A stretch of DNA of 64,000 bases. It comes from Methylorubrum extorquens. Lineage in GTDB: Bacteria; Pseudomonadota; Alphaproteobacteria; Rhizobiales; Beijerinckiaceae. Made by a program: the position numbers and the translations under genes. Shown here piece after piece: positions 1 through 64,000 of this stretch. The notes under the pieces were generated by a model. The model ran no database searches and was not told the DNA's origin. It saw only the letters and a list, made by a program, of their open reading frames with translations. The stretch covers positions 277,501-341,500 of the forward strand of contig NZ_JALJXF010000001.1 of assembly GCF_024169925.1 (NCBI RefSeq), written 5' to 3'. The stretch's first letter is position 1. Each line of letters opens with the position of its first letter.

Positions 1-221
1 AAATCCAGCCCCCGCAACCAACATATACACACTAGAACAGCCGACACTCAGCCCGCAGACCCCAGCCGGTCGCGGGCTTCGTTGCGTTATGGCCAAGTGC
101 GCCGTGTCTCCTCCGGCGGGGGAGGGGGCTTCGCGTGCTTTCGAAACTTGGCGCCGACAAATCGGCTGAGCGGCGGGGTCACCTGCTCATCCGAGCTGAG
201 TCCGATCCCGCCAAAACGAGG
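1..221. other. Intergenic or upstream end of window
   Basis: No convincing gene is seen in this stretch. Short reading frames occur on both strands but lack protein-like composition and ribosome sites. The right edge is the 3' end of the helicase gene that runs on the minus strand. Confidence 0.5.
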
Positions 222-2366
222 TTACCGCGTTCCCCCGGCCTGCCGTCCCCGACGCTCCGCCTTGCGCGTCGCTGTCTGCCGCAAGTGATGCTCGATCGCA
301 TCGTTGGCGTAACGACGCATATGCCGGGTCGCCTCGATGTCGTCGAAGGTTTCGGGAAAACGCCGCGCCAGCCATAGATAGGCGCTGGCGAGTTTCACGG
401 TCCGCTCCTGATAATCGAGTTCGCCGGTGACGCTCGCTCGCAGGGCGGGCACGGTTGTCCCAGCCGCGCGAACTTGGCTCCAGCGCTCCAGCATACCCAT
501 CGCGATCTCGTCCCGCCGATTGATCGGACAGACGGAGAAGATGAACTTTTCCTCGATCGGAAGCCGCGCGCGATCGATGGCCCGTGCGATCTCGAGAACC
601 TCTTCAAGAGCCGACGGCTGGAATGGCGAGCCGGCGTAGAAAGTGGCGCGCGCGAAATGCGTCATCACTTCATAGAGGCTCGGCGTCCGCATCTCCTCGG
701 CCACGGATCGGATGGCACTCAGATCGGGGCGTACGTAGAAGCGCGTGTCGGCCGCCGGTGCCGTCGGTGCGCCGGCCAAGGCTGTTCGGATCGGCTCGAC
801 TGCGGTCGGTTCGGTCGCCGCCACATAGCCGACGTCCTGATGCCCGTAGCGCCCGGCCCGACCGGCAATCTGCCGGATCTCGGAATTGGTGAGCACGCGC
901 TCCTGGACGCCGTCCCACTTGCGCACGGTCGAGAAGACGATCCGCTTCAAGGGACCCAGATTGAGGCCCATGCCGATCGCATCCGTCGTCACCAGAACGT
1001 TGGCCTCGCCGGACCGGAACCGTGCGGCCTCGGCGCGGCGGACCTCCGGCGACAGGGCGCCGTAGATCGTTGCCACCCGATGGCCGCGAGCGACCAGGAT
1101 TTCACGATTCTCGTGTACGGCCCGGCGGGAGAAGGCCACCACGGCATCACCCGGCTCGACCTTCTCCAGGGGGACGGGTTCGTCGAAAAGCACGAGCGGC
1201 GATTTGCGTTCGAAGTTGATGACTTCGAGCGACTCGTTGGCAGCCTCGGCGGCGCGGCGGACGTAGGAGAGCGCATCGTCCGATCCGCAGACGATGACGG
1301 TCTTGGCAGGAACACCGAACAGGGCGTTCGTCCAGGCCCAGCCGCGGTCCGGATCCGAGAGCATCTGGATTTCGTCGATGACCGCGACGTCGATCGGACG
1401 GGTGAGGTCGGCCGTCTCGATCGTTCGGGCCGTATGGGTCGGTTCGAGCTCGCCCAGCACTTCCTCGCCCGTGACCATGCCGGCCCGAAGGCCGCGCTCG
1501 CGCAGCGCCTCGTAGTTTTCCAACGCCAGAAGACGCAGCGGTGCCAGGTAGGCGCCGGTCGTGGCCGCGCTCAGCGCCTGTAGAGCTGCATAGGTCTTTC
1601 CCGAATTCGTCGGGCCCATGTGGAAGAGGATGCGCCGGTTCAGCCGGCGGGCTACGGCGAATTTCTCGATATAGGCACCGAAACCGACTTGATCCCGAAG
1701 GCGTCGCAGGCGTGAGCCCTCGCGCGCCACGGCTTTTGCACGTTGGCGGACCGGCGTCAGAGCATCCGCAAGGGAACGGGCCAGCCTCGGACCGAAGTTG
1801 AACGGGCGGGAGCGCAACGAGCGATCCATATGCTCAAGATAGGCCGCCGCATCGGCACCCACCTCGCGAAGATCGACGAGGATCTGAGATCTGAGCCGAT
1901 CGGTCGGCTTGCGCAGGTCGCGCGTGGTCTGGGCTGCCGTTTCCGCCACGGCGGCGCGCAGTTCTTCAAGCCGACGCGTCGGATCGTTCCGCGCCGCCAT
2001 GCCTTGGAGGATTTCGGCTGTGATCGGGTCCGGTCCCGCATCGATACGCAAGTCCATGCGGCCCGCATCGAGCAGCGGGATGCCGACCCGGACGCTCCAC
2101 CGGATGCTCCGGTCCTTGGCCACCACCGCCCTGAGGGCGGGGACCGCTCGCTTGAGGGCCGGAATGCCGGTCTCGACGAAGGCACGCGCTGTCTTCATCT
2201 CCCGCAGAGCGTGCGCCACACGCTCGTCCTCGACCGCCGCCCCGAACTCCGGAAGTTCGAGGTGGACGCGCAGCGCCTCGAGATCGATCTCTGCCGGGGA
2301 CAGGCCGAGACGGCCGGCGGCCTCGATCAGGCTCTCGGTCGTGGGGCGGAGACGCTTGCGGGCCAT
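222..2366 (-). CDS. Suv3-like DExH-box RNA helicase
   Basis: Predicted ATP-dependent superfamily 2 RNA helicase of the Suv3 type, the family that partners RNA-degrading enzymes in mitochondria. With the chosen start the protein is about 714 residues. Walker A (GPTNSGKT) lies near residue 251, the Walker B DEIQ box near 331, a helicase C domain near 430-510, and motif VI (QIAGRAGRYG) near 499. The DEIQ box and the GPTNSGKT spacing are typical of Suv3 rather than of DEAD-box RhlE or DeaD proteins. The open frame extends to 2588, but the upstream part is low-complexity and the internal ATG at 2366 begins a plausible N-terminus (MARKRLRPT). A substrate in RNA turnover is inferred from the family only. 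Confidence 0.85.
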   Translation of the reverse strand: MARKRLRPTTESLIEAAGRLGLSPAEIDLEALRVHLELPEFGAAVEDERVAHALREMKTARAFVETGIPALKRAVPALRAVVAKDRSIRWSVRVGIPLLDAGRMDLRIDAGPDPITAEILQGMAARNDPTRRLEELRAAVAETAAQTTRDLRKPTDRLRSQILVDLREVGADAAAYLEHMDRSLRSRPFNFGPRLARSLADALTPVRQRAKAVAREGSRLRRLRDQVGFGAYIEKFAVARRLNRRILFHMGPTNSGKTYAALQALSAATTGAYLAPLRLLALENYEALRERGLRAGMVTGEEVLGELEPTHTARTIETADLTRPIDVAVIDEIQMLSDPDRGWAWTNALFGVPAKTVIVCGSDDALSYVRRAAEAANESLEVINFERKSPLVLFDEPVPLEKVEPGDAVVAFSRRAVHENREILVARGHRVATIYGALSPEVRRAEAARFRSGEANVLVTTDAIGMGLNLGPLKRIVFSTVRKWDGVQERVLTNSEIRQIAGRAGRYGHQDVGYVAATEPTAVEPIRTALAGAPTAPAADTRFYVRPDLSAIRSVAEEMRTPSLYEVMTHFARATFYAGSPFQPSALEEVLEIARAIDRARLPIEEKFIFSVCPINRRDEIAMGMLERWSQVRAAGTTVPALRASVTGELDYQERTVKLASAYLWLARRFPETFDDIEATRHMRRYANDAIEHHLRQTATRKAERRGRQAGGTR

Positions 2367-2617
2367 GCACTCACTTTCGACGACGTCTGCCTCGAGGCCG
2401 GATCTCCCAGTCTCATCTTGCCTCCGTTCATAACCGGTTTCTGGCGGGGTGTTCTCCGCAGTGGGAGGTACCAGGGCGCCGCGGGTAACCCATGCCTCGA
2501 AAGAGTAATTCTCGGAAAGGTTAGGTGTGCTGCCGGAGCCGTATTCGTAAGCTGCCGCCCATCTGCGCAACCACCGCCTGGAACACATGTCGGATCGGTC
2601 GGACCAAGGGGGTATCG

Positions 2618-2761
2618 ATGACGAAACTTGTCCTCTCGCAGAATGCTGATGGTCTCTGGACGGTTTCGACGGAAGGGCTTGTCGTCACGGGCTTGCAACG
2701 ACACGAGGCGGATGCATTCATCGCGTCTTACGAACGCTGTTCGGCCGCCGCGAGCTGCTGA
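2618..2761 (+). CDS. Small hypothetical protein, 47 aa
   Basis: A short gene divergent from the helicase. It starts at an ATG preceded by a purine-rich AAGGGGG sequence about 8 bases upstream, a credible ribosome binding site. The protein (MTKLVLSQNADGLW...) is soluble, mixed alpha/beta in composition and ends in a Cys. I do not recognise a family. The ribosome site and protein-like composition favour a real gene. Confidence 0.5.
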   Translation: MTKLVLSQNADGLWTVSTEGLVVTGLQRHEADAFIASYERCSAAASC

Positions 2762-2863
2762 CATCATTGCGATGCTGGTGCGAAGAACTCTGCCTGATCG
2801 CTCGATCCCAACCTGCGCGTTCGTGCCATTTTGGTAACAGTGGGGTTAACCTTTTTCCCCTAA

Positions 2864-2893
2864 AAGGCCTGTTCAAACCAATGGACAGGCCTT
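2864..2893 (+). promoter_or_regulatory. Hairpin overlapping ribosome site of the next small gene
   Basis: The arms AAGGCCTGTTC (2864-2874) and GGACAGGCCTT (2883-2893) pair over 11 positions with one G-U pair and an 8-base loop. The right arm ends one base before the ATG at 2895 and contains the only AGG upstream of it, so folding would hide the ribosome site. It could also be an intrinsic terminator for the preceding small gene. Confidence 0.5.
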
Positions 2894-2894
2894 C

Positions 2895-3086
2895 ATGACG
2901 AGAACCGCTACGAAGCCGGTCGCCCGCAAGCCCGATGCTGCAAAGTCTGCGTCTTGGAGCGACTACGATCCGTATTTCTCGCCCCGGAAGGCACCGGGCG
3001 GCTCACAAGTGAGACCGACCGCTCCCGCTCTGAACCGCAGCAATAGCCCGTATTTCCCGAGATTATCGGGCGTGTCGCAGGGCTGA
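2895..3086 (+). CDS. Small basic hypothetical protein, 63 aa
   Basis: The predicted protein is basic, rich in Pro and Ser, and carries two similar short segments (DPYFSPR and SPYFPRL). It has no membrane segment and no family I recognise. Its ATG directly follows a strong hairpin, which supports a transcribed region but leaves open whether translation is efficient. Confidence 0.4.
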   Translation: MTRTATKPVARKPDAAKSASWSDYDPYFSPRKAPGGSQVRPTAPALNRSNSPYFPRLSGVSQG

Positions 3087-3301
3087 TCGGGAGGCTCGAG
3101 GCGGCGGGCTGCGCTGAGAGCTGACGCCATGGTGACGGCGACGCTGATGCCCATGAGTGTATCACGTTCACATCGCCTTGCGTCGTGAGGCCCTGCCGCC
3201 AGATACGAGCGGGTAGTATCCAAGCGCCCATGAGTATCCGTTCCTCCGTCCGCGTGGTGTAGCGCAGGATGCGCTCGAGTGCGCTCGTGGGAGGGACGGT
3301 G

Positions 3302-3454
3302 ATGGAGAGGCGGCAACCGAAGCAACCATCTCGGCGCGGTGATGCGTTCCGGCTTCGGCTTGCGATCGGCGGCTTGCTCATCGGCATGCTGGTCTATGGC
3401 TGCTGGCAGGCTGTCGCTTGGTTCGCGGCCTCGTTCCCGAAGGATTTTCGGTAG
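3302..3454 (+). CDS. Small single-pass membrane protein, 50 aa
   Basis: The ATG at 3302 follows a GGGAGGGAC ribosome site. A basic N-terminus (MERRQPKQPSRRGD) precedes one hydrophobic segment around residues 18-40, predicting an inner-membrane protein with the N-terminus inside. The family is unknown. An upstream in-frame start at 3269 is possible but has a weaker ribosome site. Confidence 0.5.
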   Translation: MERRQPKQPSRRGDAFRLRLAIGGLLIGMLVYGCWQAVAWFAASFPKDFR

Positions 3455-3531
3455 AAGCCTTACCCGCCGTATCGAGCCTCACGGTCGAGCCGGTCGATCA
3501 ACGCTTGCTGTGAAACGGTTCGCGGCACCCC

Positions 3532-4203
3532 CTACCGGAGCGCCCGCCCCGGCAGTACGTCAGCCTCAGGAGCGGCTTCGTCCCATTGGCGGTCTTGCTC
3601 CCGCAGCTGCTCGGCGCGCTCGCGCGCGCACCTTGCTTCTCGTGCCGCTTCGACCTCGGGTGCAGCCGCAACGGACGGCACCAGCGGCTGTTCCGGCAAG
3701 AGCGCTAAGATGAGAGCTGCGGCAATCCGGTCGAGGTGAGCCGCTGGGATATCGAGTTCTGCCTTGATATCGGCACAGTGCTTCAAGGCCAGATCGGCGA
3801 AGGTCTCGCCCGCGCCGTCGAACCGTCCGCCCGGCATGGCGCGCAGCCGCTCCAGGCGCCGCCGGTCGGTCGCCTTTCTGTCGTGGTCGTCTCTCGTGCC
3901 AGGAACCAGCCGCGCCAGTTCATCGAGCAGATGGGCCCGGATGGCGCTGACCCGCACCGGGCCGATCTTACGCACGGCCATAAGGTCAACCGGCGACGCG
4001 AGCGCCAGCGCGGCCATGTCGGCGAAGCCGGCCTTGCGCAGCCGGGCCCGGAGCGACGCCGTCAACAGTCCGCGCCCGTAGCCGCCGGCAGCGAGGCGTT
4101 CGATGGCGCCCTCTGGCAAGCCGTCAAAGAGCGGCAGATGCGCGGAGACCTCCTCGAAGAGCGTGAGCTGGAGCTTTCTCATGCCTCGGCCGAATCGTTT
4201 CAC
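3532..4203 (-). CDS. Helix-hairpin-helix hypothetical protein
   Basis: A 223-residue protein. The segment near residues 55-95 (LRKAGFADMAALALASPVDL, then KIGPVRVSAIRAHL) has the pattern of a helix-hairpin-helix unit, which usually contacts DNA backbone non-specifically. The C-terminal third is charged and rich in Arg and Glu, likely a helix. No catalytic motif is visible. The start may instead be the second ATG, at 4182 (MRKLQLTLFEE). The gene is isolated and convergent with the small genes before it. A DNA-binding role is an inference. Confidence 0.55.
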   Translation of the reverse strand: MKRFGRGMRKLQLTLFEEVSAHLPLFDGLPEGAIERLAAGGYGRGLLTASLRARLRKAGFADMAALALASPVDLMAVRKIGPVRVSAIRAHLLDELARLVPGTRDDHDRKATDRRRLERLRAMPGGRFDGAGETFADLALKHCADIKAELDIPAAHLDRIAAALILALLPEQPLVPSVAAAPEVEAAREARCARERAEQLREQDRQWDEAAPEADVLPGRALR

Positions 4204-4677
4204 CAGCTCCTACAGCGACCGCTCGTCGATGTCTGTGGCGTTGCAGCCTGCCAGAGGCTGATGCTCGTCGCCGTCAGCGATGAGCATGATGTCGCCGGTC
4301 GGGCAGGGCCGGTGTTTCTCCCCATCGTTCGGTGAACGTTCCCTTGCCGTGAGGCCCGCCGTTTAGGGAGGCCACCAACCGGCTAAATCAGTCTGCGCGC
4401 CGATCCACTTCCGCAGCCGTGAGAGCGCGATCCAAAGTCGCTCGCGAGGTCTACAGCTTTGCTCGTAGTGTCGAGGGTTCTGACATGGTGCTGACCGATT
4501 GTGGCGAGTGCCTGAGCTGAAACCTGCAGGCGGACGTACCTGCGATCTCGGCGACATCGCAGGTACACGGCGCAGCGCACCCTTGGCTTACTCCCGAAAG
4601 CCAAGGTGACACAGTGTCAACGCGTGGGCTGGGATCGAAAGCAGAAAACCGTCTGCTTGCAGTGGTTTACAGGTATC
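4204..4677. other. Intergenic region with tandem inverted repeats
   Basis: About 470 bases lie between the helix-hairpin-helix gene and tRNA-Ser. No gene with a convincing start was found. A short minus-strand frame near 4383-4604 has some protein-like composition and might be a gene remnant. The tRNA-proximal half holds three perfect inverted repeats, listed separately. Confidence 0.5.
4536..4619. repeat. Three successive perfect inverted repeats
   Basis: The first has arms GTACCTGCGAT (4536-4546) and ATCGCAGGTAC (4556-4566). The second has arms CCTTGGCTT (4581-4589) and AAGCCAAGG (4598-4606). The third is TGACAC-A-GTGTCA (4607-4619). They lie 60-140 bases downstream of the tRNA-Ser 3' end and could be terminators, protein-binding sites or remnants of an element. 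Confidence 0.7.
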
Positions 4678-4767
4678 TGGCGGAGGGAGCGGGATTCGAA
4701 CCCGCGATACGGTTTCCCGTATACACACTTTCCAGGCGTGCGCCTTCAACCACTCGGCCACCCCTCC
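4678..4767 (-). tRNA. tRNA-Ser (anticodon GGA)
   Basis: Read on the minus strand, the 90-base sequence starts GGAGGGGTGGCCGAGTGG and ends with the T-arm (GGTTCGAATCC), the acceptor strand and an encoded CCA. The anticodon loop reads CTGGAAA, giving anticodon GGA. A long variable arm built around TATACGGGAAACCGTAT is typical of class II tRNA-Ser. The acceptor stem pairs over seven positions with one G-U. Confidence 0.97.
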
Positions 4768-4925
4768 GGAACCGGCCGGGGACCGACGCGGGCGCTAGGC
4801 GCGGGCGGTGGTCTCTTGCGGCAGGTGCGGGTCTGTAGCCGGGGCGTGGACGTCTGGCAAGGCGAAGAATGCCACAGACGCACGCGTTGTGCGCCGCCCG
4901 GCTCCGGTCCGGGCGGCGTGCGGCT

Positions 4926-6461
4926 TCAGGCGATGCGGCGCGGGCGGTCCGCCGTGGCGGCTTGCGGAGCGGTTGACGGGCCGGTGGGGCCATTGACCGG
5001 GGCGGGCGTCGGCAGGACCGAGGGGGTGCCTGCACCGGTCTGGAGGAAGCCGGGCGTAGACGGGGCCGGGCTGTCCGTGGTGACCGGAGCCGGTACGGGC
5101 GCGGTGGGGATCGCGACCGGGGCGGCAGGCTCGGCGTCAGCCGGAGCAGGGGCGTCATCGTCCTCGGGGCCGGCCAGGATCTCGGGCGGAGTCTTCCATA
5201 CGAAGGCGTCGAGGCGGCCGGAGACCGGCGAGACCGGCGCCCACCGCTCGGAGATGATGCCGTCGGCGACCCAGGCCGGGTCACGCGGGGCGCGGGCGGC
5301 ACGGGCGAGCCACTCGCGCGAGCGTCCGCTCTCGGCACCGTGCTCGGCGGCCTCGATCCGCGCCATCATCCGGCAGACGCGCGCCGTCGGCCGGTCGTCG
5401 GCCAAGGGCGCCAGCGCCTCCCGGGCGCGGCCGAAATCCTTGGCCTCGGTCGCCGCCTGGGCGATGACCAGACGCGATTCCGGCTCCCAGGACGAGAGCT
5501 TGGCCAGATTCTCGGCGCGGGCCAGCCGGTCGCGGGCGGAGTCGCCCGTGCGCAGGTTGAGGTAGACCTTGGCGAGTTCCGGATGCGGAGTCGCCTTCCA
5601 GGCGGCCTCCACGATCTTGGCGGCCTTGCGCAGATCGTTGCGCCGGGCGAGCAACCGGCCGGCGATGACGGCGGCGGGCACGAGGTCGGGGGCAAGCTTG
5701 ACGGCTCTGAGCGCCTGCTCGGCGGCGGTGTCGGGCTCGCCCGCCTCGTGGCGCTGGGCGGCTGCGGTGAGCAGCACCGCGCGCTGGCGGCGGGCGGCGT
5801 GCTTGTCCATCAGCCCCAGCGCCGCGCGGCGCTCCACGGTCTCAGTCGCCGCGGACCACTCGCCGTCGGCGCATTGCGCCTCCAGCACGGCCTCGTTCGC
5901 CCAGGTGACGCTCGGCGCGAGACGGGCGGCCTCGGTGGCGTAGGCGCGGGCGGCACCGTCGTCGTCACGGCGGCGGGCCTCGACGAACAGGCCGCGCAGA
6001 CCCAGCACGCGGGTCTCGGGATCGTCCGCCATGCGCTGGAAGGCGCGCTCGGCTGCGTCCCGGTCTCCGGAAATCTGGGCCGCCTGGGCCTTGAGGAGGA
6101 GCGTCAGCGGCTGGCTGCCGAGCAGGCGCTCGGCGTCGCCCGCGTGGCGGCGAGCGGCCAGCGGGTCACCGGAGCCGACGGCGATCATGCCGCGCGAGAG
6201 CGAGGCGAGGCCCTTGTTGCGGCGGCGCTCGCGGGTCGAGCGGCTGATGCTGGCGGGCAGGCCGATCACACCGGTCACGACCGCCCAGATCAGGCCGAGG
6301 ACGATCGCGGCCACCAGTACGCCGGTAAGGGCAATGGCGAGGCTCATCCCGATCTCGTAGCCGTTCCAGACGACGGTCACGGTGCCCGGATGGTCGGCGA
6401 TCCACACTGCGCCGTAGGCGGCGACGGCCAGGAGGGCCAGGAAGACGAGGGCGCGCCACAT
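4926..6461 (-). CDS. hemY: HemY-like TPR membrane protein
   Basis: A 511-residue protein with two N-terminal membrane segments (about residues 1-22 and 40-65) followed by helical TPR-like repeats to about residue 380, and a Pro/Ala-rich low-complexity tail. This is the architecture of the HemY_N family found beside hemD and hemX-type genes in proteobacteria. Despite the name it is not protoporphyrinogen oxidase; its role in haem synthesis is unproven and probably structural. It is the last gene of the hemD / Mic60-like / hemY group, 117 bases downstream of the Mic60-like gene on the same strand. Confidence 0.85.
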   Translation of the reverse strand: MWRALVFLALLAVAAYGAVWIADHPGTVTVVWNGYEIGMSLAIALTGVLVAAIVLGLIWAVVTGVIGLPASISRSTRERRRNKGLASLSRGMIAVGSGDPLAARRHAGDAERLLGSQPLTLLLKAQAAQISGDRDAAERAFQRMADDPETRVLGLRGLFVEARRRDDDGAARAYATEAARLAPSVTWANEAVLEAQCADGEWSAATETVERRAALGLMDKHAARRQRAVLLTAAAQRHEAGEPDTAAEQALRAVKLAPDLVPAAVIAGRLLARRNDLRKAAKIVEAAWKATPHPELAKVYLNLRTGDSARDRLARAENLAKLSSWEPESRLVIAQAATEAKDFGRAREALAPLADDRPTARVCRMMARIEAAEHGAESGRSREWLARAARAPRDPAWVADGIISERWAPVSPVSGRLDAFVWKTPPEILAGPEDDDAPAPADAEPAAPVAIPTAPVPAPVTTDSPAPSTPGFLQTGAGTPSVLPTPAPVNGPTGPSTAPQAATADRPRRIA

Positions 6462-6578
6462 GGGTCAGGGCCTCCTTGAAAGCACGGGGAGCGGGCGCAC
6501 GCGGCCCGGGCAAAGTGGAAGGGGGGAACGCCGCGCGGGGCGCAGCGGGTTCGTCGTCATCGATGCCGGTCCTGGCCG

Positions 6579-8849
6579 TCAGCGTGCTGGCGGAAGGCCG
6601 GTGAAGGCATCGGCCAGCAGCGTCTGTGCCGCGCGGCCTGCCTCGGTGCGCGCCGCGAGCCGTGTTCCGAAATCGCCACCCTGCGCCCGCGCCTCCTCGG
6701 GCAGGGCGGCGTAGGCCTTGGCCGCCTCGGCGAGGTCGCCACGGTCGAGCGCCGCCTGAACCTGCGCGGTCGACACCGTGCCGCCGGTTGCGGCCTGGGG
6801 GCCGCCCGCGGCGGGTTCGTCGGCGCGCTTCACCTGCACCAGGGAACTTGCCATGTTCATCAGACGATCGCCCACGCTGCCGGTCTCGGCAACGGACTTG
6901 GCCTGGGCCGCGCGCTTGGCCTCGGCGATCTTCTCGGAGATCCGGCGGAACTCCGCCGCAAGACTTGCCGCGGTCGGCGCGCCTTTGTCGGCGAAGGGGC
7001 CGAGAGCGTCGAGGCGCTTGGAATCCGCCGGTTCGAGGTTGCGTAGGCTGGCGAGCGCATCCGGGTAGGGTTGGCCCGCCTCAAGTGCCGAGGTGATCCG
7101 GTCGGCCGCGACGATGCGAAGGGCCGACTGCACCGTGGATTGCTTGGCGCTCTGATCGACCGCCTTGTCGAGGCCGGCGATCCGGTCCGACTGTTCCTGA
7201 AGCTTGCGCTCCAGGCCCTTCACGGCTTCGTCGGCGCGGCTCTGCGCGGCGTCGGCGGCCTGCTTGCTCGCCTGCGTCGCCTCCTGCACGGTCTGGGTCG
7301 CGGCGGCGATGCGACCGTCCAGCGCCTTCTGCACCTCGTCCACGCGCTTGCCGAGGGCGGCCTCGGCCGCTTCGTCCGCCTTGGCACGGGACGCGACGTC
7401 CGCCTGCAGCGCCATGATCTTGTCCGAGAGATCGGAAGAGGCGCTCTTGGTGCCGTTCGCTTCGAGTGCCTTGAGCCGATCGTCGAGGGCGGCGAGGGCG
7501 GCCGGATCCACCGTCTGCGCGGTCTTCACCTCGGCCGTGCCGTCGCGGCCGGGCTCTTCCTGCAGCGCCGAGACGCGCTGGTCGAGGGCATCGAGACGGG
7601 CCGTGATGTCGGCGGGGATGGCCGGCGCCGGGGCCGAACCGTCGGCCGAAGGCGCATTGGCAGGGGCAGCGCCCGCCTTCTGCAGCGCTTCGTTGGCGCG
7701 GTCGGCGGCGGTCTTGGCCGCAGTTTCCGCCCGGGCGACCGCGTCGGGCAGGGGCTTGAGCGCTTGCTCGTTGGCAGCGAGGCGCTTGTCGAGACCCGTC
7801 ACGGCATCCTTCGTGGCCAGGCCCGCCAGGGACTTGTCGAGGGTCGCGAGGCGCGGATCGGCGCCCCGCTGATAGGTGGTGACGCCGTAGAGAAGGCCGG
7901 CACCAATCAGGCCGCCCAGCAAGCCCGAGGCGGCCATGGAGCCGAAGCCCGCGCCACCGCGGGCCGGTGCGGCCTTCGCGGTTTCCTTCGACGGTTCCTT
8001 GGCTGCATCCTTGGCTGAAGCGGATGTGCCCACGCTCTCCTTGCCGGGCTCGGGCTTCGCGCCCGGCTTGGTGGCGTCCGCCGCGTCGGAGAGGCGCTTG
8101 GCCTTGAGGTCGAGGATCGGGCCATCGGTCAGCGAGGCCGTCTCCGTCACCCGCGTGGCACCCGGCGCTGCTCCCGGCTTGGCTCCGGAGGCCGCATCCG
8201 GCTTGGCGCTGCCGGCGGTGGCATTTCCGGAGGTCGGCGCCTCCGGCTTCACCGTGCTGCTGCCGGTGGTGCCGGCCTTGACGGGCACGTCCGGCTTGGC
8301 ATCGGTGGTCTTGGCCCCGGTCGGATTCGGCGGAATCGCGCTGCTGCCGGTGGGCCCCGGCTTCAACGGTGCAGCACCTGCCGGTGTGCCGGCGGCAACG
8401 GCAGCAGCGCCGGACGGCTTTCCGGGCTCCGTGGGCTTGTTGGACATCGTTCCTGCGCTGATCGAGGCGGCGGTCGAGGGAGGGACCGCGCTGCTGCCGG
8501 TGGCACCCGGCTTCGACGGCGCGTCTGCGCGAACGTCTTGTAGGCGCGCGGACGAGCCGGTCGCATTGCCACCGGGCAGGGCGCTGCTGCCGGTCGGCCC
8601 CGGCTTTGCGGGCTCGGACTTGACCGGCTCCGACGCGGCCGGACCCGACTTGGCCGGCTCGACCTTCGTGGTGGAGACCGCTGCGGACGGCTCGGCCGGC
8701 TTGCCCATCGCCTTGTCGGCGGGCCGGGACGAATCCTTCGTCACGTCCTTGGCCGCTTCCCTGGCCTGCTCCGGCGACTTGCCTGGCTCCGGCGACTTGG
8801 CACCATCCCTGGCGCCGTCCTTGGGTGAAGTCACGGGCGTTCGCTCCAT
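6579..8849 (-). CDS. Mic60/mitofilin-family inner-membrane protein
   Basis: A 756-residue protein: a long low-complexity N-terminal region rich in Lys, Pro, Ser and Ala (1-300), one membrane segment near 303-325 (MAASGLLGGLIGAGLLYGV), a coiled coil from about 340 to 590, and a C-terminal helical domain (about 600-750) matching the mitofilin signature region. This is the layout of alphaproteobacterial Mic60 (COG4223), thought to shape the inner membrane. The position between hemD and the hemY-like gene is the usual alphaproteobacterial context, where it is often annotated as hemX-like. The N-terminal region is longer than usual and carries repeated GxTGSSA motifs near residues 84, 115, 165 and 194. 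Which side of the membrane the N-terminal region faces cannot be settled from sequence alone. Confidence 0.8.
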   Translation of the reverse strand: MERTPVTSPKDGARDGAKSPEPGKSPEQAREAAKDVTKDSSRPADKAMGKPAEPSAAVSTTKVEPAKSGPAASEPVKSEPAKPGPTGSSALPGGNATGSSARLQDVRADAPSKPGATGSSAVPPSTAASISAGTMSNKPTEPGKPSGAAAVAAGTPAGAAPLKPGPTGSSAIPPNPTGAKTTDAKPDVPVKAGTTGSSTVKPEAPTSGNATAGSAKPDAASGAKPGAAPGATRVTETASLTDGPILDLKAKRLSDAADATKPGAKPEPGKESVGTSASAKDAAKEPSKETAKAAPARGGAGFGSMAASGLLGGLIGAGLLYGVTTYQRGADPRLATLDKSLAGLATKDAVTGLDKRLAANEQALKPLPDAVARAETAAKTAADRANEALQKAGAAPANAPSADGSAPAPAIPADITARLDALDQRVSALQEEPGRDGTAEVKTAQTVDPAALAALDDRLKALEANGTKSASSDLSDKIMALQADVASRAKADEAAEAALGKRVDEVQKALDGRIAAATQTVQEATQASKQAADAAQSRADEAVKGLERKLQEQSDRIAGLDKAVDQSAKQSTVQSALRIVAADRITSALEAGQPYPDALASLRNLEPADSKRLDALGPFADKGAPTAASLAAEFRRISEKIAEAKRAAQAKSVAETGSVGDRLMNMASSLVQVKRADEPAAGGPQAATGGTVSTAQVQAALDRGDLAEAAKAYAALPEEARAQGGDFGTRLAARTEAGRAAQTLLADAFTGLPPAR

Positions 8850-8987
8850 TCAGCCGCCGCACCGGCGCAGTGTGCCCCCATAGAAGAGCGAACCGGCGCC
8901 GTCATCCATCGGAACCGCTTCCCGGGTTCCATCTCCGACGCTCCGACACGCTCTCGCGTCCCCATCACGCAGGCGCGACGAGGCCGT

Positions 8988-9701
8988 TCAGTCCGAAGCC
9001 GCGAGACCGGCAAGGAGAGCCTCCTCGCTCGGGCGCGCCGCTACAAAATGGGCCGCGACGCCGAGCTCGACCAGTCCCAAGGCCACATCGGGGGACAGGC
9101 AGTAATGCGCCAGCGCCCGAAACGCTCCGCTCAGACCGGCTTTGCCGGACAAATGCACCGCGATTTCGGCGCTCCGTCGCGAAAAATGCAGCGCCGCGAC
9201 GAGGGGCGGCGCGCCGTCCCGTCCCATCAGTGCCCGTGCCGCCGGTTCCGGCAGAGTCGCCTCGGCCACAGCGGCGTAGGCCGTCCAGGTCGTGACGCGG
9301 TAGCCCGCGGTCGTGAGGCTCGCGGCGGGCTCGGCCTTGCGGTCCTCGCCGGCCGCGTGGAGGAGGGTGCCGCCCGGCCTCACCTGGGCTGCGACGAGCC
9401 GAGCCAAGCTGACGGCGTCCCCCTCGGCACAGTGCACGGAGCGCAGGCCCGCCCGTGCCGCCCGCTCGGCGGTGCGGGTCCCGACGGCAAAGACCGGTGC
9501 CTCGGGAAGACCGGCTGCGGCGAGCGGCGCGGCGGCATTGGCGCTCGTCAGGATCAGACCGTCGAACCGGCCGGTGGGTAGCGGCCCATCGCTCGGTGCG
9601 ATCCGCAGCACAGGTGCCACCAGCGCCGCATGGCCGAGTTCGGCCAGCCGCCGTGCCGTGCGGCTTGCGCCCGGCTCAGGCCGCGACACCCAGATCCGCA
9701 T
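8988..9701 (-). CDS. hemD: Uroporphyrinogen-III synthase
   Basis: A 237-residue protein with the two-domain HemD pattern, beginning MRIWVSRPEPGASRTARRL. It contains the family's LTSANAA and FAVGTRTAE segments and the LHFSRRSA segment that corresponds to the usual FTS motif. The enzyme would close and invert hydroxymethylbilane to uroporphyrinogen III in tetrapyrrole synthesis, important for haem and, in methylotrophs, for cobalamin and bacteriochlorophyll. The ATG at 9701 is chosen because the longer upstream frame is antisense to tsaD. It diverges from tsaD and leads the minus-strand group with the Mic60-like and hemY-like genes. Confidence 0.9.
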   Translation of the reverse strand: MRIWVSRPEPGASRTARRLAELGHAALVAPVLRIAPSDGPLPTGRFDGLILTSANAAAPLAAAGLPEAPVFAVGTRTAERAARAGLRSVHCAEGDAVSLARLVAAQVRPGGTLLHAAGEDRKAEPAASLTTAGYRVTTWTAYAAVAEATLPEPAARALMGRDGAPPLVAALHFSRRSAEIAVHLSGKAGLSGAFRALAHYCLSPDVALGLVELGVAAHFVAARPSEEALLAGLAASD

Positions 9702-9878
9702 GTGCCCCTCTCCCTCACGCCATCCACAGCATCCGTCGGCGTTGAGCTTCACCTGTATCCGTCGGCGGTTTCGTCGTAGACGTGTTGCCGCGACCGGTAT
9801 GACCGAGCTTTCGCGAGAGATGGAGTAGGCGGGCCGGCCCCCGGCACGCAACGGTGCGTGGACGTCAGCGTGACCCTC

Positions 9879-10922
9879 ATGAAGATCCTCGGCATCGAGA
9901 CCACCTGCGACGAGACCGCCGCCGCCGTCGTGACCCTCGGTGAGGGCGAGCGCGGACGGATCCTCGCCAACGAGGTGCTGAGCCAGATCGCCGAGCACGC
10001 GGCCTATGGCGGCGTCGTGCCCGAGATCGCCGCCCGCGCCCATGTCGAGGTACTCGATCGGCTGATCGCCCGGGCGCTCCAGCGGGCGGGGACGACGCTG
10101 AAGGAGATCGACGGGATCGCAGTCGCTGCCGGGCCCGGCCTGATCGGCGGTGTGCTGATCGGTCTCGTCACGGCCAAGACCCTGGCCCTCGTCGCGCGCA
10201 AGCCGCTGCTGGCGGTCAACCATCTCGAAGCGCACGCGCTGACGCCGCGGCTCACCGACGGGCTCGCTTTCCCCTACCTGCTGCTGCTCGCCTCCGGCGG
10301 GCACACGCAGCTCGTCGCGGTGAAGGGAGTGGGCGATTACGTCAGGCTCGGCACCACCATCGACGATGCCATCGGCGAGGCCTTCGACAAGGTCGCCAAG
10401 CTTCTGGGGCTGGGCTATCCCGGCGGCCCCGAGGTGGAGCGGCAGGCGCTGAGCGGCAATCCGGAGCGGTTCGCGCTGCCCCGGCCGATGATCGGGCGGC
10501 GGCAGGCGGATTTCTCGCTGTCGGGCCTCAAGACGGCCCTGCGCATCGAGGCCGAGCGGCTCGAGCCGCTGGCCTCGCAGGACGTGGCCGATCTCTGCGC
10601 GAGCTTCCAGGCGGCGGTGGTGGACGTGATCGTGGACCGCGTGCGCGTGGCCCTGCGCGCCTTCGCCGGTGTCGCCGGGCATCCGACGGCTCTGGTCGCG
10701 GCAGGCGGCGTGGCTGCCAACGGAGCGATCCGCCGGGCGCTCGCCGCGCAGGCCGGCGAAGTGGGAATGAGCTTCGTCGCGCCGCCGCTACCGCTGTGCG
10801 GCGACAACGGCGCGATGATCGCCTGGGCCGGGCTGGAGCGCCTGCGCCTCGGCCTCGTGGACGATCTCACCGTGCCGGCCCGCGCCCGCTGGCCCTTCGC
10901 CGAGGCCGCCCCGGCCGCCTGA
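9879..10922 (+). CDS. tsaD: tRNA t6A synthesis protein TsaD
   Basis: The protein starts [18 protein letters not shown], the hallmark N-terminus of TsaD (Kae1/Gcp/YgjD). It keeps the metal-binding NHLEAHAL motif, the SGGHTQL loop and the GGPEVERQA segment. With TsaB, TsaC and TsaE it forms threonylcarbamoyladenosine at position 37 of tRNAs that read ANN codons. A GTG seven codons upstream (9858) is an alternative start. Divergent from hemD, an arrangement common in alphaproteobacteria. TrmO, which methylates the same modification, lies 18 kb away. Confidence 0.95.
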
Positions 10923-10939
10923 GGCCGGGCTTTCCCGGA

Positions 10940-12463
10940 TCAGACGAGCGCGCGGGCGGAGGCGGTCACCTTCTGCACGGAGAGATCAACCTCGTTCGCC
11001 GCCTGCGCGATGCCGTCGGCGTTGCGGCGCACGGCGTCCACGCTGCGCGCCGCGGTCTGCATGTTGCTCGCGATCTCCTGCGTGACCGCCGCCTGCTCGG
11101 TTACGGCAGAGGAGACGCTCATCGAGATCTCGCTGAGATCCGTGATGGTCGAGACGATGGCACGGATCGCCTCGACGGCCCGGGCCGAGGAATCCTGCAC
11201 GGCGGCGATCTGCTGGCCGATATCCTCGGTGGCGCGCGAGGATTGGCTCGCCAGCGCCTTCACCTCGGTGGCGACCACCGCGAAGCCGCGGCCGGCCGCT
11301 CCGGCGCGGGCCGCCTCGATGGTGGCGTTCAGGGCGAGCAGGTTGGTCTGGTCGGCGATCGAGCGGATCACGGAGACGACCTCTCCGATGCGTTCGGCGG
11401 TGGCGGTCAGTCCGCTCACAATCCCGCCGGCCTCTTCGGCGCGGCTCACGGCCGCGTCGGCGGCGGCCTTGGCCTGCGAGGCGTGACGGCTCAACTCCGC
11501 GATTGAAGCCGCGAATTCCTCGGCGCCCGCGGCAACCGATTGGACGTTGTCGGAGGTGACGGCGACCGCGGCCGCCGTGTCGGTGGCCTGACGGCTGACA
11601 TGCGACATCGCACCGGTGATGGTGCCAAGATCGGACTCGATGGCACGCTGCCCGTTCGCGCGCCGAATACGGTCGGCCACGGCTTGGGTGACGTCGTTGG
11701 CGAACTTCACCACCGCGCAGGGACGCCCTTCGCCGTCGAGAACCGGATTGTAGGTGCCGTAGATCCAGATCTCGCGCCCGCCCTTGGCGAGCCGCCGGAA
11801 CTCGCCGGCCTGATAGGTGCCATTCGCGAGCGACCGCCAGAACTCGGCATAGGCCGCGCCCTTCACTTCCTCGGGATCGACGAAGAGGCTGTGATGCCGG
11901 CCGCGGATCTCGTCCAGCCGGTAACCCAGCGCATCGAGGAAGTTCGCGTTGGCATCCGTGATCGTGCCGTCGAGCCCGAAATGGATCACCGCCTGAGACC
12001 GGTTGATCGCGGCGATCTGCCCCTCATAACTCGCGTTGCGTTCCGTCTGGGCCGTGATGTCGGTGGCGAGTTTCACCACCTTGTAGGGCTGCCCGCGTCG
12101 GTCGAAAATCGGGTTGTAGGAGGCTTGAATCCAGATCGAGCGGCCGTTCTTCCCGATGCGGCGGAACTCGCGGGCTTGGAGCTCGCCGCGGCGCAAAGAC
12201 TCCCAGAATGCCTTGTATTCCGAACTCTCGCGCTGTTCCGGCGGGATCAACATCGCATGCGGGCGACCGAGCACCTCGTCGAGAGTGTAGCCCACAAGGG
12301 CGAGGAAGTTGGCGTTCGCATCCGTGATGGTGCCGTTCATCGAGAACTCGATGCGACCTTGAGCACGGTCGACAGCAGCAAGGATGGAATTCTGCTCAGA
12401 GTGGAAGATTGCCAAGGCTATGCGCTCCAGGCATGACGTGGCCGGATGAAAGACTTTTGACAT
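10940..12463 (-). CDS. Soluble chemoreceptor with two PAS domains
   Basis: A 507-residue protein without a membrane segment. Two PAS domains (about residues 30-140 and 150-265) are close copies of each other, both carrying [11 protein letters not shown] and a YNP segment near their ends. They are followed by a methyl-accepting chemotaxis signalling domain with the conserved hairpin [20 protein letters not shown]. The layout resembles cytoplasmic energy or redox sensors such as Aer-type receptors, but the cofactor (haem or FAD) cannot be called. The AT-rich region upstream (12464-12670) probably holds its promoter. It likely couples to CheA/CheW encoded elsewhere. Confidence 0.88.
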
Positions 12464-12940
12464 AAACTGTTTAATTGAAAGTTAATATCGCAAATTATAC
12501 CCAGTGCGTGCTGATACGAAGCGTGTAAAAATTGACAATCACGTGGATTTGAGGGTCATTCGATGAATGAATATAAATTTTGACTAAATTCGGGTCTGCT
12601 GAAATCATGCATTGATGGAAATCGGGCCGGCAGACATATGGAACTTGGACACAAGGATTGAGTTCACGCAACCCGCGAGGATGAATGCCGGACTTGCTTG
12701 AGGTTGTATGACGAAGATCTTCCGGCCTCGGACACAGCACCAAACTCTGCGGCCCGTCGCGGCTGTCACGGTTCAGTTCCGAGGTTCGCTTTCGACGCCG
12801 TCGAGCGGGTGCATTCCGGTGGGATGGAGCCCCGCCACCGGACGATCGCGGATCGGTGCTCGCTCTTGCGCCGACAGGTCGTTATCGCGGACCTGACGAT
12901 GTGGCAGCGGGTCCGCAGCGAGTTCCCGGTGGAGGCAGAC
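12464..12940. other. AT-rich intergenic region
   Basis: No convincing gene. The first about 200 bases are much richer in A and T than the surroundings, consistent with divergent promoters for the chemoreceptor and gpsA. Short frames such as the minus-strand one at 12495-12743 lack a ribosome site and have atypical composition. Confidence 0.5.
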
Positions 12941-13954
12941 ATGAAGTCAGGCACACAGCGGCAGGACGAGAGCGTCGCCGTCGTCGGCGGCGGATCCTGG
13001 GGCACGGCCTTGGCCAACGCTGCCGCCGCGGCCGGACGCCCGGTCACGCTCTGGATGCGCAATCCGGAAGCCGCGGCGCAGATGGAGCAGGCCCGCGCCA
13101 ACGCGCGTTACCTGCCCGGTGTCGTCCTGCATCCGGGCGTGCGCGCCACGGCCGAGGCCGCCGCGCTGGGGCAGGCCGGTACGGTGCTGCTCGTTGTGCC
13201 GGCACAGACCCTGCGCGGCGTGCTGGCCGCGCTCGCACCCTCGCTGGCGCCCGGTGCCGCTCTGGTGCTCTGCGCCAAGGGGATCGAGCGGGGAAGCGAC
13301 GCCTTCATGAGCGCAGTGGCGACAGACGTTCTGCCGGCTGGTTCGCCGGTGGCGGTGCTGTCGGGGCCGAGCTTCGCCACCGACGTCGCCCGCGGCCTGC
13401 CCACGGCGGTGACGCTCGCCGCGACGGACGGGGCGCTGGCGGCGCATCTGGCCGGTTTGCTCTCAGGGCCGGCCTTCCGGCTCTACCACACCGACGACGT
13501 GCGCGGCGTCGAGGTCGGCGGAGCGGGCAAGAACGTGCTCGCGATCGCCGCCGGCATCGTCGCGGGCCGCGGTCTCGGCGAGAGCGCCCGCGCCGCGCTG
13601 ATCGCCCGCGCCTTCGCCGAGCTGATGCGCTTTGCCCGTGCCTATGGCGGCCGGGCGGAGACGCTGATGGGGCTGTCGGGCTTAGGGGATCTCGTGCTCA
13701 CCGCCTCCTCGCCGCAATCGCGCAACTTCGCCTTCGGCGAGCGGCTGGGGAAGGGCGCCTCGCCCGAGGAGGCCGCAGGCGGCAAGCTCGTGGAAGGCGC
13801 CTTCACCGCGCAGGCGCTGGTCGATCTCGCAAGGGCGCGGGAGGTCGAGATGCCTGTGGCCGAGGCCGTCGCCGCTGTGGTCGCCGGAGCGCTGACGGTT
13901 GATGCGGCGATGACCCGCCTGCTCTCGCGGCCACTCAAGGCGGAGACGGCGTGA
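12941..13954 (+). CDS. gpsA: Glycerol-3-phosphate dehydrogenase [NAD(P)+]
   Basis: A 337-residue protein with an N-terminal Rossmann fold (VVGGGSWGTALA) and the GAGKNVLAIAAGI segment that supplies the catalytic Lys of GpsA. It reduces dihydroxyacetone phosphate to sn-glycerol 3-phosphate for phospholipid synthesis. The start at 12941 (MKSGTQRQDE) follows a GGAGG ribosome site; the open frame continues upstream to 12698 without support. The EVE-domain gene follows about 100 bases downstream on the same strand. Confidence 0.95.
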   Translation: MKSGTQRQDESVAVVGGGSWGTALANAAAAAGRPVTLWMRNPEAAAQMEQARANARYLPGVVLHPGVRATAEAAALGQAGTVLLVVPAQTLRGVLAALAPSLAPGAALVLCAKGIERGSDAFMSAVATDVLPAGSPVAVLSGPSFATDVARGLPTAVTLAATDGALAAHLAGLLSGPAFRLYHTDDVRGVEVGGAGKNVLAIAAGIVAGRGLGESARAALIARAFAELMRFARAYGGRAETLMGLSGLGDLVLTASSPQSRNFAFGERLGKGASPEEAAGGKLVEGAFTAQALVDLARAREVEMPVAEAVAAVVAGALTVDAAMTRLLSRPLKAETA

Positions 13955-14055
13955 GCATCCGCCGATGGGTTGAAAGCGAAGCGGTGCGCGCCCTTCAAGC
14001 GCGGCCGGATTTTCGATAAGCGAGGGCGCCTTTCCCGACGGAGCCGTCCCGCGCC

Positions 14056-14478
14056 ATGGCCTACTGGCTGTTCAAGTCCGAACCCTCGACCTGGTCCTGG
14101 GACCAGCAGGTCGAAGCGGGGGAGGGCGGCACCTTCTGGAACGGGGTGCGCAACCACCTCGCCAAGAAGCAGATGCAGGCGATGCAGGTCGGCGAGCGCG
14201 GCTTCTTCTACCATTCCAACGAGGGCAAGGCCGTCGTCGGCATCGTTGAGGTCATCAAGCCCTATCATCCCGACCACACCGACGAGAGCGGCCGTTTCGG
14301 CATGGTCGATGTGAGGGCGCTGGCGCCGATGCCGCGCCCGGTGACCCTCGATGCGATCAAGGCGGCGACGGCGCTCAAGGACATGGCCCTCGTCACCAAT
14401 TCCCGCCTCTCGGTGCAGCCGGTGACGGAGGCGGAATGGGCCACGGTCTGCGCCATGGGCGGCTACGGCGAGAGCTGA
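14056..14478 (+). CDS. EVE domain protein
   Basis: A 140-residue protein that is essentially one EVE domain, starting MAYWLFKSEPSTWSWDQQ. EVE domains are PUA-like folds that bind modified bases in DNA or RNA; stand-alone bacterial versions (relatives of human THYN1) are common next to housekeeping genes and have no settled role. Its neighbour gpsA is on the same strand. Nothing else here suggests a restriction or defence cassette. Confidence 0.9.
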   Translation: MAYWLFKSEPSTWSWDQQVEAGEGGTFWNGVRNHLAKKQMQAMQVGERGFFYHSNEGKAVVGIVEVIKPYHPDHTDESGRFGMVDVRALAPMPRPVTLDAIKAATALKDMALVTNSRLSVQPVTEAEWATVCAMGGYGES

Positions 14479-14507
14479 GCGGCCGGCATCCCGGCGCCGG
14501 TTGCTCC

Positions 14508-15728
14508 TCAGCGGGTGAGCACCTTGGGCGTCGGCACGCGACTGCGGAGCCGTGCGCCGACGATCTGGAGGGCGCGTCCGAGACCCGCGCGCAAGGGCGG
14601 CTCGATCCGCCGCGACACCAGGAGGGACGTTCCGATGGCCACCCCGATGCCGCCCGCGAGGATCGCGGCCGGCGGCAGTCCGTAGGCGGACAGGAAGCGC
14701 ATCGCCACGCCGCCGACGAAGGTGTGCAGCAGGTAGAGCGGATAGGTCGCGAGGCCGAGATCGCGGAACCGCCGCCCGAGTCTGGGGAGGGCTTCGGTCA
14801 GCGCGGTGTTCGCGCGGATCGAGAGGCAGAACAGGAGCATGAACACGGCGTAGAGGAGCCAGGGCGTCGCGGGGCTCCCGTCGACGCCGAGCAGGGCGCC
14901 GACGAAGCCGGCATCGTAGCGGATCTGCAGGAGGCCCCCCGTCAGGCAGACGGCGAGGCCGGCAAGGCGTGGCGCCGTCAGGCCGTTGCGCACCGCGCTC
15001 CACAGCAGCACGCCGATGGCGAAATGGCAGCCATGGGTGAGCAGGGTGAGCTTGGCGATCCGCGTGCTGATGATCCGGTCGAGGTCGGGCCAGAGCGGCG
15101 TCGCCGCGAGGCACCACGCGAGCGCGCTGATGACGCCCACCGCCAGGATCACCGTTTCCAGCCGTTCGAATCGGTTCAGGAACAGCAGAGCATAGACCAG
15201 AGCGTAGAACATGATCTCGATCCCGAGCGTCCAGTAGACGCCGTCGATCCAGCGCGGGACCGGAAACAGGACGAGGGTGCGGACGTAGCGCTCGAACAGG
15301 ACCCAGTTGGCTTCCGGGTCGAAGAGCAGCGCGAGCCCGAAGGAGACGCTGGCGCAGAACCAGATGCCCGGCACGAGGCGCAAGATTCGTCCGCTGAGAA
15401 AGCGCGATGCGCTCGCGTGGGAGGCGGAATAGGCGATGACGTAGCCCGAGATCACGAAGAACATCGGCACGCCGACCCAGCCCTGGGCACTCAGGAACAG
15501 AAGCGCCGGAAACGGGATCGGCTGCCCGACCAGGACTGCCGCCTCGCTCGACGGGACCATCCAGGCGGTGCAGGCGAGGTGATACAGCACGACGAGGCAG
15601 GCCGCGCCGAAGCGGAGCAGGTCGAGGCCGATCAAGGGCCGAGGTGCGTGCGGGCGCGGGCAGGCCGAGATTTCGCTGCCGGTCTGGACGATTGACATGC
15701 CTGTGGTCCTGGTGCCGGGCTCGATCAT
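14508..15728 (-). CDS. Membrane acyltransferase, family 3
   Basis: A 406-residue protein with about ten membrane segments, matching the acyltransferase_3 (OafA/NodX-like) family. The segment RPLIGLDLLRFGAACLVVLYHL near residue 33 carries the conserved Arg and His pair. Such enzymes transfer acetyl or other acyl groups to lipopolysaccharide, exopolysaccharide or peptidoglycan sugars on the periplasmic side. The acceptor is not predictable. The start at 15728 lies on the edge of a dispersed palindromic repeat, so the later ATG near 15698 (MSIVQTGSE) may be the true start. Confidence 0.85.
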   Translation of the reverse strand: MIEPGTRTTGMSIVQTGSEISACPRPHAPRPLIGLDLLRFGAACLVVLYHLACTAWMVPSSEAAVLVGQPIPFPALLFLSAQGWVGVPMFFVISGYVIAYSASHASASRFLSGRILRLVPGIWFCASVSFGLALLFDPEANWVLFERYVRTLVLFPVPRWIDGVYWTLGIEIMFYALVYALLFLNRFERLETVILAVGVISALAWCLAATPLWPDLDRIISTRIAKLTLLTHGCHFAIGVLLWSAVRNGLTAPRLAGLAVCLTGGLLQIRYDAGFVGALLGVDGSPATPWLLYAVFMLLFCLSIRANTALTEALPRLGRRFRDLGLATYPLYLLHTFVGGVAMRFLSAYGLPPAAILAGGIGVAIGTSLLVSRRIEPPLRAGLGRALQIVGARLRSRVPTPKVLTR

Positions 15729-15760
15729 CGTCCCGAAAATCGGCCGCCGGCTTCCGGAAC
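15726..15760. repeat. Dispersed palindrome, partial copy
   Basis: The sequence CATCGTCCCGAAAATCGGCC followed by GCCGGCTTCCGGAAC matches the left and central parts of the fuller copies at 18745, 42485 and 61407. The closing arm is missing. Confidence 0.55.
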
Positions 15761-16121
15761 GAGGCTTTCTGCCGGATAATCACCCGGCAACGCGATGCGC
15801 GTCTGTTGTGTTTTCGGGCAAACACGTGCCCGGGACAACGGCATGAAAATACCGATGCCGCCTCTTTCCCCGCGGCACTTTCAGATTTGGGATGAGAAAG
15901 CCGAAATCCAGACTCACGGATATGTGAGGCTTGACTTATGTGTCCGGCACCGGGCGAAAGGCGTTCCGCTCCGCATCGACTGATGTTCCGTGAGCTGCCG
16001 GCCCCGTTGCCGACCATCTGCAACGTTGTACGAAGCCGGCTTCCGCGTTTCGGAGGGTGAATCGGACGGCATGTCTGATCCGGCCCGACTCCGGGCGCGC
16101 TCGAAACGAACGGGAGACTTC
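15761..16121. other. Intergenic region
   Basis: No supported gene. It separates the divergent acyltransferase and ParB-like genes and presumably holds their promoters. It includes a moderately AT-rich stretch around 15870-15945. Confidence 0.45.
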
Positions 16122-16739
16122 ATGGCATCGCGCGAACCCCTGCTCATCTCCGTGCCAATTGCGGACTTACGCCCGACGCAGATCACGGTGGGCTACCGCG
16201 AGGTCGAGGAGAAGCGCCGCCGCTGGCGGGCGCACGACCCCGAGAAGAAGGCGGCCTTTCTCGGCTCGCATATGATCCCGGTGCTGCTGGGGCCGAAGAA
16301 GAAGCACTTCGTCATCGACCACCACCACCTCGCCCGCGCCCTGCAGGAAGAGGGCGAGGAGAACGTGCTGGTGACCGTGGTCGCCGACCTGCACAAGCTC
16401 GACAAGGATGCCTTCTGGACGGTGGCCGACCACAAGGCCTGGGTCCACCCCTACGACGCAGGCGGCAAGCGGGTCGGCTTCGACGACGTCCCGAAGGCGA
16501 TCGCGGATCTTGCCGACGACCCGTTCCGCAGCCTCGCGGGTGAGCTGCGCCGGGCCGGCGGGTTTGCCAAGGACACGACGCCGTTCAGCGAGTTCCTGTG
16601 GGCCGATTACCTGCGGCGCAACCTGAAGCGGAAGCTGATCGAGAAGGATTTCACCCAGGCGCTCGAGCGGGCGCTGCGCCTCGCCAAGGCGCCGGATGCC
16701 GGCTACCTGCCCGGCTGGTGCGGGCCCCTCGACGGCTGA
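16122..16739 (+). CDS. ParB-like nuclease-family protein (ParBc_2)
   Basis: A 205-residue protein of the stand-alone ParB-like family (Pfam ParBc_2). The N-terminal half contains PIADLRPTQITVGYREVEEK and the motif FVIDHHHLARAL, equivalent to the GERR/DGHHR region of ParB/Srx folds. It has no helix-turn-helix DNA-binding domain and is not a chromosome-partition ParB. The function of this family is unknown. The start at 16122 follows CGGGAGA; ATG codons upstream (16071) are possible. The 3' end overlaps the convergent dsbB gene by about 37 bases. Confidence 0.8.
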   Translation: MASREPLLISVPIADLRPTQITVGYREVEEKRRRWRAHDPEKKAAFLGSHMIPVLLGPKKKHFVIDHHHLARALQEEGEENVLVTVVADLHKLDKDAFWTVADHKAWVHPYDAGGKRVGFDDVPKAIADLADDPFRSLAGELRRAGGFAKDTTPFSEFLWADYLRRNLKRKLIEKDFTQALERALRLAKAPDAGYLPGWCGPLDG

Positions 16740-17215
16740 GCGAGGAGCGCGGCCGCGGCGGCGAGAAGGCCGAGGCCGGCAGCGATCAGCGCGTTCCAGC
16801 CGGCGAGCGAGACGCCGAGGAAGCGCCACGCGGCGGCCGTACAATCCACCGGCCGCACGGTTTCGAGGTTCTTCAGGAAGTCGGACACGTCTGCCGGTCC
16901 GGCGCCGGACCCGCCGCCGCAATCGCTGGGGCCGGGCCAGAACCCCCATTCCGCGCCCGCGTGATACACGCCGAGGCCGGCGCCGTAGATCAGCACCAGG
17001 GCCACGAGGCCGAGGACGAAGCGCGCGAGCCGCGGCGGGAGCAGGACGGCGCAGAGCGCGAGCGGCACAGCGAGGTAGTAGGGCACCCGCTCCGTCAGGC
17101 AGAGCTTGCACGGCACGTAGCCGAGGCCGTGCTCGAACACGAGGGCGCCGCCGACGGTCAGAGCGGCGCCGAACGCGACGATCAACGCGGCTGCGCGCAG
17201 GGGGATGCGGCTCAC
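16703..17215 (-). CDS. dsbB: Disulfide bond formation protein B
   Basis: A 170-residue inner-membrane protein with four hydrophobic segments. It has the quinone-side CxxC pair (PCKLC, Cys36 and Cys39) and a second Cys pair in the following periplasmic loop (Cys99 and Cys125), as in DsbB, which reoxidises DsbA and passes electrons to quinone. Translation is predicted from a GTG at 17215 that overlaps the stop of the upstream DedA-like gene by four bases (GTGA), implying coupled translation. Confidence 0.88.
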   Translation of the reverse strand: MSRIPLRAAALIVAFGAALTVGGALVFEHGLGYVPCKLCLTERVPYYLAVPLALCAVLLPPRLARFVLGLVALVLIYGAGLGVYHAGAEWGFWPGPSDCGGGSGAGPADVSDFLKNLETVRPVDCTAAAWRFLGVSLAGWNALIAAGLGLLAAAAALLAQPSRGPHQPGR

Positions 17216-17793
17216 AGCATCACCTTGAAGGCGACGAAGCCGAGAATCACGACCGCCACGAACAGCCCCGCCACCACGTTGAGGTGCCGGTCGAGCACCG
17301 CGCGGATGCCGATGCCGTAGCGCCCGAGCAGCCACGCCAGCAGGAAGAAGCGCGCACCGCGGGTGACGACCGAGAGCAGCGTGAACCAGAACAGCGAGTA
17401 ATGGGCGAAGCCCGAAGTGATGGTGACGAGCTTGTAGGGGATCGGGGTGAGACCCTTCAGCAGGATCACCCAATGTCCATAGGTGGCGTAGGAGGCCTGG
17501 AAGGTTTCGGCCTTGTCGGCGAGCCCATAGAGGTTGAACAGCCACAGCCCGACCGAATCGAACAGCAGCGCGCCGATGGCGTAGCCGAGCAGCCCCCCGA
17601 GCACCGAGGCAACGGTCGCGATGGTCGCGTAGAGCCACACCCGGTCCGGCCGGCTCACCGCCATCGGCACCAGCATCGCGTCCGGCGGGACGGGAAAGAA
17701 CGAACTCTCGGCGAAGGCCACCGCTCCGAGCGCCCAGGGCGCGGACGGCTTGGCGGCGAGCGCGAGTATCCACTCGTAGAGCCGGCGGATCAT
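17212..17793 (-). CDS. YqaA/DedA-like membrane protein (VTT domain)
   Basis: A 193-residue membrane protein of the YqaA branch of the DedA/SNARE-associated superfamily. It has the conserved AESSFFPVPPDAML segment near residue 27 and the GLTPIPYKLVTITSGF segment near 115. DedA proteins are linked to lipid-carrier recycling and membrane homeostasis; the YqaA branch is uncharacterised. It is cotranscribed with dsbB through a four-base overlap. Confidence 0.88.
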   Translation of the reverse strand: MIRRLYEWILALAAKPSAPWALGAVAFAESSFFPVPPDAMLVPMAVSRPDRVWLYATIATVASVLGGLLGYAIGALLFDSVGLWLFNLYGLADKAETFQASYATYGHWVILLKGLTPIPYKLVTITSGFAHYSLFWFTLLSVVTRGARFFLLAWLLGRYGIGIRAVLDRHLNVVAGLFVAVVILGFVAFKVML

Positions 17794-17924
17794 GGGGCCT
17801 CGTTGGGGTGGGGCGAGCGGTGCCCTTTCAGCACAGATGCGCCACGGAGGCGAGGGTCACATCCGATGCGGGAAAGATTCGCTCTGGCCCGTCGCCCCGG
17901 CTTGTGCCAAGAGGCGCGTGCGTC

Positions 17925-18009
17925 GCGGGTATGGCGGAATTGGTAGACGCGGGCGACTCAAAATCGCCAGCCGAAAGGCGTGGGGGTTCGATTCCCTCTA
18001 CCCGCACCA
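17925..18009 (+). tRNA. tRNA-Leu (anticodon CAA)
   Basis: An 85-base sequence starting GCGGGTATGGCGGAATTGG and ending with an encoded ACCA. The anticodon stem GGCGA/TCGCC encloses the loop CTCAAAA, giving anticodon CAA. A long variable arm (GCCGAAAGGC) is typical of tRNA-Leu. The acceptor arms GCGGGTA and TACCCGC pair perfectly. Confidence 0.97.
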
Positions 18010-18037
18010 GCACCCCCACATTGATGCCGGGACAGGC

Positions 18038-18730
18038 CTACGCGTTCAGGAAGCGCCGGATCCAGCCGGCCACGCGAGCGCTGTCATGCGGCGCTTCCAG
18101 CGAGGCCAAAGCTGCCGGAACCAAAGCCGGGTCACTCGCCCCCGCTCTGTGTCCGTCTGTGAGCGCGCGGGCATAGTCCGGGGCGAATTCCGGGTGGCAT
18201 TGGAAGGAGAGGACGGGGCGGTCGCTCCAGGCGAGCACGCCGTAGGGCGTGAACCTGCTGCCTGCGAGCACCCGCACGCCGGGCGGCAAGGCCACGACCT
18301 GATCCTGATGACTTACGGGGATGGCGATCGTGTCAGAGCTGTCCATGAAGGGCGCGCGCTCCAACACCTCGTAGGCGTGAAGCCCCAGGCCCCAGCCGCG
18401 CTGCGACCGCTCCACTCGCCCGCCGAAGGCCTGCGCCAGGGCCTGATGCCCGAAGCAGAGGCCGACGAGCTTCTTCGAGCGGTCGAGGCCGCGCAGGAAG
18501 GCCAGCAGATCTTCGACCCAAGGGGTCGCGTCGTAGACCGAGGCGGGCGAGCCGGTGATGACGAAGGCGTCGAACGCCTCCGGCGCCTCGGGCCAGCGGC
18601 CTGCCGTCACGTCGAATCCCGTGAAGGCGTGACCGTCGCCGATCAGCGCCTCGACCATCGCGCCGTAGGAGGGAAAGCGCCCGCCGAGCCGCTCGGGCGG
18701 ATGGCCGGTCTCGAGGATGGCGATGTTCAT
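18038..18730 (-). CDS. Class I glutamine amidotransferase
   Basis: A 230-residue stand-alone class I glutamine amidotransferase domain. The nucleophile Cys lies in VGLCFGHQALAQAFGG and the catalytic His and Glu in FQCHPEF. Proteins of this type are often annotated as GMP synthase-like or gamma-glutamyl amine hydrolases. It lies just downstream of, and on the same strand as, an ethanolamine-type permease, so a role in hydrolysing a gamma-glutamyl amine is possible but only inferred. A dispersed palindrome separates the two genes. Confidence 0.82.
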   Translation of the reverse strand: MNIAILETGHPPERLGGRFPSYGAMVEALIGDGHAFTGFDVTAGRWPEAPEAFDAFVITGSPASVYDATPWVEDLLAFLRGLDRSKKLVGLCFGHQALAQAFGGRVERSQRGWGLGLHAYEVLERAPFMDSSDTIAIPVSHQDQVVALPPGVRVLAGSRFTPYGVLAWSDRPVLSFQCHPEFAPDYARALTDGHRAGASDPALVPAALASLEAPHDSARVAGWIRRFLNA

Positions 18731-18744
18731 GGGGTCGGACTTAA

Positions 18745-18791
18745 AGCATCGTCCCGAAAGGTGGTCACCGGCTTTCGGAAAAGCCGATGCT
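18745..18791. repeat. Dispersed palindrome, full copy
   Basis: The outer arms AGCATCG and CGATGCT and the inner arms CCGAAAG and CTTTCGG are perfect inverted repeats around the centre GTGGTCACCGG. It sits exactly between the permease stop and the amidotransferase start. Related copies occur at 42485, 52536, 52600 and 61407. Confidence 0.85.
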
Positions 18792-20168
18792 CTAGATCGC
18801 CGGATCGAGGGCGGAAACCGTCGCCGGAGCCGCAGGCTTGGCCACGAGCCGCACCAGTAGCACGGCCACACCCATCACAGCGGCGAAGATCGCGAAGATC
18901 AGCGGGTTGTAGGCTACGAGCGCCACGAGGCAAATGACCGCCATCCCGAGCGCGAAGGCCGGAGCGTAGGGATAGAGCGGCGCCCGATAGGGCCGGGCCA
19001 GATCCGGCTCGGCTCGGCGCAGGCGGAACAGCGCGGCCATGCTGGTGACGTACATGGTGAGCGCGCCGAACACCGCCATCGTCACGATGCTGGCGGTGAG
19101 CGACTGGCCGGCGACGTTGATGAGGTTGTCGCTGTAGATCGCGGCGATGCCGACGCCGCCGCCGGCCAGCGTCGCGATGTGCGGCGTCTGGAAGCGCGGA
19201 TGCACCCGCGCGAAGACGGCGGGCAGGAAGCCGGCGCGGGCGAGTGCGAAGATCTGCCGGGCATAACCCATGATGATGCCGTGGAACGAGGCGACGAGGC
19301 CGAACAGGCCGAGCCAGACCAGCATGTGCAGCCAGCCACTCGACTCGCCCACCACCCGCTTCATCGCCTGGGGCAGGGGATCGTTGAGATCGGACAGGCT
19401 CTTCCAATCCCCGGCGGCGCCCGCGAACAGCATTACCCCGAAGGCGAGTGCGGTGAGTGTCAGCACGCCGGTGATGTAGGCGATGGGGATGGTGCGCTTG
19501 GGGTCTTTTGCTTCCTCGGCGGCCATGGCCACACCCTCGATGGCGAGGAAGAACCAGATCGCGAAGGGGATTGCGGCGAAGATGCCGCCGATGGCCGCCG
19601 AACCGAACCTGTCCTCTCCGGCCCAGCCGCCGGCCGTGAAGTTGTCGAGGCGGAAGGCCGGAGCGACGACGCCCATGAAGACCAGAAGCTCGGCCACCGC
19701 CAGCACGGTGACGCACAGCTCGAAGGTGGCGGCGATGCGCACGCCGACGATGTTGAGGCCCATGAACAGCAGGTAGGCGCCGAGCGCGGCGTGCTTCGGG
19801 TCGAGCCCCGGATACTGGACGTTGAGATAGGCGCCGATGGCGAGCGAGATCGCGGGCGGCGCGAACACGAACTCGATCAGCGTGGCGTAGCCGGCCACCG
19901 CCGCCCCCGTAGGCCCGAAGGCGCGGAGCGCATAGGCGAACGGGCCGCCGGCCTGTGGGATCGCGGTGGTGAGTTCGGTGAAGCTGAAGATGAAGGCGAC
20001 ATACATCGCGGCCACGCACAGCGTGGTGACGAGGAAGCCCAGGGTGCCTGCTTGAGCCCAGCCATAGCTCCACCCGAAATACTCGCCCGAGATCACGAGC
20101 CCGACGGCGATGCCCCAGAGATGGAAGGCGTTGAGGCTCTTATCGAGCGTGGTCGAAGGCGTCGGCAT
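18792..20168 (-). CDS. eat: Ethanolamine/amino-acid permease (APC family)
   Basis: A 458-residue polytopic membrane protein of the amino acid-polyamine-organocation superfamily with about 12 membrane segments. The N-terminus (LNAFHLWGIAVGLVISGEYFGWSYGW) resembles the ethanolamine permease group strongly. It would import ethanolamine or a related amine by proton symport. The start at 20168 (MPTPSTTLDK) is preferred to an upstream one at 20234. No ethanolamine ammonia-lyase genes are nearby; the only linked gene is the amidotransferase downstream. Confidence 0.8.
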   Translation of the reverse strand: MPTPSTTLDKSLNAFHLWGIAVGLVISGEYFGWSYGWAQAGTLGFLVTTLCVAAMYVAFIFSFTELTTAIPQAGGPFAYALRAFGPTGAAVAGYATLIEFVFAPPAISLAIGAYLNVQYPGLDPKHAALGAYLLFMGLNIVGVRIAATFELCVTVLAVAELLVFMGVVAPAFRLDNFTAGGWAGEDRFGSAAIGGIFAAIPFAIWFFLAIEGVAMAAEEAKDPKRTIPIAYITGVLTLTALAFGVMLFAGAAGDWKSLSDLNDPLPQAMKRVVGESSGWLHMLVWLGLFGLVASFHGIIMGYARQIFALARAGFLPAVFARVHPRFQTPHIATLAGGGVGIAAIYSDNLINVAGQSLTASIVTMAVFGALTMYVTSMAALFRLRRAEPDLARPYRAPLYPYAPAFALGMAVICLVALVAYNPLIFAIFAAVMGVAVLLVRLVAKPAAPATVSALDPAI

Positions 20169-20328
20169 CGTGCAACTCCGCGGTCCCGGCCCAAAAGACG
20201 GCGTCCGAACGGGGCCTATGGGGCAGGGGGCCAAGCAAGAGCGTTGCCGCTTGCGTGCCCGCGGCGCTCGTCAGGCGCCGCTCAGCCCTTCTGGGCCGGC
20301 AACGGGGCGCGCCAAGAGCCGACGGCTG

Positions 20329-20835
20329 TCACTTGGGCGAGGGCCGCTGGCCGGCCGGATCGAAGGGCATGTGAGCGATGCGTCCTGATGCCGGATGTTC
20401 GCTCAGCTCGACGTTGAAGGTTTTGTAGATGAAGGCGAGCAGCTCCTCCGCCGCGCAGGCGCGCGTCTCGGACGAGGCCGCCGCCGCTTTCGCCTCATGA
20501 CAGCGCTGCGACAGGATCTCCTGTTCCGACAACGCCGTTCGCAACGCCATCTTCGTCGCGGTGATCGTCAGCCGGCACTCGCTGATTTCTTTCATCAGCG
20601 CCGATCGTTCCGATTGCCACCGGACACGCTCCTGCTGCACGCTCTGGATCAGATTCATCGCCTGCGGCTCGATCATCTCCTTCCAGCGCTGCAAATCATG
20701 GATCGTGTCCGCAGCCTGCTTCACCAGACCCAATGCGTCGTCGAGCCTGACATCGAGATCGAACATGGCCCACTCGGAGGGCCGGATCGGCAGGCCGCTC
20801 TCACTGGTGCTCGGATATGGGCTGTCGAGGTCCAT
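20329..20835 (-). CDS. Small coiled-coil protein, third gene of operon
   Basis: A 168-residue hydrophilic protein, mostly a predicted long helix (about residues 25-140) with heptad-like spacing of Leu, Ile and Ala. The C-terminal segment AEELLAFIYKTFNVEL resembles the segment AETWLVRIYDAVFTAFG of the upstream gene, suggesting that the two are diverged paralogues. No membrane or catalytic motif is seen. It lies 17 bases after the preceding gene. An internal ATG at 20766 (MFDLDVRLDDAL) is an alternative start. Family unknown to me. Confidence 0.65.
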   Translation of the reverse strand: MDLDSPYPSTSESGLPIRPSEWAMFDLDVRLDDALGLVKQAADTIHDLQRWKEMIEPQAMNLIQSVQQERVRWQSERSALMKEISECRLTITATKMALRTALSEQEILSQRCHEAKAAAASSETRACAAEELLAFIYKTFNVELSEHPASGRIAHMPFDPAGQRPSPK

Positions 20836-20852
20836 CGGAACGCGTTCACGCC

Positions 20853-21344
20853 TTACGGCGCGTCCTGACCGCTGTCGCCGGTTTCCGCGGGGACGGGCTT
20901 GTTCTTCGAACCGAAGGCCGTGAACACGGCATCGTAGATGCGGACTAGCCAGGTTTCCGCCTCCTTAGCGCGCGCCTCGGCGCGGCGGGCGCGGTCCTCG
21001 GCCTGGCTCAGCAGAAGCTGGTTCGAGGCGAGCGTCTTCTGGAGCTGCCGCACCTCGTCCTCAGCTTGGCTGATGACGCTGCGGAGCTGGTTCTCGAGAT
21101 CGACGGCGCGCTCTTCGCTGATCCGGATCGCTTCGGCGGCTTCCTGCACGAGGTCGATCGCGGAGACCCAATCACGCTGCGGCAGCGAGGCCGCGCCCCC
21201 GTCGGAGGCAGATGCGGTGTCGGAGGTGGCTGGCGAGAAATTGATGATCTTGTCTCCCGGTCGCGTCACGTTGGCCTGCCAAGCCCGCATGAGAATGGAA
21301 TTGCCGGAGGAAGGGGCGGCGTCTTTCACGGCCTGTTCTGACAT
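20853..21344 (-). CDS. Small coiled-coil protein, second gene of operon
   Basis: A 163-residue protein with a disordered N-terminus and a predicted coiled coil from about residue 55 to 145 (VQEAAEAIRISEERAVDLEN...). Its end (AETWLVRIYDAVFTAFG) matches that of the next gene. The ATG follows GGAAGGACG, a good ribosome site. The gap to the upstream crescentin-like gene is 41 bases. No family is recognised; a role as a partner of the larger coiled-coil protein is inferred from the operon. Confidence 0.65.
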   Translation of the reverse strand: MSEQAVKDAAPSSGNSILMRAWQANVTRPGDKIINFSPATSDTASASDGGAASLPQRDWVSAIDLVQEAAEAIRISEERAVDLENQLRSVISQAEDEVRQLQKTLASNQLLLSQAEDRARRAEARAKEAETWLVRIYDAVFTAFGSKNKPVPAETGDSGQDAP

Positions 21345-21385
21345 TCAAACGTCCTTCCGAGTCTTCTTTGCCGAGGAACGGCGAA

Positions 21386-22933
21386 TTAGGCCGACTTGCC
21401 CGTGGAGCTGAACGGCCGAACGTTGCTCACCTCGTCGGTCGAGGCATGCGCGGTCTCTTCGTCGAGCTCTTCGTTCACCTGCTCCCGCCACGGGCGGCCC
21501 GAGCGTTTCAGGGCATCGTGCTGCTTCTGCAGTGTGACCCGGCTTTCGCGCGCGATGTCGAGGGCACCTTGCAGCAACGCGCGCTCCGAGCGCTCGTTCT
21601 GCAATTCCTCCATCAATCTGCGGTTCGAGGCGTCGAGATCGGCGCGGGTGGCCTCGTGCCGGTGGGTCAGGTGCTCGATGCGGTCGTTCAGAACCGCGTT
21701 GCGGTTCGTCGTCTGCTCGATCGCCGCATCCTTGGCCGCGAGAGCCTTGTTGAGCATGTCGCAGCGGCTGTCGAGTTCGCCGCGAATGCGCTGGATCTCC
21801 AAGAACCGCTCGGTCTGGCGCGAAAGGTCGGCTTGCAGGGCTTCGAGGCGGCGCTCCAGCGTACTGCGCGCGATGGTCGCCTCCTTGAAATTGCGATCGA
21901 CCGAACGGAATTCCTCGTCCTTGTCCCGCAACTGGTTGCGAGCCTGCACCAGCAACTGTTCCGTCGAGGTCGCCCTGTTCAGGGCGGCTTCGAGTTTCAT
22001 CGCGAGGCTGGCGCGGTCGTTTCGGAGCGCGGACAGCTCCGTTTCGTGCTGCGCCTCGTTCCGCTCCCTTACGGAAATTTCCGTTGCGAGTTGGGTCTCG
22101 ACGATACGCAGGCGCTGCCGGTCGGCTTCGGCGGTGCTCGTCAGGTCGCGGTGGCGGGCATCCAGATCCGCGAGTTGCGTCGCCTGCTCCTCGCTCAGGA
22201 GCTGGAGCCGGCGTCCCTCGACCTCCAGCAGGCTGTTCCGCTCGCGGACGTTGTTCAGCTCGTGCTCGGAACGCGCCAGGGCGCTGTCGGCGGCCTGCGC
22301 TTCCTGCCGCAGTGCCCGGCTCTCGCTCGTCAGCGCCTTGTTCTGCTCGACTTCGGAAAAGAGCTGGCGCTCCAGGTTCTCGATCGCCGAGACCTTGTCG
22401 CGCAGATCGATCTGGTGCGCCTCGACCGCCCCATCGCGCTCGCGCAGGCTTTCCAGGGTTCGCTTCGCGTGAACCTGGGAATCCGCGAGTTCGCTGTTCA
22501 TCCGCGACAGCTTCGCGGAGAGATCGGCCACCTCGTCGCGCAGGTTGCCGTTGGCGCCGACTTCCTGGGTCAGCGTGTTCTCAAGTTCGGCGATCCGCAC
22601 GCTGGCCTTGGACAGCTCGCTGCTGATGCTCGCCAGCGGTTGCAGGATCAGCGCGAAGTCGTCCTGCAGGCTTCGCAGGTCGTCCAGGCGACCGAGCATC
22701 GCGTCGATGCGCTGCCGGACGACCTCGTCCCTTTGGCCGATGGCGTCGAGGTTCGTCGGAGCGGACTCGGGCGCCGAGCGGGAGCGCCTGCCACCCTCCA
22801 TCAGGTCGGGGACGACCGCCTTCGGCAGCCGCGGCGAGGGGGCCGGCTGCGGGTTGCGCGGCTGTTGCTCTGCGTCCCGGTCGCGTGAGGCGGATGACGT
22901 CGGCAGCACGTTTCGGAACGGCATCCAAGCCAT
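21386..22933 (-). CDS. Crescentin-like coiled-coil protein
   Basis: A 515-residue protein. A Pro/Arg-rich head (about 1-60) precedes an almost continuous predicted coiled coil from about 65 to 480, ending in an acidic tail. The start of the rod (LDDLRSLQDDFALILQPLAS) and the absence of any ATPase motif fit crescentin-type filament proteins better than SMC proteins. Crescentin gives Caulobacter its curved shape; homologues in straight rods have unknown roles. The ribosome site AGGGGA precedes the ATG. It leads a three-gene operon with two smaller coiled-coil proteins. Family assignment is tentative because coiled coils match each other by composition. Confidence 0.6.
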   Translation of the reverse strand: MAWMPFRNVLPTSSASRDRDAEQQPRNPQPAPSPRLPKAVVPDLMEGGRRSRSAPESAPTNLDAIGQRDEVVRQRIDAMLGRLDDLRSLQDDFALILQPLASISSELSKASVRIAELENTLTQEVGANGNLRDEVADLSAKLSRMNSELADSQVHAKRTLESLRERDGAVEAHQIDLRDKVSAIENLERQLFSEVEQNKALTSESRALRQEAQAADSALARSEHELNNVRERNSLLEVEGRRLQLLSEEQATQLADLDARHRDLTSTAEADRQRLRIVETQLATEISVRERNEAQHETELSALRNDRASLAMKLEAALNRATSTEQLLVQARNQLRDKDEEFRSVDRNFKEATIARSTLERRLEALQADLSRQTERFLEIQRIRGELDSRCDMLNKALAAKDAAIEQTTNRNAVLNDRIEHLTHRHEATRADLDASNRRLMEELQNERSERALLQGALDIARESRVTLQKQHDALKRSGRPWREQVNEELDEETAHASTDEVSNVRPFSSTGKSA

Positions 22934-23421
22934 CGCAATGTGTTTCCCCTGACCACACGGCGAATTCGCGTGCTTACTGCTTTTTTAACAGATCTGCCGC
23001 TCAACGCGAGTCGCAAGCCCCGTTGGCAACAGGCTTCTTCCCGATAGGTGGCGCGCGGATATTTCGGTAACTGAACCGTGAGTGTCGAATATTTTAAAGT
23101 ATAAATGATCGTATTGTTGGTTCTAATTCAGCGATATGATGGATTGGTAAGAACTGTTTCTCGGGGTATCGGGTTGCTGTCGCAAGTGATGGCGATGGCC
23201 GCCGGGTTACGCAGATTCTGTGGCCGAGGATATTCCGGCAGAAATCGCCGCGGCGAAGAACGCTGCGGCATGGGTCGCCGCGATACGCGCAGATGCCGAG
23301 AAAGGCCCGCGATCACGGCCGCAGGCGGTCGCCGGGTCGGGCGCATCCATTCGCCCGTCAGCGCCGCGTCACGTCCGCGCGGAGGCTGCGCCCTGCCGTC
23401 CCTTCATGAAGGCCGCGGCGG
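22934..23421. other. Intergenic region, AT-rich in part
   Basis: Bases around 22970-23200 are clearly lower in GC than their surroundings and probably hold the promoter of the coiled-coil operon. From 23220 a GTG opens a frame whose first 30 codons look protein-like (VAEDIPAEIAAAKNAA) but then run into antisense of the glycosyltransferase; it may be a gene remnant. Confidence 0.45.
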
Positions 23422-24606
23422 TCAGGCGGCGCTCGGCCCCGTTTCCAGCGAGGCCGCGTCGCGGGTGCGAATGTCCATGGCATTTCCGCGCCAGACGATG
23501 GCGGTGCGGGCCCAGGCGCTCGCCCAGATCGCCGGCAGAAGGGCGTCGCGGACGAGGAGGGCGGCGAGCATCCGCGGCGAGCGGTGCCAGCCGGCGCGCG
23601 CGGCCAGCGCGATCTCCGCCCCGTACCAGAGCACGCCGGCTCCGACGAGCCAGACCGCGACCTCCATCGTCCCCGCCACGAGGCCGGTCAGCACCAGCGG
23701 CAGCAGGGCGCCGATGCCGATCTCGGGGGCGAAGAACAGCGGGAAAGTGACCCGGCGCAGCCGCGCCCAGCGCACCTGCCGCGACCAGACCTCCGACAGG
23801 GCGCGATGACCGAGCGGCTGCTGGAAGGGCGCGGCGACGAGATGCACCCGCCTGCCCGCCGCGCGCACGAGCTTGGTCGCGGCGGCGTCCTCGGCGATCT
23901 CGGCGTTCAGCGCGCGGATGCCGCCCTGCGCTTCGAGGAAGGGCTTGTTCCAGAGCATGCTCTTACCCTGGGCGAAGCCGAGGCCCAGCGCCTCGCCGGC
24001 ATATTGCCAGCGCGCCTGCAGGGTGTTGAGGAAGGCGCATTCCACTTCGGCGAAGAAGTTCTCCGGACGTGCGCCGATCGGCGTCGAGCAAACGAGGCCG
24101 CTGCTGGTCCGCCACGCCGCCTGCATCTGCTGAATGTAGTCGGGCGGCATCAGAACGTTGGAATCGGCGAGGATCACCCAATCGTGCCGGGCGGCATCCC
24201 AGCCCCGCACGCAGTTGTTGAGCTTCGGATTGCCGCCGATGCGCTCGTCGCCGAGGATCACTCGCGACGGGGTCTGCGGGTGCGCCGCCCGCATCCGCTC
24301 CAGCAGCGGCAGGATCGGGTCGCCGGCCTCCGCCACGCAGAAGATCAACTCGTAGGCGGGATAATCGAGCCGGAAGCTCGCGAGCAGCGTCTCTTCGCTG
24401 AACGCCTCCAGGCCGCGCAGGGGCCGCACCACCGAGACGGGGGCGCCCGCCGGGAAGGCGGATGGCGTGCTCTCGTCGTGGTGCTTGTCTCGACTTTTGC
24501 GCCCGATGCGCAGGGCCGCCACCGCGAGGCTCGCGAGGTTGACGGCGACGAGAACCGCGCAGAGCGCGAGGGCGGCGAGCGCGCCGCTCTCCGGCAGGGC
24601 GATCAT
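23422..24606 (-). CDS. GT21-type glycosyltransferase
   Basis: A 394-residue glycosyltransferase of the ceramide glucosyltransferase family (GT21). An N-terminal membrane segment (about 8-33) is followed by a GT-A domain with VSVVRPLRGLE, the DSN motif (ILADSNVLMPPDYIQ) in the D2 position, EDAAATKLV as D3 and RQVRWARLRR as the (Q/R)xxRW motif, then two or three C-terminal membrane segments. It would transfer glucose or a related sugar to a lipid such as a ceramide, diacylglycerol or a hopanoid. The acceptor cannot be named. It diverges from the HDAC-family gene. Confidence 0.85.
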   Translation of the reverse strand: MIALPESGALAALALCAVLVAVNLASLAVAALRIGRKSRDKHHDESTPSAFPAGAPVSVVRPLRGLEAFSEETLLASFRLDYPAYELIFCVAEAGDPILPLLERMRAAHPQTPSRVILGDERIGGNPKLNNCVRGWDAARHDWVILADSNVLMPPDYIQQMQAAWRTSSGLVCSTPIGARPENFFAEVECAFLNTLQARWQYAGEALGLGFAQGKSMLWNKPFLEAQGGIRALNAEIAEDAAATKLVRAAGRRVHLVAAPFQQPLGHRALSEVWSRQVRWARLRRVTFPLFFAPEIGIGALLPLVLTGLVAGTMEVAVWLVGAGVLWYGAEIALAARAGWHRSPRMLAALLVRDALLPAIWASAWARTAIVWRGNAMDIRTRDAASLETGPSAA

Positions 24607-24688
24607 GCGCGGCGTCTCCCGTCGAGGGTGTCTTTGGGCGCGACGGCGCGTCCCATCACGCCCCTAGCAGCGCCGCCTTATCAGGCGT

Positions 24689-25618
24689 GTGACACTTCAA
24701 ACGCCGTTCCGGGCCGTTCCCTTGATCCCGATCGTGTTTCATCCGGCCTACGAGGCCGAATTGCCGGAGGGCCACCGCTTTCCGATGCGCAAATACGGCC
24801 GGCTCGCCGAAACCCTGCGCGCCCGCGGCCTCGTGCCGGACGGCTTCGTCACGCCGGAGCCCGCCGACGCGGCCCTGCTGTCGGGTGCGCACGATCCGGC
24901 CTATGTCGCCGCGGTGCTCACGGCGCAGGTGCCTCGGGCGATCGAGCGGGCGATCGGCCTGCCCGTGACGGAGTCCGTCGCCACCCGCGCCTGCGCCTCG
25001 GCCGGGGGGACGCTGCGCGCTGCGCGCCTTGCGCTGAGCCATGGGCTCGCCGGCAGCACGGCCGGCGGCAGCCACCACGCCCGCCGGGCCGGCGGGGCGG
25101 GCTTCTGCGTGTTCAACGACGTGGCGGTAGCCGCCCTCGCCCTGAGACGCGCGGGTGCGATCACCCGGGCGCTGATCGTCGATCTCGACGTGCATCAGGG
25201 CGACGGCACCGCCGATTGTCTCACCCGCGAGCCCGACCTGTTCACGCTCTCGATCCACTGCGAGCGCAACTATCCGCACGACAAGGTGCCGGGCGACCTC
25301 GATATCGGCCTGCCCGACGGGCTCGACGATGCGGAATACCTTGCCGTGCTGGAGGCGCGCCTGCCCGCGCTGGTGCAGAACTTCGCGCCGGACCTCATTT
25401 TCTACAATGCCGGCGTCGATCCGCATCGCGACGACCGGCTCGGCCGCCTCTGCCTCACCGATGCGGGATTGCTCGCCCGCGACCGGTACGTGGTCGGCCT
25501 TGCGCGGGCGCAGCGGATTCCGCTCTGCGCCGTGATCGGCGGCGGCTACGGCAGCGATGTCGACGCCCTGGCCGCGCGCCATGCCCTCGTCTTCGAAGCG
25601 ATGGCGGCCGCTGCCTGA
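24689..25618 (+). CDS. Histone deacetylase-family hydrolase
   Basis: A 309-residue protein of the HDAC/AcuC/acetylpolyamine amidohydrolase superfamily. The catalytic His pair is in GGSHHA, and zinc ligands are in DLDVHQGDGT (Asp, His) and AGVDPHRDDRLG (Asp). Class IV-like bacterial members of this size deacetylate small molecules or protein lysines; the substrate is unknown. The frame opens at a GTG (24689); later starts are possible. A DUF1810 gene follows 62 bases downstream on the same strand. Confidence 0.88.
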   Translation: MTLQTPFRAVPLIPIVFHPAYEAELPEGHRFPMRKYGRLAETLRARGLVPDGFVTPEPADAALLSGAHDPAYVAAVLTAQVPRAIERAIGLPVTESVATRACASAGGTLRAARLALSHGLAGSTAGGSHHARRAGGAGFCVFNDVAVAALALRRAGAITRALIVDLDVHQGDGTADCLTREPDLFTLSIHCERNYPHDKVPGDLDIGLPDGLDDAEYLAVLEARLPALVQNFAPDLIFYNAGVDPHRDDRLGRLCLTDAGLLARDRYVVGLARAQRIPLCAVIGGGYGSDVDALAARHALVFEAMAAAA

Positions 25619-25680
25619 GGAACGCCGGTCCGCGCACCCGGTTTGCCCAGCCACGGAGACGTCGCCACAGGACAGAGACG

Positions 25681-26112
25681 ATGCCGGACGACGCGTTCGA
25701 CCTGAACCGCTTCGTGGAAGCACAGGACGGCCTCTACGAGGGCGCGCTCGCGGAGCTGAAGAATGGGCGCAAGCGGAGCCACTGGATGTGGTTCATCTTT
25801 CCCCAGATCGCCGGGCTCGGCTCCAGCCCGATGGCCCGGCGCTATGCGATCGGCTCGCTGGCCGAGGCGCGGGCCTATCTCGCCCACCCGATGCTCGGCG
25901 AACGGCTGCGGACCTGCACGCGGGCTGCGAATGCCTGGGAGGACCGCTCGGCCCACGCCCTGTTCGGCGCGCCCGACGACATGAAGTTCCGTTCCTCCAT
26001 GACTCTGTTCGCGCAGGCCGATCCGAACGATCCGGATTTTACCCGCGCACTCGCGACGTTCTTCGAGGGACGGCCCGACCCGCTGACCCTGGAGAGGCTG
26101 GCGCAGCGCTGA
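25681..26112 (+). CDS. DUF1810 family protein
   Basis: A 143-residue single-domain protein that covers the whole DUF1810 family, starting MPDDAFDLNRFVEAQDGLYE and including the conserved HWMWFIFPQIAGLG and DDMKFRSSMTLF segments. Function unknown. A possible ribosome site (GACAGAGACG) lies just before the ATG. Probably cotranscribed with the HDAC-family gene. Confidence 0.9.
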   Translation: MPDDAFDLNRFVEAQDGLYEGALAELKNGRKRSHWMWFIFPQIAGLGSSPMARRYAIGSLAEARAYLAHPMLGERLRTCTRAANAWEDRSAHALFGAPDDMKFRSSMTLFAQADPNDPDFTRALATFFEGRPDPLTLERLAQR

Positions 26113-26355
26113 GACGGGACCATCGCCCGGCCGCTCGTCGAGTTCGAAAAAATCTAGAAGCGGCAATTCGGTCCTAATCCGATTTTTCCGGACCGCCCAT
26201 CAGTATAGAACTATTATGAAAAGTTGAGTTTGCTGGCGATTGGTTGTTGACGATGCATTGCGCGTAAACATAGATGCTCCAAGACCGCCAATCGAAGATC
26301 AAATATTAGTCCGTTCTCTGGTTGTCTGGGGATTGGTCGGACATGAGGCATTGTG

Positions 26356-27426
26356 ATGAAGCGCGCGCTTGTCTTAGCCAATGGCCCGCGCATCCAATAT
26401 CGAGTTTTGCGATGTGCGGGCGAATGCTTTGATGAAGTCTATGTTTTAGGTGCAAATGATGCGTATCTCTTGAAGCGCTCGCGATTTTGCGAGATTTTTA
26501 TTGATTTTATAGGAGATTTTGCCAATATTCGGCAATCGGATCTTGCCGATATTCGCCGACTTTGCGCCGTCCACAAGATCGATATGGTGCTCCCGAGTTG
26601 CAGCCGGACGACGCGTCTTCTGGCGGCCCACGGCGCCGAGATCGGGGCGCCGTACTATCCCGTGCCGGATCAGCACACCTTCGACGCCCTCGACGACAAA
26701 TGGCGCTTCGCCGGCGTTTGCGCCGACCTCGATCTTCCCGTCCCCCTGACGCGGCGGTTCGAGACGATGGCGGATCTGCGCCGCGATCCGGACCTCGCCC
26801 GCTTCGGATTTCCCCTGATCCTGAAGCCGGCGGCCATGTCGGGCGGCTACGGCGTGCGGCGGATCGATTCCGCCGAAGAACTTCCCGAGCATCTAAACTA
26901 CGCACCGATCATCTGTCAGGCCTACGTGCCGGGCGAGGAGTTGAGCGCGTTCTATCTCTGTGAAGCTGGAAAGATCTTCGCGTCGTTCTCCTATCGCCGG
27001 ACCCTCACCAAGCTGGAGGAGATCCGTGTTCCGGACATCGATGCGCATGCAAGCCGGCTCGTCGCGCATTTCCGCTACGACGGGGTGATCGGTTTCGATA
27101 TCCGGCGCCGGCCCGATGGCGAGATCGCCTTCATCGAATGCAACCCGCGCTTCTGGTACCACATGGAGGTGGCGATGCTGGCGGGCCTGAACTTCGTCAC
27201 CCTCGGCTGCCGCCTGCGTCAGGGGGAGGGAGGCCCTGCCGCTTCCGACACGCTCAAGCTTCGTTCGCCGCGCCGCCTGTGCGGGAACCTGCTCACGCCC
27301 TGGCGCCTGAACCGCGCCGAGCGGGCCTATCTCCGCTACATCGTCCGCGATCCGGCGATTTCGGGCTGGGCGGCGTTCCAGAGCGCGATCGGCCGCTACC
27401 GTCTCGCCGGCGGGCAGCTCCTGTGA
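26356..27426 (+). CDS. ATP-grasp domain protein
   Basis: A 356-residue protein with an ATP-grasp fold. FPLILKPAAMSGGYGVRRI (about 155) contributes the nucleotide-binding Lys, ICQAYVPGEELSAF contributes the hinge, and FIECNPRFWYHME (about 258) carries the metal-binding Glu and Asn. The family joins carboxylates to amines or thiols through an acyl-phosphate. The substrate is unknown; related carbamoyl-phosphate-synthase-like proteins occur near polysaccharide and peptide biosynthesis genes. The first 70 codons are strikingly low in GC (many TTT, ATT and AAT) compared with the rest, and the 240 bases upstream are AT-rich. A GTG at 26353 precedes the ATG. Confidence 0.8.
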   Translation: MKRALVLANGPRIQYRVLRCAGECFDEVYVLGANDAYLLKRSRFCEIFIDFIGDFANIRQSDLADIRRLCAVHKIDMVLPSCSRTTRLLAAHGAEIGAPYYPVPDQHTFDALDDKWRFAGVCADLDLPVPLTRRFETMADLRRDPDLARFGFPLILKPAAMSGGYGVRRIDSAEELPEHLNYAPIICQAYVPGEELSAFYLCEAGKIFASFSYRRTLTKLEEIRVPDIDAHASRLVAHFRYDGVIGFDIRRRPDGEIAFIECNPRFWYHMEVAMLAGLNFVTLGCRLRQGEGGPAASDTLKLRSPRRLCGNLLTPWRLNRAERAYLRYIVRDPAISGWAAFQSAIGRYRLAGGQLL

Positions 27427-27623
27427 GGCGCGCCCCGATCCGCCGGAGAGCGACCTCGCGTCCGATCAGGGCCGGTCTGCGCATCGGGATATCCCCCTCA
27501 AAGGCGCGTGCTTTGCGCGCGGCTTTGCTGTCGTTCTCGGCGGGCAACGATGTGACCACCGCGTAAGCCGGCCTGCGGATGCAGGGCCGGCGCAGCGACG
27601 AGACCGAGGAAGAGGGGCCGTCC

Positions 27624-28934
27624 ATGGATTCGAGCGGCGACTTCGCGAGCCTGCCTGCGGCTGAGCCCGCCCCCCCGTCGTTTGTGCCCGATGCGGTCTC
27701 GCAGCGGCCGGCCCTTTCCGTCGAAGTGGCGACCGCGCCGCGCTTTCGCTCCCTCGCCGCGGAATGGCGCCGGCTGGTCCGGCGCTGCACCGAGCCGAAC
27801 GTGTTCATGGAGCCCGCCGTCGCGGGTGCGATGTACACGGCGACCGAGACGCCGTTGCACGTTCTCCTCGCCTGGTCCCGCCGCAACGGGGAAGAGGCCG
27901 AGCTGATCGGTGTCTGGCTCCTCGTGACCGGGCGGCCCTCGTCGCGCCTGCCGATCCAGACCCTCGAAGCCCCGTGCAATTCGCTGACCTTCCTCGGCTC
28001 GCCGGTGCTCGATCGCGACCATGCGGTCGAGGCCCTGTCGGCGATGCTCGATGCCGTCGCCGAGCATCCTGCCTTGCCGAAGCTAATCTGCGCCAACCAG
28101 ATCGCGATGGACGGGGCGGTCTACGCCGCCCTCGTCGGCGCGGCCGGCCGGCGGGGGTTCCGAATCGTCGAGATCGAGCGCCGGCAGCGCGCCCGGCTCG
28201 ATGCGCCGGTCGCGGGACAGACTGCGCCGGTCTCATCCAGCTCCTCGAAGCGGCGTGCGGAGTTGCGGCGGCATCGCAAGCGGCTCGCGGAGCAGGGCGA
28301 GTTGCGTCACGTCAGCATCCGCAAGCCGGAGGAGGTCAGCACGGCATTCCAGGAATTTCTCGATCTGGAGGCCGCGGGCTGGAAGGGCCGCAAGAGTCGG
28401 CGCGGACGGGCGATCCGCAACGCGCCGCCGCTCTGCGCCTTCGCCCAGTCGATGATCGCCGGGTTGGCGCGGGACGGCTGCGCCGGCGTCGAGGCCCTGC
28501 GTCTCGACGGCCGGGCCATCGCGATGAACATCTGGCTGCGATCCGGCCGCACGGCCTTCGGCTGGAAGATGGCCTATGACGAGGCTTACGCGAAATGGGG
28601 GCCCGGCTCGCTGCTGATGGAGGCGATGACCGAGACGGTGTTCGCGGACGGGACCATCGACACCATCGATTCCTGCAACCGGGACACCTCGGCAGCGCTG
28701 GCGCAGATCTGGCCGGACCGCCGCGCGATCGCCGATCTCCTGATCGACGTCTCCCCCGGCGGCTCCCTGCGCGGCCGGTTGACGGCCCTGTCGGAGACGT
28801 GGTTCCGGCATGGTCGCGGCGTCGCCCGCCGGACCTACAAGACCCACGTCAAGCCGATCTATTTGCGCGCCCTGGCCCGGTTGACCGCGGCGCCGGGAAC
28901 CGGAGCGGCGGGGCAGGGGAAGACGCAGGGGTAG
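27624..28934 (+). CDS. FemAB/BioF2-like acyltransferase (GNAT fold)
   Basis: A 436-residue protein matching the acetyltransf_6 (BioF2-like, FemAB-related) family, with a double GNAT-type fold. Recognisable segments are RRHRKRLAEQGELRHV (about 215) and the C-terminal core GWKMAYDEAYAKWGPGSLLM (about 317) followed by IDTIDSCN. Such proteins act in exopolysaccharide or cellulose-associated acetylation or in aminoacyl transfer. The start at 27624 follows GAGGAAGAGG; an in-frame ATG at 27579 is possible. It follows the ATP-grasp gene on the same strand, so the two may act in one pathway, which is inference. Confidence 0.75.
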   Translation: MDSSGDFASLPAAEPAPPSFVPDAVSQRPALSVEVATAPRFRSLAAEWRRLVRRCTEPNVFMEPAVAGAMYTATETPLHVLLAWSRRNGEEAELIGVWLLVTGRPSSRLPIQTLEAPCNSLTFLGSPVLDRDHAVEALSAMLDAVAEHPALPKLICANQIAMDGAVYAALVGAAGRRGFRIVEIERRQRARLDAPVAGQTAPVSSSSSKRRAELRRHRKRLAEQGELRHVSIRKPEEVSTAFQEFLDLEAAGWKGRKSRRGRAIRNAPPLCAFAQSMIAGLARDGCAGVEALRLDGRAIAMNIWLRSGRTAFGWKMAYDEAYAKWGPGSLLMEAMTETVFADGTIDTIDSCNRDTSAALAQIWPDRRAIADLLIDVSPGGSLRGRLTALSETWFRHGRGVARRTYKTHVKPIYLRALARLTAAPGTGAAGQGKTQG

Positions 28935-28953
28935 GAGGTCCGATCCCGCCGGA

Positions 28954-29460
28954 TCAGGACGCCGTCGGCTTCTCCGTGCCGGCGCGATCGACCCGCGCCT
29001 CCGGCCGGCTGTCGGTCGAGGCGAAGTAGGGCTTGATGTCGAGCAGCGGCGTGCCGTCGATGCAGTCGAGCCCGCGCACGCGGACGGTGCCGTCGGCGAT
29101 GTCGAGCCGCTCGACCACGGCGAGCGCGATGGGGTTCGGGCGGGCGGGCGAGCGCAGCGAAAAGGTGCCGCGGCTGCCCGGCGCGTGGCGCGGCTGCTGG
29201 CGCACGAGGTCGCGCGCGGCCCGGTCCATCCAATAGAGCACGATCAGGTGCGTGGCGCCCTCCAGGTTCTGGAGCGCGGGCCGGTAGACGGCATCGACTT
29301 CGAGGGTGCAGACCGTGTCCGTCTGTGTGCCGTTCTTGGGGCACTCGCTTCGGTCTTTCCACGGCGTGCGCACCCGGCCGATGAAGTAGAGGCCGGCATC
29401 GTAGTCGGCGGGCAGCGGGATCGCCTCCTCGCCGGGGCGCCGCTCGACATCCTCGTTCAT
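28954..29460 (-). CDS. trmO: tRNA m6t6A37 methyltransferase TrmO
   Basis: A 168-residue protein of the TrmO (TsaA/YaeB) family, with the conserved RSPARPNPIALAVVERL segment near residue 104 and the GLDCIDGTPLLDIKPY segment near 130. TrmO uses S-adenosylmethionine to N6-methylate threonylcarbamoyladenosine at position 37 of certain tRNAs. The extended N-terminus (about 20 residues) is poorly conserved. Convergent with the FemAB-like gene, 19 bases apart. Confidence 0.9.
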   Translation of the reverse strand: MNEDVERRPGEEAIPLPADYDAGLYFIGRVRTPWKDRSECPKNGTQTDTVCTLEVDAVYRPALQNLEGATHLIVLYWMDRAARDLVRQQPRHAPGSRGTFSLRSPARPNPIALAVVERLDIADGTVRVRGLDCIDGTPLLDIKPYFASTDSRPEARVDRAGTEKPTAS

Positions 29461-29604
29461 CCGCTTTCGCTTCCCCGTTTGGCGACGCATGCCTTGTCGC
29501 TCCGGCGCAGCGGCTCTGCAAGGCAGGCAGAGCCCTTGCAAGGCCGCTCGCTCGTCTCGCTGCGTCGCGCGGTGTAGACGTCTTGCGGTCAGCGGGGAGG
29601 GCAC

Positions 29605-31092
29605 ATGGTCATCGACGAGTTGCGGCCGATGGAGGCCGTCGCCGACGCGGAGACGGCCGTGGATCGGCTCGAGGCGCTGCATGCGGGCGCGACCCAGGCG
29701 CTCCAGGCGGCCCTGGCGCGCTACCTCGAACACCGCATCCCGCCGGACGCGACCGAACGGCTCCAGTTCCGCTACCCTGAGCTGCGCCTGACCTACCAGC
29801 CCGCGGGGCCGCTGCCGCGGCTCAACCGGGCCACCGCCAAGTTCCAGGCGCCCGGCCTCTATGCCACCACGGTGACGCAGCCCGGCTATTTCCGCGCCTA
29901 TCTCCTGGAGCAGTTGCGGCCGCTCGTGCGCGATTACGGTGCCAGCATCGAAGTCGGCCTGTCAGGCCAGGAGATTCCCTACCCCTACATCGTCGAGCCC
30001 GGCACCGATCTCGGCGGCAGCGGGGTCAGCACCAGCGATCTCGCCACCCTGTTCCCGACGCCGCTCCTCTCGGTGGTGGGCGACGAGGTCGCCGACGGTC
30101 TGTGGCTGGAGAATGCGGGCGATCCGCGCCCGCTCGCCCTGTTCGACGGGGTGCGCACCGATTACTCCCTGCGCCGGCTCGTGCATTACACCGGCTCGGA
30201 CTGGCGCGAGATCCAGCCCTGGATCCTGCTCACCAACTATCACCGCTACGTCGATGGCTTCGTCCGTCACGGGCTGGAGCGTCTGGCGGCGGGGGAGGGG
30301 GAGCGGCTTGTGCTGCCCGGCGGGATCGTGGTGGAGCAGGCCGAGGCCGCCTCGGCCGATCCGGCGGCGCTGATCGCCGCCTCACCCTGGCACAAGTACC
30401 AGATGCCGGCCTACCACCTCGTCGGCCGTGGGCCGGACGGGGCGCCCCAGGGCACGACGCTCGTCAATATCGGCGTCGGCCCCTCCAATGCGAAGACCAT
30501 CACCGACCACCTCGCGGTGCTGCGCCCGCATTGCTGGCTGATGGTCGGGCATTGCGGCGGATTGCGCCAGTCGCAGACCATCGGCGACTACGTGCTCGCC
30601 CACGGATACCTGCGCCGCGACCGCATCCTCGACGACCTCGTGCCGCCGGAGATTCCGGTGCCGGCTTTGGCCGAAGTGCAGATCGCCCTGCAAGCGGCGG
30701 CGGCGGCCGTCACCGGCGAGCGGGCCGACGCGCTGAAGCAGCGCCTGCGCACCGGCACGGTCGTGACCTACGACGACCGCAACTGGGAGCTTCGCTTCAG
30801 CCAGGAGCGGCGGCGCATCAACCTCTCGCGGGCGATCGCGGTGGACATGGAGAGCGGCACCATCGCCGCTCAAGGGTATCGCCTGCGGGTACCCTACGGC
30901 ACGCTGCTCTGCGTGTCCGACAAGCCGCTGCACGGCGAGATCAAGCTGCCGGGCGCGGCCAACGCCTTCTACGAGCGGGCGGTGGCCGAGCATCTCAAGA
31001 TCGGGCTCGCCACGCTCGATACCCTGCGCGCCGACCGGGCGGGCCTGCATTCGAGGAAGCTCCGCAGCTTCGACGAACCGCCGTTCCGGTAG
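29605..31092 (+). CDS. amn: AMP nucleosidase
   Basis: A 495-residue protein matching full-length AMP nucleosidase, which hydrolyses AMP to adenine and ribose 5-phosphate. The N-terminal regulatory domain (about 1-190) is followed by a nucleoside-phosphorylase-like domain with NIGVGPSNAKTITDHL, GHCGGLRQSQTIGDYVLA and AVDMESGTIAAQGYR, the last contributing the catalytic ribose contacts. Length is as expected for the family. Confidence 0.93.
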   Translation: MVIDELRPMEAVADAETAVDRLEALHAGATQALQAALARYLEHRIPPDATERLQFRYPELRLTYQPAGPLPRLNRATAKFQAPGLYATTVTQPGYFRAYLLEQLRPLVRDYGASIEVGLSGQEIPYPYIVEPGTDLGGSGVSTSDLATLFPTPLLSVVGDEVADGLWLENAGDPRPLALFDGVRTDYSLRRLVHYTGSDWREIQPWILLTNYHRYVDGFVRHGLERLAAGEGERLVLPGGIVVEQAEAASADPAALIAASPWHKYQMPAYHLVGRGPDGAPQGTTLVNIGVGPSNAKTITDHLAVLRPHCWLMVGHCGGLRQSQTIGDYVLAHGYLRRDRILDDLVPPEIPVPALAEVQIALQAAAAAVTGERADALKQRLRTGTVVTYDDRNWELRFSQERRRINLSRAIAVDMESGTIAAQGYRLRVPYGTLLCVSDKPLHGEIKLPGAANAFYERAVAEHLKIGLATLDTLRADRAGLHSRKLRSFDEPPFR

Positions 31093-31128
31093 GATTTTGG
31101 GGTTTCGAAAGGGCGAGCCCGCCCCTTC

Positions 31129-31205
31129 GCGGGTCCTGGGCAGAGCCCTGGAAGGGAAGCCGGGGCGCCGCCCCGGCACCCCGCTAAAGGAATGATCCCT
31201 TTGGG
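31129..31205. terminator. Convergent intergenic hairpins
   Basis: The region between the convergent amn and chemoreceptor genes contains the GCCGGGGC-GCC-GCCCCGGC hairpin (31159-31177) and AAAGG...CCTTT arms before 31205. This GC-rich sequence probably terminates transcription from both sides and looks like a repeated type of gene-end sequence. Confidence 0.55.
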
Positions 31206-31219
31206 ATCCCGGTGGGAGC

Positions 31220-32917
31220 CTACGCCGCCCGCACCGTGGCGAGGAACTGCGAGACCTGGGCGCGCAGGGACTCGGACTGACGCGACAGCTCGCCCGCGGC
31301 GCCGAGCACTTGGCTTGCCGCCGCGCCCGTCTCCTCGGCCGCACCCGCCACACCCGCGATGTTGCCCGTCACCTCCGACGTGCCGGTCGAGGCCTGGGCG
31401 ACGTTGCGGACGATCTCCTGCGTCGCCGCGCCCTGCTGCTCCACCGCCGCGGCGATGGCGGTCGCCATCGTGTCGATGTCGCGGATGCGGCCGGCGATGT
31501 CGCCGATCGCCGCGACCGCCTGACCGGTCACGCCCTGGATCTGCCCGATCTGCGCCGAGATCTCTCCGGTCGCTCGGGCGGTCTGGTTGGCGAGTTCCTT
31601 GACCTCGGCCGCGACCACCGCGAAGCCGCGGCCGGCCTCGCCGGCACGGGCGGCCTCGATGGTGGCGTTCAGCGCCAGAAGGTTGGTCTGTCCGGCGATG
31701 GAAGAGATCAGCCCGACCACGTCGCCGATGCGGCCCATGGCAGAGTTCAGTTCCTGCACGAGATGCGCGGTCCGGTCCGATTGCGTGACGGCGGCCTGCG
31801 CCAGCTCGGTGGAGCCCGCGACCTGCCGGCCGATCTCGGCGACCGAGCTGCCGAGTTCCTCGGCGGCGGAGGCCACGGTGTTGACGTTGGTCGCGGCCTC
31901 TTCCGCCGCGGCGGCGACGGTGGTCGCCTGGGTGGCGGTCTCGGTCGCCGTCGCGGTCATGGTCGAGGCGGTGGCCTGAAGCTCGGTCGCGGAGGACGAG
32001 ACCATGCCGACGATGCCGCCCACGGCCGTCTCGAAGCGGTCGGCCAACTCGATCATCGTCCGCTTGCGCTCGGCGGCGGCGGCCTCGTCGGCGATGCGGC
32101 GCATCTCGGCCTGCTCGGCGGCCTTCTGCGCGACCATCTCCCGGATGCCCTCGACGGCGCGGCCGACCGCGCCGATCTCGTCGCCCCGCTTCGCCTCCGC
32201 GATGCTGGCGTCGATGTCACCCTGCGCCATCCGCCGCAGGACCGTAACGAGCCGACCGAGCGGACGGACAATGCCGAAGGCGACGATGCTGCCGGCGAGC
32301 GCCATGGCCACGAGCAGGGCGAGACCGGAGCCCACCATGAGATGGGTGATCGTGCGGCTCGCCTCGTCGGCGGCGGCCTGCTTCTTCGCCTGCATCTCCC
32401 TGCCGATCAAGGCGACGCGGGCGAGGACGAGTTCGTTCAGTTTCTCGCGGATCGGCGCGGAGTCCTCCTGCACGACCTTGAGCGCGGCCTGGGTGTTGTT
32501 GACGAGGCCGAATTCGGTCGAGCGGGCAAGATGGCCGAAGAACGTCTCCGCCGTCTCCCGGATCTGCTGGTTGGTTGCCCGGCGTTCCGATGTGTCCGCG
32601 AGGCCGATGAGGTTGTCGATGGCCGTGTAGGCGGCGGAGGCGGCCGCTTCCTGGCTGGCCTTGTATCGCGCCATCACCTCGGGACGGGTCTCGATGATGG
32701 TGGTCCTGTTGTGGATCGCAGCCTCGTTGATCTTGAGCTGTGCCTTGAGGATGTTCTCCTGGCGCGCCGCCTGCACGTCGATGACCTGCTGGGTCTGCTC
32801 AGTGACGCTGTGCAGGGCACCTCGGGCGTAGACGATGACTCCGACGGTCGTGGCCGCCATCAGGGCCAGGGGAACCGCGACCTTCACCAGGATCCCGGCA
32901 TTGTCGATTAGCTTCAT
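31220..32917 (-). CDS. Membrane-bound methyl-accepting chemotaxis protein
   Basis: A 565-residue transmembrane chemoreceptor. It has an N-terminal membrane segment (about 10-28), a periplasmic helical sensor of about 160 residues without a recognisable ligand motif (four-helix-bundle type), a second membrane segment near 190-215, a HAMP domain, and a signalling domain with [23 protein letters not shown]. The start at 32917 ([15 protein letters not shown]) is chosen over the longer frame because it begins with the membrane segment. Ligand unknown. Confidence 0.9.
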
Positions 32918-33182
32918 CGATGTCGTCCCACGTGTGTTTCGTGGGTCGGTTGCTGAAGGCGACACCTTAATCGGACGTTGCTCGGCGTAAGGCTTCTCGA
33001 AGTTACCCAACTTTCGTCAATTCACGATCGCGTGATGCGTATTACTCTAGATCGACATTGGGAATATTCGTAATCTTGGAGGAACCGCTGGGCGTCTTGC
33101 GTGTTTTTGCCCTCCCGATCCGTTTATCGGGCGGTGGACATCCTTCGCTACGGGCTGCCTCGACTGACGGAGGGCGCTCGTC

Positions 33183-35654
33183 CTAACGCTCGCGCTGCCA
33201 CAGCCCGGCGCGTTCGGCCCGAGCCTGATCCTCGGCCTCGACGAGGTCGCTCGGCGCGTCCTCGGCGGCCCGCGCCCCACCCGCGGTCACGATCAGCGAG
33301 GCGAGGTCGTCGCCGTCCAGGCGGCAGCGCACGGAGGCCGGATCGCCGGAGCAGATCACCTCGCGGCGGCGCAGGTAGCGTGCGAGTTGGCGGGCGAGCG
33401 CGCCGCCCTCGCCGACGACGCCGAGCAGCCGCACCTTGCGGCCGCGGATCGCCAGCGTGCCGGTATCGACCACCTCGGGCACGCCGCGGACTTCGCCCGC
33501 GGCCGGCGTCGGGGCCGGCGCCACGGCGGCGGCCGGGGTCGGCTCGGCCCGTGCGGCGGAAGGGGTCGGGCGTTTGCGGCCCTTCAAGACCTTCTGCGCC
33601 CGCTCCACGAAATCGTGGAAGACGCGGGCCGGGATGTCGCCGCCGGTCACTTTGTTCATCGGCGTGTTGTCGTCGTTGCCGACCCAGACGCCGACGATCA
33701 TGTCCGGGGTCAGCCCGACGAACCACCCGTCGCGATAGTCCTGGCTGGTGCCGGTCTTGCCGCCGACCGCGAGGCCGTTGACCCGCGCGGCCTTGCCGGT
33801 CCCGGATTCCACCACCGCCTGGAGCGAGTCGAGCATCATCGACTGGACCTGCCCGTCCATCGCCGCACCGGGCTTCGGCGCGGCGCGCTGATAGAGCGGC
33901 TGCGGCGTGTTCCCCCGGATCGTGCGGACGAGATAGGGCTCCACCGGCACGCCGGGGCCGAGCACGCCGGCATAGGCGCGGGTCATTTCGAGAAGCGAAA
34001 CGTCGGCCGAGCCCAGCGCGAGGCTCGGCACCTCGGGCAGATCCGACTGCACCCCGAGGCGGCGGGCCTCGGCGATGATCGCGGGCAGGCCGACCTCCTC
34101 GCCGAGCTGTGCCGCGATGGTGTTGACCGAGAGCGCGAAGGCCTGGCGCAGCGGCAGGGCGCCGCGGAAGCGGTTGTTCGAGTTCTGCGGCTCCCACTCG
34201 CCGATCTGGGTCGGGCGATCCACGAGCACGCTGTCGGGGAAGAAGCCCTTGCCGTAGGCGGCTAGGTACACGAACAGCTTGAACAGTGAGCCGGCCTGAC
34301 GCTTGGCCTGGGTCGCGCGGTTGAACTGGCTGTCCTCGTAGTCGCGGCCCCCCACCATGGCGAGGATCGCCCCGTCGGGCGCCATCGCGATCAGCGCGCC
34401 CTGGCCGACCTTCTTCTTGTCCCCCTCGCCGTCCAGGCGGCGGGCGAGCACGCCTTCGGCGAGGCTCTGGAGGTCGAGGTTGAGGGTCGAGCGCACGGTG
34501 ACGTCGCCGGCCGCCTCGGTCAGCCGCTTCACGTCGCCCGATACCGCATCGAGGAAGTAGTTGGTGCCCGGTGGCGTCTCGGGCGGCGTGTGCAGGGTGA
34601 GCTTCTCCGCCCGCGCCTTGTCGGCCTCGGCCCCGCTGATCGCGCCGGTCTCGACCATGGCCTGGAGCACGAGGTCGGCCCGCTCCTTGGCGCCGCCGAA
34701 ATTGCGGGTCGGGGCGAGCTGCGAGGGCGCGCGGACGAGGCCCGCCAGCATCGCTGCCTCCGGCAGGGTCAGCTTCTCGGCGCCATGCCCGAAATAGCGC
34801 CGTGCCGCCGCGTCCGCTCCGTAGGCGCCGGCCCCGAAATAGGCGGTGTTGAGGTAGCCGACGAGGATCTCGGGCTTCGTCAGCGTGCTCTCCAAGCGCA
34901 GCGCCAGGAAGGCTTCTTGAATCTTGCGCTTGAGCGTCTTCTCCTGGGTGAGCGAGGTAAGCCGGGCGTATTGCTGAGTGATGGTCGAGCCGCCCTCGCG
35001 CACACCGCCGCCGGTCGCGTTGCGCCAGACGGCGCGGGCCATGCCGCGCAGGTCGATGCCCCAATGGCTGTAGAAACGCCGGTCCTCGATCGCGACAATG
35101 GCTTGGGCCAGCCGGGGCGGCAGGGTCTTCTCGGTCAGCCGTTCGCCCTGGAACGCGCCACGGGTGGCGAACGCGCGCCCGCTCTCGGACTCGACCACGA
35201 GCGCGCGCTGGTTGGCTTCCGGCGCCACCCCGCCGAGCGGCGGCAGGGAGGCGAAGGCGACGAAGACGTATCCGGCCAGGATCACCAGCGGCAGGCCGAT
35301 CACGACGGCCAATCCGATCACCCAGGGCCGACGGCGGCGGGGTGGGCGAGCGGAGGGGTGGGTGAAGGGCTGGCTTTGTGTGTCCGACCGGTCCACCGGC
35401 GCCGGGGGCGCGACGGGTGTGGCCGGTGGACCGTCCGAGCGAAGGCGGTCCGTGGTGCGCGCGAGGACCGGCTTAGCCCCCTTCGCGGCCTCCCTGGCGG
35501 CGGCGGCTCCGCTGCGCCAAGCGCTGCGTCCCGCGCTCCCGGCGAGACGGCCGAGCTGGCGCGCCAGCAAGGCGGCCGCCCGCGCGGCTTCGCGCGCTGC
35601 GGCCCGCGTCTCGGTCCCGTCCTCGCCCGGCCTGTCCGGTCCCTGCGCCGTCAT
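33183..35654 (-). CDS. Class A penicillin-binding protein with SNase-like tail
   Basis: An 823-residue bifunctional peptidoglycan synthase. A cytoplasmic N-terminal region of about 110 Ala/Arg-rich residues precedes a membrane segment (111-134). The GT51 glycosyltransferase domain has the catalytic Glu190 in EDRRFYSHWG and GGSTITQQ at 221. The transpeptidase domain has SLFK (Ser456), SVN (509) and KTGTS (633). After a Pro/Ala linker (695-720) the last about 95 residues (728-823) resemble a staphylococcal-nuclease (OB) domain: DTGTLAIRGRKVRLLGV ... RCRLDGDDLASLIV ... AEDQARAERAGLW, but the catalytic Arg/Glu set is not evident. It is probably a periplasmic binding module. Upstream is divergent MFS gene. 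Confidence 0.9.
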   Translation of the reverse strand: MTAQGPDRPGEDGTETRAAAREAARAAALLARQLGRLAGSAGRSAWRSGAAAAREAAKGAKPVLARTTDRLRSDGPPATPVAPPAPVDRSDTQSQPFTHPSARPPRRRRPWVIGLAVVIGLPLVILAGYVFVAFASLPPLGGVAPEANQRALVVESESGRAFATRGAFQGERLTEKTLPPRLAQAIVAIEDRRFYSHWGIDLRGMARAVWRNATGGGVREGGSTITQQYARLTSLTQEKTLKRKIQEAFLALRLESTLTKPEILVGYLNTAYFGAGAYGADAAARRYFGHGAEKLTLPEAAMLAGLVRAPSQLAPTRNFGGAKERADLVLQAMVETGAISGAEADKARAEKLTLHTPPETPPGTNYFLDAVSGDVKRLTEAAGDVTVRSTLNLDLQSLAEGVLARRLDGEGDKKKVGQGALIAMAPDGAILAMVGGRDYEDSQFNRATQAKRQAGSLFKLFVYLAAYGKGFFPDSVLVDRPTQIGEWEPQNSNNRFRGALPLRQAFALSVNTIAAQLGEEVGLPAIIAEARRLGVQSDLPEVPSLALGSADVSLLEMTRAYAGVLGPGVPVEPYLVRTIRGNTPQPLYQRAAPKPGAAMDGQVQSMMLDSLQAVVESGTGKAARVNGLAVGGKTGTSQDYRDGWFVGLTPDMIVGVWVGNDDNTPMNKVTGGDIPARVFHDFVERAQKVLKGRKRPTPSAARAEPTPAAAVAPAPTPAAGEVRGVPEVVDTGTLAIRGRKVRLLGVVGEGGALARQLARYLRRREVICSGDPASVRCRLDGDDLASLIVTAGGARAAEDAPSDLVEAEDQARAERAGLWQRER

Positions 35655-35909
35655 CGCGAACCGTTCGCCGCCTGCCGGAAATCATCCATCATGAGGCGGA
35701 CCTTAGCGGAGCGGGGGCCGGCAAGGCTACGCATGCAATGGTGGGGGAACGCGAACGGGGCTGACGGGTGACCCAGGCGACACGTTCGAGCCCCATCGCC
35801 CGCGCTTGCCCTCATGTCCTTGCCCTCGTGTGATCGGGTATGCGGCACGGCCCGGTTCTGCGAAGCCTGGGATGCGGGCTATCATCCGGGCCGACACTCC
35901 CCCGGATCC

Positions 35910-37145
35910 GTGACCGTGATCGCCTCCTCGTCCCTTCATCGACCCGCCCCGTGGATCGCGCTCGCCTGCGGCGCGGTCATCGTGACCATCGCCATGGGCA
36001 TCCGCCAGGGGTTCGGCCTGTTCATGCGGCCGGTCGAGTTGGATCTCGGCGTCGGGCGCGAGAGCTTCGGCCTCGCCATGGCCGTGCAGAACCTGATCTT
36101 CGGGCTCGCCCAGCCCTTCGTGGGGGCGCTGGCGGACCGCTACGGGCCCGGACGCGTCGCCGCCGCGGGCGGCCTCCTCTATGCCCTCGCGCTCGCGCTG
36201 GCGGCCTTCGTCTCCTCGGCGCTCGGCCTCACCGTCACGCTCGGCTTTCTGCTCGGGCTGGCCATGACCGGCGTCACCTTCGTCGTCGTGCTCGGCGCGG
36301 TCGTGCCGCTGATGCCGACCGGACGGCGGGGTGCGGCGGCGGGCATCGTCACGGCGGGCGGCTCGGTCGGGCAGTTCCTGCTCGTCCCGGCCACCCAGAT
36401 CGCCGTGGACGGCCTCGGCTGGCGCGGGGCGCTGCTCGCGGGCGCCGGGCTCGCGGCTCTGATGCTGCCGCTCGCCCTCGGCATCGCCCGGAAGGCCGCC
36501 TCCGGCGCGGTGCCGGCGACCGCGGCACCGGATGCGATCCCGCTCGGCGCCGCTCTTCGGCAGGCGGCGGGGCATCGCGGCTACTGGCTCCTCAATGCCG
36601 GCTTCTTCGTCTGCGGCTTCCACATCGCCTTCGTCTCGACCCACCTGCCGGCCGTGCTGACCGATGCCGGCCTCGATCCGGGGATCGGCGCCCGCGCGCT
36701 GGCCCTGATCGGCCTGTTCAACATCCTCGGCTCCTACGCCTTCGGAGTCGCCGCGGACCGGCTGCGCAAGAAGTACGTGCTGTCGTGGATCTACTTCGCC
36801 CGCGCGGCGGTGATGGCTTTGTTCGTCGTCCTGCCCTTCACCCCGCTCACCGCGACGCTGTTTGCCTGCGCCATCGGTTTCCTCTGGCTCGGCACCGTCC
36901 CGCTGACGAGCGGCCTCGTCGGGCAGATCTTCGGCGTGCGCTACCTCTCGACCCTGTTCGGCATCGTCTTCATGAGCCATCAGGTCGGCGCCTTCTTCGG
37001 CGCGTGGGGTGCGGGCTTCATCTTCGCCCAGACCGGTTCCTACGACGCGGCCTGGACCCTCTCCATCGGCATCGCGCTCCTGGCCGGTCTCCTCAACCTG
37101 CCGATCCGCGACGTGCCCCTGGCGCAGCGGGCGAGGCCGGTATGA
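35910..37145 (+). CDS. MFS transporter (monocarboxylate/oxalate-type)
   Basis: A polytopic membrane protein with 12 predicted membrane segments, related to the monocarboxylate and oxalate:formate branch of the major facilitator superfamily (GIRQGFGLFMRPVELDLGVGRESF). The segment GALADRYGPGRVAAAG matches the loop 2-3 MFS motif. The substrate is unknown. Start choice is uncertain: the open frame begins at 35814, and I take a GTG at 35910 that leaves a short cytoplasmic N-terminus. It overlaps the next small gene by four bases. Confidence 0.82.
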   Translation: MTVIASSSLHRPAPWIALACGAVIVTIAMGIRQGFGLFMRPVELDLGVGRESFGLAMAVQNLIFGLAQPFVGALADRYGPGRVAAAGGLLYALALALAAFVSSALGLTVTLGFLLGLAMTGVTFVVVLGAVVPLMPTGRRGAAAGIVTAGGSVGQFLLVPATQIAVDGLGWRGALLAGAGLAALMLPLALGIARKAASGAVPATAAPDAIPLGAALRQAAGHRGYWLLNAGFFVCGFHIAFVSTHLPAVLTDAGLDPGIGARALALIGLFNILGSYAFGVAADRLRKKYVLSWIYFARAAVMALFVVLPFTPLTATLFACAIGFLWLGTVPLTSGLVGQIFGVRYLSTLFGIVFMSHQVGAFFGAWGAGFIFAQTGSYDAAWTLSIGIALLAGLLNLPIRDVPLAQRARPV

Positions 37146-37267
37146 GCGTTCGGGACGAACTCGTCGTTCTCGCCCTTCTCGGCGCGCTGACGCTCGCCGG
37201 AGCGCTCCTGTGGGCCCGCGAGGGGGTGGGGCTCTGGCTGCGGGGAGCGTTTCTCCTCTGCTTTTGA
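37142..37267 (+). CDS. Small membrane peptide, 41 aa, coupled to MFS gene
   Basis: The ATG overlaps the transporter stop as ATGA, implying coupled translation. The peptide (MSVRDELVVLALLGALTLAG...) has one hydrophobic segment at about residues 8-26 and a second weak one. No family is recognised. The overlap supports a real gene, but it is too short to be certain. Confidence 0.45.
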   Translation: MSVRDELVVLALLGALTLAGALLWAREGVGLWLRGAFLLCF

Positions 37268-37280
37268 GCCGGTGCTCGTC

Positions 37281-37379
37281 TCACCGCGCAATGGCGCGGA
37301 TGAAATAGACCAGCGCCGTGAAGGCGAGGAGGCTCAGGCCGTAGAGGGCGGCGAACCAGAGGAGGCGCCGGGCGCTCAA
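37281..37379 (-). CDS. CydX-like DUF2474 peptide, 32 aa
   Basis: The peptide MSARRLLWFAALYGLSLLAF... has one membrane segment and fits DUF2474 (Pfam PF10617), a small protein that follows cydB in cyanide-insensitive cytochrome bd operons. The start would be a TTG overlapping the cydB stop (TTGA), implying coupled translation. This start codon is uncommon, so it might be poorly annotated elsewhere. Confidence 0.65.
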   Translation of the reverse strand: MSARRLLWFAALYGLSLLAFTALVYFIRAIAR

Positions 37380-38419
37380 TGGTAGCTCGCCGCGTTCGGG
37401 TTCTCCTCGATCTTCCCCCGGAAGACCCAGTAGGCGTAGGCCGTGTAGGCCAGCGTCAGCGGCATCACCACCGCGTAGCCGACGAGGGCGAATTGCAGCG
37501 CCGAGGTGGCGTTGGCCGCCTGCCAGATCGTGAGCTTGGGCGGCACGATGTACGGGAACAGGCTGATCGCCAGCCCGAGGAAGCCGAGCAGGAACAGGGC
37601 GATCGAGAGGAGGAAGGGTGCCACCTCGCGCCCGTCCTCGATCGCCCGCCAGATCCGCCAGCACACGAACGCCGTCAGCAGCGGCACGGGCGCCACGAAC
37701 AGCACGTTCGGCCAGGAGAGCCAGCGCCACTGGATATGCAGCCCGAGGAACGGCACCCAGGCGCTGACGACCGCCATCGAGAGGACGGTGCCGATCAGGA
37801 ACTGCCGCGCCTTGATCCGCGACCAGATCTCCAGCTCGCCCGAGGTCTTCATCACGCACCATGTCGCGCCGAGCAGCCCGTAGCCGCAGACGAGGCCGAT
37901 GCCGGTCATGACGCTGAAGGGGGTGAGCCAGTCGAGCGTGCCGCCTGAGAAACCCCGGCCTTCCGTCTGGAAGCCCTGGACGAAGGCGCCGAGCACCATG
38001 CCCTGCGCGAAGGTGGCGACCAGCGAGCCGTAGTGGAACGCGTTGTCCCACACCACCTGCGAGCGCTCGGCCTTGAAGCGGAATTCGAAGGCGACGCCGC
38101 GGAAGATCAGCGCGATCAGCATCAGGATGATCGGCAGGTAGAGCGCCGGCAGCAGGATCGCGTAGGCCAGCGAGAACACCGCGAACAGCCCGCCGCCGCC
38201 GAGCACGAGCCAGGTCTCGTTGCCGTCCCAGATCGGCGCCACCGAGAGCATCATCCGGTCGCGCCAGTTCCCGGGCCGCGCGGCGGTGAAGAGGATGCCG
38301 ACGCCGAGGTCGAACCCGTCGATGACGACGTACATCGCCACCGCCAGCGCCAGCAGGCCGGCCCAGACCAGCGGCAGCCAGAAGGCCAAGCCCTCGTACT
38401 CGTTCCCGAAGCCGAACAT
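37376..38419 (-). CDS. cydB: Cytochrome bd-type quinol oxidase subunit II
   Basis: A 347-residue protein of the CydB/CioB family with about eight to nine membrane segments. It starts MFGFGNEYEGLAFWLPLVWAG and has YVVIDGFDLGVGILF and APIWDGNETWLVLGGGGLF near residues 30 and 65, all typical of subunit II. In the complex it packs against CydA, which carries the haems. Unusually, no cydA is found in the 70-base upstream gap or in the next upstream gene. The small DUF2474 gene follows directly. Confidence 0.92.
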   Translation of the reverse strand: MFGFGNEYEGLAFWLPLVWAGLLALAVAMYVVIDGFDLGVGILFTAARPGNWRDRMMLSVAPIWDGNETWLVLGGGGLFAVFSLAYAILLPALYLPIILMLIALIFRGVAFEFRFKAERSQVVWDNAFHYGSLVATFAQGMVLGAFVQGFQTEGRGFSGGTLDWLTPFSVMTGIGLVCGYGLLGATWCVMKTSGELEIWSRIKARQFLIGTVLSMAVVSAWVPFLGLHIQWRWLSWPNVLFVAPVPLLTAFVCWRIWRAIEDGREVAPFLLSIALFLLGFLGLAISLFPYIVPPKLTIWQAANATSALQFALVGYAVVMPLTLAYTAYAYWVFRGKIEENPNAASYH

Positions 38420-38488
38420 CGTCGCTCCTCCCCGGCCGGTGGCGTCCGTCCGTTATAGGAGCACCGCCTCGTGGGGCCAGAACCGCGC

Positions 38489-38833
38489 TCAGGGCGATGC
38501 GGGTCCCCGCCATGATGGCTGGCGGTCGCTGGCCGAGAGCGTGTCGGCGGAGGGCCGCGGGGATGCGGCCTGCCCCGTGACTTGTCCGCTCACGTGCCGG
38601 GCGACGGCGGCCGCCCCGGCCCGCACCATGTCCTCCCGCGCCTCGGGCGGCAGCGCATTCACGGCCTCCACGAGCGCGCCGATGCCGCCCGTGGTCAGGC
38701 GATCCATCGCGTCGCCCGATACGATCCCGGTCCCGGCGGCTCGCGGCCGGGCCGGATCGGGGCCGCCCTGGCGCTGAAGTGCGAGATAGGAGAGTGCGCC
38801 GATCACGAGAGCGGCGCGCAAGAGAAACGACAT
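38489..38833 (-). CDS. Hypothetical protein with N-terminal signal/membrane segment
   Basis: A 114-residue protein with an N-terminal hydrophobic segment (MSFLLRAALVIGALSYLAL) and an Ala/Glu-rich soluble region (VEAVNALPPEAREDMVRAG). The longer frame to 38980 is low complexity, so the ATG at 38833 is preferred. No family is recognised. It lies upstream of cydB on the same strand and diverges from the histidine kinase. Confidence 0.55.
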   Translation of the reverse strand: MSFLLRAALVIGALSYLALQRQGGPDPARPRAAGTGIVSGDAMDRLTTGGIGALVEAVNALPPEAREDMVRAGAAAVARHVSGQVTGQAASPRPSADTLSASDRQPSWRGPASP

Positions 38834-39220
38834 CGGTCCGGTTCCAGGGGGCACGGCTTCGCCGGCAGGGCCGACGGAAGGTCGATCGCCCGATCCTGCC
38901 ATCCCGGCGGCACCGCCGGATGAACCGGATGAACCGAAACCGCCGACGTGGTGAACGAAGCGTTTTTCACTAGGGCGCACGCCCTCTCGGCCCCCTGTCC
39001 ACCCTCTGCGGCGCGGCGCTTCCGCCCCCGCTCGGGCCTTGTGAAAAGCGGGGATCGGCGCCTCGAACCGGGGCGGCGGGCTCGGCGGTCGGCGGCAAGT
39101 GAGCGACCCTTTTCATCCTCGCTTAAACCGCCTCTGCGACGGTTTCCTCGAGATCGTAACGAGCAGTCGAGGGGCGCAAGACACCCGTGTTCCGGGTCAA
39201 GGCTTGCGCTGTGCGTGGTG
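38834..39220. other. Intergenic region between divergent genes
   Basis: No clear gene. The histidine-kinase frame is open back to 38948 but that part has Arg/Pro-rich composition atypical of a protein, so I read the kinase from a GTG near 39221. Promoters for both neighbours are expected here. Confidence 0.45.
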
Positions 39221-41152
39221 GTGTTGCGTAAAGACGGTGCCCTTGCCTCCCTGTTCGATTCCCGCCTCGCGGGGCTGGTTCATGCCTCCGCGCTGGCCGA
39301 GCCGGGGGTGCGCTTCCGCCACGAGCGGTTCCTGATCTCGCGGCTCGCCACCGGCGCCGTGATGATGGCGGGCCTGCCGCCCTACCTCGTCTGGCGCGGT
39401 GTCCCGAGCGGCCTCGAAGCGATCGCCATCGCCAGCCTGTTCCTCCCGCTTCTGGCGGCCGTCATCCTGTCGCGCACCGGCTCGCTATGGGTCGCGCATG
39501 CCCTGTCCTCGCTCGGCCTGACCGGCATCGTCGTCTGCCTCGCCGCGCTCACCGGCGGGGCGAGTTCGGCCGCTTCCATCTGGCTCGTCGCGGTTCCGCT
39601 GGAGGCGATGATCTCCGGCTCGCGCCGGGCGACGATCGCGGCCTCCGTCATCGCCGTCGTCGGCGCCTTCGCCATCGCGCTGAGCGGCTACCTGCCGGTG
39701 GGAAGCCTCACGCTTGCTTGGCCCAACGCGATCGTCATGCCGGTCTTCGCCGTGACCGCGATCGGCCACATCGCGGCGCAGGCGATGGAGCACATGCGCC
39801 GCGAGGGCGAGTGGCGCGCCCGGATGCAGGACAACGAGGCCCGCGACCGCCTGCTGCTCTCGGCCATCGACGACCTCGTGACCTGGCACGACGCCAACGG
39901 CCGCGTGCTGGAGGCGAGCGGCTCGGCCGCCCGCTTCGTCGGGGCCGAGGCGAGCCGCCTGCGCGGACACGGCCTGCTCGACCGGGTGCATATCGGCGAC
40001 CGTCCGGCCCTGCTCCAGGCGATCAGCGACGTCGCCGCCCACGGCGCGCCGGCCACGGTGCCGTTCCGCCTGCACCTCGACGCAGCCCGCGGCGACGGCA
40101 GCCGCACGATCTTCGCCGAGATGCGGGCCCACCGGATCGAGGCGGGGCTGGCCGGCGCCAACGGCTCGACCGTCGTCGCCGTGACCCGCGACGTGTCCGA
40201 GCACCGCCGCCACGCGCAGGAACTCGACCGCGCCCGTGCCGAGGCCGAGCGTGCCGACGAGGTGAAGACCCACTTCCTCGCCACCGTCAGCCACGAGCTG
40301 CGCACCCCGCTCAACGCCATCATCGGCTTCTCGGACGTGCTGGGCGGGGAGGGCGCGGTGAGCCTCTCGCCGGAGCGCTCCCGCGAATATGCCGGCATCA
40401 TCGCCCAGTCCGGGCGCCACCTGCTCGACGTGGTGAACACGCTGCTCGACATCTCGCGCATTCGCGGCGGGCATTTCGACTTCCAGCCGGAGCCGGTCGA
40501 TGTCGAAGCGCTGATCCGCGGCTGCTGCGACCTGATGCGGCTCAAGGCTGATGCCTCGGGCATCACCCTGACCAGCGCGCCCGTGCCCGCCGGCTGCGCC
40601 CTCGTCGCCGATGCCCGCGCCTGCCGCCAGATGCTCATCAACCTGATCTCGAACGCCGTGAAGTTCACGCCCCGCGGCGGCCGGGTGGAGGTGATGGTGC
40701 GCCGGGGCGGGGCCTATCTCGACATCGTGGTGAGCGACGACGGCATCGGCATCACCGAGGCCGACCTGCCGCGGCTCGGCGACCCCTTCTTCCAGGTCGG
40801 CGGCGGCTACGGGCGCACCCACGAGGGCACCGGGCTCGGCCTCTCGGTGGTGCGCGGCCTCGCCGGGCTGCATGGCGGCGCGGTCTCCGTCGAGAGCGCG
40901 CCGGGCAAGGGCACCGCCGTCACCGTGACCCTGCCGCTCGATTGCAGCCGCGCCAAAACCGCCACGGCCGGCGCGCGGGACGGTTCAGGCAATGGTGCCA
41001 AGGGCGCCGCGCAGGCCCAGCCTGCGCCGATCCGGACCTCGGTGCGGGTGGTGGCTATGTCGGAGCCGGCGCCCGAGCCGATCCGGCGGCCGGCCGGCCT
41101 GTTCGATCCCGCCCCGCTCTCCGCCACCCCCCCGATGCGCCGCGCCGGGTGA
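39221..41152 (+). CDS. DivJ-like sensor histidine kinase
   Basis: A protein of about 643 residues. The N-terminal part has about six hydrophobic segments (roughly residues 40-185), then a PAS-like domain (about 205-325), an HisKA dimerisation domain with FLATVSHELRTPLNAIIGF (catalytic His near 357), and an HATPase_c domain with N-box INLISNAVKFTPRGG and G2 box GTGLGLSVV. No receiver domain is attached. The membrane module plus kinase and the neighbours (peptidoglycan-binding protein and DUF1491) suggest DivJ, which phosphorylates DivK/PleD in the alphaproteobacterial cell cycle. PleC or another PAS kinase cannot be excluded. The start is uncertain (GTG at 39215, 39218 or 39221). Confidence 0.7.
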   Translation: MLRKDGALASLFDSRLAGLVHASALAEPGVRFRHERFLISRLATGAVMMAGLPPYLVWRGVPSGLEAIAIASLFLPLLAAVILSRTGSLWVAHALSSLGLTGIVVCLAALTGGASSAASIWLVAVPLEAMISGSRRATIAASVIAVVGAFAIALSGYLPVGSLTLAWPNAIVMPVFAVTAIGHIAAQAMEHMRREGEWRARMQDNEARDRLLLSAIDDLVTWHDANGRVLEASGSAARFVGAEASRLRGHGLLDRVHIGDRPALLQAISDVAAHGAPATVPFRLHLDAARGDGSRTIFAEMRAHRIEAGLAGANGSTVVAVTRDVSEHRRHAQELDRARAEAERADEVKTHFLATVSHELRTPLNAIIGFSDVLGGEGAVSLSPERSREYAGIIAQSGRHLLDVVNTLLDISRIRGGHFDFQPEPVDVEALIRGCCDLMRLKADASGITLTSAPVPAGCALVADARACRQMLINLISNAVKFTPRGGRVEVMVRRGGAYLDIVVSDDGIGITEADLPRLGDPFFQVGGGYGRTHEGTGLGLSVVRGLAGLHGGAVSVESAPGKGTAVTVTLPLDCSRAKTATAGARDGSGNGAKGAAQAQPAPIRTSVRVVAMSEPAPEPIRRPAGLFDPAPLSATPPMRRAG

Positions 41153-41171
41153 CCGACCCCCGCGAAACACG

Positions 41172-41220
41172 AGAGGCGCCGACCTGCTTGCATCAGGCCT
41201 GCGCCTCTAGGCCTTGTTTT
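41172..41220 (+). terminator. Terminator hairpin after histidine kinase
   Basis: The arms AGAGGCGC (41172-41179) and GCGCCTCT (41201-41208) form a hairpin, and the AGGCCT repeats (41195-41200 and 41209-41214) form an alternative one followed by TGTTTT. It lies 19 bases downstream of the kinase stop. Confidence 0.55.
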
Positions 41221-41223
41221 AAC

Positions 41224-41267
41224 GCGCATTCTTTCGACGAACCGGTGACCACTTCGTCGGAATGCGC
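41224..41267. repeat. Palindrome of related type
   Basis: The arms GCGCATTC and GAATGCGC enclose CCGGTGACCAC. The centre ACCGGTGACCAC matches the reverse complement of the centre of the dispersed palindromes, but the arms differ. It lies just upstream of the peptidoglycan-binding gene. Confidence 0.55.
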
Positions 41268-41294
41268 TTTAGTTCCACGTAAAGGAGCGAATTG

Positions 41295-42047
41295 ATGCGC
41301 GAGCTGCCCGCCAGACGGGACCAGCGCGAGATCGTGGTCCCCGGTGACATGCGCGTTGCCCGAGGCCCGGCCAAATCCGCCCCGCGCCGCAAGCCCGCCC
41401 CGCGCGGGCCTGCGGCGTCCGGCTGGCAGGCCGCTCTCCTGTCCGCGGCGACGGGGGCCGGGCGAGTCTGCCGGCGCTATCCCGGCGGCGTGTTCGGGAC
41501 GGTCCTCGGCGTCGGCGCGGCGGTCTATGTCTGCGTCAACGCCATGGGCCTCCAGGCCGGACCGCACCCGGCCCCGATCCTGCCGACCGTGGAGCCGAAG
41601 CCTGTGGCCGCGCGGCCCGCAGCGGCACCGGTCCGGGAGGTGCGCGCGGTCGAGACGCCCAAGCCCGCCCCCGTGCGGGAGGTGCCGGCGCCCGTCCGCG
41701 ACAGCATCGCCGACATGATCCGATCCGGCGAGACGACCGCCTCGGTCACGCCTAAGGCCGAGCGCAAGCCCGCCTCCAGGCCCGCCATGACCGACCCGAA
41801 GGCCGAGGCGAAGACGGAGGCGGGCAAGTCCGAGGGACCGAAGCCGGACCCGACCGTGATCCGGGCGCAGCGCGCCCTGACCAAGCTCGGCTACGGTCCG
41901 CTCAAGGATGACGGCCTGATGGGACCCGGCACGAAGGCGGCGATCGAGCGGTTCGAGCGCGACCGCAAGATGCCGGTGAAGGGCGAGGCGGCCGGGCCCA
42001 CCCTGCGCGCCCTGACCCGCGAGATGACCGCCAAGGCGGGCGGGTAA
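41295..42047 (+). CDS. Membrane-anchored peptidoglycan-binding protein
   Basis: A 250-residue protein. A basic cytoplasmic N-terminus precedes a membrane segment near 70-90 (FGTVLGVGAAVYVCVNAMG). A long Pro/Ala/Glu-rich linker follows, and then a C-terminal peptidoglycan-binding domain (PG_binding_1) from about 190 (QRALTKLGYGPLKDDGLMGPGTKAAIERF). It would bind the wall from the inner membrane. The ATG follows AAAGGAGCG, a good ribosome site. It lies just downstream of the DivJ-like kinase on the same strand, hinting at a cell-division or polarity role. Confidence 0.8.
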   Translation: MRELPARRDQREIVVPGDMRVARGPAKSAPRRKPAPRGPAASGWQAALLSAATGAGRVCRRYPGGVFGTVLGVGAAVYVCVNAMGLQAGPHPAPILPTVEPKPVAARPAAAPVREVRAVETPKPAPVREVPAPVRDSIADMIRSGETTASVTPKAERKPASRPAMTDPKAEAKTEAGKSEGPKPDPTVIRAQRALTKLGYGPLKDDGLMGPGTKAAIERFERDRKMPVKGEAAGPTLRALTREMTAKAGG

Positions 42048-42142
42048 AGCGTCTCCGGGTCGCAGATGCCGCGCGTGCGGAGCGCTGGGCGTCGGGACGT
42101 CGCGCCATCGACGCGGCGGCCATCGGCGCCTATGAACCGCCT

Positions 42143-42484
42143 ATGCCACGCCTTCGCTCGGATTTCTGGGTCTCCGCGCATCTGCGCCGCCTCAACGGCG
42201 AGAACATCCCCGCCGTGCAGCGCCGACGCGGTTCGGCGGAGGCGGGAGCGATTTTCATCAAGATCGACCGTCTCGACGGCACCGCCGACCTCTACGGCCC
42301 GGCGCCCCAGGCGCTGATCGAGGCGGATGACGCGGGCGATCGCCGTTTCACGCCGATCCTCACCGCCGCCCCGGCCCCGGATGTCGAGGAACGCCTCGCG
42401 CGGGAGATCCGCTTCGATTCCGATCTCTGGATCGTCGAGATCGACGACCGCGAAGGCCGGCACGGCCTCCCGCTCGCGGGTTAG
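42143..42484 (+). CDS. DUF1491 family protein
   Basis: A 113-residue protein that matches the full length of DUF1491, an alphaproteobacterial family, starting MPRLRSDFWVSAHLRRLNG and ending with FDSDLWIVEIDDREG. Function unknown. It is the third gene after the DivJ-like kinase on the same strand, a grouping that fits the family's usual neighbourhood. Confidence 0.9.
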   Translation: MPRLRSDFWVSAHLRRLNGENIPAVQRRRGSAEAGAIFIKIDRLDGTADLYGPAPQALIEADDAGDRRFTPILTAAPAPDVEERLAREIRFDSDLWIVEIDDREGRHGLPLAG

Positions 42485-42531
42485 AGCATCGTCCCGAACG
42501 GTGGTTGCCGGCTTTCGGAAAAAGATGATGC
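42485..42531. repeat. Dispersed palindrome copy
   Basis: The sequence AGCATCGTCCCGAACGGTGG followed by TTGCCGGCTTTCGGAAAAAG and GATGATGC is close to the copy at 18745. It starts one base after the DUF1491 stop. Confidence 0.8.
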
Positions 42532-42544
42532 AAAAACAAGTGCC

Positions 42545-42585
42545 GAGAGCATCGTCCTGGATCCGATATCCAGGGCGATGCTCTC
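42545..42585. terminator. Perfect long hairpin between convergent genes
   Basis: The arms GAGAGCATCG (42545-42554) and CGATGCTCTC (42576-42585) are a perfect 10-base inverted repeat, with inner arms CTGGAT and ATCCAG. It lies between the convergent DUF1491 and DUF2336 genes and is probably a bidirectional terminator. The outer arms share GAGCATCG with the dispersed palindromes. Confidence 0.7.
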
Positions 42586-42601
42586 GCGTTCAGGCGCGGC
42601 G

Positions 42602-43588
42602 TCAGCTCGTCCGGCGCAGGCGCGTCGGGAGCACCGTGCGCAGGCGCTCGGCCGCGATGCTGCCGCGCTTGGCTTCGGGGCCGTGCAGCGGCTGGTGCTC
42701 GCCCGCGGCGCGCTCCATCACGGGCACGCCGAAGATCGCGCAGAGCAGGTCGCGGGCGGTGGCCCGGCTCGTCTCGCGAAACAGCGTGACGAGGGAGAAC
42801 ACCCGATCGACCGAGCGCGCGACGCTGTCGTTGAGCGTGAGGAAGACGAAGACCGCTTCGCCCTCGCGCAGATCCGCCGCGCGCAATGCAAGCGTCAGCA
42901 GGTCGTAGCGGGCGACCGGATCGACGGCGGCGCCGAGATAGTTCGGCGGCAGGCCGAGCCCCTGGCCGAGCGCGGTGATGAAGGCCTGCACGTCGCGGGA
43001 ATGGGAATGCTCGACGAGACTCGTCGCGAGCGCGCGGGGGGCCGGCGGGCAGGGGCGGAGGGCGGCGGTGGCCTCGACGGCCTGGGTGATCGCGCTGCGT
43101 TGCTCCGGACCGGCATAGAGCCAGAGCGGCGCGAGGTCGGCGGGCGGGATGTCGGGCCGGCCGAGCAGGATCCGGGCGAGATCCGCGTCCGTCCGGGCGC
43201 GGGCGAGCAGGCGGTCCAGTACGCGGGTGCCGATCAGCGCGCCGGGATTTTTGGCGAGCGCCCGGTCGGCTTCCGCCTCCGTCTCGGGCTCCGGCGGCAG
43301 CGCGATGGGAAAGCCGCGGGCTTCGAGCGCGGCGCGCACGCCGTCCGGGACGTCGGGGCATCCCTCGAGCTTCTCGGCGACGATGCGCGCCGTCTCCTCG
43401 TCCACCGTCGGGATCAGCCCCGCGGCGAGGGATTCGAACTCCCTGAGGATCGCCCGGTCATGGACCGGAGCGGCCAGGAACAGGTCGGTCTGCACCCGCA
43501 GGATCACGGGCTTCAGATCCAGCGCGGGATCGCGCGAGAGCTCGATGAGGCCGGATAGGTCCGGCGCGCCGGCGACCGATGGGGGCAT
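42602..43588 (-). CDS. DUF2336 domain protein
   Basis: A 328-residue protein matching DUF2336, an alphaproteobacterial family of helical HEAT-like repeats with unknown function, starting MPPSVAGAPDLSGLIELSRD. The segment YAGPEQRSAITQAVE and later repeats fit a helical solenoid. No membrane segment is seen. Its 3' end faces DUF1491 and it lies about 100 bases downstream of the DapA-family gene on the same strand. Confidence 0.85.
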   Translation of the reverse strand: MPPSVAGAPDLSGLIELSRDPALDLKPVILRVQTDLFLAAPVHDRAILREFESLAAGLIPTVDEETARIVAEKLEGCPDVPDGVRAALEARGFPIALPPEPETEAEADRALAKNPGALIGTRVLDRLLARARTDADLARILLGRPDIPPADLAPLWLYAGPEQRSAITQAVEATAALRPCPPAPRALATSLVEHSHSRDVQAFITALGQGLGLPPNYLGAAVDPVARYDLLTLALRAADLREGEAVFVFLTLNDSVARSVDRVFSLVTLFRETSRATARDLLCAIFGVPVMERAAGEHQPLHGPEAKRGSIAAERLRTVLPTRLRRTS

Positions 43589-43689
43589 GGCACTCGATTA
43601 CGCAGAACTTACTCTGGGAGTGAGTCAAACAGTTCTGCGTGAATCGACCTTTAAGGACGCACGAGCGCGAGTGTCCCGCTGCGGCCGGA

Positions 43690-44583
43690 TCAGGCAAGCG
43701 CGAGCCGGTCCACGACCTCGGCCACCCGATTCCGGACGGGCTCGGGCAGCGGCAGGATCGGCCGGGGCGGATCGGTTCGGCACAGGCCGAGATGGCGGGC
43801 GGCCGCGTAAGTGACCCGCAGGCCTGAGAATTCCTTGAACAGGTCCCAGAGCGGCTGCATCCGCGCGTTCAGGGCGCGTGCCCGCGCGGTCTCGCCGGCT
43901 TGAGCGGCCTGCAGGATCGCGAGGCAGGGTTCCGGAAACAGCCCGGCCGCGACGCCGTACCAAGCCTCGCCGCCGGCCAGCAGCGCCTCGGCCGCGTTCC
44001 AATCGCCGCTGTAGCCGAGCCGGAACTCGGCCGGCACCGCCCGGCGCAGGGCGTCGAGCTGGCCGGCCACCGCGTCGGAATCCGGCGCCGGGCTCTTGAG
44101 CGCGCGGATGCCGGGCACCTGCGCCAGCCGCCCGACCAGCGAGGGCGTGAACCGGAAATGCGTGGTGCCGGGATTGTCGTAGATGCAGATCGGCAGGCCG
44201 CCCTGCGTCGCGACCGCGGAGAAATGCTCGAACACCTCCTCGTCGGTCAGCGATGTGTAGGAGACGGCGGCCAGGAGCCCGGCGGCGGCGCCCGCCGCCC
44301 GCGCGTCCTGCGCCAAGGCCACGGCCTCGTCGGTGCGCAAAGCCCCGATTCCGACGATGACCGGCACTCGGCCACCGGCCTCGTCGAGAGCCGCATCGAG
44401 CGCCCGGCGGCGCTCCGCGCGGGAGAGATAGGCGTAGGTGCCGGTGCTGCCGAGCAGCCCGACCGAGTCCACGCCCGCGACGGCGAGCGGGGCGACCAGC
44501 GCGCGCAACGCCGCCGTATCCACGCGTCCGTCGGGGGCGGCGGGGGTGATCGGAAAAGCGGAGAGGCCGGTGAAGCAGGTCAT
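43690..44583 (-). CDS. DapA-family aldolase
   Basis: A 297-residue protein of the dihydrodipicolinate synthase/N-acetylneuraminate lyase family. The Schiff-base Lys is in IRALKSPAPDSD (near residue 160), the catalytic Tyr is in CIYDNPGTT (near 134), and the G-S-T-G motif is near 45. It is not necessarily true DapA: the GSTGTY segment and the missing neighbours suggest a family member using another aldehyde with pyruvate, such as 2-keto-3-deoxy sugar acids. Confidence 0.88.
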   Translation of the reverse strand: MTCFTGLSAFPITPAAPDGRVDTAALRALVAPLAVAGVDSVGLLGSTGTYAYLSRAERRRALDAALDEAGGRVPVIVGIGALRTDEAVALAQDARAAGAAAGLLAAVSYTSLTDEEVFEHFSAVATQGGLPICIYDNPGTTHFRFTPSLVGRLAQVPGIRALKSPAPDSDAVAGQLDALRRAVPAEFRLGYSGDWNAAEALLAGGEAWYGVAAGLFPEPCLAILQAAQAGETARARALNARMQPLWDLFKEFSGLRVTYAAARHLGLCRTDPPRPILPLPEPVRNRVAEVVDRLALA

Positions 44584-44690
44584 GGCGGCGGCAGGATGAG
44601 CGGGTGCCGGAGCGCGGTCAACGCCGACCGCAAGTTCGACGCGGCGGTCAGTTCAACCGATCACGGCGAGCGGAGCGATCCCGTGCGCGG

Positions 44691-45137
44691 TTACGAGCGC
44701 ACCTCGCGCTTGGCCACGAAGTTCAGCTCGTCGACCAGCACGTCCTTCACCACGTCGGAGCCGAGGCGCTCGTTCACCCGGGCGCGGATCTGGGCCAGCC
44801 GGCCGTTGATATCGTAGCGGGCGAGCTTGCGGAAATCGATGGTCGTGTCGCCGTAGATCTGGCGGAAGGCCTCATCGACCACGAAGGCGTTGGGGGCGAC
44901 GGGGAGCGTGTGCATCAGCTTGGCGTCGGCGGTGAAGACCAGCACGGCGATGACGTAACCCTGCACCTTGCCCTCGGCGACCATCGGAATGTTGATGGGC
45001 GCGAGCTTCTGATATTGCAGCCCTTCGAGATAGGGCTCGGTCGATTTCGAGAAGAACCCGCCGCCGAAGGTCACCGCCGCGTAGCAGGAGGCGATGGTGA
45101 CGGCGCAGATCCACAGGCCGGAGACGAGGACGCGCAT
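44691..45137 (-). CDS. Membrane-anchored flagellar-cluster protein, FliL-like shape
   Basis: A 148-residue protein with one N-terminal membrane segment (about 5-25) and a periplasmic domain. Its end (VKDVLVDELNFVAKREV) is reminiscent of the C-terminal part of FliL, but the match is not strong enough to assign it. It begins three bases after the FlgN-like gene and closes the flagellar operon. Confidence 0.55.
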   Translation of the reverse strand: MRVLVSGLWICAVTIASCYAAVTFGGGFFSKSTEPYLEGLQYQKLAPINIPMVAEGKVQGYVIAVLVFTADAKLMHTLPVAPNAFVVDEAFRQIYGDTTIDFRKLARYDINGRLAQIRARVNERLGSDVVKDVLVDELNFVAKREVRS

Positions 45138-45140
45138 GGC

Positions 45141-45485
45141 TCAATCGCGTCCCAAATGTGCGGACAAGCGGGCCGAATAGGTGCCGTCGGACTCGGCCGC
45201 CTGAAGGCTGGCCTGCAGCGTCTCGCCGACCTCCTCCACCGCCCGCAGATGCAGGGCGACGGCCTCCTGATTGCGGATCAGCTTGTCGCGCAGGCGCGCC
45301 AGCACGATCCCGGTCTCGGCGTCGAGGGTCGCCACGTCGAGGCCGCGGGCGAGGCGGGTGAGTTCGAGGAGGCTCCGGCTCTTGGCCCGGTTGACCGCGT
45401 CGAGATCGAGGGCCGTGTTGGCATGGAGCGCCTCGGTCTCGGCCTCGACGGTGGCCTCCAGCCGCTTCAGGGATTCGAGGAGCAT
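45141..45485 (-). CDS. FlgN-like flagellar chaperone candidate
   Basis: A 114-residue, mostly helical protein (MLLESLKRLEATVEAETEAL...) of the size and composition of FlgN, the export chaperone for FlgK and FlgL. It lies five bases after the CheL/FlgJ-type gene. The assignment is from length, helical pattern and location. Confidence 0.5.
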   Translation of the reverse strand: MLLESLKRLEATVEAETEALHANTALDLDAVNRAKSRSLLELTRLARGLDVATLDAETGIVLARLRDKLIRNQEAVALHLRAVEEVGETLQASLQAAESDGTYSARLSAHLGRD

Positions 45486-45490
45486 GAGGG

Positions 45491-45961
45491 TCAGACCTTA
45501 CCCGCGACGCCGGTGCCCGTGGGCGTGACCGGGGTGTTGGCGGGGCGGGCGGCGTTCAGCATGCGGGCGATGCCGATGCCGCCGGTCTGCGCGATCTGCT
45601 GGCCGAGCTGCTCGGCGAGCATCGACTTCCAGATGCCGCCAGCATTGCCCTTGCCGAAGACGGTCTCGGCCTTGGGCAGCATCGCCTCGACGAATTGCTG
45701 GATCACCTGCCCCTCGAACTTCCGGTAAGGGTCGGCGGAGCCGGTCCGGGCGGTCTCGTTCTTCAGGCCTGTCAGCGCCCCGTGGACGTCGAGGGGCATG
45801 TGCGTGGTCAGGCCCACCTCGCGCGCGGCCTCGTCGGCGGCGCTGGCGAAGGCGGTCGGGTCGCCGGGCTGCGACAGCTTGGCCGCGGCCTCCTGATAGC
45901 GGGCCGGGTCAGCGGCGCGCGCCACGTCCATCACGATGTCGGAAGGGGGGGTGATGCTCAT
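45491..45961 (-). CDS. Rod-binding protein, CheL/FlgJ N-domain type
   Basis: A 156-residue protein carrying only the rod-binding domain of FlgJ (FEGQVIQQFVEAMLPKA near residue 82 and AGGIWKSMLAEQLGQQIA near 109), without the C-terminal muramidase found in enterobacterial FlgJ. Alphaproteobacteria use such short proteins, annotated CheL, as rod-assembly scaffolds. The start is taken at 45961. Confidence 0.75.
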   Translation of the reverse strand: MSITPPSDIVMDVARAADPARYQEAAAKLSQPGDPTAFASAADEAAREVGLTTHMPLDVHGALTGLKNETARTGSADPYRKFEGQVIQQFVEAMLPKAETVFGKGNAGGIWKSMLAEQLGQQIAQTGGIGIARMLNAARPANTPVTPTGTGVAGKV

Positions 45962-46035
45962 CGCGCCGTCAAACCTTGATGCGGCGCGAACCGGGCGCAC
46001 GCCGCTGAGGATGGATCGATCCTAGATCCGCTGGC

Positions 46036-46446
46036 TTACGGGAGGCTTGCATCGCGGCGCTGGGCGAGGCCGTCGAGCCGCTCCATCGCGTCGATCCGGT
46101 CGCGTTCCCGGCCGAGCAGCGTCTCGATCCGCTCTGCGCTCAGCTCCGCGCGCTTCTGCGCAAGGCCCTGCTCGCGCACGTCGTCCGCCTGGGAGGCAGC
46201 GATGCGTTCGAGTTCGGTCGCCCGCGCGGCGAGCCCGCGCAGGCGGCGGTTGGCGGCTTCCAGGAACAGGTGGCCGTGCGCCGAGGACCCGACCGCCGCG
46301 AGCAAGGCCGCCCGGTCCGCCTCGACCGCCTCGGCATTGCGCCGGGTCTCGGCGAGCTGCCACTCGGCGGCGCGGCGCATCTGCTCCTGCACGGCGGTGA
46401 GGCGCTCGGCGCGCTTCAGGCGCTTGGCGATGTCGGCGGCGGACAT
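46036..46446 (-). CDS. FliJ-like helical flagellar protein
   Basis: A 136-residue, entirely helical protein (IAKRLKRAERLTAVQEQMRR...) with the size and coiled-coil pattern of FliJ, the general chaperone of the flagellar export gate. It lies between fliR (six bases upstream) and the CheL-type gene. Sequence identity to FliJ cannot be judged by eye. Confidence 0.5.
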   Translation of the reverse strand: MSAADIAKRLKRAERLTAVQEQMRRAAEWQLAETRRNAEAVEADRAALLAAVGSSAHGHLFLEAANRRLRGLAARATELERIAASQADDVREQGLAQKRAELSAERIETLLGRERDRIDAMERLDGLAQRRDASLP

Positions 46447-46451
46447 GACGC

Positions 46452-47222
46452 TCAGCCTTTGCGAAGCCAAGCGACGTAGCCGGAGAGGAACTGCGTCATG
46501 AACTCGCTCGACAGGTAATAGAGCAGCAGCAGCGCACCGAACATCACGAAGGGCGTGGCAACGAAGTAGACCGGAATCGTCGGCGTGAGCTTGTTCACGA
46601 AGCCCGCCGCGAGGTTCACCGCCACCGCGTAGATGATGAAGGGGGCGGCGATCCGCAGGGCGAGGGTGAAGGCTTCGCCGATCTGGTCGGCAATACGCAC
46701 CAGCGCAGTCTGCGTCCCGAAGCCCTCGCCCGGCGGGATGCGGCCGTAGGAATCGACAAGGCCGCGAAACAGCTCCCAGTGCAGGTCGGCGGCGAACATC
46801 AGCGCGACCGCGGCGAAGACGATCAGCGATTCGACCGCGGGGATGGCGTCGGTCCCCTCGACCGGCGTGCCCGGCATCGAGCCGAAGCCGACCATGGTCG
46901 AGACCGCGTTCATCACGGTTTCCAGCACGAAGATGAAGATGCGCCCGAGCAGGCCGATGAGCAGCCCGGTGATCGTCTCGCTGGCGACCCAGGTCAGCGT
47001 TTCGGTCGGCGCCTGGCCCGAGAGCTTGGTCTGGAACAGCGGCAGCAGCAGCGGCGTGACGGCGAGCGAGACGCCGCCGGCGATGAGGAGCCGCACCTGC
47101 GCCGGCACGCGCGGGCTGGAGAAGCCGGGCACGATCAGGAGGCAGCCGCCGATCCGGCAGAAGATCAGGAAGACGCCGAGGAAGGCCTCTCCGCCGAACA
47201 AGCTGCCGAAGCCCGGAATCAC
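46452..47222 (-). CDS. fliR: Flagellar export protein FliR
   Basis: A 256-residue membrane protein with about six membrane segments, a core of the flagellar type III export gate with FliP, FliQ, FlhA and FlhB. Typical segments are [18 protein letters not shown] near 18 and [19 protein letters not shown] near 180. The GTG start overlaps the flhA stop by four bases (GTGA), so translation is coupled. Confidence 0.92.
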
Positions 47223-49300
47223 GAGATCGTGCCCAGTGATTTCAACTCGACGCCGCGGGCGATTTCCAGATGCGAGAGCACGGGCAGAGTCGGGAAGATT
47301 CGCTCGATGATCATCCGCACGTAGGGCCGGGCGTCGGGGGCGGTGACGAGGGCGAATCCGTGGACCTGCCGCATCCGCTCGCGGATGGCCTCGCCGGCCT
47401 CAAGGCCGAACTGCTCCACGAGGCGCGGGTCGATGTCGAACTCGATGACTTCACCCTTGGCGTCGCGCTTCAGGCTCTGGTGGAAGGTCAGATCCCAGTT
47501 GGCGCCGAGCCGCAGCACGTGCAGCACCCCGTCCTCGGCCAGATCGCCGCAGATCTGCTGGGCGACGCGCATCCGCACGTGCTCGGCGATCTGCTCGGCG
47601 CGGCGGGCATGCGGGCTGATCTCGGCCACCGCCTCCAGGATCAGGTGCAGGTTGCGGATCGAGACCCGCTCGGAGAGCAGCAGCTTCAGCACCGCCTGGA
47701 GGCCCGAATGTGAGATCTGCGACGGGCAGATCTCATCGATCAGCCGCTTGTATTCGGGGTCGAGCCGGTCGAGCAGCGCCCGCATGTCCTTGTAGGACAG
47801 GAACTGGGGCAGGTTGTTGCGGATCACCTCGGAGAGGTGGGTGAGCAGCACCGAGGCGCCGTCGATCGCCTCGAAGCCGGAGCGGCGCACCTCCCCGGCA
47901 TAGGCGTCGACGATCCACAGCGCCTTCATGCCGAAGGCGGGCTCGCGCACCTCCTCGGACGGCACATCGGGGCGCGGACCGTCGCCGACGACGACGAGCA
48001 ACTCGCCGGGCCGCATCTCCTGGGTCGCGGCGACCGTGCCGTGGATGCGGATCTGGTAGGTCTTGGGCGGCAGGTTGAGGCTGTCGGTGAGCTTGATGTC
48101 GGGCACGACGAAGCCGTACTGGCGCGCGAACTTGCGGCGCATCTTGGCGACCCGGTGGTGCAGTTCGGCGTGGTTGCCCTGGATCTGCGCGGCGACCTGA
48201 CGGCCGAGGCAGAGCTCGATCTCCGGCGTGCGCAGCTGCTCCTTGACCGACTCTTTGGTCTCGGCCTGCTTGCTCTCCTCCTCCCGCTTCACCTGGGCTG
48301 CCGCGGCGGCGGCCCGGGCCGCTTGGCGCCTCGGAATGGTGATCGCCACGAAGCCCATCAGGCCCGCGAGCGTGACGAAGGGCAGGAACGGCAGGCCGGG
48401 GACGATGGCGAACATCAGCATCAAGGCGGCGGCGACGATCAGCGCGCGGGGATAGGCGCTGAGCTGGCCGAGCACGGCTTCCTCGGTCGCGCCGCGGGTG
48501 CCGCCCTTGGAGACGAGGAGGCCGGCCGCCAGCGAGACGATCAGGGCCGGGATCTGCGAGACCAGGCCGTCGCCGACGGACAGCTTGACGAAGACGTCGG
48601 CGGCCTGGCCGAGCGGCATGCCGTGGCGGGTGGTGCCGATGATGACGCCGCCGAACACGTTGACGAAGATGACGATGAGCGAGGCCACCGCCTCGCCGCG
48701 CACGAATTTCGAGGCGCCGTCCATCGAGCCGAAGAACGCCGACTCCTCCTCCAGCTCCCGTCGGCGGCGCTGCGCCTCCTTGTCGTCGATCAGCCCGGCA
48801 TTGAGATCGGCGTCGATCGCCATCTGCTTGCCGGGGATGGCGTCGAGGGTGAAGCGGGCGCCCACCTCCGCGATACGGGTCGCACCCTTGGTGATGACGA
48901 GGAAGTTGACCGTGATGAGGATCACGAAGACGACGATTCCGATGACGAAATCGCCGCTCATCACGAATTGCGAGAAGCCCTGGATGACGTGGCCGGCGGC
49001 GTCCACGCCCTTCTGGCCGTTGGCCAGGATCAGCCGCGTGGTGGCGATGCCGAGCGCCAGCCGCAGCAGCGTCGCGATCAGCAGCACGGTGGGAAAGGCG
49101 GAGAATTCGAGCGGCTTCTGAATCCAGAGCGCCACCATCAGGATCAGCACCGACAGCGCGATCGAGAAGGCAAGCCCGACATCGATCAGCACCGCCGGCA
49201 CCGGTAGGAACAGCACCGCCAGGATCGCGACGATGCCGGCCGCGAAGCCGAAGTCGCGCCGCGACCGCTTTTCCAGGACGAGCGCTTCGCTCACCGCCAT
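47219..49300 (-). CDS. flhA: Flagellar export protein FlhA
   Basis: A 693-residue protein of the FlhA/InvA family. Eight membrane segments (about 15-325) precede a cytoplasmic C-terminal domain that docks export substrates and chaperones. The FHIPEP signature is clear in [20 protein letters not shown] near 145, and [13 protein letters not shown] is near 195. Overlaps fliR. An upstream start at 49321 is possible. The canonical upstream neighbour fliQ is displaced by the bamA-like gene. Confidence 0.95.
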
Positions 49301-49672
49301 GACGTGAACCGATTCCCTCAAGGTCGAGGCGGTTGTGGCGCGACAAGCTTGCGCGGGGATGGGTGCCCGCGGGCAAGGGTAGGCGAGGGTCAGCAGCCGC
49401 TCTTAACCGTGACTCTCGAAGCCTGCCGTCATCCGCCGCATGGCAGGGCATCGAATCGGGTGCTGCCGTTGTCCGCTCTGAGTGCTAAGGTCTTCTCTGT
49501 CGAAGCTTTTGTCCTTCCCAAGGTCGAGGCCTTCGCGCGGGACCGGGCGGTCAAGTCTCGACAGCTTCCTCCGCCCGGTCCCAACCGTTTCCCCTACCGT
49601 CAAGCCTGTCCGTCTCGGCTCCGTTGAGCTGGGTGCTCCGCCGCACGCCGACGGGGCTTGTCGCGTTGACGT
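49301..49672. other. Intergenic region upstream of bamA-like gene
   Basis: No gene was found. The stretch separates the divergent flhA and bamA-like genes and carries a perfect 12-base inverted repeat, listed separately. Confidence 0.45.
49539..49582. repeat. Perfect 12-base inverted repeat
   Basis: The arms GGGACCGGGCGG (49539-49550) and CCGCCCGGTCCC (49571-49582) are perfect complements with a 20-base loop. It lies about 90 bases upstream of the bamA-like start and could be a terminator, an operator or a stable 5' leader hairpin. Confidence 0.7.
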
Positions 49673-52234
49673 GTGAAAAATTCCCACGAATATCGCGTGA
49701 GGAGCGCGGTCGCTCCGGCCTGCCTGAGCCTGTCCGTGCCCCGATCCCTCTGTTTCCGCCGTTGCCTTTTCCTCGCAGCAGCGGTTGCGCCCCTGGCCGC
49801 TGAAGCGCAGGCCGCCGAATTCACCGTCGAGGGGAACCGCCGGGTCGATGCGGCGGTGATCCGCGCCATCGTCGAGAATGCCCCGGCCGACGCGCGGCGC
49901 GAGTTGCTGGCGAGCGGCTACTTCTCGGACGTTTCGGTGACCCGTGACGGCGACCGGACGCTGGTACGGGTGCGGGAGAAGGCCGTGACCGGCCGTGTCG
50001 TCTTCGAGGGCAACAAGAAAGTCGAGAAGGCGACGCTCGAAGCCGCCATCGTCACGCGGGGCGCCGCGCCCCTCGATCCCGCCCAGGTCGCGGCGGATGT
50101 CGAGCGCATCCGCGACGTCTACAAGCGTTCGGGCCGCGGCACCGCCAAGGTCAGCTACCGTCTCGTCGACCTGCCCAGCGGACGCTCCGACGTCGTCTTC
50201 GCCATCGACGAGGGCGATAAGACCGGCATCCGCGAGATCCACTTCATTGGCAACAGCGCCTACTCGGAATCGACCCTTAAGGGGCTGATGTCCTCGTCCG
50301 AGATGAACTTCCTCTCGTTCATCAAGACCTCCGACGTCTACGATCCCGACCGCATCTCCGCCGACCTCGACATCGTCCGCCGGTACTACCTCAAGAACGG
50401 CTACGCCGACTTCCGCGTCGTCAACGCCGACGCCCGCTACGTCGAGACCGGTGAGGATGCCGGCTGGGTCATCAACGTCACCGTCGAGGAAGGTGAGCAA
50501 TACACCGTCGGCGCGGTGGCCGTGGATCCGCGCATCGCCGGCATCGACCGCGAGGCCCTCGACGGACAGATCCGCGCTCAGGTCGGCGACGTCTACAACG
50601 CCGAGGATGTCGAGAAGACCCTCGTCGGCGTCACCAACGAGGTCAACCGCCAGGGCTACCCGTTCGCCCAGGTGCGTCCCACCGGCCAGCGCGACCGCGC
50701 CACGCATCAGGTCGCCCTCGGCTTCGTGGTCGAGGACGGACCGCGCGTCTACGTCGAGCGCATCAACATCCGCGGCAACACCCGCACCCGCGACTACGTC
50801 ATCCGCCGCGAGCTCGATCTGACCGAGGGCGATGCCTACAACCGCGTGCTGGTGGACCGCGCCGAGCGCCGGCTGAACGGACTGGGCTTCTTCAAGAAGG
50901 TGCGCTTCTCCAACGAGCCGGGCTCGGCGCCGGACCGGGTGGTGGTGAACATCGACGTCGAGGATCAGCCCACGGGCTCGTTCTCGGTGGCGGGCGGCTA
51001 CTCCACCCAGGACGGCATCATCGGCGAGGTCTCGGTCTCCGAGTCGAACTTCCTCGGCCGCGGCCAGTACGTGCGCCTCGCGGTGCAGGCGGGCGAGTAT
51101 GCCCGCGGTGTCGATCTCTCTTTCACCGAGCCGTACTTCCTCGGCTACCGTATGGCGGCCGGCATCGACGGCTTCTACAAGTACAGCAACCTCGCGCGGT
51201 ACTCGCGCTACGAGACCACGGTCGTCGGCACGCAACTGCGTCTCGGCCTGCCGGTGACGGATGAGTTCGGCGTCACCTTCCGCTACTCGATCTATAACAC
51301 CGACCTGAAGGTGCCGAATACGCTGAGCCAGCCCTACAACGACTGCTCGAGCCCCATCAGCGGCTACACTGCGGTCAATGCCGCGGGACAGGCGGCCTAT
51401 CCCGCCTGCACCTATGACGGCGAGGCCTCGATCGCCATCAAGTCGGCGCAGGGCTCGACGCTGACCTCGCTCGTCGGCGCGACCCTGGCCTATTCCACGC
51501 TCGACAACCTGCAGGCACCGAAGAACGGCTTCTACGCCGAGCTGAAGCCCGAGATCGCCGGTCTCGGAGGCGATTCGAACTTCTACCGGTTGACGGGCGA
51601 GGCCCGAGCCTACCGGGAGTTCGGCGAGGACGTGGTCGGCTTCGTCAAGTTCCAGGGCGGCCATATGGGAGCGACCGACGGCAACCCGTTGCGCGTCACC
51701 GACCAGTTCTTTCTCGGTCCGTCATTGGTGCGCGGTTTTGCCGTCAACGGGATCGGCCCGCGCGACGTCGGCACCGGCGACGCGCGCTCCAACGCACTCG
51801 GCGGCTCGACCTATTTCGGCGGCACGCTGGAGGTGCAGTTCCCGCTGCCCGGCATCCCGAAGGATCTCGGCCTGAAGGGCGCCCTGTTCTCCGATGCGGG
51901 CACGCTGCTCGGTTACAAGGGCAAGCGCAGCTTCGATGTGAACGGCGACGGCTTCATCAACGGCACCAGCCCGACCGGCGGCTGCAGCTACAGCGCCGGC
52001 GCGATCAGCGTGGAGCCCGAATGCGTGAACGTGCGCGACAAGGCGACGATCCGCTCCTCCATCGGCGCCTCGATCCTGTGGAACTCGCCGCTCGGGCCGA
52101 TCCGCTTCGATTACGCCTACGCGCTCACCAAGGACGAGGGCACCCGTGTCTACGGGGCGGACGGCACCTATTACGGCCGGGTCGGCAAGGACCAGACGCA
52201 GGCCTTCCGTTTCTCGGGCGGGACACGGTTCTGA
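49673..52234 (+). CDS. BamA/Omp85-family outer-membrane protein
   Basis: An 853-residue Omp85 protein with a signal-like N-terminus (FRRCLFLAAAVAPLAAEAQA near 28-47), five POTRA-like repeats (about 48-430) and a C-terminal barrel (about 450-853) ending in Phe. POTRA1 (EFTVEGNRRVDAAVIRAIV...) is followed by VVFEGNKKVEKA as in BamA. The barrel keeps the QFFLGPSLVRGFAVNGIGPR region containing the conserved VRGF motif, and has an EF-hand-like loop (DVNGDGFIN) near 755. It would insert or assemble outer-membrane proteins. It lies on the opposite strand inside the flagellar block, away from the usual rseP-skp-lpxD context. The GTG start at 49673 is uncertain. Confidence 0.85.
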   Translation: MKNSHEYRVRSAVAPACLSLSVPRSLCFRRCLFLAAAVAPLAAEAQAAEFTVEGNRRVDAAVIRAIVENAPADARRELLASGYFSDVSVTRDGDRTLVRVREKAVTGRVVFEGNKKVEKATLEAAIVTRGAAPLDPAQVAADVERIRDVYKRSGRGTAKVSYRLVDLPSGRSDVVFAIDEGDKTGIREIHFIGNSAYSESTLKGLMSSSEMNFLSFIKTSDVYDPDRISADLDIVRRYYLKNGYADFRVVNADARYVETGEDAGWVINVTVEEGEQYTVGAVAVDPRIAGIDREALDGQIRAQVGDVYNAEDVEKTLVGVTNEVNRQGYPFAQVRPTGQRDRATHQVALGFVVEDGPRVYVERINIRGNTRTRDYVIRRELDLTEGDAYNRVLVDRAERRLNGLGFFKKVRFSNEPGSAPDRVVVNIDVEDQPTGSFSVAGGYSTQDGIIGEVSVSESNFLGRGQYVRLAVQAGEYARGVDLSFTEPYFLGYRMAAGIDGFYKYSNLARYSRYETTVVGTQLRLGLPVTDEFGVTFRYSIYNTDLKVPNTLSQPYNDCSSPISGYTAVNAAGQAAYPACTYDGEASIAIKSAQGSTLTSLVGATLAYSTLDNLQAPKNGFYAELKPEIAGLGGDSNFYRLTGEARAYREFGEDVVGFVKFQGGHMGATDGNPLRVTDQFFLGPSLVRGFAVNGIGPRDVGTGDARSNALGGSTYFGGTLEVQFPLPGIPKDLGLKGALFSDAGTLLGYKGKRSFDVNGDGFINGTSPTGGCSYSAGAISVEPECVNVRDKATIRSSIGASILWNSPLGPIRFDYAYALTKDEGTRVYGADGTYYGRVGKDQTQAFRFSGGTRF

Positions 52235-52249
52235 TGACGCGGCTTGGCC

Positions 52250-52516
52250 TCAGAACCCCGTCGCGATCCGGCCGTAGGTCATCTCGGCGAAGGCGTAGAT
52301 CTGCGAGCCGACGAAGGTGCCGGTCACCAGCATCACCAGGAGGATCGCGACGATCTTCGGGACGAAGGTGAGCGTCACCTCCTGGATCTGCGTCAGCGCC
52401 TGAAGCAGGGCGACCGCGATGCCGACCAGCATCGCCGCGCCGACGGAGGGGCCGGCGGCGACCAGCACCGTCCAGATCGCGGAGCGGACGAGTTCGAGGG
52501 CGTCGACCTCGTTCAT
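52250..52516 (-). CDS. fliQ: Flagellar export protein FliQ
   Basis: An 88-residue protein with two membrane segments, typical FliQ length and sequence (ALLQALTQIQEVTLTFVPKI near 38). It is part of the export gate with FliP and FliR. The start is taken at 52516 (MNEVDALELV). It is followed on the opposite strand by the 3' end of the bamA-like gene, 16 bases away. Confidence 0.93.
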   Translation of the reverse strand: MNEVDALELVRSAIWTVLVAAGPSVGAAMLVGIAVALLQALTQIQEVTLTFVPKIVAILLVMLVTGTFVGSQIYAFAEMTYGRIATGF

Positions 52517-52535
52517 GGGACGGCCTTCAGAGGGC

Positions 52536-52582
52536 GCATCGTCTTTTTTCCGAAGGCCGAAACCCACCGCTCGAGCCGATGC
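52536..52582. repeat. Dispersed palindrome, copy 1 of a tandem pair
   Basis: The reverse complement begins GCATCGGCTCGAGCGGTGGG and ends CGGAAAAAAGACGATGC, matching the dispersed palindrome with diverged centre. It lies between fliQ and flgD. Confidence 0.65.
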
Positions 52583-52599
52583 GTTAGGCCCTTGTTTTT

Positions 52600-52646
52600 C
52601 ATCAGCTTTTCCGACGGCCAGCGGCCGCCTTTCAGGCTGATGCTCT
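52600..52646. repeat. Dispersed palindrome, copy 2 of a tandem pair
   Basis: The reverse complement begins AGAGCATCAGCCTGAAAGGC and ends GTCGGAAAAGCTGATG, another diverged copy. It abuts the flgD stop codon. Confidence 0.65.
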
Positions 52647-53061
52647 AGCTGATCGAGATGCCGGAGGCGAGCAGCATCTCGCGGCCGTCGGTGAGCTTGG
52701 CCATCACGCCGTCGCCGGTGACCCGAACCGACTGTACCGTGCCGGACGTCAGGCCGTCCGCCGAGGTGAGGTTCCGCCCGATGATCGCGTCCGCCTGATT
52801 CAGGAAGCTCGAGGTCAGCAGCGAGTCGAGCTTCTGGTTGGTCTTGGTGGCCTGCTCGACCTGCGAGAAGGTGGCGAGCTGGCCGACATATTCCGTCGAG
52901 TCCATCGGCTTCGTCGGATCCTGGTTCTGAAGCTGGGCCATCAGCAGCGTCAGGAAGGTGTCGGCGTTCATCTTGGAGGCGACCGAGGTGGCCGCCTTCG
53001 CCGCCGCAGCGGTGGTCGTGCTGGTGGTGCCGGTATTCGTGCCGGTGCTGCTGACGTCCAT
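52645..53061 (-). CDS. flgD: Flagellar hook assembly protein FlgD
   Basis: A 138-residue protein that contains the FlgD N-terminal domain (FLTLLMAQLQNQDPTKPMDS near 34), the scaffold for hook polymerisation. The C-terminal tudor/FNIII domains of longer FlgD proteins are absent, as in many alphaproteobacteria. It lies seven bases after flbT. Confidence 0.92.
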   Translation of the reverse strand: MDVSSTGTNTGTTSTTTAAAAKAATSVASKMNADTFLTLLMAQLQNQDPTKPMDSTEYVGQLATFSQVEQATKTNQKLDSLLTSSFLNQADAIIGRNLTSADGLTSGTVQSVRVTGDGVMAKLTDGREMLLASGISIS

Positions 53062-53067
53062 GGAAGT

Positions 53068-53589
53068 TCAGGCCTTGTCGGAGGAGAGGGCCGGCCGGGT
53101 CCGCGGCCGGCGGCGTTGGCCGGAGCGGGCGGATGGCACGAGGGCGGCGGGTGGTACCTCGGGGAGGGGAGCCGAGGGGCCGAGCAAAGTGGACTCCGTC
53201 GCGTAGAGGCCGCGGATCAGTTTCAGCGCCTCGAAGGCCCGGCCCGCCTCGACGAGGGCGTGCGCCGCCGTCAACCCGTCCCGGATCGCCGGCTCGGTCG
53301 TCACGGCCAGGATGCCGTCCTCGATCCGGCCATAGAGCGACCGCGCCGGGCCGGCTTGGGCCGGGGCGATCAGCATGGTCTGCGCCGCGAAGTAGAGCTG
53401 GCGCAGGGGCGTCGTCGCCTCCTCCGCCTGGAGGACATGGCCCTCCAGCAGGAAGGTGGCGTCGTTCATCAGTTCGAGCGCGACCTTGCGATCGACGCGC
53501 ACCACCGCGCCGTTGATGTAGACGCGCTCGCCCGCTTTCAGGCTCAGGTGCATGGTGCGGGCCGCGGCCCGGCCGGTTTCGCGCGTCAT
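53068..53589 (-). CDS. flbT: Flagellin mRNA regulator FlbT
   Basis: A 173-residue protein of the FlbT family (LKAGERVYINGAVVRVDRK near 16). In Caulobacter, FlbT binds the 5' leader of flagellin mRNA and limits its translation until the hook is complete. The start may be the later ATG at 53553 (MHLSLKAGE), which matches the family N-terminus better. It lies ten bases after flaF, whose product acts with FlbT. Confidence 0.9.
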   Translation of the reverse strand: MTRETGRAAARTMHLSLKAGERVYINGAVVRVDRKVALELMNDATFLLEGHVLQAEEATTPLRQLYFAAQTMLIAPAQAGPARSLYGRIEDGILAVTTEPAIRDGLTAAHALVEAGRAFEALKLIRGLYATESTLLGPSAPLPEVPPAALVPSARSGQRRRPRTRPALSSDKA

Positions 53590-53599
53590 GGCCCGCCCC

Positions 53600-53950
53600 C
53601 TACTGCAATCCGTCGCGGATCGAGGTGTTGACCTCGATCAAGGCCGCGAGGCTGCGCTCGGGTGCGCTCAGCACTTCGCCGGCCTCGCGCATGTTCCACA
53701 GGCCGATCGCCACGAGGTCGGAGCGCAGACCCTCGGGCAAGGCGTTTTCGGGGTCGAGCAAGTCGGCGATCAGCACGTTCCAGAGATCCTGGATCGAGCC
53801 GACCGCGGCGCTCCGCGCCGAACCGGCTGCGGATCCCCGCGCTTCGGCCGTGCGGAGTTGGCCGAGCGCCCGGTCGAAGGCGTCGCGCTCGCGCTCGCGA
53901 CCGAGGTCGGGCGCGTCTTCCATGATCTCGGCATAGGACAGGCGGTACAT
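53600..53950 (-). CDS. flaF: Flagellar biosynthesis regulator FlaF
   Basis: A 116-residue, mostly helical protein of the FlaF family, starting MYRLSYAEIMEDAP and containing LWNVLIADLLDPENALP. In alphaproteobacteria FlaF is needed for flagellin synthesis and works with FlbT. The open frame extends upstream into flgL in another frame; the ATG at 53950 is the family start. Confidence 0.88.
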   Translation of the reverse strand: MYRLSYAEIMEDAPDLGRERERDAFDRALGQLRTAEARGSAAGSARSAAVGSIQDLWNVLIADLLDPENALPEGLRSDLVAIGLWNMREAGEVLSAPERSLAALIEVNTSIRDGLQ

Positions 53951-53991
53951 CGGGGCCGACGCTCCGTACTCGGTTTCAAAAAAGCGGGCGT

Positions 53992-55044
53992 TCAGGAGAT
54001 GAAGTTGATCAGGCTGAGGCTGCGCAACTGCGCGGTCAGCCCGTAGGACATCTGCATCTGGGTCGTGATGGCATCGACCCGGCTCTTGGCTTCGGCGGGA
54101 TCGACGCTCTCCAGATCCCGAATCTGTCCGGTTAGCAGCGCGGTCTGCTTGGCCATGCGTGTGTTCGCCTCCGTGATCTGGCTCTGGACGCGGCCGAGAT
54201 CGGCCTGCACCGTCGTGAGGCTCCCGCTGACTTGGCCCAGAAGCTCCATGACCTTGCTCGTCGCCACGTTCTGCGCCTCCTGCGAGAGGCCGGACAGGCC
54301 GAGCCCCGAGGCGATGACGTAGGCCATGCCGAGTTTGCGGAAGGGCTCGGCGTTGGCGGTGACCGAAGTGGTGACGGTCTCGGTGAGCGAGATCTGGCTG
54401 TCGAGGGTTCGGCTCGACGCGCCCGACCATGTCCGGCCCCAGTTCACCTCGGTGAACAGGCCGGTGAGCGGTCCGTCGAGGAAGACCTTGAGCTGGTTCG
54501 GCGTGATCTCGGAGGCCGCCGCAGAGCCCGGTGCGACGTTGAAGAAATTCGTGAAGAGGTCATCGACGGCCGTCTTGGCGGCGGAGATCGGGCTGCCCTC
54601 GTAGGGTGTCAGCGGTGCCGTTCCGCTGTTCGTGCCGCCGAACACGAACTGACCGTTCGCGCTGGTGTTGAGTGCCCCCGCCAGCGCCGCGAGGCGGCCG
54701 GGGGCGGAGGTCACGAGCGTCTTCGCACGCTGGTTGGCGGGGAGCGCGGTGAGCTCGTTGAGTGCCGCGTCGGCGACCGAGCGAATCTCGTTGAGAGCGC
54801 CCTGCGTCGCCGCGAGCCGGGACGTGGCCGCGGTGTTGCTCTGCGTCAGCGAGGCCAGCACGGCGCTTTGCCGCCGCAGGCTGAAGGCCCCGGCGACACC
54901 GCCGCCGAGCGTCGCGCCGACATCGGCGAAGCGGCCGGTGGCTATCTCCTTGGTCGCGGTCGCGAGTTCGCTTTGGAGCCGTGAGGCGCCGGTGCGCGGC
55001 GCGTTCCAGAGGTTGAGGCTCGAGATGAAGCCGGTCGTCATCAT
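53992..55044 (-). CDS. flgL: Hook-filament junction protein FlgL
   Basis: A 350-residue protein of the flagellin/FlgL family with conserved coiled N- and C-termini (SRLQSELATATKEIATGRFADVG near 21) and a variable middle. It forms the junction between FlgK and the filament. It starts eight bases after flgK. Confidence 0.88.
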   Translation of the reverse strand: MMTTGFISSLNLWNAPRTGASRLQSELATATKEIATGRFADVGATLGGGVAGAFSLRRQSAVLASLTQSNTAATSRLAATQGALNEIRSVADAALNELTALPANQRAKTLVTSAPGRLAALAGALNTSANGQFVFGGTNSGTAPLTPYEGSPISAAKTAVDDLFTNFFNVAPGSAAASEITPNQLKVFLDGPLTGLFTEVNWGRTWSGASSRTLDSQISLTETVTTSVTANAEPFRKLGMAYVIASGLGLSGLSQEAQNVATSKVMELLGQVSGSLTTVQADLGRVQSQITEANTRMAKQTALLTGQIRDLESVDPAEAKSRVDAITTQMQMSYGLTAQLRSLSLINFIS

Positions 55045-55051
55045 GGCCGTA

Positions 55052-56515
55052 TCACCGCACCGCGTCGAAGAGGGTCTTAAGGAGGTCGTTGACGACCGAG
55101 AGGAGCTTGGCCGACGCGCTGTAGGAGCGCTCCAACTGCAGGGCGAGAGCGGTCTCGTCGTCGCCGTTCACGCCCGCGACGTTCGAGAGCGCCTCATTGG
55201 CGCGTGTCAGAAGGGTCCTCTGGTAGGAGGCGTCGGTCGAGGCCTCCTTGCGCTGCGCTTCGAGCCACCCCGCGGAGGCCGCGGCGAGGTCGGGCAGGCC
55301 GGCGGAGGTGTCGAGGCCCAGCGACGGATCGACGGGCCGGGCCGCCGACAGCCCGGTGAGAAGGCCGCGAAGGCGGCCCGCATAGGCTGCGTCTTCGCCC
55401 GCCGCAGGGTCGATGTAGTCGCTGCCGTTCATGCCGCCGCTGCGCAGCAGGGCGACCGAGCCGCCCCGGGCCGGATCGACCGCCGCGTTGACCGAAATCG
55501 AGGCCGCGAGGCCGCTGCGTCCGGCGCCCGTGGGTAGCAGCGCGCGGCCGCCCGCGGTGAACAGGCCGGCCCGCGGACCCTCATCGATCAACGAGAAGTC
55601 GGTCTCGGCGAAGGCGTCGATCAGGCCGCCGGCCAGGGCGTCGAGCTGCGCCTCGTAACGGACCGCCGCACCGTCGCGCAGGGCTGCGAGCCCGGCGATC
55701 CGCCCGGAGCCGAGCGGCATCGGCGAGGCGGCCCCGGTCACCGGCACGCCGTCGATCGTCACGCCGCCGCCGACGGTGCCCGCGGCAAAGACGGTGGTGG
55801 CCGAGAATGCGACCGAGCGGGGCCCGCGCTCGAACAGGGTCACGCCGCCATCGGTGTAGAGCGCCATGTCGCCGCCCTCGCGGGCAACCGCCGTCACGCC
55901 GATCTCCTGGGACAGCGCGGTCAGGATGCGGTCGCGGTCGTCCAGCGCGTCGGTGGAGTCGCCGCCCAGGGCCGTGGCCTTGGTGACGGCGCGGTTGGCG
56001 GCATCGAACCGGACGAGAAGGTCGTTGATGCGGCTGACCGAAGCGTTGATGCCGGCATCGGCCTCCGCCCGCACGGCGTGGACCGCGTCCGCCGCCTGGT
56101 TCAGGCTTCCCGCCAGGGCCTTGGCCGACTCGACCGCGTCACGGGCGAGCTGCGCGTTGTCGGGCTGGTTGGCGGCGGCCTGGAGCGCCGCCTGGAGCGC
56201 CGTGAGGCGCGCGGCCGGCGCGGTCGGGTCCTCGGTGTCGCCGACGGTCTGCGCGAGCTTCGTCAGCCCGGTGAGAAGGGCGTCGCTGCGGGCGGCGTCG
56301 GACGAGGCGTTGAGCGTCCGGGCATAGAGCGCCGGGTCGCCCGCGCGGGTGATCGTCACCGTGGCGCCGCCCGCGCTGCCGGCGACCAGCGTCGCGATCT
56401 TGCGCGAATAGCCGGGATCGTTCGCTCCCGCGACGTTGCGCGCGGAGACGGCGATCTGGTTCGAGTTCGCGAGCAGCGAGGCGCGCGCGGTGTTGAGCGC
56501 GAGGGTGAGACCCAT
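55052..56515 (-). CDS. flgK: Hook-associated protein FlgK
   Basis: A 487-residue protein with the FlgK N-terminal motif (ARNVAGANDPGYSRK near 27) and helical termini. It caps the hook at the hook-filament junction. The RBS and start at 56515 are consistent with the family. Confidence 0.9.
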   Translation of the reverse strand: MGLTLALNTARASLLANSNQIAVSARNVAGANDPGYSRKIATLVAGSAGGATVTITRAGDPALYARTLNASSDAARSDALLTGLTKLAQTVGDTEDPTAPAARLTALQAALQAAANQPDNAQLARDAVESAKALAGSLNQAADAVHAVRAEADAGINASVSRINDLLVRFDAANRAVTKATALGGDSTDALDDRDRILTALSQEIGVTAVAREGGDMALYTDGGVTLFERGPRSVAFSATTVFAAGTVGGGVTIDGVPVTGAASPMPLGSGRIAGLAALRDGAAVRYEAQLDALAGGLIDAFAETDFSLIDEGPRAGLFTAGGRALLPTGAGRSGLAASISVNAAVDPARGGSVALLRSGGMNGSDYIDPAAGEDAAYAGRLRGLLTGLSAARPVDPSLGLDTSAGLPDLAAASAGWLEAQRKEASTDASYQRTLLTRANEALSNVAGVNGDDETALALQLERSYSASAKLLSVVNDLLKTLFDAVR

Positions 56516-56593
56516 CGGTCGGTTCCTGGGACGCGATACGAGACGGGGGCGCCGGTGTCGGGCCGGCGCCCCCGGATGCGACGATGGTCCGCG

Positions 56594-57805
56594 TCAGCGC
56601 TTCAGGTTCATCAGAGTTTCGAGCAGTTCGTTGCCGGTCATGAACACCTTGGAATTGGCGGTGTAGACCGTCTGCGACTCGATCATCGTGGTCAGCTCGG
56701 TGCTGACATCGACGTTGGACTGTTCGAGCGCGCCGGCCTTCAGGATGCCGCGCCCGCCCTGGCCGGCGAAGCCGACCTGGATGTCGCCGGATTCGGCGCT
56801 CGTCGTGAAGACGTTGCCCGCCCGCGGCGCGAGGTTGTCGGGGCTCGCCACGTCCGCCAGCGGCACCTTGAACGCGGCCTTGCGGGTGCCGTCGGAATAG
56901 ACCGCGTAGACGGTGCCGTCCTCGCCGAAGGCCGTTCCGCTGACCGAGGTGGGCGACGAGCCGTTGGCGGTGCCGGAGAGGTTGTGGTCGCCGGAGAGCT
57001 GCGTGAGGCCGCCCAGATCCACCGTGATGCGGCGGCCGTTGGGCACGTCCACGAACGCCGATCCGCCGCCGTTGACCTTGCCGTTGCCGTCGAAGGTCAC
57101 GTTGCTCGTGCCGACGGGTGTGGCCGGTGTCGCCGGGTCGAAGAAGGAGACCGTCCACGCGTTGGCAGCGGTCTTGGTCATCTGAACGTCGAGCGTCACC
57201 GGCCGACCGACATTGTCGTAGACCTTGAGCGAGTTCTTCTTCGAGTAGCCGAGGGCGCCCGTCGCCGTCGAATCGTAGACCGGCGTCTCGAAGGAGAGGT
57301 TGCCGCTGACAGTGGCGGCGGTGGAGGGACGCGCCTCCTGTCCCATCACGCTGACATTGACCGGCTTGAGGTCGGCCACGCCGTTGAGGACGGGGTTCGG
57401 GGTGCCGTTGGCAAGGCTGTAGCCCATCAGGGTGAAGCCGCCGGCATTGACGAGGTTGCCGGTCTTGCCGTCGACCACGAAGTTGCCGGCCCGCGTCATG
57501 AAGGGCGCGCCGGCGGCGTCGCTCACCACGAAGAAGCCGTTGCCCTGGATCGCGAGATCCTTGTCGGAATTGGTCGAGGCGATTGGGCCGCCCTCGCTCA
57601 CCGAACGGCGCAACGTGGTCTCGACCGCGCCCGAGTTGTAGTTGCCGACGTCACCGGAATCGAGCAGCAGCGACGAGAACTCGGCCGAAGTGCGCTTGTA
57701 GCCGGTGGTGCTGGCGTTCTGAATGTTCTCGGCCACCGTCGAGATACGGTTGGATTGAGCGTTCATTCCGGAAACGCCGGTGCGGAGCACGCCGATGAGA
57801 CTCAT
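56594..57805 (-). CDS. flgE: Flagellar hook protein FlgE
   Basis: A 403-residue protein with the rod/hook N-terminal signature (GMNAQSNRISTVAENIQNAS near 13) and the C-terminal conserved segment (LETLMNLKR), forming the hook. The start at 57805 overlaps the stop of the preceding small ORF (ATGA) and follows GAGGTG. Confidence 0.93.
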   Translation of the reverse strand: MSLIGVLRTGVSGMNAQSNRISTVAENIQNASTTGYKRTSAEFSSLLLDSGDVGNYNSGAVETTLRRSVSEGGPIASTNSDKDLAIQGNGFFVVSDAAGAPFMTRAGNFVVDGKTGNLVNAGGFTLMGYSLANGTPNPVLNGVADLKPVNVSVMGQEARPSTAATVSGNLSFETPVYDSTATGALGYSKKNSLKVYDNVGRPVTLDVQMTKTAANAWTVSFFDPATPATPVGTSNVTFDGNGKVNGGGSAFVDVPNGRRITVDLGGLTQLSGDHNLSGTANGSSPTSVSGTAFGEDGTVYAVYSDGTRKAAFKVPLADVASPDNLAPRAGNVFTTSAESGDIQVGFAGQGGRGILKAGALEQSNVDVSTELTTMIESQTVYTANSKVFMTGNELLETLMNLKR

Positions 57806-58011
57806 GCGGACACCTCGTTGACTTTCGAATTCTTGCGCACTGGACACGGTGTCGCTTGCGCGGGGCTGAAGGCGTGGTCGATCACAGACGGCGATGCGTT
57901 CGGCGCTTCGTCGGCTGCCCCCGCGAAGGCGGGGCGGCACAGGCAGGTTTTCGCAGCCTGCATAGACTTGGCTGCGTCCGCCGGGTCATCGAAAGGCAAA
58001 GTCATCCTCAT
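57802..58011 (-). CDS. Small hypothetical protein between fliI and flgE, 69 aa
   Basis: The start codon overlaps the fliI stop (ATGA, 58008-58011) and the stop overlaps the flgE start (ATGA, 57802-57805), implying coupled translation on both sides. The sequence (MRMTLPFDDPADAAKSMQAA...) has two Cys residues and no recognised family. It might instead be a leader that couples fliI and flgE translation. Confidence 0.5.
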   Translation of the reverse strand: MRMTLPFDDPADAAKSMQAAKTCLCRPAFAGAADEAPNASPSVIDHAFSPAQATPCPVRKNSKVNEVSA

Positions 58012-59336
58012 CCCCGCAGGGATTGGGCGAGTTCGAGGAAGGCGTCGCGGCTCGGCGGCTGGCCCGGCTCCTGGCGCAACGCCTCGTAGATCCGCGGCAC
58101 GAGGCTGACGGCCTGGTCGAGGTCGGGATCGCTGCCGGCGCGGTAGCCGCCCATCAGGCGCAGATCCCGCGTCTCCTCGAAGCGGGCCATCATGCTCTTC
58201 AGCTTGCGCACCAGCTCGCGCTGGTCCCCGGTCCAGACCTCGCCCGCGAGGCGCGAGATCGAGCCGAGCAGCTCGATCGCCGGGTAGCGGCCCTGCTCGG
58301 CGATGGCGCGGTCGAGCACCACGTGGCCGTCGAGGGTGCCGCGGATCGAATCGGCGACCGGGTCGTTGTGGTCGTCGCCATCGACCAGCACCGAGAAGAT
58401 CCCGGTGATCGTGCCCGTGCCCTCCGCGCCGGGGCCGGCGCGCTCCAAGAGCCGCGGCAGGTCCGAGAAGACGCTCGGCGGGTAGCCGCGCGCCACCGCC
58501 GGCTCGCCCGCGGCGAGCGCCACGTCGCGGGCGGCGTGGGCGTAGCGGGTCACGGAATCGACGATCAGCAGCACCGACTCCCCGCGGTCGCGGAAGGATT
58601 CGGCCACCGCCAGCGCCACCTTTGGCGCTTGGCGACGCATCATCGGGCTCTCGTCGCCGGTCGAGACCACGATCACGGCACGGTCGCGGGCGGCGGCGAT
58701 CGGCCCTTCGAGGAACTCGCGCACTTCGCGCCCGCGCTCGCCGACCAGCGCGACCACGACGCTGTCGAAGCCCTGAGCGCCGGCCAGCATCGCCAGCAGG
58801 GTCGATTTGCCGACGCCGGAGCCGGCGAAGATGCCGATGCGCTGGCCGGCGCAGAGCGGCGTGAACAGGTCGATCGCCCGCACCCCCGTGGGAAGCGGCG
58901 TCTTCACCCGCGCGCGGGTCATCGCGGCGGGCGGGTCGGCATCGAGCGGAACGCTGGCGGGCCCCTCGGCCAGGGGGCCGAGCCCATCGACGGGGCGGCC
59001 GAGCGCGTCGATCACCCGACCCTTCCAGCGCGGGTCCGGGCGCAGCTGCGCCGGGCCGATGCGGTGGGCGAGGCTGCCGATGCCGGCCTCGATCCGGCTC
59101 TCGAACGGCTTCACGGTGGCACCGGCCGCATCGATGCGGACCACCTCGCCGACCTGCATGCGGCCGTCGGCGGAGAAACCCATGCGGTCGCCGAGCCGCA
59201 CGAAGGCGGAGACGCCCGCGACCCGCGCCGCGCTGGCGGTCACCTCGCGCACGGGACCGGCGACCCGCACCAGCGGCAGGTCGCGGCGCCCGGCCTCCAT
59301 CGCCCGTTCCAGGCGCTCGATCGCGTTGAGGGTCAT
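58008..59336 (-). CDS. fliI: Flagellar export ATPase FliI
   Basis: A 442-residue F1-beta-like ATPase. Walker A is GIFAGSGVGKST near 164, and the Walker B strand is VLLIVDSVTRYAHAARDVAL near 251. It powers substrate unfolding and delivery in type III flagellar export. It lies four bases after flgF. Confidence 0.93.
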   Translation of the reverse strand: MTLNAIERLERAMEAGRRDLPLVRVAGPVREVTASAARVAGVSAFVRLGDRMGFSADGRMQVGEVVRIDAAGATVKPFESRIEAGIGSLAHRIGPAQLRPDPRWKGRVIDALGRPVDGLGPLAEGPASVPLDADPPAAMTRARVKTPLPTGVRAIDLFTPLCAGQRIGIFAGSGVGKSTLLAMLAGAQGFDSVVVALVGERGREVREFLEGPIAAARDRAVIVVSTGDESPMMRRQAPKVALAVAESFRDRGESVLLIVDSVTRYAHAARDVALAAGEPAVARGYPPSVFSDLPRLLERAGPGAEGTGTITGIFSVLVDGDDHNDPVADSIRGTLDGHVVLDRAIAEQGRYPAIELLGSISRLAGEVWTGDQRELVRKLKSMMARFEETRDLRLMGGYRAGSDPDLDQAVSLVPRIYEALRQEPGQPPSRDAFLELAQSLRG

Positions 59337-59340
59337 CGCA

Positions 59341-60069
59341 TCAGCCCTGCGGTCCCAGCGTCTTGACGGCGCCGGTGAGGGTCGTGTCGGCCTCCGAGGT
59401 CATCGTTGCCGCGCTCTCGAAGGCGCGCTGGATCGCGATGAGCTTGGTCATCTCCAGGATCGGGTTGACGTTGGCACCCTCGACGTAGCCCTGCACCAAG
59501 CCGATGCGGGTGAAGTCCTGGACCGGCCGGGCGGGCAGGCTCGCGGCGACGGCATTCTCGCCCGAGCGCGTCAGCGTCGCCTTCGGGTCGATGCTGAACA
59601 GGCCGAGCGCGCCGACTTGGTTCACGCCTTGGTGGATGCTGCCGTCGCGGCCGATCTTCGGCGGCCCGGCCTGGGGATCGAGCAGCAGGGGGCCGCCGCC
59701 GGGATCGACCACCGGCAGGCCGCCCACCGTGCGCAGCTGCCCGTTGGCGTCCATCGTCAGGCGCCCGTCGCGGGTGTAGAGCGTGTCGCCCTTCGGGCCC
59801 TTCACGCCGAGCCACGCATCGCCCTGCACGGCGACATCCAGGGTGGAATCCGTCTTCGTCGTCGGGCCGGCAGCCCGCGAGATGGTGTTCTTGCCGGGCC
59901 CCACGAAGGCGACCTCGCCGCGGTTCGAGCGGGCGAGCAGTTCCGAGAAGCTGACTTCCTCCGCCCGGAAGCCCACCGTCGCCATGTTGGCGACGTTGTT
60001 GGCGGTCGTGGTCAGGCGCTTTTCGAGGGCGATCTGGCTCGACAGGGCGACGTAGAGGCTGCTCTGCAT
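59341..60069 (-). CDS. flgF: Flagellar proximal rod protein FlgF
   Basis: A 242-residue rod protein. It carries the rod signature near its N-terminus (LTTTANNVANMATVGFRAEE, about residue 19) and the C-terminal conserved helix (ILEMTKLIAIQRAFESAATM). FlgF rather than FlgG is favoured by length and position. Confidence 0.88.
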   Translation of the reverse strand: MQSSLYVALSSQIALEKRLTTTANNVANMATVGFRAEEVSFSELLARSNRGEVAFVGPGKNTISRAAGPTTKTDSTLDVAVQGDAWLGVKGPKGDTLYTRDGRLTMDANGQLRTVGGLPVVDPGGGPLLLDPQAGPPKIGRDGSIHQGVNQVGALGLFSIDPKATLTRSGENAVAASLPARPVQDFTRIGLVQGYVEGANVNPILEMTKLIAIQRAFESAATMTSEADTTLTGAVKTLGPQG

Positions 60070-60074
60070 GGCCC

Positions 60075-61328
60075 TTAAGCTCCGGTCCGCGCCGTCTGCA
60101 CGCTCTGGAGCGTGTCGGCGTCGAGGCTGCCCGTGCCGGTGAACAGAGCAAGGATGGGTGCGCTGGCGGTGTTGTTCTGTGCGTCCCAGATCGCCGCGAA
60201 GCGCCGCACGAAGGCGTCGAGCTTGGCAGGGTCCCGGAAGCTCGCGATGTCGATCTTGCCGGCGATGAGTTGGGCCCGCTTGGCCAGGGCCTCGCTCGTG
60301 GCCGCGCCGCTCGTCGCCGGCAGGCCGATCACGGTGTTGGCCACTTGGCTCAGCGCCGCGTCGCCGAGGATGTCGTAGGCGGTCGTGAGCGTCGATGCCT
60401 TGCGGGCGAAGTAGAGCGCGAGGCGCACGCCCGTATCGGCGTCGCCCGCATCACCCTCCAGCGACTGCCGCAGGTAGGCCTGAGTGACGGTCTGAGCCAT
60501 CGTGTCGGGCCCCAGATCCGTGCCGAAGCCGACATCGACGGCGGTCCGATCGGCGGAGAGCGGGGCATTCCGGATCGTCAGGGTGCGGTTCGGCCCGCCC
60601 GCGTTCACCAGCGTGTCGGCGTCCCGGCCCGTGCCGCCGTAAGCGCCGTCGGCGCCGAGATCGGTCAGTGCGGTGGTCTCGAAGAACAGGCTCCCGTCGG
60701 CGGCAAGCCCCGCCTGCACCTTGCCCTTGAGGGCGGACGCCTCGATCTGCGCCGCCACCGCTGCGGCGATCTCCGACGGCGTCACCTTCGCGGGATTGTC
60801 CACCCGACCGGCCAGGGTTTGCGCGTTGAGCCGGATCGTGACCGATTGCGTCGTCGTGGCGTCGAGCCGGGACTCCACGAGGAAGCTCGCCTCGGCCCGG
60901 CCGCTGAAATCGTAGGTATCGGCCAGGAGCTTCGGCGCGCTGAGCGAGGCGGCGCGGGCGGGCTCACCGAAGCGCGCGGGGTCGGCACCCGTGGCGGTGA
61001 CGCCCTGGCCGAAGCTGAACGCTTTGGCAAAGGCGGTGTAGCGGTCGTCCGCCAAACGGTTGGCGAAGCTCGCCGCGCTGGCAGCGCCTTCCTCCAGCAC
61101 CTTGCGCATGAACGCCTTGGCGTAGGTCATCTCCTCCAGGCCGTAGGCCTTCATGGCGTAGGCGTAGAGACGCTGGTCGCCGAGCAGGTCGTCGACCGAT
61201 TTCACCCCGCCGATATGCGCCTCGTAATAGGCGGTCTCCCGGGCAACCGTCGGCTCGGCCGCCTTCCGGGAAAGGGAGGCGGGGAGATCCTTGGCGATCA
61301 GCCGGTAGCTGGTGAGGGTGTCGGTCAC
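60075..61328 (-). CDS. DUF1217 flagellar-associated protein
   Basis: A 417-residue protein of the DUF1217 family, found in alphaproteobacterial flagellar clusters. The repeated helical units near the N-terminus (LLGDQRLYAYAMKAYGLE) and near residue 285 are typical. Function unknown, possibly a secreted basal-body or hook component. It lies five bases before flgF. Confidence 0.82.
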   Translation of the reverse strand: MTDTLTSYRLIAKDLPASLSRKAAEPTVARETAYYEAHIGGVKSVDDLLGDQRLYAYAMKAYGLEEMTYAKAFMRKVLEEGAASAASFANRLADDRYTAFAKAFSFGQGVTATGADPARFGEPARAASLSAPKLLADTYDFSGRAEASFLVESRLDATTTQSVTIRLNAQTLAGRVDNPAKVTPSEIAAAVAAQIEASALKGKVQAGLAADGSLFFETTALTDLGADGAYGGTGRDADTLVNAGGPNRTLTIRNAPLSADRTAVDVGFGTDLGPDTMAQTVTQAYLRQSLEGDAGDADTGVRLALYFARKASTLTTAYDILGDAALSQVANTVIGLPATSGAATSEALAKRAQLIAGKIDIASFRDPAKLDAFVRRFAAIWDAQNNTASAPILALFTGTGSLDADTLQSVQTARTGA

Positions 61329-61406
61329 GGGCGGGCGCCTGAGCGGGAGCGCGGGAGGGGGGCGACCAACGGCTCGGCGGTGCGAGCAGGATCCGATGCG
61401 TCTTTT

Positions 61407-61453
61407 GCATCGTCTTTTTCCGAAAGCCGGTCGCCACCTTTCGGGCCGATGCT
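61407..61453. repeat. Dispersed palindrome copy
   Basis: The reverse complement begins AGCATCGGCCCGAAAGGTGG and ends GGAAAAAGACGATGC, very close to the copy at 18745. It lies between the DUF1217 gene and the upstream hypothetical gene. Confidence 0.82.
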
Positions 61454-61500
61454 TAGGGCGGCTCCCTTGTCCCAGGCTTGCCCGCCTTCGGCCGGTCGCG

Positions 61501-62061
61501 TCACGGCGCCACCGGGCCGATGATCGTCTCGGTCGTGATCACGACCCAGCCCGCGCCGGTCCGGCGGATCGACAGGACGCGGCCCGCGCCGGGTAGCACG
61601 CTGCCGAGCGCGGCTTTGCGCTGTCCCTCCCGGTTCTCGAGGGTCGCGATGCCGTCGGCGACCCCGCGCAGGGCGTAGGCGCCCGCGGGCGGCAGGGCCG
61701 GCAACTCCGCCGGGCCCTGAAGGCCGGCGGCTGCCGCGACGGGCCGGTCGGGCAGAGAGCCGGTGGTGACGGGATCGAAATCGGGGTCGGCCAGGCGCCC
61801 CTGCGCTACGGTCTTCTTCCAAGTGAAGGGCGCTGTGCCGGCGGGAAGAACCGCCTGCACCGCATACTCGTGCGTTCCCGTCGCGATGGCGTAACCGGCG
61901 AACCCGCTGGCGGTGAGGGCGAGCAGGACGAGGCTTGCCAGCACGGTGCGTTCGCCGGCTGCCTCACGAGCACGGCGGGCCGCGATGCTTCCCGCCACCG
62001 GCCGCGCCGGCAGGCGTGCGACGGTGCCGAGGGAGGATCGCCGTGCGGAATCGGACGTCAT
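61501..62061 (-). CDS. Hypothetical membrane-anchored protein at flagellar block edge
   Basis: A 186-residue protein with a basic cytoplasmic N-terminus, one membrane segment (about 38-62) and a soluble C-terminal domain ending in VLSIRRTGAGWVVITTETIIG. No family is recognised. The dispersed palindrome lies downstream of it and separates it from the DUF1217 gene. It diverges from the PilZ gene. Confidence 0.6.
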   Translation of the reverse strand: MTSDSARRSSLGTVARLPARPVAGSIAARRAREAAGERTVLASLVLLALTASGFAGYAIATGTHEYAVQAVLPAGTAPFTWKKTVAQGRLADPDFDPVTTGSLPDRPVAAAAGLQGPAELPALPPAGAYALRGVADGIATLENREGQRKAALGSVLPGAGRVLSIRRTGAGWVVITTETIIGPVAP

Positions 62062-62264
62062 GGAGGTCTCGGCAGGTGATCCCGGGGCGCCGCGCGAAAC
62101 GTCTTCGCGGTGCGTGCCCCGGGGGCGACAGCGTCATCGTTCACGATCCGTCTACAAATATGCTTGACGTCCGGTTAACGATGCCCCGCAAAGGGGCGTC
62201 CCGTCTCATCGACAGTGCCGCGGGTGCTCGTTAAGCCGAAGGGAGAGGGCGCCGGGGAGCGAGC

Positions 62265-62564
62265 ATGGCCGATCCGCGGGAAAGTGTTTCGCCGGAAGCC
62301 GCAGCGCCCGTCGAACGGGCGGGCAAGCGTCACCGCGTCGTCCAGCAGGGCCGCATCGTCCTAGGCCCCGAACGGCTGATCGCCTGCACCGTGCGCGACC
62401 TCTCGCTTCGGGGCGCCAAGATCCGCGTCGCCCCCGAGCATGTCCTGCCGGAGACGTTTTCCCTCGTGATCGCCGCGCATGACCTGCGCACGATGAATGC
62501 CCGGCTATGCTGGCGCCGCGGAGATTTCGTGGGCGTCGCCTTCGAGGGTGAGCCGGTCGTTTAG
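62265..62564 (+). CDS. PilZ domain protein
   Basis: A 99-residue protein consisting of a PilZ domain: the N-terminal KRHRVVQQGRI resembles the RxxxR site, and the DLSLRGAKIRV segment corresponds to the D/NxSxxG motif, both used to bind cyclic di-GMP. It may link c-di-GMP to motility given its place beside the flagellar and flagellin genes. Confidence 0.85.
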   Translation: MADPRESVSPEAAAPVERAGKRHRVVQQGRIVLGPERLIACTVRDLSLRGAKIRVAPEHVLPETFSLVIAAHDLRTMNARLCWRRGDFVGVAFEGEPVV

Positions 62565-62913
62565 CCTCTTCTCCACAGGCACGAGGCCGACCTGTGGAGG
62601 GCATGGGGCGGGACGATGCGGGGGCAGGGTCGCTTAATCGCTTCGTAACGGGCTACCGCCATTGTCGGCCCATCGCGAGGCGCCTTCCGCAACCATGCGG
62701 AGCCGCCTTCGAGAAGAGGCCAGCGGGTGAACCCTCCGACGGGTTCATGGACATGATGTCGGTCCGTTGATCCGGTGTGAGTCCGGAGGTGTGATGCGCG
62801 GCGAAACGAGCCTTCAGGGGCTCGCCGCGGCCCTCTCGATAGGGTCGTGCGGCCGCACCGGTGCGAGTCCGGTCCTGAGAACCGTCCCCCCTCTTTTGCC
62901 GGAAGTCTGATCC
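62565..62913 (+). promoter_or_regulatory. Flagellin upstream and leader region
   Basis: No gene is present. The sequence CCGGTGTGAGTCCGG (62772-62786) recurs with one mismatch as CCGGTGCGAGTCCGG (62858-62872), each with self-complementary CCGG ends. The second copy lies about 40 bases before the GTG start. Such leader elements would suit the FlbT target, but that is inference. A CGGAAG ribosome site lies near 62900. Confidence 0.55.
62571..62599 (+). terminator. Hairpin after PilZ gene
   Basis: The arms CTCCACAGG (62571-62579) and CCTGTGGAG (62591-62599) pair perfectly with an 11-base loop, seven bases after the PilZ stop. No T-tract follows, so it is a likely but imperfect terminator. Confidence 0.55.
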
Positions 62914-64000
62914 GTGACCAGCCTGCTCACCAACATCTCCGCCATGACGGCGCTGACGACGCTCAAGGGCATCAACAGCCAGCTCGACGCCACCTCCAAC
63001 CGCGTCTCGACCGGCCAGCGCGTCTCGACCGCCGCCGACAACGCCGCCTACTGGTCGATCGCCACCACGGTGCGCACCGACAACGCCTCCCTGTCTGCCG
63101 TGAAGGACTCGCTCGGCCTCGGTTCCTCGGCGGTCGACACCGCCTATAACGGCCTGAACTCGATCCTGTCCGACATGCAGAACCTGCGCGCCAAGCTGCA
63201 GACCGCGCTTCAGCCGGGCGTCGATCGCTCGAAGGTCCAGACCGAGATCGCGGCCATCCAGAGCAAGATGAAGGCGACGGCCGACTCGTCGAACTCGTCG
63301 GGTCAGAACTGGCTCTCCGTCGATTCTACGGCGACGAACACCGCCTATCAGGCGACGCAGAGCGTGATCGCCGGCTTCTCTCGCGCTGGCGGCGGCGCGG
63401 TGACCTTCTCCAAGATCAATGTCGACGTCAATGCGATCAAGCTGTACGACGTCAACGCAAGCAGCGTCACAACCGCCGCAACCAGCGGCCAAGTGTTCGC
63501 CCAGACGTCTCTCACCGGGACCGCCGCATTCCGTCCGGGCGATGCCGTCGTCGCCAACCGCGGGACCGCGAATTTCAACGGGGCCAACGAGGTTGCCTTC
63601 ACGCTCAGCCTCGGTGACGGTTCCACGGCGGACATCGTCATCAACAGTGCGACGATGGCCTCTGCCGCCAGAGATCTGACGCGGGTGACGACGGACGAGT
63701 TCCTCGCCGCCATCAACAACCAGATCACGGCCGACACCGCCACGACGCCGCTGAGCGGAAAGGTCGCCGCTTCGCTGGACGCCTCCGGACGCCTCACCTT
63801 CACGAGCACGGCGACGGGCTCGGGGACCGATGCTCAGATCTCGGTCAAGAACATCAACGCGAGCGGCACCAACGCGCTCGTCGATGTCGGCTTCAGCGCG
63901 ATCTCGGCCACGCCTACGGTGAAGGCGGGAACGAATTTCACCACGGTGGACCTGACGGCTGATAAGGTCATCACGGTCAATGACGGGAACAGAGCGACGA
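62914..64000 (+). CDS. fliC: Flagellin, 5' part (runs off window)
   Basis: Open to the window edge from a GTG. The N-terminal D0/D1 region is clear: SLLTNISAMTALTTLKGINS at the start, then SNRVSTGQRVSTAADNAAYW near residue 30 and VDTAYNGLNSILSDMQNLR near residue 75. Bases beyond about 63400 encode the variable outer domain (Ala/Thr/Asn-rich). The filament subunit is exported by the FlhA/FliR/FliI apparatus encoded nearby. No stop codon is seen to 64000. The GTG start follows CGGAAG. Confidence 0.92.
   Translation, partial: MTSLLTNISAMTALTTLKGINSQLDATSNRVSTGQRVSTAADNAAYWSIATTVRTDNASLSAVKDSLGLGSSAVDTAYNGLNSILSDMQNLRAKLQTALQPGVDRSKVQTEIAAIQSKMKATADSSNSSGQNWLSVDSTATNTAYQATQSVIAGFSRAGGGAVTFSKINVDVNAIKLYDVNASSVTTAATSGQVFAQTSLTGTAAFRPGDAVVANRGTANFNGANEVAFTLSLGDGSTADIVINSATMASAARDLTRVTTDEFLAAINNQITADTATTPLSGKVAASLDASGRLTFTSTATGSGTDAQISVKNINASGTNALVDVGFSAISATPTVKAGTNFTTVDLTADKVITVNDGNRAT

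Follow-up and report, generated by a model that had tools for sequence, protein, structure and literature searches.

A crescentin-like gene and two small coiled-coil partner genes form an inherited unit in Methylorubrum extorquens and related bacteria

Results

Structure of the three-gene locus

The window analysed here is a 64,000-nucleotide stretch of the Methylorubrum extorquens genome. Positions 22933-20329 carry three ORFs of the same (minus) strand, and the ORF reading places the lead gene (CreS) at the high-coordinate end (Table 1). A first-pass annotation, made from the sequence alone, had described a three-gene coiled-coil unit with nothing enzymatic in it, and both points hold: the ORFs are present with gaps of 41 bases (CreS-ORF2) and 17 bases (ORF2-ORF3), and no protein of the trio looks enzymatic. 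The third-position G+C content of the trio (0.82-0.86) is the same as that of the adjoining genes. Promoter and terminator scans of the locus gave signals no better than those obtained with shuffles.

Table 1. Coordinates of the trio and of its sequence features within the window
Feature	Position	Strand	Remarks
Block missing whole from two close relatives	~20252..23418	-	Between glycosyltransferase and permease (G015, G028)
CreS-like lead gene, 515 aa	21386..22933	-	Crescentin family: PF19220 406 bits, crescentin 8afl E 1.4e-11
CreS rod domain, residues 107-465	21539..22615	-	Rod_CreS match; heptad register, three breaks as in Caulobacteraceae proteins
C-terminal rod segment, ~residues 290-480	21494..22066	-	Portion retained in Bosea-like mini-CreS
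Stutter, approximate place, ~residues 431-438	21620..21637	-	+4 register shift; homologous to Caulobacter 406-409
CreS tail motif SNVRPF, residues 503-508	21410..21427	-	Pattern [NDST]NVxx[FLI]
ORF2, 163-aa partner	20853..21344	-	Predicted: N-terminus largely disordered, with a short helix at 15-26, then a single long helix at 59-144
ORF2 linear motif DKIINF, residues 31-36	21237..21254	-	Predicted disordered N-terminus
ORF2 conserved block 1, residues 57-85	21090..21176	-	Alignments A1 and A3
ORF2 conserved block 2, residues 118-144	20913..20993	-	Alignments A1 and A3
ORF3, 168-aa partner	20329..20835	-	Probable distant ORF2 paralogue; one long helix 31-145, predicted

The lead protein is a member of the crescentin family

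The filament protein crescentin, which gives Caulobacter cells their bend, serves as the model for bacterial intermediate-filament-like proteins and is generally viewed as acting alone. As judged from its sequence, the lead protein of the trio belongs to the same family, as the first-pass annotation had suggested: it matches the Pfam profile PF19220 (Rod_CreS) over the whole rod (positions 1-359 of 359; 406.3 bits, cut-off 100), and its residues 56-469 are co-linear with residues 29-442 of the solved Caulobacter crescentin (8afl). A coiled-coil match by composition only, which the annotation had named among the results that would speak against it, was looked for and not obtained. The comparison that it had proposed with other long coiled-coil proteins placed CreS below the cut-off both for eukaryotic intermediate filaments (PF00038; 7.8 bits, E = 3, cut-off 40) and for the SMC equivalog (34.7 bits, cut-off 567). 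Many relatives of the lead gene are named "ParA" by NCBI; for the window protein no ParA/CbiA match was found with Pfam or NCBIfam at E values up to 10, and the P-loop ATPase domain that the name implies is thus not supported.

Three register breaks, the stutter included, match between 25 proteins of the clade described below and 13 Caulobacteraceae proteins, as detected with a home-made register score in 35-residue windows rather than with a dedicated program. The +4 register shift lies at a homologous place in both sets, corresponding to the stutter reported at positions 406-409 of Caulobacter crescentin (PMC10873595). The tail pattern occurs in 29 of the 30 CreS proteins accompanied by ORF2 and in all eight from the Microvirga group, as against 0/19 from Caulobacteraceae. 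At the other end, the basic N-terminal segment of Caulobacter crescentin (its first 27 residues) binds the membrane. The window protein starts with the short, hydrophobic-basic sequence MAWMPFRNVL, and residues 1-20 are poorly conserved among the ORF2-accompanied members (0.44).

The two small proteins

Single-chain predictions present ORF2 and ORF3 as long single helices (pLDDT > 90); ORF2 is predicted to contain helices only and no strand, with pLDDT < 50 at residues 27-52. The pattern of the ORF2 N-terminal motif was found in 57 of the 67 relatives in which the N-terminus could be measured (on average 1.1 and at most 6 in composition shuffles). The ORF2 family carries no name. Some of its members are called "TolC family" by NCBI, a designation that is not supported: only 7/66 match the outer membrane efflux protein (OEP) profile at E 0.001, and the window ORF2 covers 70 of the 187 positions of this profile with 25.5 bits, just above the cut-off of 22.

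The common C-terminal ending proposed for ORF2 and ORF3 is real and reads AETWLVRIYDAVF in ORF2 and AEELLAFIYKTFN in ORF3; the motif originally quoted for it is slightly off and fits neither protein letter for letter. In alignments the ending of the ORF2 family reads AExWLxRxHDxxxxxF, the "IY" of the window being a local variant.

The claim that the two are diverged paralogues was sustained as probable, by profile similarity that is clearer in one direction, with no significant similarity between them in BLASTP. The hhalign comparison (93%, E 2.9e-7) covered coiled coil for the most part and carries little weight by itself; a decoy test was therefore added. Against the ORF3 profile, 17 ORF2s (near copies among them) scored up to 30.1 bits (median 24.5; decoys at most 8.7). 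In the reverse direction 18 ORF3s gave no more than 15.5 bits against the ORF2 profile, most of them at decoy level, and shuffled ORF2s reach 18.4 bits on that profile. The alignments A1 (ORF2; 16 of the 33 collected sequences) and A2 (ORF3; 10/18) were partly built from loci later scored with them, which inflates the bit scores and leaves positions unaffected. ORF3 is thus probably a distant paralogue of ORF2. An apparent fusion of the CreS C-terminus to ORF2 (P0168, 276 aa) was left uncounted and treated as a gene-call artefact, because its arginine-rich middle looks out of frame.

Gene order and co-inheritance

At 31 distinct loci ORF2 lies directly downstream of CreS. A CreS tree placed 30 of them; the remaining one, L117, carries an in-frame stop in its gene and is counted here although it lies outside the tree. 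The tree was built from 78 of the 107 CreS sequences, with 8/23 of the Microvirga group and 12/21 of the Caulobacteraceae taken; eight sequences were dropped as duplicates (L075, L080, L083, L145), fragments (L117, L140) or very weak (L195, L196). The 30 ORF2-carrying rows and the eight Microvirga rows form one clade (support 100/100). All 30 non-Microvirga members have ORF2 directly downstream, and none of the 40 rows outside the clade carries it beside CreS. In a family sample of 328 genomes, all 18 with an ORF2 of at least 140 bits have it beside CreS (among the best up to 11, or 5, candidates per genome), and the reading of CreS neighbourhoods covered 67 of the 94 sampled genomes with a CreS match.

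ORF3 follows ORF2 in 22/31 loci. Downstream sequence is short in L107 and L108 (~1.1 kb) and L115 (0.25 kb), and an 11-bit A2 match 1 kb downstream in L131 was taken as noise. The trio is kept as a unit, as the proposed check of gene order had sought, but the pair of small partners is not fixed: ORF2 is constant in the clade, other partners may lie downstream, upstream or undetected, and the Microvirga group has none adjoining.

ORF2 was not found beside CreS at 23 Microvirga-group, 21 Caulobacteraceae and 28 other CreS-like loci. In the Microvirga group CreS is strong, 23/23 loci have no adjoining partner, and the family search gave no ORF2 match among the best up to 11 candidates scored per genome. 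Within 1.5 kb of creS at the 21 Caulobacteraceae loci neither ORF2 nor ORF3 was detected (best profile E 0.027); a further Caulobacteraceae search for partners, run without a positive control, was empty. The assignment of f115 to Caulobacteraceae is based on a holdfast-protein match and on stretches identical to the solved crescentin.

Two close relatives of the window strain (G015 and G028) have an empty site in place of the whole ~3.2-kb block. Pairwise distances of CreS correlate with those of ORF2 (r 0.89, 29 loci) and ORF3 (r 0.95, 18 loci) in Mantel tests from which L115 and L117 were left out. Carriage by phages or plasmids found no support: no relative was confirmed with A1 in IMG/VR (25 pattern matches, 0 confirmed), and PLSDB yielded none for CreS or ORF2. 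By gene order and co-inheritance, the trio is an inherited unit. Co-inheritance alone would likewise be expected from co-transcription or co-transfer of genes whose products make no contact, and the three genes might adjoin by history only, ORF2 and ORF3 having no functional tie to CreS. We hold this to be highly improbable: one CreS lineage, the Microvirga group, has no adjoining partners, but adjacency is retained where CreS identity to the window protein has fallen to as little as 27%, extends over two families (Methylopila, L066) and differing genomic surroundings, and the trio persists where CreS has shrunk.

A reduced trio in Bosea-like genomes

In six Bosea-like genomes the lead protein is reduced to ~190 C-terminal rod residues and both partners are kept. 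The label Bosea derives from a single near-identical named protein, compared by eye. These mini-CreS proteins match only positions ~300-484 of the CreS profile, with 37-66 bits (at most 8.4 for 300 heptad-phase shuffles and 11.4 for ORF2s); the accompanying ORF2s score 109-122 bits and the ORF3s 34-50 bits (shuffles at most 9.6). Retention of a membrane anchor is not claimed, the upstream frame being similar in 3/6 loci only. Since mini-CreS keeps the C-terminal rod and both partners, ORF2 and ORF3 may dock on this part of CreS, an argument limited to one genus-level group.

It is also conceivable, if unlikely, that ORF2 and ORF3 serve in assembly, as chaperone-like or anti-polymerisation proteins whose coiled coils pair with new CreS and either restrain or nucleate it, but do not remain part of the filament. 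The co-inheritance data fit this too, both are small, long-helix proteins, and Caulobacter CreS assembles alone (PMC10873595), so that partners could tune rather than build. However, the mini-CreS trio, devoid of most of the rod, keeps both partners, which anti-polymerisation alone does not explain.

ORF2-family members away from CreS

The window genome contains a second ORF2-family gene (L069, C1:1182781-1183146; 26.9 bits), whose product shares the C-terminal AExWL block and a helical-looking middle with ORF2. Unlike ORF2, it gives a weaker match, is not linked to CreS and sits among polysaccharide genes (Wzz/GNVR, Wzy/O-antigen ligase, polysaccharide deacetylase, glycosyltransferase). Members of the family also occur in genomes with no detected CreS, and the conserved linear motifs are suggestive of an outside receptor. 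The trio might thus serve mainly as a scaffold for positioning another envelope process (e.g. polysaccharide export or cell-wall enzymes) rather than as a shape filament, with the ORF2 family as adaptor. This seems decidedly unlikely to us, as three further ORF2-family loci inspected by eye (L071, L072, L073) have no such polysaccharide neighbours, and another Hyphomicrobiales crescentin bends cells, according to PMC12700997.

Discussion

The explanation that we favour, and consider fairly probable, is that the trio encodes a crescentin-type filament with its own accessory subunits, ORF2 and ORF3, which dock on the C-terminal rod of CreS. The inherited unit would make an intermediate-filament-like cytoskeletal structure, with CreS as its coiled-coil backbone at the inner membrane. 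ORF2, usually together with ORF3 or another member of the small family, would bind the C-terminal third of the rod. The free N-terminal motif of ORF2 (D/E-K/R-V/I-x-x-F/L) and the tail motif of CreS (S/T-N-V-x-x-F/L) may then tether the filament to some place in the cell or regulate it there. Binding as such, its site on the rod, regulation of the filament and any effect on cell shape are what we infer from these comparisons. More tentatively, and in our opinion rather improbably, ORF2 and ORF3 could be genuine filament components, polymerising together with crescentin along its C-terminal rod into a heteropolymer; the Bosea-like locus would then represent a minimal assembly core of truncated crescentin and two partners.

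Caulobacter crescentin assembles alone and bends cells, even those of E. coli, without partners of the ORF2/ORF3 type (PMC10873595). Because of this, and because no partners were found beside the Microvirga and Caulobacteraceae CreS, neither filaments nor curvature in themselves require such partners. Our results suggest that some crescentins have dedicated partners absent from the textbook example. The conserved operon supplies candidate partners and singles out the C-terminal rod, with its stutter, as a candidate docking region. Nature also offers a comparison: in Methylobacterium the protein has partners, in the Microvirga group and Caulobacter it is without them, and in the Bosea-like genomes it is cut down. 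Therefore, the binding targets of the C-terminal rod and of the tail are directly testable. The public names "ParA" and "TolC family" appear misleading for these genes.

Crescentin-like proteins of Methylobacterium and other Hyphomicrobiales are already in print (PMC4448529, PMC12700997). Neither Methylobacterium nor Methylorubrum nor Microvirga is mentioned in the main text of the latter, where the passages on operons and synteny deal with other genes. Operon partners corresponding to ORF2 and ORF3 were not found in the literature searched, in agreement with the initial view that such a trio is not well described.

Like eukaryotic intermediate filament proteins (PF00038), the window CreS has a long, stutter-containing coiled-coil rod, as judged from the analogy with crescentin (PMC10873595), but by sequence it is not a member of that family. 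It differs from the Caulobacteraceae proteins in having the S/TNVxxF tail motif and ORF2/ORF3 as neighbours, and from Caulobacter crescentin in its length (515 versus 457 aa) and longer head, and resembles the latter in the full-length rod match, the co-linear alignment, the register breaks and the stutter. It is of the same order (Hyphomicrobiales) and Pfam family as CreS of Chelatococcus reniformis, which, as stated in PMC12700997, restores curvature to a Caulobacter creS deletion.

The crescentin-like trio and its conservation

On the basis of its sequence, the lead protein of the trio (hereafter CreS) is a member of the crescentin family: Rod_CreS (Pfam PF19220) matches it with 406 bits (cut-off 100) over 359 of 359 positions, this being the only match above the cut-off in the window genome, and the solved Caulobacter crescentin aligns with it co-linearly (E 1.4e-11). 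This bears out the first-pass annotation, which had called the protein crescentin-like. The closest named relative is from Methylobacterium sp. Leaf123 (96% identity). The name "chromosome partitioning protein ParA", carried by many relatives, is not supported for the window protein, which matched no ATPase family in Pfam or NCBIfam. Elsewhere in the window, a flagellar-type gene cluster was identified by eye on the minus strand (44691-61328).

Genes of the trio and its immediate neighbours in the window
Feature	Position	Strand	Remark
CreS-like lead gene	22933-21386	minus	ORF
ORF2	21344-20853	minus	ORF; 41-base gap after lead gene
ORF3	20835-20329	minus	ORF; 17-base gap after ORF2
Glycosyltransferase family 21	23422-24606		upstream of trio
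Amino-acid permease	18792-20234		downstream of trio

CreS is present in 12 of the 61 genomes of relatives (37 of the 61 from the same genus), and the 12 strong ORF2 matches all lie beside CreS in these very genomes; ten more relatives have only weaker, paralogue-like ORF2 matches. In the GTDB family sample of 328 genomes, PF19220 was found in 94 at E <=1e-10 (78 above the cut-off) and ORF2 in 60 at E <=0.001. All 18 genomes with an ORF2 match of at least 140 bits have it adjoining CreS; in G848 the ORF2 next to CreS gave a match cut by the contig end, and the remaining ORF2-matching genomes are six Bosea-like ones and others with weaker matches.

A search for conserved gene order, proposed in the first-pass annotation, was run: among the loci read, ORF2 immediately follows CreS in 31 distinct ones, 22 of which continue with ORF3. 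Of the nine loci lacking ORF3, seven carry an ORF2-like gene shortly before CreS (E 5e-9 to 0.002); in L124 and the short locus L086 neither ORF3 downstream nor an ORF2-like gene upstream was detected. ORF2 was absent downstream of CreS in all 23 loci read from the Microvirga group and in 28 other CreS-like loci. CreS distances correlate with those of ORF2 (r 0.89, 29 loci) and of ORF3 (r 0.95, 18 loci).

Individual loci show further arrangements. In L109, CreS is flanked by ORF2/ORF3-like genes on both sides: profiles support one downstream, another upstream and a divergent third, and by eye there is a fourth similar gene. L145 has three such genes consecutively downstream, and in L117 (genome G850) an in-frame TGA interrupts the CreS gene, ORF2 and a third gene downstream being open. 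At locus L106 (G889 C22:104915-107627) two CreS-family matches lie in tandem, an open frame of 865 residues holding the first of them, and ORF2 is lacking; this tandem is another crescentin-like subfamily. ORF2-family genes also occur away from CreS. The window genome has a second one (L069, C1:1182781-1183146) amid polysaccharide genes of Wzz/GNVR, Wzy, deacetylase and glycosyltransferase types, a setting also seen in G026 (L070), and an ORF2-like tandem pair and triplet (L072, L073) were seen by eye in other Methylobacterium genomes.

Distribution and possible transfer of the trio

In a tree of 78 CreS rows, the 30 rows with ORF2 directly downstream and eight Microvirga-group rows form a single clade (100/100) with nothing else inside. 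None of the 40 rows outside it (12 from Caulobacteraceae) has ORF2; their branching order is unsure because of long branches. Two changes suffice to explain the distribution of ORF2, e.g. gain at the base of the clade and loss in the Microvirga line. In four Microvirga-group loci (L087, L138, L139 and L144) the gene neighbourhood of CreS recurs, the preceding gene being one that we take to resemble a glycolate oxidase iron-sulphur subunit.

A CreS match was obtained in 21 of 149 Caulobacteraceae genomes. No ORF2- or ORF3-like gene was found within 1.5 kb of CreS in these 21 loci (best E 0.027, short frames), and no ORF2 was detected in 19 of these genomes.

Gain or loss affects the trio as a single block. 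Seven of 30 glycosyltransferase loci were inspected, and two of the seven (in G015 and G028, both without CreS) are clean empty sites: the glycosyltransferase is 90% and 84% identical to that of the window, and the sequence preceding the window permease begins about 50 and 80 bases after it, so that about 3.2 kb, i.e. the trio plus its upstream region, is missing. In G003 the permease lies about 0.4 kb from the glycosyltransferase, and in L199, L203, L213 and L214 the permease does not come after it. The neighbours of the trio differ in other Methylobacterium species. A locus from Methylopila (L066), which belongs to another family, falls within a 22-row tree group in which 19 rows are Methylobacterium, and this suggests that the trio was transferred as a unit.

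The putative partner proteins and their proposed binding site

No convincing Pfam family was found for ORF2 or ORF3. ORF2 matches OEP (TolC) barely above the cut-off, over 70 of 187 positions, and among 66 relatives just 7 match OEP (E 0.001); we attribute the NCBI name "TolC family protein" of some relatives to this marginal match. AlphaFold2 models ORF2 as one long high-confidence helix (59-144) plus a short helix (15-26), and ORF3 as a single long high-confidence helix (31-145), both with disordered ends. Two blocks are conserved across the ORF2 family: RDWxSAxDLxxEAxEAIRxxEERA and AExRAxEAExWLxRxHDxxxxxF. An N-terminal motif, [polar][KR][VI]xx[FL], occurs in 57 of 67 relatives (those of 82 with a measurable region; composition shuffles, mean 1.1, maximum 6), although these relatives are not independent.

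Judged by profile comparison, ORF2 is probably a distant paralogue of ORF3. On the ORF3 profile, the scores of 17 ORF2s have a median of 24.5 bits and a maximum of 30, against at most 8.7 bits for decoys (fragments of CreS, heptad-phase shuffles, ORF2s read backwards), and the third-gene protein of L117 fits both partner profiles (45.6 and 22.1 bits). In the other direction the signal is weak: the ORF2 profile gives at most 15.5 bits on 18 ORF3s, the majority at decoy level.

Six Bosea-like genomes (genus group g30, assigned to Bosea through protein P0182) lack PF19220 at E 1e-10 and nonetheless have the three-gene order. Their cut-down lead protein (248-298 aa) matches the CreS profile only at about 300-484, with 37-66 bits, against no more than 8.4 for 300 heptad-phase shuffles and 11.4 for ORF2s. 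It spans residues ~290-480 of the window CreS, a stretch that holds the stutter as well as the best-conserved segment (441-460). In all six, the second gene is ORF2 (109-122 bits) and the third is ORF3 (34-50 bits on its profile; 300 shuffles, at most 9.6); G1051, of the same group, has full-length CreS plus the trio. The partners persist although CreS has lost its N-terminal 60%, which is our main reason for inferring that they bind the C-terminal rod.

A tail motif, S/T-N-V-x-x-F/L, ends 29 of 30 CreS proteins with ORF2 downstream and all eight Microvirga rows, whereas it is missing in 19 of 19 Caulobacteraceae proteins. As the partner-less Microvirga proteins keep it, the motif more probably serves to bind a different, shared receptor than to bind ORF2.

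Comparison with known crescentins

Crescentin-like proteins are reported from 13 Hyphomicrobiales families, and that of Chelatococcus reniformis is reported to restore curvature in Caulobacter (PMC12700997, accessible portion). The same portion contained no partner genes of such proteins, and the main text does not name Methylobacterium, Methylorubrum or Microvirga; homologues from Methylobacterium and Microvirga are already mentioned in the accessible portion of PMC4448529. Our search, outside which most subscription papers lay, found no published report of crescentin partners or of an operon, and a literature search for descriptions of curved Methylobacterium species found no paper.

We favour a model in which CreS would form a crescentin filament, with ORF2 and ORF3 as accessory subunits docking on its C-terminal rod. 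Three points count against it: the crescentin of Caulobacter functions on its own, with no partners, CreS is kept without them in the Microvirga group, and ORF3 is not universal. Coiled-coil phase along the rod, followed with a home-made score in 25 proteins of the window clade and 13 from Caulobacteraceae, reveals three register breaks common to both sets, equal in size and agreeing in position within about 10 residues. The last of these (~431-438 in the window protein, ~401-408 in corrected Caulobacter numbering) lies close to the stutter published for Caulobacter crescentin at residues 406-409 (PMC10873595, accessible portion).
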